A DNA stretch of 24,287 bases from a virus: the IMG/VR virus record IMGVR_UViG_3300025879_000105, positions 1 through 24,287 of that record. One strand, written 5' to 3'. How positions within the stretch are numbered: the first letter of the stretch is position 1; the number at the start of each line of letters is the position of its first letter. The translations under genes and the position numbers were made by a program. Below, piece by piece: positions 1 through 24,287 of the stretch. The notes under the pieces are model-generated. The model was not told the DNA's origin. It was given only the letters and a program-made list of their open reading frames with translations, and searched no databases.

Positions 1-925
1 AGTTACCAGAAGTTACAGATAAACCACCAGTGTGACCAGTAGCGTCTGCACCCTGACCTGCATAAACAACTGCAGACTCAGACTCAATGAAACGAACTTC
101 GTGCATTGCACCAACTTCACCTTCAGCTAAAGTAGCAGCAGAAGCATATTTGTGAGCTGGGATGTAAACGAACTCAGTCATACCATTGTCAGCAACAGTA
201 CCACGAGTAAGAGTTTCTAAATCACCCTTAACGTTTGCACCGATAACTGCGTAGTATGCTTTAGCAACTGTTTTAGTATCGATCTTGTTAGAACCAGTTA
301 CTAACTGAGTGTTCTTTTGAGCACGGTTGCGAACTAGTTTACGTACTGCTTTACGGATTAAGTCGTAAGAAACAGTAGAGTCAGCATCGATTTCACCGAT
401 AGCAGTTGCGTCACCAGCATACATTACAGTAGAAGTAGCAAGCATATCTAACTGCATTAAGTCTTCCATGCGAGAGTTTGCTAATTCACCTAGCTCTTCA
501 CGGTAGCGTACTTGGATAGAATCTTCAGAGAACAACTCTACTTCATCAGTATAGTCGATCATTTCGCCGTAGCGAGCTAAAGAAGTTTCCATTGTAACTT
601 TTTGTAAAGAACGTTGGTTAACTGCACCAGCACCTTCTGTTAAAGAAGCATTGCTTAAAGCAGTGTTTACGTCGTCGATAGAACGAGCTGATAAGAAACC
701 TTTTTCAGCGAATTCTGCATCGTTAAGAGCACGGTCATACATGTGCAAGAACTTAGAGATCTTGAATGTTTTACCCATTTTCTTAGGCATAGATTTGCGA
801 TCAGCGAACTGACCATAGACATTTACGCGGTTAGCAGCTTTAACACCTGCACGGTCGTAAAAGTGAACAATAGTATTAGCGCCAGCTGTGCTGTTTGCGC
901 CGTTACCGTATACATTAGTAGCCAT
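1..925 (-). CDS. Major capsid protein, N4gp56-like, C-terminus cut by window edge
   Basis: Shell protein of the phage head. The reading frame starts with ATG at 925 (MATNVYGNGANSTAG...) behind a GAGG ribosome site about 9 bases upstream. It stays open to the window edge, giving 308 residues of an incomplete protein. The order of features resembles N4gp56-family capsids: a basic PKKMGKTFKISKF segment near residues 48-60, a LTEGAGAVNQ stretch, LARYGEMIDYTDEVELF, then an ELGELANSRMEDLMQLDMLA helix. The scaffold-like gene lies directly upstream and the portal further upstream, the usual head-gene neighbourhood. A hairpin in the 57-base leader may help its expression. The family call is from motif order by eye. 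The alternative is another HK97-fold capsid family, which would not change the role. Confidence 0.82.
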   Translation of the reverse strand, partial: MATNVYGNGANSTAGANTIVHFYDRAGVKAANRVNVYGQFADRKSMPKKMGKTFKISKFLHMYDRALNDAEFAEKGFLSARSIDDVNTALSNASLTEGAGAVNQRSLQKVTMETSLARYGEMIDYTDEVELFSEDSIQVRYREELGELANSRMEDLMQLDMLATSTVMYAGDATAIGEIDADSTVSYDLIRKAVRKLVRNRAQKNTQLVTGSNKIDTKTVAKAYYAVIGANVKGDLETLTRGTVADNGMTEFVYIPAHKYASAATLAEGEVGAMHEVRFIESESAVVYAGQGADATGHTGGLSVTSGN

Positions 926-953
926 TAGAATAATCCTCAAGTAAGCTATTTAA

Positions 954-970
954 GGGAGCAACATGCCCCC
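954..970 (-). other. Intercistronic RNA hairpin upstream of the capsid gene
   Basis: On the minus strand GGGGGCA-TGT-TGCTCCC can form a 7-bp stem (one G-U pair) with a 3-base loop. It sits between the scaffold stop (983) and the capsid start (925). What follows is TTAAATAGC rather than a U-run, so it does not look like an intrinsic terminator. An mRNA processing or stability element ahead of the highly expressed capsid gene is an inference. Confidence 0.5.
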
Positions 971-982
971 AATTAAGATGAT

Positions 983-2221
983 TTACATATCGTCTTGTAA
1001 TCGTTTATACCAATCATCAAATGCTTCATCTGAATCATCGAGATAATCAATTACATCACGACTTGCTGCGCTCTTTGTAGGAGCTGCAGCTTTTCGCTTC
1101 ACAGAAGCTTGCTTAGTTGCAGTACGTTTCTGAGATTTAGCTTTGACTTCCGCTAACCTAGCCTTTTCGGCTTCAGCTGCTTCTCTCTTAGCTTGTTTCT
1201 CTGCCATACGCTCTTCATAAGCTTCTTGCTCAGCAGTTTGGGCAAAGTGCTGTTGAGCTGCCTCTTTGTAATAGTCTAAGTCTGATTTTTTTGCTCCGTC
1301 ATAAACCTTTAGCTTCTCAGCTATGGGCTGTAACGTGTCATACATTCCGCTTTTAACGTCAGTATGTAGCAATCTAATCATCTCAGGATTCTGAGCCATG
1401 ACATTCCATGAACCTTCATCCCACTGCTTAGACAGTACATTATGGGTCGTTGCATACTCTACGTCTTGGCTGATATCGTCAACGATATCTTTAATAGCCA
1501 AAGCACTGTCGTCTCGACCATAATCCTTAGCCACATATTTGCTCTCAGTTTCAGTATCTAGTTCGAGGGTATCAGTACCTGTTCGTTTCAACACTTCCGT
1601 GATCGCATCTTTGTCGCCCTTCAGTACATCAATCATAAGACTGACATCATCATGATTCAGCTCTGCGCCTTCAATAGCATCAATAGTCTTACGCCAAGGT
1701 TTGATGGTTTGCATCTTTTTGGTGTAGTCCATTGCTTGACCGAAGATTTTAGGGAATTGATCTACGATCTCTTCACTAGAAAACTCATAGTCTTTACCGT
1801 TAGCACGGAACTTATATGACTGTACTGGTTGCTCCTCTTCATCATCTTCATCAGCTTCATCGGAACTGGGTTCGTCATCGACATCTGAGTCTTCGTCAAG
1901 ATCATCAGAGTCTGGTGCTTCGCCGTCTTCTTCAGTAGCGTCATCTGTTTCAGATTCGTCGCTAGTATCATGGCCGGAGTCCTCTAGATCTTCATCTTCA
2001 GGTTGCTCAGGACCATCGTCAATTTCTTCTTCAGTATCTTCGTCTAAAGATACTTCTTCGTCAGTGTCTTCTTCTACAGAAGGTTCTGACTCTTCAAAAT
2101 CTGGTTCTGGAAGCGCTTCTGCTTCCATTTCTGTTTCAGGTGAGTCTTGTGATGCTTGAGCCTCTTTAAAAGCAGCTTCAAGTTCGTCATCGGACATATC
2201 CCACAAATTATCTTCGTTCAT
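983..2221 (-). CDS. Probable head scaffolding protein (acidic, 412 aa)
   Basis: Probable internal scaffold for procapsid assembly. The first 135 or so residues are extremely acidic and low in complexity (long runs of D, E and S after MNEDNLWDMSDDELEAAF). A conserved-looking middle section follows (SYKFRANGKDYEFSSEEIV, then VDQFPKIFGQAMDYTKKMQ). Next comes a helical region with a charged coiled coil (about 325-375, rich in A, E, K, R), then a basic KRTATKQASVKRKAAA tail and a final acidic segment. This acidic, mostly helical, coiled-coil make-up and the position immediately before the capsid gene are typical of phage scaffolds. No catalytic motif was seen. The start has a strong AAGGAG site that overlaps the stop codon of the preceding gene, suggesting coupled translation. 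The role rests on composition and position, not on a domain match. Confidence 0.7.
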   Translation of the reverse strand: MNEDNLWDMSDDELEAAFKEAQASQDSPETEMEAEALPEPDFEESEPSVEEDTDEEVSLDEDTEEEIDDGPEQPEDEDLEDSGHDTSDESETDDATEEDGEAPDSDDLDEDSDVDDEPSSDEADEDDEEEQPVQSYKFRANGKDYEFSSEEIVDQFPKIFGQAMDYTKKMQTIKPWRKTIDAIEGAELNHDDVSLMIDVLKGDKDAITEVLKRTGTDTLELDTETESKYVAKDYGRDDSALAIKDIVDDISQDVEYATTHNVLSKQWDEGSWNVMAQNPEMIRLLHTDVKSGMYDTLQPIAEKLKVYDGAKKSDLDYYKEAAQQHFAQTAEQEAYEERMAEKQAKREAAEAEKARLAEVKAKSQKRTATKQASVKRKAAAPTKSAASRDVIDYLDDSDEAFDDWYKRLQDDM

Positions 2222-2233
2222 AGTCCTGCTCCT

Positions 2234-2539
2234 TTACTGAATAGTTTCGTCTTCGTCTTCTTCAGAAGGTATGGTACCTAGGTTCTCGATAGTTACGAAA
2301 AAGTCTTCTAAACTAGAGATCGCTATTAGGTCTTCCATAACAGCAGTTCTGTGCCCACCTGCAACAATTGCATCTTGTGCTAGTAAGCTAACACCATTCA
2401 CAGCTTTATCTTTAAAGTAGCCTTCAAGAATAACTTTTTTAAAATCTTTGTTTTCTTTTAAGCGTTCGAGGGAAGTCCACATGTCTACCCAGTATTGGTT
2501 TTCTACTTCTAAAATTTGCTGATCGTTAAGGTTGTTCAT
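2234..2539 (-). CDS. Small acidic protein of the head operon, function unknown (101 aa)
   Basis: I do not recognise a named function. The protein is 101 residues, soluble and acidic, with an N-terminal helical region (MNNLNDQQILEVENQYWVDM), a middle with DAIVAGGHRTAVMEDL, and a C-terminal acidic tail (PSEEDEDETIQ). There is no signal peptide, membrane segment or cysteine pair. The ATG at 2539 has an AAAGGA site 8-9 bases upstream. It is followed after 12 bases by the scaffold-like gene, whose ribosome site overlaps this gene's stop, so the two are probably co-translated. That context suggests a capsid-assembly or head-completion accessory. It is preceded by a 97-base leader holding a terminator-like hairpin, a TATAAT box and two palindromes. 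Confidence 0.75.
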   Translation of the reverse strand: MNNLNDQQILEVENQYWVDMWTSLERLKENKDFKKVILEGYFKDKAVNGVSLLAQDAIVAGGHRTAVMEDLIAISSLEDFFVTIENLGTIPSEEDEDETIQ

Positions 2540-2572
2540 AAATGAATCCTTTATATGTTAGTTTTGATTTTA

Positions 2573-2603
2573 ATTACTAGTAATACATTTATAACCAAAT
2601 GTA
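2573..2603 (-). promoter_or_regulatory. Two adjacent palindromes in the leader of the 101-aa gene
   Basis: A perfect 12-bp palindrome ATTACTAGTAAT (2573-2584) is directly followed by an inverted repeat TACATTT-ATAACC-AAATGTA (2584-2603). Both lie between a possible -10 box (TATAAT on the minus strand, 2620-2625) and the start codon at 2539. They could be operator sites for a DNA-binding protein or 5'-leader hairpins in the mRNA. No -35 of good quality was found for the 2620-2625 box, so the promoter itself is uncertain. Confidence 0.4.
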
Positions 2604-2632
2604 ATACTAACCTATGTATATTATATAACAAA

Positions 2633-2653
2633 GGGGTTAGCTTCCGCAACCCC
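2633..2653 (-). terminator. Possible weak terminator whose stem contains a stop codon
   Basis: On the minus strand GGGGTT-GC-GGAA-GC-T-AACCCC forms an 8-bp stem with a bulged T and a GGAA (GNRA-type) loop. It is followed by only a short U-rich run (TTTGTTAT). The last codons and the TAA stop (2637-2639) of the 57-aa gene form part of the hairpin. Termination here would be partial. It may instead act as an attenuator or RNA-processing site separating the small-protein cassette from the scaffold and capsid genes. Confidence 0.45.
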
Positions 2654-2810
2654 CTTGACATTTAACACTTTTTTTCTTCATGCTGCAACCACAGCTGGAA
2701 GATTTTTTCTTTTTCTTTCGTGGTTTTTTCTTCGCACCTGCATAGTAGTGAGTGACAGTTTGACCGTCACCGTCACCATATGTCATTTGATGCGCTAGAC
2801 CTTGATCCAC
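2637..2810 (-). CDS. Small Lys/Cys-rich protein with GLA motif (57 aa, GTG start)
   Basis: The frame starts at GTG 2810 because an in-frame stop lies just upstream (2823-2825), and an AAAGG sequence is correctly placed. The product begins VDQGLAHQMTYGDGDGQT, continues with a strongly basic block (GAKKKPRKKKKKSSS) and ends in a cysteine-rich tail (CGCSMKKKSVKCQGGCGS, four Cys). The Q-G-L-A-x-x-M motif at residues 3-9 recurs in its neighbours. The basic block suggests nucleic acid binding and the four Cys could bind a metal. Both are inferences. No family is recognised. The stop codon lies within a terminator-like hairpin. The start lies 2 bases after the end of the preceding gene, so translation is probably coupled. 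Confidence 0.65.
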   Translation of the reverse strand: MDQGLAHQMTYGDGDGQTVTHYYAGAKKKPRKKKKKSSSCGCSMKKKSVKCQGGCGS

Positions 2811-2812
2811 AA

Positions 2813-2959
2813 CTAGTAGCCTTTACCGCCAGTAGGTGCTGCAGCCATCTTGCCTGCTAGACCTTGCTTCTTAGCTGCTTTCTCTTTACCTAAACACTTA
2901 CCTGCTTTTGTACAAGAAGCTTTAGTCTTACATCCACCACATGGTTTAAATTTTTGCAT
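2813..2959 (-). CDS. Tiny CxxC protein with GLA motif (48 aa)
   Basis: Starts at ATG 2959 behind AGGGGA and ends with TAG 2 bases before the next start. The product (MQKFKPCGGCKTKASC...) has four cysteines at 7, 10, 16 and 22 (C-x2-C-x5-C-x5-C), which could form a small zinc-binding knuckle, embedded in lysines. A QGLAGKM motif follows at 32-38, then a short flexible tail. It lies in a tight string of small basic genes between portal and scaffold. Reality as a gene is supported by the ribosome site, the close packing and the motif shared with its neighbours. I cannot assign a function. Confidence 0.68.
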   Translation of the reverse strand: MQKFKPCGGCKTKASCTKAGKCLGKEKAAKKQGLAGKMAAAPTGGKGY

Positions 2960-2961
2960 GA

Positions 2962-3204
2962 TTATCCCCTAGATACTTTTGCTTTTTCAGTATTACTTAC
3001 GAATTGTTTTTTACCACCCTGAGAGCCAGCCTTCTTCTTTCTAGCTGTAGCAGCTCTTTCGCTTTTGCTTAAACTTTGAGCTTTCTTTCTAGGTAAACAC
3101 CTATCAGGGTTTTTCTTGTTCTTTGAAGTACCGCATTTACCAGCAATGTTACCGCTAGAATTAATACGTACCCAATCTTCTGCCAACCATGCTGCTAGAC
3201 TCAT
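2962..3204 (-). CDS. Small basic protein, DUF6321-like (80 aa)
   Basis: A lysine-rich 80-residue protein with a conserved-looking core, WVRINSSGNIAGKCGTSKNK, followed by NPDRCLPRKKAQSLSKSERA and a basic tail (ARKKKAGSQGGKK). The WVRI-GxIxGxCGxS-PxRCLP-AxSLSK series is one I associate with a small virus/phage family (DUF6321-like). Its function is not established. The two cysteines (CG and CLP) could pair or hold metal. The N-terminus, MSLAAWLAEDW, replaces the GLA motif of its neighbours with a similar short helix. Its start overlaps the preceding gene by four bases (ATGA), so translation is coupled. The charge suggests DNA binding in the head or in assembly (inference). Confidence 0.75.
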   Translation of the reverse strand: MSLAAWLAEDWVRINSSGNIAGKCGTSKNKKNPDRCLPRKKAQSLSKSERAATARKKKAGSQGGKKQFVSNTEKAKVSRG

Positions 3205-3389
3205 TTCTTTTTACCTTTACTGCCTTTCGCATAGTTAGGATCTTTACAGTACTTAGATGCAGCTAGGTTAGCATATGCGCTAGGGTACTTATCAAAAGTA
3301 CGTTTAGCCCAGGCAATACCTTCAGCACAAATCTTGTTGTCTTTCTTTTTCTTACCTAGTGTCTCTGCTAAACCTTTAGCCATTACCAT
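3201..3389 (-). CDS. Small basic protein with GLAETL and PSAYANLAASKYC motifs (62 aa)
   Basis: Basic 62-residue protein: MVMAKGLAETLGKKKK, then KICAEGIAWAKRTFDKYPSA, then YANLAASKYCKDPNYAKG and a KGKKK end. The FxxYPSAYANxxASxxC signature with a preceding KIC cysteine recurs in small phage proteins of marine origin as I remember them, with no known function. M3 (3383) is an alternative start that would remove two residues and a 7-base overlap with the preceding gene. The protein has two cysteines and 14 or so lysines, consistent with nucleic acid contact. The GLAETL segment is identical to that of the adjacent 88-aa protein. Position between portal and scaffold suggests a virion or head-assembly role (inference). 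Confidence 0.75.
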   Translation of the reverse strand: MVMAKGLAETLGKKKKDNKICAEGIAWAKRTFDKYPSAYANLAASKYCKDPNYAKGSKGKKK

Positions 3390-3649
3390 TTAACCTTATC
3401 AGCCCAATAAGCTGCAGACATTTTACCTTTAGCAATATTCTTAGCGTGACGTGCCTTAAACGACTTACGACGTTTTCTAGCAGCTTCTGACTCACCTTCT
3501 TTTCTAGGAGAACCACTTACGCCTTGTTGGCCAAAACGAATAATCTTTTTCTTACCACCTTCACAAGCCTTTACCACATGAGACTTTGTCTTGTGGCTAG
3601 GTGTGCGCTTCGGCTTGTTACATGCTAGTGTTTCAGCTAAACCAGCCAT
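3383..3649 (-). CDS. Small basic protein with GLAETL and IRFGQQG motifs (88 aa)
   Basis: An 88-residue, highly basic protein. The N-terminus is MAGLAETLACNKPKRTPSHK. A conserved-looking segment, GGKKKIIRFGQQGVSG, is followed by a charged RKRRKSFKARHAKNIAKGK helix and an aromatic end (MSAAYWADKVKW). The IRFGQQG...RRKSFKARH...AxYWxxKxKW series is one I recognise as recurrent in marine phage structural regions, always uncharacterised. Two cysteines (residues 10 and 29) are present. The strong positive charge suggests binding to DNA or to the acidic scaffold. It overlaps the 62-aa gene and follows the glutamine-rich protein by four bases. Confidence 0.78.
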   Translation of the reverse strand: MAGLAETLACNKPKRTPSHKTKSHVVKACEGGKKKIIRFGQQGVSGSPRKEGESEAARKRRKSFKARHAKNIAKGKMSAAYWADKVKW

Positions 3650-3653
3650 AACG

Positions 3654-3908
3654 CTACCTCATCATCGATTGAGCTAAGCCTTGTTGCATTTGTGGCTGTT
3701 GCTGAGCTTGACCCTGCTGAGCTAGTTGCTGCTCTAGGATATCAATAGCTTGCATAATAACTTCAGGAGGAATACCCTGCTGAACTAATTCTTGAGGGTC
3801 TACACCATCCATAAGCAACTGAATGATCTGTTCGATCATCTGCATATCTGCTTGTGGTTGTTGACTTTGAGCAGGAGCACCTGCCATTTGTTGTGCTAAA
3901 CCTTGCAT
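3654..3908 (-). CDS. Glutamine-rich small protein with GLA motif at both ends (84 aa)
   Basis: Low-complexity, glutamine-rich 84-residue protein with a compact middle (IIQLLMDGVDPQELVQQGI, then PPEVIMQAIDILEQQL) that reads like a small helical bundle of the form GVDPxELxxQGxPPEVI. The sequence QGLAQQM at residues 2-8 is mirrored by QGLAQSM at 76-82, so the same short motif caps both ends. It lacks the lysine blocks of its downstream neighbours, so it is unlikely to bind DNA itself. It may be an assembly or linker protein next to the portal (inference). The start shares one base with the stop of the preceding gene. Confidence 0.75.
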   Translation of the reverse strand: MQGLAQQMAGAPAQSQQPQADMQMIEQIIQLLMDGVDPQELVQQGIPPEVIMQAIDILEQQLAQQGQAQQQPQMQQGLAQSMMR

Positions 3909-4345
3909 TAGTAATTACCTCGTTCTTCATATTCTCTAGCTGCTTGAGCCATTTCCGCTTCTTGAGCTATACGGTCTAAACGTTGTTGTTCAGCTAAACG
4001 TTCTCTTTCAGCAAATGCAGATACTTGCGGTGATTGCTGAGCAGGTTGGCCTGAAGACTTAAACATACCACCTAAGTAACCTTTTACTTGGTCATACAAA
4101 CTAGGTCCTTGTACTTCTCTACCTTGACGGGCATTAACAGCGTAATCACTAGTTGATAAAGGAGCATTGTTCATACGTGCTTCTCTATCAGCCATTGCTT
4201 GTATTTCCATAAGCAGTTGGTTTTGACCTTCTGCTCTACCAGCATCAACTGCCTGTCGTTGCTTCATGTCTTGTGCAAGGTTGTCTAGCTCCCTTGCTTT
4301 TTGACGGTTAGCTTCATTTTCTTTGCTAAGCTGAGTATAGCTCAT
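3908..4345 (-). CDS. Coiled-coil protein next to the portal, function unknown (145 aa)
   Basis: A 145-residue, mainly helical and hydrophilic protein with two coiled stretches: residues 1-60 (MSYTQLSKENEANRQKAREL and following) and about 110-140 (FAERERLAEQQRLDRIAQEA). They are separated by a short loop with GLY-like and proline residues around GPSLYDQVKGYLGGMF. There is no signal peptide or cysteine. The start codon overlaps the portal stop (TAATG), implying translational coupling and suggesting an interaction with the portal, for example as a head-tail connector accessory or internal head protein. I see no named family. Confidence 0.72.
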   Translation of the reverse strand: MSYTQLSKENEANRQKARELDNLAQDMKQRQAVDAGRAEGQNQLLMEIQAMADREARMNNAPLSTSDYAVNARQGREVQGPSLYDQVKGYLGGMFKSSGQPAQQSPQVSAFAERERLAEQQRLDRIAQEAEMAQAAREYEERGNY

Positions 4346-6336
4346 TACATAACTCCAATATTTTTATCGCCAGCTAGACGCTGAGCCATCATCTGTTCTA
4401 GGTTAGCTCTATGTTTAGCAGTCTCTGCTTCCATCTTCTGAGCATGTTTAATATCTTCCAGCTCTACTCGTTCTAAGTGACTAAAACCTTCGTCTTCTTT
4501 AATAAACTTAAGATCAGTCATATCAGCTTCACTAGTTAGTTTACGAGCTTTAGCGGCTTCTACTGCTGCTTTGTTCATCTTAAGTTGAGCATCAATAGTA
4601 TTTTCGTTAGCACGAGCCATCTTATCTTGAATATCAGCTTTAAGTTTCTCATTCTCTAAAACTAGGCGTTCTAGTTCTAATTGTTTAAGCTGCTCTTGTA
4701 CTGGGTCAGGCTGTGGTTGGTATTCACGAATACGCTTAGCCTGTTCTGGCATACGCATTAACTCCATAATATCAGCCATAATAGTACGACGAATAGCAGG
4801 ATCTTCGTTAGGACCTAAGGTCTGTAGTAAGAACGATAACTCTTGTGACTTAGCAGCGTTGTCTTCTGCAGTAGCAATAGTAACGTCTAAGTCAATCTTA
4901 CCATCTAAGTCATCTTTACGTACTGGTACAAATTCTGAGTTGGTAACACGAATTACTTCTTCGTCTTCTAAGAACTCTGAATTGTAAGACATCCACTTTC
5001 TAATAAGAGGTTTAACTAGGTTTTCTGCAATGTTACGTACAATGTTCATACGTCGTGTTGCTGTAGCATCTAATGCGCCTCTAGCGCCTGTAGCGGTGCT
5101 ACCTAAACTACCTGAGTTAATACCACCACTAAAAGACTTAGTACCAGTAATAGACTCAATCTCGTTATTCATCAAACCGATCATATCGAATGCAGAACCA
5201 GGAATGTTGTTGTAACTACCTTGCCAGAAATCGTTAGGGCTACCGTTATACTCAAAGTTAGCACCTGCTAAGAATTTCTTACGGTTAACTTGGTCTAGTG
5301 CGCCTTTACGTACAGCTACTTGGCCGTTGTTAGACTGAGCCATATTATCGATAATACCTCGAATAATAGCTGTCTTAACTTTCTGATTGTCACCGATCAT
5401 CTCAGCGTTAGCTTCACCATGAATCTTAAACGGTACACTGTTAAAAGGTACAACAATAAATGGAGGCTTGCCATCAGGGTATGGGTTAGATTGTAGACGT
5501 ATAATAACATCGTTAATCCATGCACATACGATAGGTTCAGCAATGCCGTCACCATTCATATCGTAGTTACCCCAATACTCGTATACAACCATCTTCTTAC
5601 GTGGTTCGTCCGAGAATCTAAATTCTGTTTCGTCAGGTGGATCAAAGTCAAAGTCTTCACGACCTACTTTAGCCACTTGCTCTAAATTCTTATATCTACC
5701 GTCTTTTTTAAGAGAAGACAAATCTGTTTCGTAGCGGTAAATGACAAACTGAGCGTTATCTAGGTTATCTTGACATGTAGGATCAATGTAGATATCTTCG
5801 TTACGACATACCTTAGCAGTAGGCTGGTTTTTCTTAACAATAGTCTCTGTGACTTCTTGTTCGACAATAACTTCCATACCAGTTTCAGGATCCATAACTA
5901 CCATCTCTGCAGTAGTAGTTACTTCTTCGTCTTCGTAGTCCCAACCTGTTTGTACAACTAGTGTACCTTCACGGTCAAGTACTTTGACTGCTTTAGACAT
6001 AAAGTTAAAGCGATCAAACTTACGACAGAACTGAGTGTTAAGTAATAATTCGTTTTGACGAGCTGCTTCGTCGTCTTCCCAGGTAATAGGAATACACTTA
6101 ATAACGTCTGATGTACTAACAAAAGGGTCTACAATTGTAGCGTGTTGCCATTCTGACTGCTTCTTAATATCTCTAGACACAATAGCAGACTTACCCTTTT
6201 TCTCATTACCGTAAGGGTCACCGTTGTACTCAGCTTTCCATTTAGCAATGACAGCATCCTGATCTCTTTTAAGTAGATCAGCAGCTTTTAGGTCAGCTTT
6301 TAAGGCGCTAAGTAATTCAGCTTTTTTAATTTTCAT
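4345..6336 (-). CDS. Portal protein (head-tail connector, 663 aa)
   Basis: Dodecameric ring at the capsid vertex through which DNA is packaged and ejected. The 663-residue length fits portals of short-tailed phages. Features seen: an N-terminal helical section with WQHATIVDPFVSTSDVIKCI, an EDDEAARQNELLLNTQFCR helix, a wing-like beta region around residues 120-200 with VCRNEDIYIDPTC, then VYEYWGNYDMNGDG followed by PIVCAWINDVIIRL and PFIVVPFNSVP. A clip or stem region follows, with GANFEYNGSPNDFW and LGSTATGARGALDATATRRM (around 415-440). The C-terminus is a long glutamate/alanine-rich helical barrel (about 540-650). The YIDP, GxNxxY and TATGA-type segments recur in P22/N4-like portals as I recall them. 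A strong AAGGA site precedes ATG 6336. A good promoter lies 35-63 bases upstream, so this is the first gene of the head operon. Confidence 0.85.
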   Translation of the reverse strand: MKIKKAELLSALKADLKAADLLKRDQDAVIAKWKAEYNGDPYGNEKKGKSAIVSRDIKKQSEWQHATIVDPFVSTSDVIKCIPITWEDDEAARQNELLLNTQFCRKFDRFNFMSKAVKVLDREGTLVVQTGWDYEDEEVTTTAEMVVMDPETGMEVIVEQEVTETIVKKNQPTAKVCRNEDIYIDPTCQDNLDNAQFVIYRYETDLSSLKKDGRYKNLEQVAKVGREDFDFDPPDETEFRFSDEPRKKMVVYEYWGNYDMNGDGIAEPIVCAWINDVIIRLQSNPYPDGKPPFIVVPFNSVPFKIHGEANAEMIGDNQKVKTAIIRGIIDNMAQSNNGQVAVRKGALDQVNRKKFLAGANFEYNGSPNDFWQGSYNNIPGSAFDMIGLMNNEIESITGTKSFSGGINSGSLGSTATGARGALDATATRRMNIVRNIAENLVKPLIRKWMSYNSEFLEDEEVIRVTNSEFVPVRKDDLDGKIDLDVTIATAEDNAAKSQELSFLLQTLGPNEDPAIRRTIMADIMELMRMPEQAKRIREYQPQPDPVQEQLKQLELERLVLENEKLKADIQDKMARANENTIDAQLKMNKAAVEAAKARKLTSEADMTDLKFIKEDEGFSHLERVELEDIKHAQKMEAETAKHRANLEQMMAQRLAGDKNIGVM

Positions 6337-6370
6337 GATTTCCTTCGATAACCTTACCAGTTAATAATGA

Positions 6371-6399
6371 ATTATATCAACTATACGTTAATTTGTCAT
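6371..6399 (-). promoter_or_regulatory. Sigma70-type promoter for the portal/head operon
   Basis: On the minus strand: -35 ATGACA (6399-6394), a 17-base spacer, and -10 TATAAT (6376-6371) preceded by TG-A, giving the extended -10 TGATATAAT. An inverted repeat GTTAAT-TTGTC-ATTAAC (6387-6403) covers the -35 and could be an operator. The identical nonamer occurs at 13292-13300 and 24186-24194. Transcription would begin near 6364 and run into the portal gene. Confidence 0.75.
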
Positions 6400-6433
6400 T
6401 AACTATTGATACTAGCTAATGACCACATGTTCT

Positions 6434-6458
6434 GCAACCTCTACAGCATAAAAGTTGC
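6434..6458 (-). other. Intercistronic RNA hairpin after the tail-fibre operon
   Basis: On the minus strand GCAACTTTTA-TGCTG-TAGAGGTTGC forms a 10-bp stem with two G-U pairs and a 5-base loop. It lies 14 bases after the stop of the gene at 6473. It is followed by AGAACATG and not by a U-run, so it is a poor intrinsic terminator. It may be a processing or stability element, or a Rho-independent block without the usual tract (inference). Confidence 0.45.
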
Positions 6459-6472
6459 TATTATACCTACCT

Positions 6473-6916
6473 TTAATTATTAGGTGGAGAAGGCCATGTA
6501 ACATCTTCTAAAGACCTTTCCTTACCAGTAAGATTAGAAGGTAGATCTCTAAGCTCCTGTCTGTAAGCAGCCCAAATAGAGCTATCTACAGATGCGTCTA
6601 ATACCTGAGTCCAATCACTAGCTACAAGAAAGTTTCTTCTACGCTCTCTAACAGCTGTTAGAAAACTAGAGTTATCAAATTCCCAACTAATACCGTTCCA
6701 TACGTAGTAGTCTCCAGGCTTTTCTGGCATGTCTTCAAACCTAGATCCTGTCCAGCGCTTGTTTTCTATTGCTTCTTTTGTACTAATATCAGGCGGTAGT
6801 ATTTTTACCAGTCGCCCATCTGATACTTGCCCATCTTTGTATATAGAAGAGTCTGATGGTGACACACAAAACTCCACCCTTCCGTCAGTACTATTAATAA
6901 ATGCGTAAGTTATCAT
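6473..6916 (-). CDS. Phage tail assembly chaperone-like protein (147 aa)
   Basis: The C-terminal part (about residues 92-147) reads RRNFLVASDWTQVLDASVD, then WAAYRQELRDLP and a final TWPSPP. This is the signature of the phage tail assembly chaperone family that I know as PF16778, usually found beside tail-fibre genes and thought to help fibres fold or assemble. The N-terminal part is a small beta-rich domain (MITYAFINSTDGRVEFCVSP) followed by a Trp-rich stretch (GDYYVWNGISWEFD). There is no signal peptide. The start overlaps the preceding gene's stop by four bases, so it is translated with the two fibre proteins upstream, its likely clients. It is the last gene of the operon. Confidence 0.8.
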   Translation of the reverse strand: MITYAFINSTDGRVEFCVSPSDSSIYKDGQVSDGRLVKILPPDISTKEAIENKRWTGSRFEDMPEKPGDYYVWNGISWEFDNSSFLTAVRERRRNFLVASDWTQVLDASVDSSIWAAYRQELRDLPSNLTGKERSLEDVTWPSPPNN

Positions 6917-7623
6917 AACGTAATTCCTTGAGTATCTATAATTATTGACTTAGCAGCATCATAAACATTACTATAATAGCTATACGTAATACCACCACCT
7001 CCACTAACATTTGAGCTCATAGTATCTTTTATCGTAGCTATACTACCGTCAGTGTTAAATCTTAACATGTAACCACTAGTAGTAAACCTAAATAAAACAC
7101 TGCTTTCTTCTACGCTTTCAGAATTGCTTGGAGCTTGAAATAACGAAGCATAAAGTGTACTACTGCTTTCACTATATGTAGCCCCAGAACCTGCTAACAA
7201 AGCTCTAACCCTAGTAGACATAAACTGGTTTGAAAATATAACCTTACCATTAGCGTCATAAACCTCAATTCCATAACCAGAAGTAGCCTTAGGCTTGTCT
7301 GTAGAAACTTCAAATGCTATATAATCAAACTCTTGATTTCCAGGATACGAATATATGTTAAAACCTGCACCATTATTTATAGGCTTACCGTACACTTTTA
7401 CATCTTGAGTAGCATTTTTAGGCTTAACAAAAACTAGTAGAGTGTTGTTTGCATTAATAGTTTGCAAACTAGCGCTACCAAAAGAAAAACTAGTGCCAGT
7501 GTTAGTAGAACTTCCTGTAGTTATAGTACCACTAGCTTTGTACAAGTAGGTTATTCTTCCTGCAGTATTAGTGTCTAATACTACACTACCAGATGCGTTA
7601 TGTGTTTCGAATCCGTATGACAT
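6913..7623 (-). CDS. Tail-fibre tip-like protein with YGxE motif (236 aa)
   Basis: A glycine/serine/threonine-rich, mostly beta protein without signal peptide. It begins MSYGFETHNASGSVVLDTNT and carries a second similar segment at residue 117, YGIEVYDANGKVIFSN. The large fibre encoded just upstream ends in a domain starting YGLEVYGPNNELYLS. These YG-x-E-x-Y/H...N segments suggest a repeated small fold shared between the two proteins. The opening resembles a phage protein family I know as DUF6453, found among fibre genes of Pseudomonas and Vibrio phages. The start lies 2 bases after the fibre's stop. The likely role is part of the receptor-binding complex at a fibre tip (inference). No enzymatic residues are apparent. 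Confidence 0.68.
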   Translation of the reverse strand: MSYGFETHNASGSVVLDTNTAGRITYLYKASGTITTGSSTNTGTSFSFGSASLQTINANNTLLVFVKPKNATQDVKVYGKPINNGAGFNIYSYPGNQEFDYIAFEVSTDKPKATSGYGIEVYDANGKVIFSNQFMSTRVRALLAGSGATYSESSSTLYASLFQAPSNSESVEESSVLFRFTTSGYMLRFNTDGSIATIKDTMSSNVSGGGGITYSYYSNVYDAAKSIIIDTQGITL

Positions 7624-7625
7624 TT

Positions 7626-10600
7626 CTATTCTCCTAGTACCAATACTTCATAATAAATGCTAGTAGTAGAGGCACTTGCCCTAGATATAGTTAAGGTATT
7701 ACCGTTTAGCGCAAAGTTCAAACTAGCTAAGCTTAATGCAGCAGGAGCATTAAGCCAAATCACATTAGTAGGATTACCTATTATAGCTATATCTATAGAC
7801 TGAGTGTTCTGAGGTAAGTACCCTACAAGGTTATCTAAAAAAATAACTAGCTTATCAGTAACACTTAAATACAATTCGTTGTTAGGACCATAAACTTCTA
7901 AACCGTACAAACCTTCTGTAGGAGGGGTTATTATAGAACTCTCTGATGTAGTAACTAATACATCTTTACTAGAAGTACCTTCATCATCATCTGTAGCAGT
8001 CACCCTAAAAACTAGTGCGCCAGCCTCATTTGGTGAGGTAAAGGTTGTGCTTGCTGTAGCAGCTGCTGTGTCTATACCTGTAGTACTAACGTCAGCTAAA
8101 GTAACATTAGTACCGCTTACTTGCGTTATAGTTATAGCAGATATAGTACCATCGCTGTCTGTTATACCTGTAGCAGAAAGGGTAACAGTTTCCTCACCGA
8201 CAGTAGAGCTAGGGGTTGATATGAATAAGTCTATTACAGGAGTTGCGTTACTTCCTCTAGTAATTGTAAACGATTTATTGGTATCGTACCAAGTAGTACC
8301 ATTACCGCCTGAATCAGTGTCTCTTTTTATTTCTATTTGGTAAGTACCTACACTTCCAGACGTAGGTGTGTCTACTGTTAGTGTAACGTTACCTTTTGCT
8401 GTCGCTGTTACCGAATCCTCTCCAGTAATACGTACAGTTTCATTATCACCTACTCCAGTAATTACAATATCTTGAGTAGTAGTATTAGAGCCAACAGTAT
8501 AGGCAGTAGAAGGAATAGCTACGGAAGTGTTAGGAGCTAAATAGGGTACTGTATAGCTTGCAGAACCAGTAGCAGCGGCTACTGCGTAAGCAGATCTAGC
8601 TTGTGCTTTAAAAGTGTAGGCTGTACCTCTAGACAAGTCTTCAAATATGTAAGAAGAGCCAGTTTGCCAGGCGGTGTAAGTACCTCCATTGTCTTTACTG
8701 AAACGGTATTCACTAGCTCCTGTAGAAGCTGCTGATACTGTTACATCAGCTAAATTAGACGCTGTAGAGGCTGTTGAAACACTAACGATGGGATTAGAAG
8801 GTCGCATAGAACGGGTAAAGCTGTAAATAGCTTGGTAAGTTCCACTACCTCCAATGTTTGTATTTCTTAAAGCTCTTACAGTATAAGTTTTTACGCTACC
8901 TGCAGAGGGTAACTCACTACCGGAAATAAGTATATTACCGTTAGTAGTTCTAGTGCCTGCGTTAGAACCATTATGTAATACTTGATAGCTATGGTTGGTA
9001 TCAGCGCCTGCTATAGTGACGTTAAAACCGCCATCATTGTAAGCTAAAGGATCACTATCAGATACAGAGTAGCTAAACGCTTTAGGCGCTAGGTACGGTA
9101 CTGTGATTGTACTACTACCTACAAGAGATTCTACTATTGCAGACCTAGATTGAACGGAGTAGGTATAAGAGGTTCCACGAGACTGGTCTTCAAAAATATG
9201 AGAAGTAGAAGTTCCCCAATCTGTATAGGTAGTACCATCATTACTAAATCTATACTCTGTAGCACCTGTAGAAGAAGCTGTTACAGTTACGTCAGCTAAA
9301 CTAGCCTCTGTAGCAGCTGTAGAAGTAGTTACAGTTGGTGTACTAGGCCTTACTGACCTTATAAACGTACTCTTTGTTACATAACTACCAGATCCGCCTG
9401 TATCCGTAGTCCTAACAGCTTGGACTGTATAAGTCTTTTGTGCTCCTGGACTAGGCAGCTCTGAAAACTGTACTGCTATATTACCGTCTGTAGTTCTAGT
9501 ACCTGCATTTGCACCATCGTGTAAAACTCTATACGTATGGTTAGCGTCAGCTCCCGATATAGCAACATTGAAACCAGAGTCACTATAGTTAAGAGGGTTT
9601 GATCCAGATACTGTGTAACTATAAGCTAGAGGGGCCAAGTAACCTACTGAATGGTCTTCGGTGTAGTTGCTTGAAGAGTAAGTAGCTTTTCTTCTTGCGT
9701 AGTAGGTTACAGACGTATTCCTAGATTGATCAAACGTAGTACCATTTGCATGCCAAGTAGAGCCATCGTTAGACACCTCTAAAGTACCACCGTAACCTCC
9801 TGAGGCGGTTACAGCTACATCTTCTGTAGCAGAGGCATCCCCATCATTTACAAATGTAATATTAGTAGGATCTGTACAAGCTACAGAATGGTCTTCAGTA
9901 TAATTAGAAGAGTTAAGACTATTTACACCTTCTCTTCTAGTGTAATACGTTACAGCGGTCCCTCTAGTATGGTTAAACTTTGTGCCGTTAGCATGCCAAT
10001 TAGTACCATCGTTAGATACTTTAATTGTACCGCTAGTACCGCCTGAACCCGTTACAGTAACCTGCTCAGTAGCTGAACTGTCGCCGTCATTTACAAACGT
10101 AATGTCTGTAGGGGCAGTAAGGGCAGGTGTGTTTATTACAAAATTTTCAGTACGTTTAGTAACACCGTTTTTACTAAATGTTACTGATACTGTCTGACTA
10201 CCACTGTAAGTATCTGGAGTAACACCTCTAAGTTTTATAGAAGCACCATCGTCTACAGTACCACTATCTCCCCATGCTGAACCGTTATAAAGTTCACCGC
10301 CAGTTACAGAGTAATCTAAAGTCTCCCCTTCACGAAAAGTATCAAAAGTTTGAGCTACAGATTCTGTTGTTGTTGTACCATTACCAGGAGTTACACTTTT
10401 ACTAGAAAAGTTTATGTTAGTAACACCATAAGGGTCTGTTACTGTACCTGATATAGTAAATTTAGTTACATTATTAAGAATAAACGCTGCTGAGTAACTA
10501 GATCCAGTAAAAGAGTTTAGGTAAGACATAAACGTCGAACCTGTAGGGTGTCCGTTATATAAAAAACCAGCATCTGGATTAGCAAGACAATCTGTCTCAG

Positions 10601-11753
10601 TAATAATCCAACCTTTATTTAGATCAACACCCTGAACATTATAGTAAACATTTATCAGGTCATCGTTAAAAATGTTCTGTGTCTTATCGGTAGTACTTCC
10701 GTATATGTTATAAGTAGAACCACCAGAAGAGCTTCCGGTAGAACTGCGAGTAACTGTAAATGAGCTTCCAGCATTTACCCAAGTGTTATCACCATTATTT
10801 GCAGTAGGAACTCGTGCTTGAATAACGTAGGTCCAACTACCAGAAGCAGGCATATCACCTGTTAAGTTAAAAGAGTCTGCTGTACCTGTATAAGTATCAT
10901 ATACAGTGTCTGTACCAGTAGTACGAAGAAGTCTGTAGTCTGTTACACTATTACTGTTTGCGTTTGTTATAGACTTAGTGAATGTACTGTTTGAAGTAGT
11001 AACAGCTCCAGAAGGGCTTTGAGTAATTACAGTATCTGGATTAACTTCTGAGTCTCGAGTAACAGTAAAACTTGTTACGTTTGAAACAGTACCGTCACCA
11101 CCATTCTCCTCAGATACAAAAGCAGTTATGTAGTAAGTAGTCCCAGAGGTAGAAGGGGTGTTATTAATACTAACCCATACACCATCTTGATTTGTAATTG
11201 TTTTGAGTACTGTACCAGAGTAGCCAGTGGACCGTATCTGATAACTAGTGGTGCTGGTGGTGCTTGTTAGTTTGACACTAAAAGAGGAAGAATTAAATAG
11301 TGGTGTGGTTTTAGCTACTGTAATACTTGTGTCTGGAGCTACAGTGTCCTGTATAGCACCATTATCAGTAATATACACTTCTCCTGAGGCTACAGGCTGT
11401 GTAGTGCCGGTACCCCAACTCCATACCAAACCTCCACTAACAACGTAACTAGCGTCTACCCTTTTGTAACTTGTGTCAGTACCTACCTTAAGGTCATACC
11501 AATAAGTGTTGTAAGTATTTGTTTGCTGGAGTTTTAAAGTGTAGGTATTAGAATAAGAATAGCTTATAGAATATAAAGCTGGTATTTTACCAGATAAACC
11601 AGCAGGTGCACTTGTACTGCCACCTAAAGTACCGAAACTAGGGTTGTAGTAATCACTAGCTAAAAACCCTCTGTAGTAAGTAGTAACACCTGTATAAGTG
11701 TTAGTTTCAAACCTATAAGAAGAGCTTAGGGTGTAATTATGGAGAGTTGCCAT
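7626..11753 (-). CDS. Giant tail fibre built of repeated beta domains (1375 aa)
   Basis: Receptor-contacting fibre or appendage protein, very rich in Thr, Ser and Gly. After an N-terminal region (about 1-139) come three sets of internal repeats: two roughly 99-residue units beginning PDTxIT (140 and 239), two roughly 78-residue units (549 and 630) with TFVNDGD and TWHANGT, and two roughly 183-residue units (705 and 887) beginning YLAP. A PKD/cadherin-like domain occupies about 1172-1270 (DSDGTISAITITQVSG, then AGALVFRVTATDDDEG). A C-terminal domain begins YGLEVYGPN at 1283, like that of the following 236-aa protein. There is no signal peptide, which fits virion assembly in the cytoplasm. The stop of the preceding gene touches the start (TAAATG). 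The Ig/FN3-like nature of the repeats is inferred from composition and spacing. Confidence 0.8.
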   Translation of the reverse strand: MATLHNYTLSSSYRFETNTYTGVTTYYRGFLASDYYNPSFGTLGGSTSAPAGLSGKIPALYSISYSYSNTYTLKLQQTNTYNTYWYDLKVGTDTSYKRVDASYVVSGGLVWSWGTGTTQPVASGEVYITDNGAIQDTVAPDTSITVAKTTPLFNSSSFSVKLTSTTSTTSYQIRSTGYSGTVLKTITNQDGVWVSINNTPSTSGTTYYITAFVSEENGGDGTVSNVTSFTVTRDSEVNPDTVITQSPSGAVTTSNSTFTKSITNANSNSVTDYRLLRTTGTDTVYDTYTGTADSFNLTGDMPASGSWTYVIQARVPTANNGDNTWVNAGSSFTVTRSSTGSSSGGSTYNIYGSTTDKTQNIFNDDLINVYYNVQGVDLNKGWIITETDCLANPDAGFLYNGHPTGSTFMSYLNSFTGSSYSAAFILNNVTKFTISGTVTDPYGVTNINFSSKSVTPGNGTTTTESVAQTFDTFREGETLDYSVTGGELYNGSAWGDSGTVDDGASIKLRGVTPDTYSGSQTVSVTFSKNGVTKRTENFVINTPALTAPTDITFVNDGDSSATEQVTVTGSGGTSGTIKVSNDGTNWHANGTKFNHTRGTAVTYYTRREGVNSLNSSNYTEDHSVACTDPTNITFVNDGDASATEDVAVTASGGYGGTLEVSNDGSTWHANGTTFDQSRNTSVTYYARRKATYSSSNYTEDHSVGYLAPLAYSYTVSGSNPLNYSDSGFNVAISGADANHTYRVLHDGANAGTRTTDGNIAVQFSELPSPGAQKTYTVQAVRTTDTGGSGSYVTKSTFIRSVRPSTPTVTTSTAATEASLADVTVTASSTGATEYRFSNDGTTYTDWGTSTSHIFEDQSRGTSYTYSVQSRSAIVESLVGSSTITVPYLAPKAFSYSVSDSDPLAYNDGGFNVTIAGADTNHSYQVLHNGSNAGTRTTNGNILISGSELPSAGSVKTYTVRALRNTNIGGSGTYQAIYSFTRSMRPSNPIVSVSTASTASNLADVTVSAASTGASEYRFSKDNGGTYTAWQTGSSYIFEDLSRGTAYTFKAQARSAYAVAAATGSASYTVPYLAPNTSVAIPSTAYTVGSNTTTQDIVITGVGDNETVRITGEDSVTATAKGNVTLTVDTPTSGSVGTYQIEIKRDTDSGGNGTTWYDTNKSFTITRGSNATPVIDLFISTPSSTVGEETVTLSATGITDSDGTISAITITQVSGTNVTLADVSTTGIDTAAATASTTFTSPNEAGALVFRVTATDDDEGTSSKDVLVTTSESSIITPPTEGLYGLEVYGPNNELYLSVTDKLVIFLDNLVGYLPQNTQSIDIAIIGNPTNVIWLNAPAALSLASLNFALNGNTLTISRASASTTSIYYEVLVLGE
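8544..9641 (-). repeat. Two tandem ~183-residue repeats in the 1375-aa fibre
   Basis: Residues 705-886 and 887-1070 are clearly related. Each runs YLAP, GFNV-I-GAD-NH, GxNAGTRTT, SELPSxG, KTYTV, GGSG, RPSxP, LADVTV, STGAxEYRFS, then IFED-SRGT and a closing V before the next YLAP. Divergence at many positions argues for an old duplication maintained as protein repeats. Confidence 0.8.
9642..10109 (-). repeat. Two tandem ~78-residue repeats in the 1375-aa fibre
   Basis: Residues 549-629 and 630-704 share PTxITFVNDGD, SATE, VSNDG, WHANGT, a stretch ending TYY-RR, and NYTEDHSV. They directly precede the YLAP repeats, so the shaft is a series of duplicated modules of different size. Confidence 0.8.
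10749..11336 (-). repeat. Two ~99-residue PDTxIT repeats near the fibre N-terminus
   Basis: Residues 140-238 and 239 to about 335 each begin PDTxIT, pass through a serine/threonine-rich beta stretch, then W-containing and GGDG/NNGDN segments, and end SFTVTR. Similarity is weaker than in the other repeat pairs. Confidence 0.6.
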
Positions 11754-12104
11754 TTACCAAGGAACCCCAATCCCTCTTACTCTAAGAGGATCTTGTTCTT
11801 CACACATAGTAATCGCTTGATTTTCTAATTCACCTACTAAAGTAAGTCCTGTTACAGGGTTAGGTTCTTGCATATTAATCAGTGCTTGCTGTACCCAGCT
11901 AATTACTTTAGTCTCAGTCAGCTCTGCATAAGGCACAAACTCTTCTAGGTCTTCTACATCTAGTTGCACACTGCCCCACGTATATCCCATATGACCATCT
12001 TCGTCTGTAGCTTCTACCCAAAAATGTACGTTTTTAGCAACTTTTTCATTACCATTAAGGTTCTGTATCCACTCAATATTAATGATTTTCCATACTATGT
12101 TCAT
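11754..12104 (-). CDS. DUF7936-like small protein, copy 2 (116 aa)
   Basis: A 116-residue protein beginning MNIVWKIINIEWIQ, with VHFWVEATDEDGHMGYTWGS, FVPYAELTETKVISWVQQAL and a GVPW end. This matches in order the protein encoded at 18438-18824, and both sit next to a giant fibre gene. The pattern resembles a family I know from cyanophages (DUF7936-like), found among structural genes, function unknown. Overlap with the preceding glycosyltransferase (ATGA) and direct contact with the fibre start (TAAATG) imply coupled expression. A fibre-associated or tail-tip accessory role is an inference from position. No catalytic residues are evident. Confidence 0.68.
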   Translation of the reverse strand: MNIVWKIINIEWIQNLNGNEKVAKNVHFWVEATDEDGHMGYTWGSVQLDVEDLEEFVPYAELTETKVISWVQQALINMQEPNPVTGLTLVGELENQAITMCEEQDPLRVRGIGVPW

Positions 12105-12892
12105 TTCAGTACCTTAAAACTTTTAGTTTGTTTATTTACGTAATACGGAGCTCCACACTCAGCAAAATCCGTATTTTTATAGTCCAGTTTGCACAGATTA
12201 TGCATTTTAGCATGACCTTCGTCAATTAGGTCTATCCAAGTTCTACCATTAAGCCAAGTGCTTGGTAGCAAATGAGCTTCTCTTGTACCATTTACACATG
12301 AGCTATAGACTTGATACGACCTGTAACCTTTGTCTATTACTCTACCACAAAAGTTAGTGTCTTCACCATAAACAAGTCCAAACCCTTCTTCATAAACAAA
12401 GTTAGTATTAAAAAATATTTCGTCTTTGTACCACTTTCTAAAGTTTTTTACTAAAAACAAACCAGTTATGGCATTAGAACCATACCTAAACCTATGGTAC
12501 TTACTGTCGCTATAATCTATTTTTAAAAGCTCTTCTTGTACAACAGAGATTAGATCTCCTATGTCTTTTGATCTAGCGGTGTCAATGATGTCGTCACCCC
12601 TAACTATAAAAGTATCGTCGTCAAGAATAATGCAGTAGTCGTCATCTGTACTGTAGAAATGGTTTAAGGCGATGTTTCTAGCCTGCCCTGGCGGAAATTG
12701 TAAGTCTGACTTTATCCAAGATACACTGCTAAAGTACTTGTAGTAATCTTCTTCCCATTGCATAGCAATAATACATACAGAAAGATCTTTAGACTCACAC
12801 CAACTAGCTACTTCTTTTAACAGTTCTATACGCTCTTTACTAAAAGACTTATCTCCTAGCCAAGAAATTATATAAGCAGTTGTAAACTTCAT
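12101..12892 (-). CDS. GT-A fold glycosyltransferase (263 aa)
   Basis: Probably transfers a sugar from a nucleotide-sugar donor. From the start at 12892 the protein begins MKFTTAYIISWLGDKSFSKE, has GQARNIALNHFY at 69-80, and ILDDDTF at 89-95 with a DxD-type metal/nucleotide-sugar site (91-93). It also has a GEDTNFCGRV segment (176-185), where E-D commonly supplies the catalytic base in GT2-like enzymes. I chose this start because an AGG site lies 7 bases before it and it avoids a 38-base overlap. A start at 12940 would add 16 residues. The gene sits inside the fibre operon, so possible substrates are the phage fibres or host surface sugars, but I cannot tell which. Host glycan modification to block superinfection is another option. 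Confidence 0.8.
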   Translation of the reverse strand: MKFTTAYIISWLGDKSFSKERIELLKEVASWCESKDLSVCIIAMQWEEDYYKYFSSVSWIKSDLQFPPGQARNIALNHFYSTDDDYCIILDDDTFIVRGDDIIDTARSKDIGDLISVVQEELLKIDYSDSKYHRFRYGSNAITGLFLVKNFRKWYKDEIFFNTNFVYEEGFGLVYGEDTNFCGRVIDKGYRSYQVYSSCVNGTREAHLLPSTWLNGRTWIDLIDEGHAKMHNLCKLDYKNTDFAECGAPYYVNKQTKSFKVLK

Positions 12893-12902
12893 AACAAAGC
12901 CT

Positions 12903-13229
12903 TTAGACTTTAAGAAGCCACCAAAGGAAAGCAGCACCACCTGTAATTAGTGCAGACCAAAACAACTCTATCTTGCCTATTACATAAGTATTTTTATCTT
13001 GAGCTTTTTCTAGCTGGTTTTGTCTGTTTTGCAGATCTAATATAGCCTTTTCATGCTTATCTATCTTGCTAACTAGTAAAGATACGTCTTTTCTCATCTC
13101 TACCATTTCAAAGCGCATATCGCTAAGTTTAGTTACAGCGTCAGCCATAACAGACATAGCATCAGACATTGCTTCCATCTTAACTTCTAGCTTTATAACT
13201 GCATCTCTAATCTGCTGTTGTTCGTTCAT
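12903..13229 (-). CDS. Coiled-coil protein with C-terminal membrane segment, XhlA-like (108 aa)
   Basis: A 108-residue protein. Residues 1-85 form a heptad-like coiled coil (MNEQQQIRDAVIKLEVKMEA, with VSKIDKHEKAILDLQNRQNQ later). Residues 88-106 form one hydrophobic helix (FWSALITGGAAFLWWLLK). This build, with a terminal membrane helix after a coiled coil, resembles XhlA-type holin accessories, but I see no diagnostic motif. It has no signal peptide and is probably C-tail anchored in the inner membrane with the coil in the cytoplasm. It is the first gene behind the 13.3-kb promoter, so it is expressed with the fibre genes rather than with the lysis operon. A role in lysis or membrane attachment remains open. 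Confidence 0.6.
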   Translation of the reverse strand: MNEQQQIRDAVIKLEVKMEAMSDAMSVMADAVTKLSDMRFEMVEMRKDVSLLVSKIDKHEKAILDLQNRQNQLEKAQDKNTYVIGKIELFWSALITGGAAFLWWLLKV

Positions 13230-13291
13230 ATGGGAAAACCTTTTGATAATTTTATGCAGTATTTACATAACTGTCACATGTAGATATTCGC

Positions 13292-13320
13292 ATTATATCA
13301 TAGATAATTTTAGATGTTTA
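13292..13320 (-). promoter_or_regulatory. Sigma70-type promoter for the tail-fibre operon
   Basis: On the minus strand: -35 TAAACA (13320-13315), a 17-base spacer, and -10 TATAAT (13297-13292) preceded by TG-A, giving TGATATAAT, identical to the portal and 1749-aa fibre promoters. It begins right after the stop codon of the gene ending at 13324 and precedes ATG 13229 by about 60 bases. Confidence 0.68.
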
Positions 13321-13323
13321 CGC

Positions 13324-13830
13324 TTAGTTTGCTAAAGGGTTGTTAAGAGCTCTTTGCACTTTTTCTGTTAATCGTTTTTCTAACTCTTTTAGTTCCCTAT
13401 CGTTGTTTTCCCTTAGACGTTGCAACTGAGTATCATAGTTTTCTTGAAGTTGATTACGCTTGTCTTCAAAACGCTCATTAGCTTTGTCAATCATGTTACG
13501 AACGTCTTCTTCAGTTTCTCGTACCATATCTTCTACACGATCTGCTTGTTTTTCTATAGCTATAATATCATCCCGCAAACCAGACTTTATGTCTCTTGTG
13601 TACTCTATCGCCTCATCTAGCTTAGTCAGTACTAAAACGTTTTGAGCTTTAATCTCTCCTACATCAATGTTTTGTACTATTTCTTTCATGTCCATGTAGT
13701 CTTTGTAGAACTCAAAAACTCCCCAAGAACCGGCTCCTAGAGTAGAAAGGGCTGTAAGAAAAGCAAATGCTTTGCCTCCAGTAAACGACAGTCCACCAAA
13801 CTCAATAGTAGTTTTCTCTTCTTCAGCCAT
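13324..13830 (-). CDS. Membrane-anchored coiled-coil protein, function unknown (168 aa)
   Basis: One likely membrane helix at about residues 16-42 (TGGKAFAFLTALSTLGAGSW) is followed by a long charged coiled coil from about 60 to 160 (DDIIAIEKQADRVEDMVRET and ERFEDKRNQLQENYDTQLQR). There is no cleavable signal and no cysteine, which suits a type II inner-membrane protein, cytoplasmic N-terminus first (MAEEEKTT). Similar proteins occur in marine phage lysis/structural regions as far as I recall. Candidates are an accessory of the lysis cassette or a membrane-located assembly factor. It is the last gene of the operon begun at 18036 and follows the EF-hand protein by 8 bases. Confidence 0.65.
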   Translation of the reverse strand: MAEEEKTTIEFGGLSFTGGKAFAFLTALSTLGAGSWGVFEFYKDYMDMKEIVQNIDVGEIKAQNVLVLTKLDEAIEYTRDIKSGLRDDIIAIEKQADRVEDMVRETEEDVRNMIDKANERFEDKRNQLQENYDTQLQRLRENNDRELKELEKRLTEKVQRALNNPLAN

Positions 13831-13838
13831 AGTATTTC

Positions 13839-14177
13839 CTATTTAGCTTTGCCTTTTAAAGCATCTGCGCCAAAAAACGCAGAAACTAGTACAGCAATAG
13901 ACGCAAAATATGTAGGGGCTATGTCTGCAATAAGTTCTGCAGCTTTATCTAAGCCTAATAAAGATGTAATAGCTATACCTATTGGGTATACCAGCAAGCC
14001 TACTAAAGAAAACCAAGCCATCTTACGTATAGCATCCCTTTGTGCATCGTTATCTTCTAGTTCCTTACGTTTAAACTCTAAGTGCATCTCCATTTCTTCT
14101 TTAGAAATATGCCCATCACCGTTAACGTCAGCACCAGATACTGCATCTGAATCGATTGTTACTTTGTTATCTTCCAT
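13839..14177 (-). CDS. Holin-like membrane protein with an EF-hand (112 aa)
   Basis: The N-terminal part holds a textbook EF-hand loop, DVNGDGHISKEE at residues 17-28, with oxygen ligands D17, N19, D21, S25 and the closing E28. A helix of charged residues follows (EFKRKELEDNDAQRDAIRKM), then two hydrophobic helices, about 50-74 (WFSLVGLLVYPIGIAITSLL) and 84-108 (APTYFASIAVLVSAFFGADA). Two-helix small membrane proteins in a lysis operon are usually candidate holins, which form the inner-membrane hole that releases lysozyme. The EF-hand could make it calcium-responsive, an inference. The ATG at 14177 follows the preceding stop by 8 bases. The soluble domain would face the cytoplasm if there is no signal peptide, and none is seen. 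Confidence 0.68.
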   Translation of the reverse strand: MEDNKVTIDSDAVSGADVNGDGHISKEEMEMHLEFKRKELEDNDAQRDAIRKMAWFSLVGLLVYPIGIAITSLLGLDKAAELIADIAPTYFASIAVLVSAFFGADALKGKAK

Positions 14178-14185
14178 TGTTACCT

Positions 14186-14593
14186 CTAGTTTTGAAAATT
14201 ATTCTGAGAGTTCATACGCCTAAGAGCATCTAGTTCTTGCTGAAGCTTTAAAACTTCTAGGCGCTTTACACGTAGTTCTAACTGATACAAGGAGTTACAG
14301 TTAATTCTTTCTTTAGGCTTGTCTAGTGGGATAATTATCCTAGCATAAACACCTACATCCTTTGTACTGTTCATGTCGGGGTTACTACCAAACACGGAAC
14401 CGTTGTTTACTATTCCTGTTACACCAAATTCTAGTTGTGTAGCACCACCAATAGCGTTTTTACAGTCTAAGTTACCTGATCTAATACTGTCTTGTCCGTA
14501 TGTACTAGGGCTAGATGGTAACGCAAGGTTCAAAGAACTAGAGTCTGCCATAGCTATGCCGCACATAAAGAATAAAAGTACTAGTTTTTTCAT
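14186..14593 (-). CDS. Secreted protein with SLNLALPSSPSTYG motif, unknown function (135 aa)
   Basis: A signal peptide (MKKLVLLFFMCGIAMA, cleavage probably before DSSS) is followed by SLNLALPSSPSTYGQDSIRS, a LDCKNAIGGATQLEFGVTG segment, and DVGVYARIIIPLDK. The end is a helical, charged section, NSLYQLELRVKRLEVLKLQQ. Two mature cysteines (LDC and INC) could form one disulfide. The motif series is familiar to me from marine phages, always as a hypothetical exported protein. It should reach the periplasm. It is the last of five signal-peptide proteins in a row and overlaps nothing. Whether it stays in the cell envelope or becomes part of the virion is unknown. Confidence 0.7.
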   Translation of the reverse strand: MKKLVLLFFMCGIAMADSSSLNLALPSSPSTYGQDSIRSGNLDCKNAIGGATQLEFGVTGIVNNGSVFGSNPDMNSTKDVGVYARIIIPLDKPKERINCNSLYQLELRVKRLEVLKLQQELDALRRMNSQNNFQN

Positions 14594-14594
14594 T

Positions 14595-14981
14595 TTACTT
14601 AGCCTTAGAACATATGCGAGAGGCTACTGCAGTAAGAAACTTAATATTTTTACGTAGCTTAGATTTTGAGCATATGTAAACAGCTTTGTTTACAGCATCA
14701 GACCTAATGTAAATATCTATATTTACTTCACTTAAGTAGTCTACCTTCACTATTCTATATAAAGAAGTAAATGGTATAGGGTTAAAGTCGGCGTCAAACA
14801 CGCCAATTTCATAATACTTTATGTCATTTCTTCTATTGTAAACATTTACCTTGGTCCTGTAGACGTTATCTACATGAGAAGGTACCATTTTAAAATACGT
14901 AGGTGTCATCTCATGGCTTGCAGCGTTCCATGAAAACGCTACAATTACCATAAAAACACCAACAGCTACTAGCTTAGCCAT
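14595..14981 (-). CDS. Secreted Ig-like protein, fimbrial-chaperone-like (128 aa)
   Basis: After a signal peptide (about 1-20, MAKLVAVGVFMVIVAFSWNA) the protein reads MTPTYFKMVPSHVDNVYRTK, VNVYNRRNDIKYYEIGVFDA, then RIVKVDYLSEVNIDIYIR. That alternation of beta strands with a RIV-type strand looks like the first Ig domain of a PapD-type pilus chaperone. It ends in two ICSK segments (C104, C124), likely a disulfide. It is about half the size of a full PapD chaperone and would have only one domain. The start codon overlaps the preceding pilin-like gene's stop (TAATG), so the two are probably made together. The chaperone call is from pattern only and should be tested by structure prediction. Confidence 0.68.
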   Translation of the reverse strand: MAKLVAVGVFMVIVAFSWNAASHEMTPTYFKMVPSHVDNVYRTKVNVYNRRNDIKYYEIGVFDADFNPIPFTSLYRIVKVDYLSEVNIDIYIRSDAVNKAVYICSKSKLRKNIKFLTAVASRICSKAK

Positions 14982-15484
14982 TACTTAGCAATACACTCTG
15001 CTGTTACAAGCGCAGTGTAATCCCCACCTGGGAATGCTTTATCCCCACCTAGGGCTACTTTTGAAGATGTTTCAAACCAAGTAGATCCTGTAGCAATTAG
15101 GTCATAACGATCTAGCATGCCTAACTCTACTTTATTTGTCTCATACTCTCCCATACCTGTAGCATCTGATACTGTTTTTACTGTAGTATCTCCTTCCCAT
15201 GTCATAACTTCGTTAATGATAGGACTAGTAGAAAACTCTTGAGGAGCAGTAATTTCTGCATAGTAAGAATCTGCTAAAGTAACATCAAAACGTATCACAA
15301 CAGGGTCTCCACCATCTTCAGCAGCAGTAGATAATGTATACGCATTTGGGTTACCATAAGTACCTGCCATATCTGTTTGGATAATGCAGCGAGACTCTAC
15401 AAAAGCGTGAATAGGTGCAGTTTCTGCCAGTACATTTAAACTAGCTAAAGCTCCTAACATAACAGCGCTTAATTTTTTAAACAT
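14981..15484 (-). CDS. Secreted beta-rich protein with two terminal cysteines, pilin-like (167 aa)
   Basis: A signal peptide (MFKKLSAVMLGALASLNVLA, then ETAPIHA) precedes a beta-rich domain of about 145 residues. It contains one cysteine near the start of the mature protein (C33, SRCIIQTD) and one near the end (C164, VTAECIAK). Many fimbrial subunits and spore-coat-U-like proteins have this pattern of alternating polar and hydrophobic strands with a cysteine near each end. The mature N-terminus does not show a clear donor strand. A phage-encoded periplasmic or surface protein follows from the signal peptide. The adjacent gene may be its chaperone. The role is not established. Confidence 0.65.
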   Translation of the reverse strand: MFKKLSAVMLGALASLNVLAETAPIHAFVESRCIIQTDMAGTYGNPNAYTLSTAAEDGGDPVVIRFDVTLADSYYAEITAPQEFSTSPIINEVMTWEGDTTVKTVSDATGMGEYETNKVELGMLDRYDLIATGSTWFETSSKVALGGDKAFPGGDYTALVTAECIAK

Positions 15485-15501
15485 TTCTATCTCCTCTACG
15501 A

Positions 15502-16410
15502 CTAGTTGCCATATTGCATACTAACCATTTTTTCATGTAGTACCTGTTGTGCTAGACCGTTTCTAAGGCCTTTATAACTATCAGGTAGTTGTTTGTCTTG
15601 TATAGACAGTTCTTCTTTGTAAGTACCACCATCAATAGATGTACTGTAATAAGCATTCATCCTAGTCGCAGTGTTAACTGAATCTAGCATTTGTGCTTGA
15701 GCAAAAGAGTTAGCAAACAAAAGATTCGTATTGGCTACGGCTAAAGCTTTTTCCAAACGTTCTTTGCTATCTAGTTTTTCTTCTGCTTCTCTTTTCTCTT
15801 TTTCTTCTTCGGTTTCTTTCTCTTCTTCTTCAAGACTATCATCATCAGGAGAGTACTGTGTATCATCTGCATGCTCATCAGCATCATAAACGTCGTACTC
15901 TACTTGCACAGGTTCTGGTATAGGTACTTTGTAACCTGGACATGAAGGACTATACTGTGGGTCATAACAAGGATCTACTCTGTAGGTATACGCAACATTA
16001 GCATTTTCTACAGAACCGTTACCATCAACTTCAATAGACCCTTTACCCCATACCTCTTTAGGTAAGTTCATAACAGGTACAGCTTTATTAATCTCTGTGT
16101 TGTCTAGAGAGCCCGGTAACCAACTATCAGTTTCTCTAAACACATATCCTTCACCTAAAGCGTTTTCGTTCTGTACAGAAACATCTACACGGTCTTCTGT
16201 TGACTTACGTATATTGTAAGAGTATATAACATTCTGAACTGTAAGACCTGGAGGAGCAGGAAACACATTTCCCATATCCCACACCAGGTTGTTATCTACT
16301 ACAGCGTTACCAGTAGTACCATAGTAGGGTACTACAGAATTAGAGTAAGAGTAACAAGGCAGCAAGAGCGCCAATACTAAAAGCACCCTTTTCAGTTTTA
16401 CTAAGTTCAT
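15502..16410 (-). CDS. Secreted protein with acidic coiled-coil region, unknown function (302 aa)
   Basis: A signal peptide (MNLVKLKRVLLVLALLLPCY, cleavage near SYS-N) is followed by a beta-rich domain of about 120 residues (GTTGNAVVDNNLVWDMGNVF, VIYSYNIRKSTEDRVDVSVQ) and a short cysteine-containing stretch (DPCYDPQYSPSCPGYK). Then come an acidic, charged coiled-coil segment of about 190-230 (EEEEKETEEEKEKREAEEKL) and a helical end with GLRNGLAQQVLHEKMVSMQY. The first 71 bases of the gene overlap the end of the upstream gene in another frame, so this signal peptide and the upstream C-terminal membrane helix are written in the same DNA. The family recurs in marine phages as I recall, but no function is known. 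Confidence 0.65.
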   Translation of the reverse strand: MNLVKLKRVLLVLALLLPCYSYSNSVVPYYGTTGNAVVDNNLVWDMGNVFPAPPGLTVQNVIYSYNIRKSTEDRVDVSVQNENALGEGYVFRETDSWLPGSLDNTEINKAVPVMNLPKEVWGKGSIEVDGNGSVENANVAYTYRVDPCYDPQYSPSCPGYKVPIPEPVQVEYDVYDADEHADDTQYSPDDDSLEEEEKETEEEKEKREAEEKLDSKERLEKALAVANTNLLFANSFAQAQMLDSVNTATRMNAYYSTSIDGGTYKEELSIQDKQLPDSYKGLRNGLAQQVLHEKMVSMQYGN

Positions 16411-16897
16411 CAGATTTCTTTAACTCTTCTTCAGTTTGTTCTACATGGCTTTCCCAAGCTAGCTGTGCTTCAGGTCCTATTGTCCCCATATAAGGACAAG
16501 GAGTACCTGCATGCATCATAGCATCAAAAACTTTTTTGTCTTGGCACATTGTACTTACGGCTGCGACTTTCATACCCATGTCATACAACACTTTAGCGTT
16601 TTTAAGACGAACACAGTTCTCTTCTGTAAAAGTAGTACCTGCGCTAATACCTAGTATCTGTGTTTGCACTGCACCTGCTACGCCAATAGTACACAAGTCG
16701 CTGTTAGAGTTACTGCCAATCTGAGGAGCAATAGCAGATGGGGGTGGCTGCTTAATAGTAGTAGTCATTTGCCCTTGAGTAGTTATAGTACTGTCATTTT
16801 TAGAATCAGTACGTATAACGTCTGTGTCTTCCTGTGCAAGACTTAAACCACTAAAAGCGGTTAGTACTAGTAAAATAGTAATACGTGCCCACATCAT
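16340..16897 (-). CDS. Secreted, C-terminally membrane-anchored Cys protein (185 aa)
   Basis: A signal peptide (MMWARITILLVLTAFSGLSLA, then QED) is followed by a threonine-rich region, a PPPSAIAPQIGSNSNSDLC segment, then GVAGAVQTQILGISAGTTF, and DMGMKVAAVSTMCQDKKVFD. The end is hydrophobic (about 170-185, GAFSIGALAALLLLL). Four mature cysteines (69, 95, 118, 134) probably form two disulfides in the periplasm. The PPPSAI...SNDLCTxGVAGAVQTQILG series is one I recognise from several marine phages, where it is uncharacterised. It would be held in the inner membrane by its C-terminal helix. It is the first of the five secreted proteins and starts 12 bases after the lysozyme stop. Its last 71 bases also encode the signal peptide of the next protein. 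Confidence 0.72.
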   Translation of the reverse strand: MMWARITILLVLTAFSGLSLAQEDTDVIRTDSKNDSTITTQGQMTTTIKQPPPSAIAPQIGSNSNSDLCTIGVAGAVQTQILGISAGTTFTEENCVRLKNAKVLYDMGMKVAAVSTMCQDKKVFDAMMHAGTPCPYMGTIGPEAQLAWESHVEQTEEELKKSDELSKTEKGAFSIGALAALLLLL

Positions 16898-16909
16898 GCT
16901 CTCCTTAAA

Positions 16910-17353
16910 CTAGAGGTTCTCTAGCCTAGTCATTAGTCTTTCAGCACGATTGCCTACTTGACGATACCAAATACTGTCTCTACCTTCGGGAGCTGCTTCT
17001 GCATACTCACCAGCAATAAGCTTAGCGTTAAAGTTTTTAAACTTACTTAAACGAGGACGACCTAGGTTAAATAACATGTTAACTAGTACCTCTTGCACCT
17101 CACCAGGAAAACTTTCCCAGGCTTCTTGATACAATACACAGCACTCATCAATAGCAGTCTGTAGATCTTTATCAAAGCACTCACGAACTCGTTCTTCAGT
17201 TACAGGCGTTCCTACAGGCTGACCATGCTCTGGGTCTGACTCTAAAACTAGGTGTCCTACACCAAATGTTGGGTAGCCTAAGTGGTCTTCATAAATCTCG
17301 TAAACTACGCCTTCATCAATCTTTAACTGTTCGTACACTGCTTGTTTGTTCAT
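16910..17353 (-). CDS. T4-type lysozyme, GH24 endolysin (147 aa)
   Basis: Cuts the glycan backbone of peptidoglycan at the end of infection. The active-site stretch IDEGVVYEIYEDHLGYPTFG lines up with T4 lysozyme: E14 (T4 E11), D23 (T4 D20) and T29 (T4 T26) are present, followed by GVGH. The second half has the helical FNLGR...LSKFKNFN and DSIWYRQVGNRAERL segments typical of the fold. The length is close to T4 lysozyme (164 aa). There is no signal peptide, so release should depend on a holin, with the EF-hand protein further along the operon the best candidate. The start overlaps the o-spanin gene by 38 bases. An AAAGG site lies about 10 bases before ATG 17353. The enzyme family call is firm. 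Confidence 0.93.
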   Translation of the reverse strand: MNKQAVYEQLKIDEGVVYEIYEDHLGYPTFGVGHLVLESDPEHGQPVGTPVTEERVRECFDKDLQTAIDECCVLYQEAWESFPGEVQEVLVNMLFNLGRPRLSKFKNFNAKLIAGEYAEAAPEGRDSIWYRQVGNRAERLMTRLENL

Positions 17354-17708
17354 TGGTGGTTACCTTTCTGTAATAAACAACTACTTCTTGTAGTTCGTTA
17401 ATATAGCGTTTAATCTCTTGCATGTTATACGCCATAAGCTCATAGTCAGGAACAGACATAGCCAAAAATACTACCTGTCCTTCTTTCTTTTCCAGTTCCT
17501 TTACAAAAGTATCTAGGTTTTTATTAGATACTACGTACCAATAAGGATCTTTTAAATCAATCGCCCTTGGCATTATTGGTTGCACTATCTTTCTTTCCAC
17601 CGGCTTTGTTACTACTTTCACTTCCACCGGCTTCTTTGTCATTAAGCTGCAACCCGTCGTCAAGAGAATCGATAATACGGCTGTCATTTTCAATACTGTC
17701 GAAAACAT
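17316..17708 (-). CDS. Outer-membrane spanin lipoprotein, Rz1-like (130 aa)
   Basis: Outer subunit of the spanin pair that disrupts the outer membrane in the last step of lysis. Starting at 17708 (AAAGGA 8 bases upstream), the protein is MFSTVLKMTAVLSILLTTGC, with a lipobox (LTTGC) and lipidated cysteine C20. A periplasmic domain follows, with VEVKVVTKPVERKIVQPIMP, LKDPYWYVVSNKNLDTFVKE and DYELMAYNMQEIKRYINELQ. A start at 17738 would add 10 residues but moves the n-region before the signal. It begins inside the i-spanin gene, overlapping it by 152 bases in a different frame. At 130 residues it is longer than lambda Rz1, which is 60 aa as a precursor, and it has no proline-rich region, so it may be a distinct class. 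Confidence 0.75.
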   Translation of the reverse strand: MFSTVLKMTAVLSILLTTGCSLMTKKPVEVKVVTKPVERKIVQPIMPRAIDLKDPYWYVVSNKNLDTFVKELEKKEGQVVFLAMSVPDYELMAYNMQEIKRYINELQEVVVYYRKVTTNEQTSSVRTVKD

Positions 17709-18036
17709 TTTTAGTTCCTTTGTTAACTCTTTTTTCAATTAAACCTGGCTTTGCCGCAGCTAGCCTAGTTAGGTTATGTCTTTTAAAGATATCTAGGTAC
17801 CTATTCATATCTTCTTGTATTTCTTGGTTTCGTAACTGAAGTGACGTAAGACTTTGTGTCTGCAGTTCAAAATCGTCTTGTAAAGCTTTTAAGGCTTTTT
17901 GTTGTTCCTCAAACTTAAATGTGTAAGCCTGATTAAGACGTGTAAGCTCTTTAAGCTCAGCTTGTGTGTTTGTGTAGTAAAAGTACACTAATGGACTTAC
18001 AGTAATTAAAACGCCAGCTAAAACTTTTGCAATCAT
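17557..18036 (-). CDS. Inner-membrane spanin, Rz-like (159 aa)
   Basis: Inner subunit of the spanin complex. Residues 1-22 (MIAKVLAGVLITVSPLVYFY) are an uncleaved N-terminal membrane anchor. A coiled coil of about 25-85 follows (ELKELTRLNQAYTFKFEEQQ and LQTQSLTSLQLRNQEIQEDM), and the C-terminal periplasmic part contains RHNLTRLAAAKPGLIEKRVN and a hydrophilic end. The HxLTxLAxxKPGLIExRxN series is one I associate with spanin-like proteins of marine T4-like phages. The lipoprotein partner starts inside the end of this gene in another frame, a standard layout for spanin pairs. It is the first gene behind the minus-strand promoter at 18084-18112 and thus the first gene of the lysis operon. Confidence 0.78.
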   Translation of the reverse strand: MIAKVLAGVLITVSPLVYFYYTNTQAELKELTRLNQAYTFKFEEQQKALKALQDDFELQTQSLTSLQLRNQEIQEDMNRYLDIFKRHNLTRLAAAKPGLIEKRVNKGTKNVFDSIENDSRIIDSLDDGLQLNDKEAGGSESSNKAGGKKDSATNNAKGD

Positions 18037-18066
18037 AAAAAAACTCTTAAGTATTTAATATACTAC

Positions 18067-18095
18067 TTGATAATTAATGACACATTATATACAAT
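18067..18095 (+). promoter_or_regulatory. Plus-strand promoter for the DUF6447-like gene
   Basis: -35 TTGATA (18067-18072), a 17-base spacer and -10 TACAAT (18090-18095), each one base from consensus. The start site would be near 18102, with AAGGA (18125-18129) preceding ATG 18139. Its -10 abuts the -10 of the opposing promoter (18084-18089), so the two polymerase sites overlap. Confidence 0.65.
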
Positions 18096-18112
18096 TATGA
18101 GCGTGATTTAAA
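18084..18112 (-). promoter_or_regulatory. Minus-strand promoter for the spanin/lysis operon
   Basis: On the minus strand: -35 TTTAAA (18112-18107), a 17-base spacer, and -10 TATAAT (18089-18084). The -10 is perfect, the -35 moderate. Its spacing to ATG 18036 is about 48 bases. It overlaps the divergent plus promoter, which suggests mutual exclusion or shared control. Confidence 0.6.
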
Positions 18113-18138
18113 CCCTCCAACTTCAAGGAACCATATAT

Positions 18139-18387
18139 ATGGAAAACCAAGAACCACAAACTATCTTTATCGATGATCAAGAATACGTTGTTGATGATCT
18201 ACCTGAAAATGCTAAATACTGCCTTATGCAGGTACAAGATTTACAACAACAAGCTCAAGCAGCTCGTGCACGAGTCGATCAGTTACTAATGGCTGAGCAA
18301 GGCTTTGTTGCTGCAATGAAAGAAGAAATTGCAAAAAGTGAAGAAGAAACTTCAGAAACTACCTTAGCGGACAAAATTATTAGTTAG
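18139..18387 (+). CDS. DUF6447-like small protein, only plus-strand gene (82 aa)
   Basis: An 82-residue protein: MENQEPQTIFIDDQEYVVDD at the start, then LPENAKYCLMQVQDLQQQAQ, AARARVDQLLMAEQGFVAAM, and an acidic C-terminus. The I-x-DGxEYxxDDLxxxAK...L...A.....L.....A...AL pattern, with a small N-terminal beta segment followed by a helical hairpin, is the signature I know as DUF6447, found in marine phages near tail-fibre genes, function unknown. Promoter and ribosome site are good (AAGGA, 9 bases before ATG), and a bidirectional terminator follows at once. The gene therefore forms its own transcription unit, which is unusual in this window and suggests timing or regulation different from its neighbours. 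Confidence 0.78.
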   Translation: MENQEPQTIFIDDQEYVVDDLPENAKYCLMQVQDLQQQAQAARARVDQLLMAEQGFVAAMKEEIAKSEEETSETTLADKIIS

Positions 18388-18406
18388 TAAAATAACTACT
18401 TAAAAT

Positions 18407-18436
18407 AAAAAAAAGGGGCTTATTGCCCCTTTTTTT
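18407..18436. terminator. Bidirectional Rho-independent terminator
   Basis: AAAAAAAAGGGGC-TTATT-GCCCCTTTTTTT: a GGGGC/GCCCC stem (18415-18419 and 18425-18429) flanked by A8 and T7, working in both directions. It ends the plus-strand gene at 18387 and the minus-strand gene whose stop is at 18438. Confidence 0.92.
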
Positions 18437-18437
18437 G

Positions 18438-18824
18438 TTACTCCGCTGCCGGTTCTGCAGGTGTTTCTTCTTCTACAGGTGCCCATGGCATAGTAGCTTC
18501 TGATACTGCGAGCTCATCAATTTGACGTTGAATGCGCTCTAATACGTGGTCTAAGTAACTATCTACTACAATAGACTTAATCCAACCTAAGACAACTTCT
18601 TCAGTTAACGCATCAAACTGTTGGAATTGCTCTTCAGACAGGTTTGCTGCCGAAAACGGTGTAGCTCCTGAGAAGTTACCTTCGTTACCATCAGCGTCTG
18701 TGTAAGATGCTTTCCAATAAGTTTGGCAAACAGCATTAGGTAATACAATACCATCGCCATTTACTTCGTTTTTAGTTTTAAGTCCAGTTACTTCCCAGAC
18801 TAAATCAGATTTTGCAATCGTCAT
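18438..18824 (-). CDS. DUF7936-like small protein, copy 1 (128 aa)
   Basis: A 128-residue protein beginning MTIAKSDLVWEVTGLKTKNE, with TYWKASYTDADGNEGNFSGA, ALTEEVVLGWIKSIVVDSYL, a short helix and then MPWAP before an acidic alanine/proline tail. The order TD-x-DG-x-x-G, LTE-x-x-V-x-x-W, and a final P-W matches the 116-aa protein at 11754-12104. Both adjoin giant fibre genes and are probably paralogues. It follows the 1749-aa fibre gene after a hairpin-containing gap of 50 bases, with an AAGGAGA site before ATG 18824. The family looks like the cyanophage DUF7936 group. A fibre-linked role is an inference. Confidence 0.7.
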   Translation of the reverse strand: MTIAKSDLVWEVTGLKTKNEVNGDGIVLPNAVCQTYWKASYTDADGNEGNFSGATPFSAANLSEEQFQQFDALTEEVVLGWIKSIVVDSYLDHVLERIQRQIDELAVSEATMPWAPVEEETPAEPAAE

Positions 18825-18847
18825 AAAGTTCTCCTTCAGAGAGTTAA

Positions 18848-18867
18848 GGGGTACCCGAAGATACCCC
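18848..18867 (-). other. Stable C(UUCG)G hairpin between fibre and DUF7936-like gene
   Basis: On the minus strand GGGGTATC-TTCG-GGTACCCC gives an 8-bp stem with one G-U pair and a UUCG tetraloop closed by C-G, an unusually stable RNA fold. It is followed by TTAACTCTC, so no U-tract terminates transcription here. It may protect the 3' end of the fibre message or mark a processing point between genes (inference). Confidence 0.6.
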
Positions 18868-18874
18868 GTTTAGT

Positions 18875-21800
18875 TTATTGTTCTAGTAAACTCAATCGAG
18901 TTTCTAAATCTTCTATCTTAGCTAATGCTTCTTGTAGCGAAGCGGTTAGTAGTGGAACTAATTTACTGTGGTCAACACTTTGATGTATCGGTTTACCATG
19001 ATGGTCTACAGCATCCTTCTCACCAACAACAGCTTCTGGGACTACTTCAGCTACTTCGTGAGCAATGAAACCATCAACGGTCACATCTGAGTACTCAATG
19101 AAGTTAAAGCGTTTAGGTTGTAGTTGATTAAGTCTATCACTAGCATTTGACAAACTAATTACATTTTCCTTCAAGCGATAATCTGAAGACGTACCATACA
19201 CCATAGTTCCGTAAGAGCGATAGATACTACCGTATTGAGTATCTATATAATTCTTAAAGGTCATATAAGTGTACCCGGCGGTACTAGTGTTTTCCTTAAC
19301 TTTAATCTTAGCCATTACACTTTCTGACGCAGAGTCAGTATAGTAAGCAGTATTAACATAATCATAATAGATAGGAAAATTAGCAGCAGCGTACGCATCG
19401 TAGGACCTAGCACCTGCGCCATCGAACCTGACAGTCTTATTAAAGTAAAACTCTCCTCTGTCTGTTTGGAAGTGGCAGTAGGTAGCGTTCATAGGTCCAA
19501 CATCTAGGTAGCCACTTGGTGTTTGTAACCTGTGTGCACCAGATACATTCGGGTTCCAATAATAGCTTGTGTTATCTTTATCATAATAAATAGGAACTCT
19601 TATATCACCTTTAACCCAAGCGTTACCTGCGGCACCCGTTACTTCAAACGTAGTGTCCCATCCATCAGAATGGAATCGAATAGAATCACTAGACGACGTG
19701 TGAAAACACAAAGCATTACGACCAAACACTGAGCGTGAAGTACCAGAAGTACCAATGCCGTGGTTGTTGCTACCACCATCAACATCAATAGCTCTCCAGT
19801 TTTCAGAACCACCGTTGTTAACTATAATATTCGATGTGCCATTACCTCGGTGTGGCATTTGAATAAGTAGCATGTTAGAAGTACTAGCAGGGTCTACGTA
19901 GTAACCAGTGTTGTTACGGTCGTAGTAAGTTTCAAAGTACGTATTACCTGTACCTGCTACATGACCACTTTCACCTGATAGGTATACACGAGCGGTACCT
20001 GCGGAAGATACATACATACCCCAACCACTAAAACCATTACCGCTAATAAACGAAGCATTAGAGTGAGAGTACCCAATGCCGTACATGTTATTCAAATCAG
20101 CATCATTAGGATTGTAGCTAGAACCTATTGTGTATATTGGGTTTGTCTTGGCACTGTTACCACCAACACTATTATAGCTCCCGACTAAATGACCTGTATT
20201 ATGTGAACGTCTACCTAAATACTTAACAAAAGATGTGCTCGTAGGGTCACAGTAATAGCTAGTGTCGTTGCTATCGTAGAAGATAGGGGCACGACTAGAG
20301 CCGGGAGATAACGTGTAAGAATCAAATACCTGAAACTCCACATTGTCATTACACCGTAACTCTAATGGGTCAGTTCCGGTTTGAACACGCACAGCCCATT
20401 GGCCGTCGTTATCTAGTAGACCGAACCTACCACCACCATCACCGTAGATGTAACCATGCAGTGTAGTGTTTCCATCATAGAACTTAATACCACCTGAACC
20501 TCCATCACCCCACTTGTAGTTAAGGTAGTTGTCGTTACCATCATCATAAAAACGAACATTATCGTTAAAATGAAGTTGGTTGACGTAGTTAATATCTTTA
20601 TTGTGCAAATGTAGATGACGACCCATATGCAAATAAGTAGTATCGCTAGTGCTGTGATACATAATAGTACTATTAGTACCTGCGTGACGAGAGTACCAGT
20701 AGTGTGTATAACTGGAGTCCCAATACCAGTAAGAACCATAACCGCCTGAGCTATCCTCACCAAAGTAAAAATGGGAATCGCCAGAGTCAGTAGCGTATAG
20801 CTCCAAAATATCATTTATCTTGGTCTTATCGCCATTGCCATTGCCTAGGGTCGTTGTTCCATTAACAGTAAGGTTATCTACAGTACCATTGCGGAAACGA
20901 TAGTCACCACTAGAGGAACCAAAGTAATACGCTGTGTTATTACGGTCGTATACTATGTTTGCTCTAAGGTCATTTACATAACTAGTGCCGGCAGGATCTA
21001 CAACATAAGCATTATCGTTACTATCATAGTAAGCTGTAGCATATAGATTACCTGCATTAGTTTGAGTATCATACGAAACACTCATTCGAAGATTAGTTTG
21101 TACCTTCTTACTAACACTGGGTTCAGAAGCATTACCTATAGTGGTTACTCTGTTTTGAGAACCACCCCCTGCATCTCTTACATGAACTTGGAAACTATTC
21201 CAGTAAGAAATACGTGGCCACCAGAAACATAGGTACCCGTTGTACTCCATAGCTTTGATGTAAGTAAGTCGTAAATCACCATAGTTAATACCCGAATGGT
21301 TAATAATAGTGTTGCTGTAGAGGTATCCCTGAGCCTTAAATGCAAAGGGTGGTTCACCTGAGTAAGACTTACCTGTAACCTCGATAACATAAGAAGCACC
21401 ACTAGCCCCTGTTGCAGGTATATTAGTTTGAACTAGCGTACCATTAACAAAGTCAGAACCAGAGTGTCGTGCTGTAATCATCTGATTACCAAGGTTATCT
21501 TCAACATCCCCTTCTACTTTTAGACCATTTGTAGGAGCAGTTGTACCTACTAGGTTTTCACCTATAGTAGTACCGCCATGGACGTGTAGCTTCTTACCGG
21601 CTACAGGAGCCCCTCCACCACCAAGAGCGAAAGTTCTTGTGGCCCCATAGTGCCATATAAAATCTGTAGCCGGGCTATTAGCATCTTGGAATCCAATACC
21701 TGACCAAGAAGTACTGCTACCATCTAAGATTAACTGCGCGTCATCTACATGGGTTAGTTTAAGTTTAGCCATTACTGACTGTGATGCAGGGTCAGTATAA

Positions 21801-24124
21801 TAAGCAGTGTTGTTACTATCGTAGAAGATAGGTGCGTCTACACGACCATCTACAGTCAACTTGCTATCAGAACCTTGGAAACGGATGTTACCATCTGAGT
21901 AGAAGTTTCTATCAGAGACTCTAACAACTACAGGATATTCCCCACTAAACGATGTACCACCTTGCTGTACGTAGCGAGTATCATGTGTGTGACTATCATT
22001 AACTACTTGAGCAGATAACGTAACATTACTTGAGCCATCAAGACTAACTGAGCCATTCAAGTCACCGCTTAGTGTTATAGTTCTAGCAGTTGTCCATTTG
22101 TCTGCGTTAGGGTGATAACCATCGTGAAATAACTTGTAAGCAGTACCCGCGTTATATCTGTAGTTTAGACCTGTACCCCCGTCCCATAGTCTATGTTTTT
22201 CAGTGCCATTATAGTATTTCCATACGATATCACCTGCGTCTTCGTTTGACCCTGCTAAAAAGTTTAAGTCCGTGGCTCCAGAAAGAGTTAAAGCACCAGT
22301 CATAGTATCGCCAGTAACGTTTACGTAACGACTGTCTGATTCACTTTCTGTAAAGTAACGGTTATCTAGGTCTACAGTATTACCATTACTAATAGATAGC
22401 TGCCCTGTACTACCATTCCAAGAAAGGGTTTGGCTATCAGTTTCAGACGTTAAGTATCTACCGTCTAAGTCTACAGTTAAATCAGCTAGTGCGCCCGTTC
22501 GGCTTATGGTTAAAATACCATTTGAAGTATTAAAAGATACAGAGTCTGCATAGTTGTCTTGGTAGTTTGATGTTAATAAGTAACTGCTCGGGTTAAAGTT
22601 ACCTGCATGCCATACTTTACTCAGACTTCCTAAAGTAGTTCCTCCGGCGTATATCTCACCAAGTACATTAAATGTAATTGCCCCTACTGTAGGAAATTGA
22701 GTGTTTGTAGAAGAAGGGCCTACTACAATACCATAACCACCTATAGGGACTTGATTATCAAATTCGTTAAAAGATAAAGCTATACCTTGGTTATTATCGG
22801 TATCGAATTCTAGACTAGGAAAGTTCTGGTCTGAAGTGTTTGGTTCGTGAAGTCTAAGTTTTGCACTTGTTTTACTAATAATAATATCTTGATTAGTAGA
22901 ATTTCCACGAGCAGTAACACTGGCTAGGGTATCATTTTCTGTCTGAAGATACCTGTTATCTAGGTCTACAGGAATAGTACTGCCGTCGTTACGTGTAAGA
23001 GTTAGAACACCGTTACCAGTATTCCACCCAGCTGATACAATACGAGCTAGATTTGTATCATCAAGCAATACTGACATATCTACCGTAAATGTACTATTAT
23101 CATCACGACTAAAAGTCGCAATACCAGAACTGCTCATAGTACCACTAAGAATCTTAGATAGATTAGTGTCGTCTAAGTAAGAGGTAAGATCGATAGTTGC
23201 TGTAGTACCCGCCTCGTTTACATATTTAAGGTCATTGCCTACTTTAGTCAGCGTAGTAATTGTCTCTGCTGCAGCATCTGCACTATTAATAGTAATAGTA
23301 TCGCCAGATCTAGTTAAAGATACATTGCTACCACCTGCTAGTATTACGTCATCAGTAACAGAATTACTTCCGGTAAGACGTATAGCTTTACCTGACGCTA
23401 CATCAGCCGCACTGACGCTGTACGTAGTGTTAGTGTCTGTTTGGGAGTAACGTCCGTCTAAATTTACGGTAACGTCTGAGAGGCTCCCAGTGCGTCCTAG
23501 AGTCAACGTTCCACCACTAAAAGTAGCACTATCTAGGTAGTCGTTAGTTTCACTAGTTAGGTAGCCTTCTTGAGAGTGGTCACCCCAAGAATAGGCAGCA
23601 TCCCACTGAGATACGTCAGTAGTTGTAATAGACTTAACATGGCTAGGAACAGTAGGGTCTGTTTCTGTAAAAGAAGTAAGGTACCCAACGGTACTGTGAT
23701 CACCCCAAGAGTAAGCAGTGTCACCCTTACTAGTGTCTACTGTAGCCCAGCTAGCTGTAGTGCCATCAGTGGTAAGAAATTTTCCTGCATATCCTGTTTG
23801 TACTGGAAGGGTTTCCGCATCTAGGGTAAGGTTAAAACTGGTGTGGCCCATATCGGTAATTGTACCGTGGCCTGTTACATCACCAGTAAACGTAAGGTTT
23901 ATGTCATGAGTGTTATGTACATAATCATCTAGCTTATCACCTACATACGAGGTTACGGAAGCGGCTGATACAAGAGCTGTAGTGTCTGTAGCCCTATCAT
24001 CTAAAGCAGTACCAGTAGTTACAACTTTATCGTTTTGTACAGCCTCTGTGGTAAGTTTGGCTTCTTCGGTAATATTACGTAAGAATTCAGCTAGCTTCCT
24101 GGCCTTCGATTTTGTTATAGACAT
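18875..24124 (-). CDS. Giant tail fibre with C-terminal S74 chaperone domain (1749 aa)
   Basis: Long receptor-binding fibre. The N-terminus (MSITKSKARKLAEFLRNITE) may attach to the virion. Residues about 100-700 hold repeats with DL-D-[GN]-RY, YLTSET and two AYSWGDHS segments. Residues about 760-1600 hold seven YDxxNTxYYxDP-like motifs (near 19330, 19545, 19885, 20240, 20925, 20995 and 21790 in nucleotide terms). The last 103 residues form an S74 intramolecular chaperone: SSDYRLKENV, with the nucleophile S1647 and K1652 five residues on, as in endosialidase-type dyads, then FIAHEVAEVVPEAVVG and a coiled-coil end. Self-cleavage before S1647 would release the mature fibre trimer. There is no signal peptide. 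Promoter and terminator at 24186-24265 give it a separate transcription unit. Confidence 0.9.
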   Translation of the reverse strand: MSITKSKARKLAEFLRNITEEAKLTTEAVQNDKVVTTGTALDDRATDTTALVSAASVTSYVGDKLDDYVHNTHDINLTFTGDVTGHGTITDMGHTSFNLTLDAETLPVQTGYAGKFLTTDGTTASWATVDTSKGDTAYSWGDHSTVGYLTSFTETDPTVPSHVKSITTTDVSQWDAAYSWGDHSQEGYLTSETNDYLDSATFSGGTLTLGRTGSLSDVTVNLDGRYSQTDTNTTYSVSAADVASGKAIRLTGSNSVTDDVILAGGSNVSLTRSGDTITINSADAAAETITTLTKVGNDLKYVNEAGTTATIDLTSYLDDTNLSKILSGTMSSSGIATFSRDDNSTFTVDMSVLLDDTNLARIVSAGWNTGNGVLTLTRNDGSTIPVDLDNRYLQTENDTLASVTARGNSTNQDIIISKTSAKLRLHEPNTSDQNFPSLEFDTDNNQGIALSFNEFDNQVPIGGYGIVVGPSSTNTQFPTVGAITFNVLGEIYAGGTTLGSLSKVWHAGNFNPSSYLLTSNYQDNYADSVSFNTSNGILTISRTGALADLTVDLDGRYLTSETDSQTLSWNGSTGQLSISNGNTVDLDNRYFTESESDSRYVNVTGDTMTGALTLSGATDLNFLAGSNEDAGDIVWKYYNGTEKHRLWDGGTGLNYRYNAGTAYKLFHDGYHPNADKWTTARTITLSGDLNGSVSLDGSSNVTLSAQVVNDSHTHDTRYVQQGGTSFSGEYPVVVRVSDRNFYSDGNIRFQGSDSKLTVDGRVDAPIFYDSNNTAYYTDPASQSVMAKLKLTHVDDAQLILDGSSTSWSGIGFQDANSPATDFIWHYGATRTFALGGGGAPVAGKKLHVHGGTTIGENLVGTTAPTNGLKVEGDVEDNLGNQMITARHSGSDFVNGTLVQTNIPATGASGASYVIEVTGKSYSGEPPFAFKAQGYLYSNTIINHSGINYGDLRLTYIKAMEYNGYLCFWWPRISYWNSFQVHVRDAGGGSQNRVTTIGNASEPSVSKKVQTNLRMSVSYDTQTNAGNLYATAYYDSNDNAYVVDPAGTSYVNDLRANIVYDRNNTAYYFGSSSGDYRFRNGTVDNLTVNGTTTLGNGNGDKTKINDILELYATDSGDSHFYFGEDSSGGYGSYWYWDSSYTHYWYSRHAGTNSTIMYHSTSDTTYLHMGRHLHLHNKDINYVNQLHFNDNVRFYDDGNDNYLNYKWGDGGSGGIKFYDGNTTLHGYIYGDGGGRFGLLDNDGQWAVRVQTGTDPLELRCNDNVEFQVFDSYTLSPGSSRAPIFYDSNDTSYYCDPTSTSFVKYLGRRSHNTGHLVGSYNSVGGNSAKTNPIYTIGSSYNPNDADLNNMYGIGYSHSNASFISGNGFSGWGMYVSSAGTARVYLSGESGHVAGTGNTYFETYYDRNNTGYYVDPASTSNMLLIQMPHRGNGTSNIIVNNGGSENWRAIDVDGGSNNHGIGTSGTSRSVFGRNALCFHTSSSDSIRFHSDGWDTTFEVTGAAGNAWVKGDIRVPIYYDKDNTSYYWNPNVSGAHRLQTPSGYLDVGPMNATYCHFQTDRGEFYFNKTVRFDGAGARSYDAYAAANFPIYYDYVNTAYYTDSASESVMAKIKVKENTSTAGYTYMTFKNYIDTQYGSIYRSYGTMVYGTSSDYRLKENVISLSNASDRLNQLQPKRFNFIEYSDVTVDGFIAHEVAEVVPEAVVGEKDAVDHHGKPIHQSVDHSKLVPLLTASLQEALAKIEDLETRLSLLEQ
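19330..21835 (-). repeat. Seven dispersed YDxxNTxYYxDPxxxS motifs in the giant fibre
   Basis: The motif appears as FYDSNNTAYYTDP, YYDSNDNAYVVDP, VYDRNNTAYYFGS, FYDSNDTSYYCDP, YYDRNNTGYYVDP, YYDKDNTSYYWNP and YYDYVNTAYYTDS. Each probably marks one structural module, with spacings of roughly 70 to 750 bases. One copy (YYFGS) has lost the DP and one has N for D. Such repeats are common in cyanophage-like fibres as far as I recall. Confidence 0.75.
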
Positions 24125-24142
24125 ATTAACTCTCTATGTGAA

Positions 24143-24155
24143 TACCCTATGGGTA
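24143..24155 (-). other. Short leader hairpin before the giant fibre gene
   Basis: TACCC-TAT-GGGTA (5-bp stem, 3-base loop) lies 19 bases upstream of the ATG at 24124, in the mRNA leader. It is too short to be a terminator and could affect translation or RNA stability. The evidence is only the inverted repeat. Confidence 0.3.
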
Positions 24156-24185
24156 GTATAAATTATTACAACCACTATTACAGGT

Positions 24186-24202
24186 ATTATATCAAAATTA
24201 TA
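24186..24202 (-). promoter_or_regulatory. Extended -10 promoter for the giant fibre
   Basis: On the minus strand TGATATAAT (24194-24186) is an extended -10 box, with a second TATAAT 11 bases upstream (24202-24197). The -35 regions are poor (TAGCTA or GAGCAA). Extended -10 promoters can work without a strong -35. The nonamer matches those upstream of the portal and the fibre operon. Confidence 0.6.
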
Positions 24203-24240
24203 ACTAAATTGCTCTATGTTAGCTAGTTTTAAAAAGGTAC

Positions 24241-24267
24241 AAAAAAAGGGTAGTTAAGCCCTTTTCT
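24241..24267. terminator. Terminator at the window's right edge
   Basis: AAAAGGG-TAGTTAAG-CCCTTTT gives a 7-bp stem. On the minus strand it ends in seven Ts, and on the plus strand the C-rich arm is followed by TTTTCTTTT. It should end the minus-strand unit arriving from beyond the window, and it separates that unit from the fibre promoter at 24186. The last 20 or so bases to 24287 contain only possible gene-end codons and nothing that I can name. Confidence 0.75.
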
Positions 24268-24287
24268 TTTATTACCTAAAGTTTTAC

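Follow-up and report, generated by a model that had tools for sequence, protein, structure and literature searches.

A short terminal peptide of the form G-L-A-x-x-[M/L/I], usually preceded by Q, E, K or A, recurs on unrelated small proteins encoded between the portal and scaffold genes of phages related to Alteromonas phage AD45-P1, and is almost certainly a real, selected and transferable tag. Judged from sequence, the tag very probably docks its carriers to a common partner, and it probably loads the cargo of a variable gene slot into the procapsid of these AD45-like, N4-like phages.

The cassette and its flanking head genes

Sequence comparison identifies the window (the whole stretch of DNA analysed, a 24,287-base IMG/VR virus record) as part of the genome of a marine, N4-like podovirus closely related to AD45-P1, whose portal protein is 83% identical to that of the window, with other N4-like phages next at 54% or less. 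All of the head and cassette genes described here lie on the minus strand, and the N4-like gene order of SU10/N4-type portal, gp57-like protein and major capsid protein (MCP) is present. The portal gene (4345-6336; SU10_portal, E = 1.3e-142; phrog_1216) is directly followed by a gene for a 145-aa protein (3908-4345; PHROG and locus comparison), and in more distant relatives the gene in this position bears GLA motifs. On the other side of the cassette, a 101-aa gene (2234-2539; phrog_26806 and phrog_2346) occupies the same position as the gene of about 110 aa that canonical N4-like phages carry between portal and gp57. The gp57-like acidic protein (983-2221; phrog_2120, PHROG name "tape measure") is probably the scaffold, a role that it fits because its homologue was not found in N4 particles and gave only one peptide in LIT1 (PMC3715699), and because its N-terminal half is acidic. 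The MCP gene starts at 925 and runs off the contig end, so that its N-terminal part is present (2-925).

Six open reading frames lie between these flanks at 2637-3908, with neighbours overlapping or 2-4 bases apart and plausible ribosome-binding sites before most of them. The initial annotation had described six coupled small genes carrying six copies of a motif on five proteins, and six-frame translation of the whole window bore this out:.GLA..[ML] occurs exactly six times, always inside the cassette genes and on five of their products, in four of which it falls within the first ten residues, as had been claimed. All six reading frames stand, with the small corrections that the 57-aa gene has a GTG start and that the 62-aa gene may encode 60 aa if the second ATG is the start.

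The 84-aa protein (3654-3908; phrog_22442) is tagged at both ends, with QGLAQQM at its N-terminus (3885-3905), QGLAQSM at its C-terminus (3663-3683), low-complexity Q/P/A linkers and a short helical core. In an alignment of 13 sequences of its family G3, L4 and A5 as well as G77, L78 and A79 are invariant and the linkers are variable, and this doubly tagged protein is the most conserved member of the slot. A direct viral scan with the single 84-aa protein returned no matches, whereas an alignment-based search with the family succeeded. The 88-aa basic protein (3383-3649; phrog_7595), of a family common in marine phages without the tag, bears AGLAETL at its N-terminus (3626-3646), and the 62-aa basic two-Cys protein (3201-3389; phrog_27331), very widespread without the tag, bears KGLAETL in the same place (3357-3377). 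The 80-aa basic protein (2962-3204; phrog_23735/phrog_14910) is the one member without the strict motif; it begins MSLAAWL, with Ser in place of Gly, and SLAAWL (3184-3201) is tentatively a variant tag. Its homologues start with SLA.WL in members of the clade and with SL[KR].W in pelagiphages, and one relative (locus L008) bears KGLAETM near its C-terminus. The 48-aa Cys/Lys-rich protein (2813-2959) has QGLAGKM in its C-terminal part (residues 32-38; 2846-2866), and its relatives are in some cases tagged (L015) and in others untagged. The 57-aa protein (2637-2810) combines the N-terminal tag QGLAHQM (2784-2804) with a capsid-protein-like segment (2730-2792) and a Lys/Cys-rich tail.

A Pfam search with the six window proteins gave no trustworthy match, and comparison of the 88-aa and 62-aa proteins, the gp57-like protein and the 84-aa family with solved structures gave only weak or chance matches. 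AlphaFold2 models of the 88-aa and 62-aa proteins (pLDDT 73.7 and 66), and a Foldseek search with the former, provided no informative fold. Elsewhere in the window, a run of consecutive small proteins with apparent signal peptides (14186-16897, minus strand) has no Pfam match where searched; some of these look fimbrial- or periplasmic-like by eye, and one of 302 aa ends near NGLAQQV, a relaxed match to the motif. A 279-aa protein (12101-12940, minus strand) looks glycosyltransferase-like by eye, with no Pfam or PHROG match.

Recurrence, confinement and selection of the tag

Absence or random placement of the motif in homologous cassettes had been named beforehand as grounds for abandoning the idea of a shared tag, and neither is what was found. 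Related portal loci were fetched and the genes between portal and scaffold called with a simple script, giving 29 loci with 176 small proteins, and a motif was counted as terminal when within about ten residues of either protein end. In all, 83 motifs were terminal, 54 of them N-terminal and 29 C-terminal, whereas residue-shuffled versions of these proteins had a mean of 0.27 and never more than 2 in 500 rounds. Because the loci are mutually related these are not 83 independent events, and a sounder gauge of recurrence is how many unrelated protein groups bear the tag, which is at least ten. A chance motif was ruled out by shuffling for both strict and relaxed tags. Shared ancestry of the small proteins was also ruled out, since with the tag masked they fall into many unrelated BLAST groups.

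The usual order in these loci is portal, a gene of about 150 aa, the doubly tagged 84-aa gene, a variable stretch, the 57-aa gene, the 101-aa gene, scaffold and capsid, and wherever tagged genes were seen, their place was within the head operon, between the portal and scaffold genes. The variable stretch holds from none to about eight genes, enzymes included. Tagged products include an ADP-ribosyltransferase (L243; ART-PolyVal PF18760, E = 8.8e-20) with an N-terminal tag starting MGLASML, and DUF5856 ferritin-like proteins, also tagged N-terminally, one recognised by a Pfam match (L251) and three by sequence resemblance (L052, L064 and L062). In a LysM protein (L006) and a Cell Wall Hydrolase (L011) the motif lies some way in from the terminus, 21 residues before the C-terminus and near residue 49, respectively. 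Most tagged proteins are small single domains, and several activities in one long polypeptide were not seen. The earlier description of the set as DNA-binding proteins is consistent with the basic character of most tagged slot proteins (median net charge about +11) and is nevertheless too narrow, since ADP-ribosyltransferase, LysM, cell-wall hydrolase and ferritin-like proteins are among the cargo, so that DNA binding is not the common denominator. Three homing-nuclease-like proteins encoded in the slot have no tag, nor, save for one relaxed match, have four proteins with predicted membrane segments; together with the untagged lysozyme elsewhere in the window, they indicate that the tag marks particular products and not a stretch of DNA. 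GIY-YIG-like homing nucleases, recognised by eye, are inserted repeatedly in the slots of L064, L052, L026 and L243.

Confinement to the slot holds on the genome scale. Both AD45-P1 (104 kb) and the contigs examined (96, 78 and 70 kb) have their terminal motifs in the portal-scaffold slot, and matches outside it are internal, save one on the opposite strand within a hydrophobic reading frame. Giant late reading frames of 2431-2776 aa in relatives, candidate virion RNA polymerases from a region that lies outside the window, are without a terminal tag, a point that counts against a loading role. Two late proteins of 121-166 aa (G007, 1127-1627; G001, 62417-62782, minus strand) have a conserved internal GLAS[TA]L, perhaps by chance and perhaps related to the tag. 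In a tree of portals, AD45-like phages generally bear the strict tag, and its occurrence in the sister clades is scattered. In the more distant of these it relaxes to a terminal [GS]LA, seen 70 times against 2.7 expected in the slot, compared with 4 seen against 5.0 expected among 304 proteins outside the slot of sister-clade loci. The canonical N4-like phages LUZ7, K479, PG11 and At2, and the Alteromonas phages V19 and R22Y, have a single gene of about 110 aa in this place and no tag.

The tag behaves as an add-on, since homologues of the 88-aa and 62-aa cores from outside the clade lack it (tagged in 0 of 74 and 0 of 79, respectively, against 10 of 14 and 6 of 6 within the clade); these untagged homologues also rule out that it is simply the native N-terminus of a family. 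Neither is it essential, since some slot members of tagged families are without it (the 88-aa protein in L022 and L056, several DUF5856 proteins and the 57-aa protein in AD45-P1). In AD45-P1 (NC_021532, L001) an unannotated reading frame of 55 aa (10660-10827) is a homologue of the 57-aa protein that starts MEQVSAFVTN and keeps the capsid-like segment without the GLA tag, which shows that the tag can be lost. In other marine phages the same small families show a different recurrent motif, the broad pattern [MFY]x(K/R/N/S)GG[A/V/K/R], and a broad [MFY]..GG-type pattern is matched by 32 of the 79 outside homologues of the 62-aa protein. This motif is possibly a second tag code, and tiny proteins made of several xxGG copies are encoded nearby. 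Loci with the xxGG motif are L107, L111, L122, L127, L128, L139, L157 and L160 (small reading frames near the 62-aa homologue), L387, L355, L207 (4189-4338) and L212 (4279-4605).

The codons differ freely among tags, with 79 distinct 21-mers among the 83 copies and third-position identity of 0.35 against a background of about 0.38, so selection acts on the protein. This bears on the idea that the motif is a DNA by-product, either a repeated recombination site or a start-region duplicate copied between genes. The differences in slot genes among relatives, as if swapped as modules, would suit such an origin; however, the diversity of the 21-mers, the tagging of C-termini as well as N-termini and the invariant G, L and A at both ends of the 84-aa protein between variable linkers leave it hardly any probability. 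A degradation or processing signal, such as a protease recognition or head-maturation cleavage site, is also very improbable. The placement at protein ends would fit one, and GLAET copies contain an LxE string resembling the cleavage sites of T4 gp21, which are LxE-like. Most copies, such as QGLAQQM and QGLAQSM, have no Glu after GLA, however, C-terminal copies are not at the extreme end, and no S78 head protease was found in six clade records (the corresponding S77 search was without a working control). The proposal of a common terminal tag on unrelated proteins beside portal and scaffold thus has strong support in the homologous cassettes, the confinement to the slot, the untagged outside homologues and the diversity of codons.

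A putative route into the procapsid

The proposed mechanism would operate late in infection, when the tags would attach to one shared partner within the procapsid under construction. Any protein that acquired the tag would in this way be enclosed, kept alongside the DNA inside the head and passed on to the next host. We infer this binding, packaging and delivery, and the identity of the partner, from the pattern of tagged genes. That the partner belongs to the procapsid and that the tagged proteins are packaged is somewhat favoured on two indirect grounds, the kinds of domain that carry the tag and the resemblance of part of the 57-aa protein to a capsid protein. The gp57-like scaffold ranks as the likeliest partner, followed by shell or portal, although its own candidacy is tentative. 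Being tagged at both of its ends, the 84-aa protein could bridge two partner sites.

The best sequence hint of a tie between the cassette and head assembly is the segment that follows the tag in the 57-aa family, [VT]YGxG..QNTxHYYAG, which resembles the start of the capsid proteins, MATNVYGNG..GANTIVHYYDRAG. Profile-profile comparison of this segment with the MCP N-terminus gave a probability of 78.8% and a score of 25.7 over a short match of 21 columns, against 15.5 for the best of 100 column-shuffled controls; a single-profile HMM search with the same proteins was borderline. The N-arm of the P22 coat protein is thought to be the binding site of the scaffold (PMC9962691), and the N-terminus of the SPP1 coat protein changes its fold when the scaffold leaves (PMC6813328). 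Since the coat N-terminus is linked to scaffold in both phages, the 57-aa protein, with its MCP-like segment, may share a binding partner with the capsid N-terminus. Its combination of tag, capsid-like segment and polybasic tail could then tie cargo to scaffold or shell.

Two other readings accept the tag as a docking motif and differ on what docking achieves. The partner might lie outside the virion, at an assembly site, in the transcription or replication machinery or at a membrane, with the proteins not packaged at all. The direct evidence all concerns a shared docking motif and not packaging, a role inside the infected cell is conceivable for small basic proteins, and the 84-aa protein could be a soluble bridge; however, this reading is rather unlikely given that the tagged genes were always found in the head operon, that the tagged domains are of kinds known in packaged proteins and that the 57-aa protein resembles a capsid protein N-terminus. 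Alternatively, the tagged proteins could be structural, as mini-cement, plug or connector at the portal vertex or inside the shell, with the tag as their binding site on the particle and no delivery. Adjacency to the portal gene, the high conservation of the 84-aa protein with its two tags, and the likeness to capsid protein within the 57-aa protein all fit this role, for which the 84-aa and 57-aa proteins themselves could still qualify. As an account of the whole set it is unlikely by a good measure, since slot genes vary in number and kind and include enzymes, and AD45-P1 manages with the 84-aa protein alone tagged.

Relation to known loading systems and significance

Among known systems, the tag appears to work most like the capsid-targeting sequence of T4, with no homology between them. 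The internal proteins that bear the T4 sequence are cut by the prohead protease at a consensus site. In both cases one short terminal peptide is found on different small proteins made late (IPI, IPII, IPIII and Alt in T4), an ADP-ribosyltransferase is among the cargo and the cargo set varies between related phages (PMC9026906). The T4 ADP-ribosyltransferase Alt is packaged and injected (PMC9026906; PMC5512222), and the targeting sequence is believed to enable T4-like phages to draw a variety of proteins into their heads (PMC9026906). In contrast to T4, the tag has a different sequence, stands at the N-terminus, the C-terminus or both, is accompanied by no S78 head protease in the six clade records searched and occurs in N4-like podoviruses. 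Encapsulin cargo-loading peptides are likewise short C- or N-terminal peptides on diverse cargo encoded beside the shell gene. Their sequence differs from the GLA tag, their partner is the shell, which they bind in a pocket on its inside, and the present system is a virus. They act from either cargo end beside an HK97-fold shell gene and are sufficient for loading (PMC7355545). The tag, whose role in packaging is putative, is classed with neither the T4 nor the encapsulin peptides because its sequence differs from both and its placement differs from that in T4.

Polyvalent phage effectors (Iyer et al. 2017; PMC5512222) share with the cassette the ART-PolyVal domain of a tagged relative and a location among late virion genes, but there the activities are fused in one long chain, whereas here separate small proteins carry a common tag. 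Canonical Schitoviridae (N4, LUZ7) resemble the window in the order of their homologous portal, gp57-like and capsid genes, and differ in having one untagged gene of about 110 aa between portal and gp57. A literature search for the tag strings found no matching paper, which given the collection searched is weak evidence of novelty.

A broader scheme, tentative on present sequence data, is that cargo loading in tailed phages relies on peptide address codes that are interchangeable and specific to a lineage. The code would be GLAxx[ML] in the AD45-like group and, on the same small cargo families in other marine phages, [MFY]xxGG[A/V/K/R], which also occurs as multi-copy mini-proteins, with the 84-aa and 57-aa proteins as dedicated adaptors that would couple any tagged protein to procapsid assembly. 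Detailed knowledge of how tailed phages select proteins for packing alongside their DNA comes from few systems, T4 foremost. If the loading function holds, a six-residue tag that works from either end would make packaged proteins predictable from sequence in many uncultured marine phages. It would also account for the groups of tiny "hypothetical" genes found next to portal genes, draw attention to possible injected effectors and, as a small loading signal, offer a way to put foreign proteins into phage particles.

Follow-up and report, generated by a model that had tools for sequence, protein, structure and literature searches.

A cassette of six genes, A-B-C-D-E-G, keeps its order on one strand across marine phages of unrelated types, and the exported set that it encodes probably builds or breaks something in the host cell envelope late in infection. 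The cassette lies in the window, by which we mean the whole stretch of 24,287 nucleotides that was analyzed (IMG/VR record IMGVR_UViG_3300025879_000105), a fragment of an N4-like marine phage. The preservation of the block order in unrelated phage types is an argument for its selection as a unit, and hence for a function of importance in the ocean. We found no description of the block in the open-access literature, which does not imply its absence elsewhere.

Gene organization in the window

The list of open reading frames (ORFs) confirms five consecutive genes with signal peptides, A to E, which the sequence-only reading had placed between a lysozyme gene and a holin-like gene, and at exactly the lengths it had given (185, 302, 167, 128 and 135 aa). 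All five are encoded on the minus strand, as are all other features for which coordinates are given here. On one side the block is bounded by the lysozyme, an endolysin (16910..17353, PF00959, E-value 2.9e-9), beyond which lie an Rz1-like outer-membrane spanin lipoprotein with the motif LTTGC (17316..17738, phrog_812, 4.2e-14) and an Rz-like inner-membrane spanin (17557..18036, phrog_739, 1.2e-13). A promoter-like site with 10 out of 12 matches precedes Rz (18084..18112); the count of such sites in the region is no higher than in shuffles. Rz, Rz1, lysozyme and the export block form one operon after a terminator-like hairpin of 12 pairs and a T run (18408..18436), which stands between this operon and the tail-fibre unit. 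The search for RNA elements found none.

Gene A (16340..16897) codes for a signal peptide, a disordered stretch rich in Thr, Ser and Pro, a domain with four Cys and a hydrophobic C-terminal tail, and its search matched at least 600 stretches. The earlier description of a Cys-rich protein with a C-terminal anchor agrees with the four Cys and the hydrophobic C-terminus, but the DNA of this tail also encodes the signal peptide of B. The overlap comprises 71 bases (16340..16410), read in another frame for B, and the signal peptide of B is nested in this way in 206 out of 207 distinct A/B pairs, always in the identical relative frame. Following its signal peptide, B (15502..16410) has a conserved N-terminal region rich in Trp, Gly and Tyr, an acidic linker and a conserved C-terminus ending in LHxxMVxxQY. 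Gene E (14186..14593) combines a signal peptide with two stretches of alternating hydrophobicity and a charged, helix-like segment at the C-terminus. No PHROG, Pfam or NCBIfam match was found for B, while for A, D and E the only matches are PHROGs whose function is unknown (for A phrog_20531, E-value 5.9e-15; for E phrog_37374, 5e-9). A comparison of E with Saf pilins in the PDB gave an E-value of 0.01 that sums tandem copies of one fused construct; single copies score about 1, and we regard this as a lead at most.

On the other side of the block lies F (112 aa, 13839..14177), an optional member with two membrane helices and an EF-hand-like loop that scores under the Pfam cut-off. Its two-helix topology fits the label holin-like, but no holin family was matched. 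The five genes are a linked set, but not a complete one: the sequence-only reading had overlooked a constant sixth member, G (168 aa, 13324..13830), with an N-terminal membrane helix, a long coiled coil and the C-terminus NPLAN. G shares the topology of inner-membrane spanins and has no spanin match in PHROG.

Export signals

A simple rule for n-, h- and c-regions flags Sec signals in A to E of the window, and it does so in nearly all distinct complete homologues (A 187/189, B 196/201, C 191/192, D 180/193, E 182/187), compared to a background of 369 out of 1724 ORFs of at least 100 aa. Rz1, a lipoprotein, and F and G, which are membrane proteins, are flagged as well, so that the rule cannot tell a signal peptide from an anchor. 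The proposed export of the set is borne out as a prediction from sequence. A lipobox is not conserved in A to E, being present in just 6 to 17 of about 190 to 200 members.

The place of the genes in the late region, next to structural genes, would also suit components of the virion, either attached to released virions after export or serving as minor structural proteins in which the hydrophobic N-terminus is no signal. A search for virion proteomics of these phages found none. Proteins of a virion assembled in the cytoplasm do not need signal peptides, but these are retained in 93–99% of the members of A to E, and we consider this explanation very unlikely.

Conservation of the cassette

The complete cassette, in the same order and on one strand, is found in 181 out of 217 distinct relatives of C, and in 35 of the remaining 36 the block runs into the end of the sequence. 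As several loci share one contig, these counts refer to distinct C genes; the relatives are the best 80 loci per scan and hence lean to the type of the window. Gene models of the loci were mechanical ORFs, and family models were derived from these loci in iterative rounds with an E-value limit of 1e-4 and pVp-1 included. Gene G is present in all 78 distinct loci that extend far enough to either side, which were taken from a survey of neighbors of 178 distinct C proteins. Linkage of the five genes in related phages, on which the sequence-only reading had staked its proposal, goes far beyond chance.

Among the contigs carrying the block, 8 out of 49 have N4-type and 11 out of 49 T4-type portals, and one carrier contig reaches 328 kb. 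We suggest, with considerable doubt and as part of a joint reading with the envelope machine considered below, that the cassette moved as a unit between marine phages of the N4-like and T4-like kinds. A scan of genome contigs with E gave three loci in metagenome bins, each with the whole block and a lipase, which are best read as phage contigs. Genes A to E are under purifying selection, with dN/dS values versus relative L092 of 0.07 (A), 0.21 (B), 0.14 (C), 0.24 (D) and 0.05 (E); the value for G is 0.02 with saturated dS. A special co-evolution of C and D was rejected: for 190 distinct C DNA sequences with complete A to E the distance correlations lie between 0.50 and 0.80 for all pairs, and that of C and D (0.71) is not the highest.

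Parts of the cassette also occur on their own. C-D-E without A, B and G is present in the same order in 179 Vibrio phage records (e.g. pVp-1 gp077–gp079, a type annotated as hypothetical only), and in Vibrio phage K251 g3 it is surrounded by head-tail genes. In SAR11 phages A is accompanied by an acidic exported protein and by a G-like protein, in one case beside an endolysin: the row in HTVC023P consists of A, the acidic protein, a small gene, a weakly matching G-like gene (0.003) and a peptidase-M15 endolysin.

Gene neighbors

Placement in a lysis operon, as read from the window, holds for the window and for some relatives but is not general, since a recognized endolysin or Rz lies near the block in only 17 of 78 distinct loci. 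If Rz/Rz1, several endolysin types, a holin-like gene, a class-3 lipase or F are counted, the number rises to 43 of 78 (F itself is near the block in 25 of 78), and no recognized lysis-type gene was found near the block in 31 of 78. The lipase is an addition of the T4-like relatives. Of its distinct homologues, 25 out of 26 lie on the same strand and at most 2 kb downstream of E, and all four such genes scanned contain PF01764 (E-values 5e-21 to 2e-25). Often the T4-like contigs carry the block as an operon by itself, with genes of the opposite strand on either side, and where a PF00959 lysozyme was found there it lies tens of kb away.

The occurrence of the block far from lysis genes would be in agreement with superinfection exclusion or receptor masking, in which the exported set would obstruct the receptor used by the phage itself, or its port in the outer membrane, and infected cells or debris would not soak up progeny, as with Llp of T5. 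Llp is encoded next to the receptor-binding gene pb5, on its downstream side, and works from the periplasm (PMC9586334, available part). In the window about 2 kb separate the block from the gene of a 1749-aa tail fibre, and in four Vibrio phage regions a gene of phrog_10818 (unknown function) directly precedes C-D-E. However, in the window the terminator-like hairpin stands between the fibre gene and the operon, and the upstream neighbors of the block vary (portal, major head protein, cytidyltransferase, halogenase). Linkage to tail fibres was rejected as a general rule, a window-like fibre gene being near only 11 of 78 loci. Known exclusion proteins consist of one small lipoprotein, whereas here six genes without a conserved lipobox are found. 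Exclusion is in our view possible but rather unlikely.

Predicted structures of D and C

The suggestion that D (128 aa, 14595..14981) consists of one Ig domain like that of pilus chaperones is supported by its model. Behind the signal peptide, AF2 predicts one seven-stranded Ig-like domain (pLDDT 91.5, pTM 0.77) that is similar to FimC/PapD-type chaperones in their domain 1 alone. Foldseek ranks FaeE best (E-value 2.8e-4), then SfaE, DraB and FimC, and in VIA residues 22–128 of the model reach Z 9.5–10.7 to FimC, Caf1M, SafB, PapD and CsuC. Ig domains of MSP and CsxA score equally high, which points to a fold class and not to ancestry. Kinship of D with E. coli chaperones fell to 0.9% in profile comparisons once the signal peptide was removed (local alignment), PapD_N (PF00345) was found in none of 47 records, and we do not claim homology. 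Cys104 and Cys124 are invariant, and position 126 is Lys or Arg in 54 out of 54 sequences. Judged from where the aligned range stops, Lys126 would stand at the place of PapD Lys112; Tyr29, present in 52 out of 54, would take the place of PapD Arg8.

Gene C (167 aa, 14981..15484) codes for a signal peptide and a predicted beta sandwich (pLDDT 91.0, pTM 0.78). Its resemblance to pilins is weak: the leading Foldseek matches include FimF, CfaB, the pilin domain of PapG and CsuA/B, but with a best E-value of 4.4e-3 and with staphylococcal adhesins scoring alike, and VIA gave no Z of 8 or above and no chaperone-usher pilin among the best 50 matches. The viral structure library held no match at an E-value of 0.001 or better. 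Trimmed profiles connect C to its Vibrio phage homologue (95.3%, E-value 2e-8). A kinship with E. coli pilins (77%, 2.4e-6) depended on comparing full-length proteins under a global-alignment flag and dropped to 0.4–0.7% for locally aligned sequences stripped of their signal peptides; homology is not claimed here either. Kinship to spore-coat U is not supported: no Pfam match was found in 38 members. Cys33 and Cys164 of C are invariant among homologues, and a bond between them would link the first strand to the last and may close the groove.

The translational linkage of C and D, the chaperone-like fold of D and the place of Lys126 lead us to infer that D binds and folds C. Together with the weak pilin-likeness of C this could indicate a surface fibre or matrix, in which C polymerizes with D as its chaperone, the others export or anchor it, and infected cells bear a phage-made fibre. 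Marine podo- and myophages are described as carrying and exchanging curli export modules (PMC9599517, available part). A pilus would, however, call for an usher, and PF00577 was absent from 47 records, including four whole Vibrio phages (the E. coli control was positive; IMG/VR records may be fragments). The CsgG pore (PF03783) was likewise found in 0 of 47, with positive controls. D also lacks a second domain, and the possible Cys33–Cys164 bond may leave C without an open groove. We regard such a fibre as improbable.

Possible function

With somewhat less than even confidence we favor a late envelope-disruption or egress module over superinfection exclusion. The late cassette would send a multi-protein complex to the host periplasm, where C, once folded by D, would join with D and E to A and B between the inner membrane, held by the tail of A and the helix of G, and the outer membrane. 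The envelope might then give way or virions come free when infection reaches its end, alongside the action of endolysin, spanins and, in T4-like relatives, the lipase. In favor speak the window's operon with Rz, Rz1 and lysozyme, the lysis-type genes or lipase in 43 of 78 loci, the gene row of HTVC023P, the self-contained block of T4-like contigs and the spanin topology of G. Arguments against egress are the 31 of 78 loci without a recognized lysis-type gene nearby, the distant lysozyme of T4-like contigs and the place of C-D-E among head-tail genes in K251 g3. The window also has complete Rz/Rz1 spanins, and a second breaker of the outer membrane is not needed; no known lytic domain was found in any cassette member. 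More tentatively, the cassette could represent an undescribed envelope machine, in which the usher-less single-domain D completes the pilin-like C and docks it on a periplasm-spanning frame of A, B and G, a device that works on the outer membrane from within, opening or reshaping it as infection ends.

These observations raise the question why a lytic phage exports a chaperone-like and pilin-like pair just before killing the cell. The presence of C-D-E in cultured Vibrio phages makes this question testable with laboratory phage-host pairs. An egress role, if true, would extend the holin-endolysin-spanin scheme by one device, and an exclusion role would add a multi-protein kind to the known single lipoproteins.

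Comparison with known systems

The similarity to chaperone-usher systems lies in the domain 1 fold of D, the basic residue at the putative place of PapD Lys112, and a predicted periplasmic beta sandwich encoded beside D, both proteins being presumably exported. In contrast to these systems D has one domain instead of two and, in the likely register, Tyr29 instead of Arg at the Arg8 place, and there is neither an usher nor a Pfam or profile match. The disulphide pattern of classical pilins is unlike that of C.

Spanins resemble the cassette in the membrane helix and coiled coil of G, the partial nesting of A and B and the often shared operon, but genuine Rz/Rz1 are also present in the window, and A to E have no conserved lipobox. 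Like T5 Llp and Cor, the products are small phage proteins bound for the periplasm and in some carriers encoded downstream of host-recognition genes; unlike them they come from six genes and are no lipoproteins, and no sequence relation tested positive. The curli (T8SS) modules of SAR11 phages differ in their protein families and in CsgG, which the cassette lacks in 47 records, but like the cassette they form a multi-gene export module of kept order that is common to marine podo- and myophages (PMC9599517, available part).

Gene order in the window

The window is an IMG/VR virus fragment of 24,287 bases. Judged by its sequence, its phage can be classed as N4-like because its portal matches phrog_1216 (E 5e-202), an N4 gp57-like gene is also present, and the closest named relative is Alteromonas phage AD45-P1 (77.6% identity over 8% of the window). 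Every gene discussed is on the minus strand, where a tail fibre gene (18875-24124) is followed by a terminator-like hairpin (18436-18408), a promoter-like site (18112-18084) and then, successively, the spanin genes Rz and Rz1, lysozyme, A (16340-16897), B (15502-16410), C (14981-15484), D (14595-14981), E (14186-14593), the two-helix membrane gene F (13839-14177) and G (13324-13830), which encodes a membrane helix and a coiled coil. The five signal-peptide genes A to E proposed in the sequence-only reading agreed exactly with an ORF check of the window. None of A-E or G was found in AD45-P1 within the stretch examined, and the block A-B-C-D-E-G has therefore been either gained or lost within the N4-like group.

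Positions 6473-12902 hold a 1375-aa gene without PHROG match, a gene for tail-fibre assembly and a weak match to a glucosyltransferase; the close relative L092 has no counterpart, its portal directly following the gene labelled H. A plus-strand 82-aa ORF (18139-18387) runs opposite to the operon, and its homologue in L092 (3127-3351) has the same place and opposite strand. The proteins at 11754-12104 and 18438-18824, each beside a different fibre gene, match one model and may be paralogues.

Conservation of the six-gene block

The block is real, widespread and conserved. Seven scans of viral contigs together with iterative models over 407 sources gave 217 distinct C genes, 181 of which belong to a complete block whose six genes share a strand and keep the same order. 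The linkage expected in related phages is thereby found, and the conserved unit has six genes rather than five. Of the 36 incomplete blocks 35 are interrupted by the sequence end; in L118 alone G is missing from the 965 bases available. Among the best 80 loci fetched by A alone, i.e. its closest relatives, those with at least 3.5 kb downstream of A read ABCDEG in 48 of 49 cases and ABBBCDEG in one. All 78 distinct loci with sufficient flanking sequence have G, and 25 have F. In some relatives SNase-like and DUF1353 genes are inserted between E and G (L123:6370-7455, L138:6382-7639).

The signal peptides of the five products, likewise noted earlier, persist across the families: they are kept in 187/189 (A), 196/201 (B), 191/192 (C), 180/193 (D) and 182/187 (E) members, compared to 369/1724 background ORFs, and all five genes are under purifying selection. 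Packing is tight, with C/D overlapping in 114 and D/E in 137 of 190 distinct loci (mechanical ORF starts). For 206 of 207 distinct A/B pairs, the B signal peptide is encoded within the part of gene A that specifies its hydrophobic tail, and the relative reading frame never differs. A similar nesting occurs in SAR11 phage HTVC115P, where the open frame upstream of the annotated gp53 start encodes a hydrophobic stretch inside gp54; the annotated GTG start (L004:5476) seems too late, as the upstream stretch overlaps the gp54 end.

Spread among phages

An N4-type portal was found in 8 and a T4-type portal in 11 of 49 contigs searched, without overlap; one weak T7-type match overlaps an N4-type match, and 30 contigs were left unassigned. 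One of the T4-type contigs is 328 kb long. In Vibrio phages with sizes of about 58 to 128 kb, C, D and E were each found in 179 records with no A, B or G next to them, and a phrog_10818 gene lies just upstream in all four regions examined. SAR11, roseobacter and other phages have A without C-D-E; the next gene there encodes a different exported acidic protein, and in most of these phages a G-like gene comes after it. In HTVC023P this series, with a weak G-like match (0.003), is followed by a peptidase-M15 endolysin, and the acidic protein does not match the B model. Because C-D-E stand alone in Vibrio phages and A occurs elsewhere without them, the block looks like a combination of two modules, A-B-G and C-D-E.

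E seems to be annotated with too late a start in the Vibrio phages (L410:7402-7689, L411, L412:7411-7698), since this start is preceded by a signal-peptide-like stretch that contains TTG or CTG codons and overlaps the D end. The whole block with a lipase was also seen in L407, L408 and L409, from bins named Rhodobacteraceae and Bacteroidetes; these three loci are probably phage contigs within the bins. In L178 a tryptophan-halogenase-like phage gene (391-1971) lies close upstream of the block.

Predicted folds of C and D

None of the five proteins A to E had a useful match in searches of Pfam, NCBIfam and PDB sequences. Trimmed profile comparison linked C to its Vibrio counterpart (95.3%, E 2e-8), and D weakly (8.4%), its assignment being carried by synteny; neither family matched E. 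coli pilins or chaperones.

The sequence-only reading had taken D for a pilus-chaperone Ig domain and C for a pilin, and the predicted structures bear out the first guess in part. For the D model (AF2 pLDDT 91.5) the best Foldseek match is the F4 chaperone FaeE (2.8e-4), then SfaE, DraB and FimC. In VIA residues 22-128 lie on domain 1 of FimC, Caf1M, SafB, PapD and CsuC (Z 9.5-10.7). As the CsxA Ig domain (Z 10.8) and MSP domains (Z to 10.2) score equally well, the modelled fold is assigned only to the PapD/MSP Ig class, and from it we infer a possible chaperone function. Lys126 of D is K or R in 54/54 and would fall on PapD Lys112 provided that the last part of the alignment (128 on 114) is ungapped; in the same register Tyr29 would take the place of Arg8. 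For C (pLDDT 91.0) pilins are among the top Foldseek matches, at 4.4e-3 and weaker, and in VIA domains of adhesins and integrins reached no more than 7.5; a pilin-like nature is permitted rather than shown by the model.

Lysis context and possible function

The block of the window lies within the lysis operon, a placement that is common but not general in relatives. Any endolysin, Rz, holin-like, F or lipase gene is near the block in 43 of 78 distinct loci, an endolysin or Rz in 17, and no recognisable lysis-type gene in 31. In T4-like relatives the block is often its own operon flanked by opposite-strand genes, and any PF00959 lysozyme detected there lies tens of kb from it. A class-3 lipase (PF01764) follows E or G there (L100:7646-8353, L103:6448-7179, L105:6362-7075, L144:6967-7677, L135:7598-8329), and the gene after it usually encodes a membrane protein some 100 residues long (4 examples). 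Of the 26 distinct lipase homologues, 25 share the strand of E and lie no more than 2 kb downstream of it.

Because a lipase that accompanies exported and membrane-anchored proteins suggests damage to membranes, we tentatively rank egress by late envelope disruption first. Superinfection exclusion, a more doubtful role, is kept close behind since the block is also found away from lysis genes and T5 Llp offers a precedent (PMC9586334). The block might possibly build a curli-kind fibre (PMC9599517), against which neither an usher nor CsgG was found in the 47 records searched for each. We place the block apart from the chaperone-usher, spanin and curli families, whose defining features were looked for and were lacking or only partly seen, and regard it as a new variant among phage-borne export modules.
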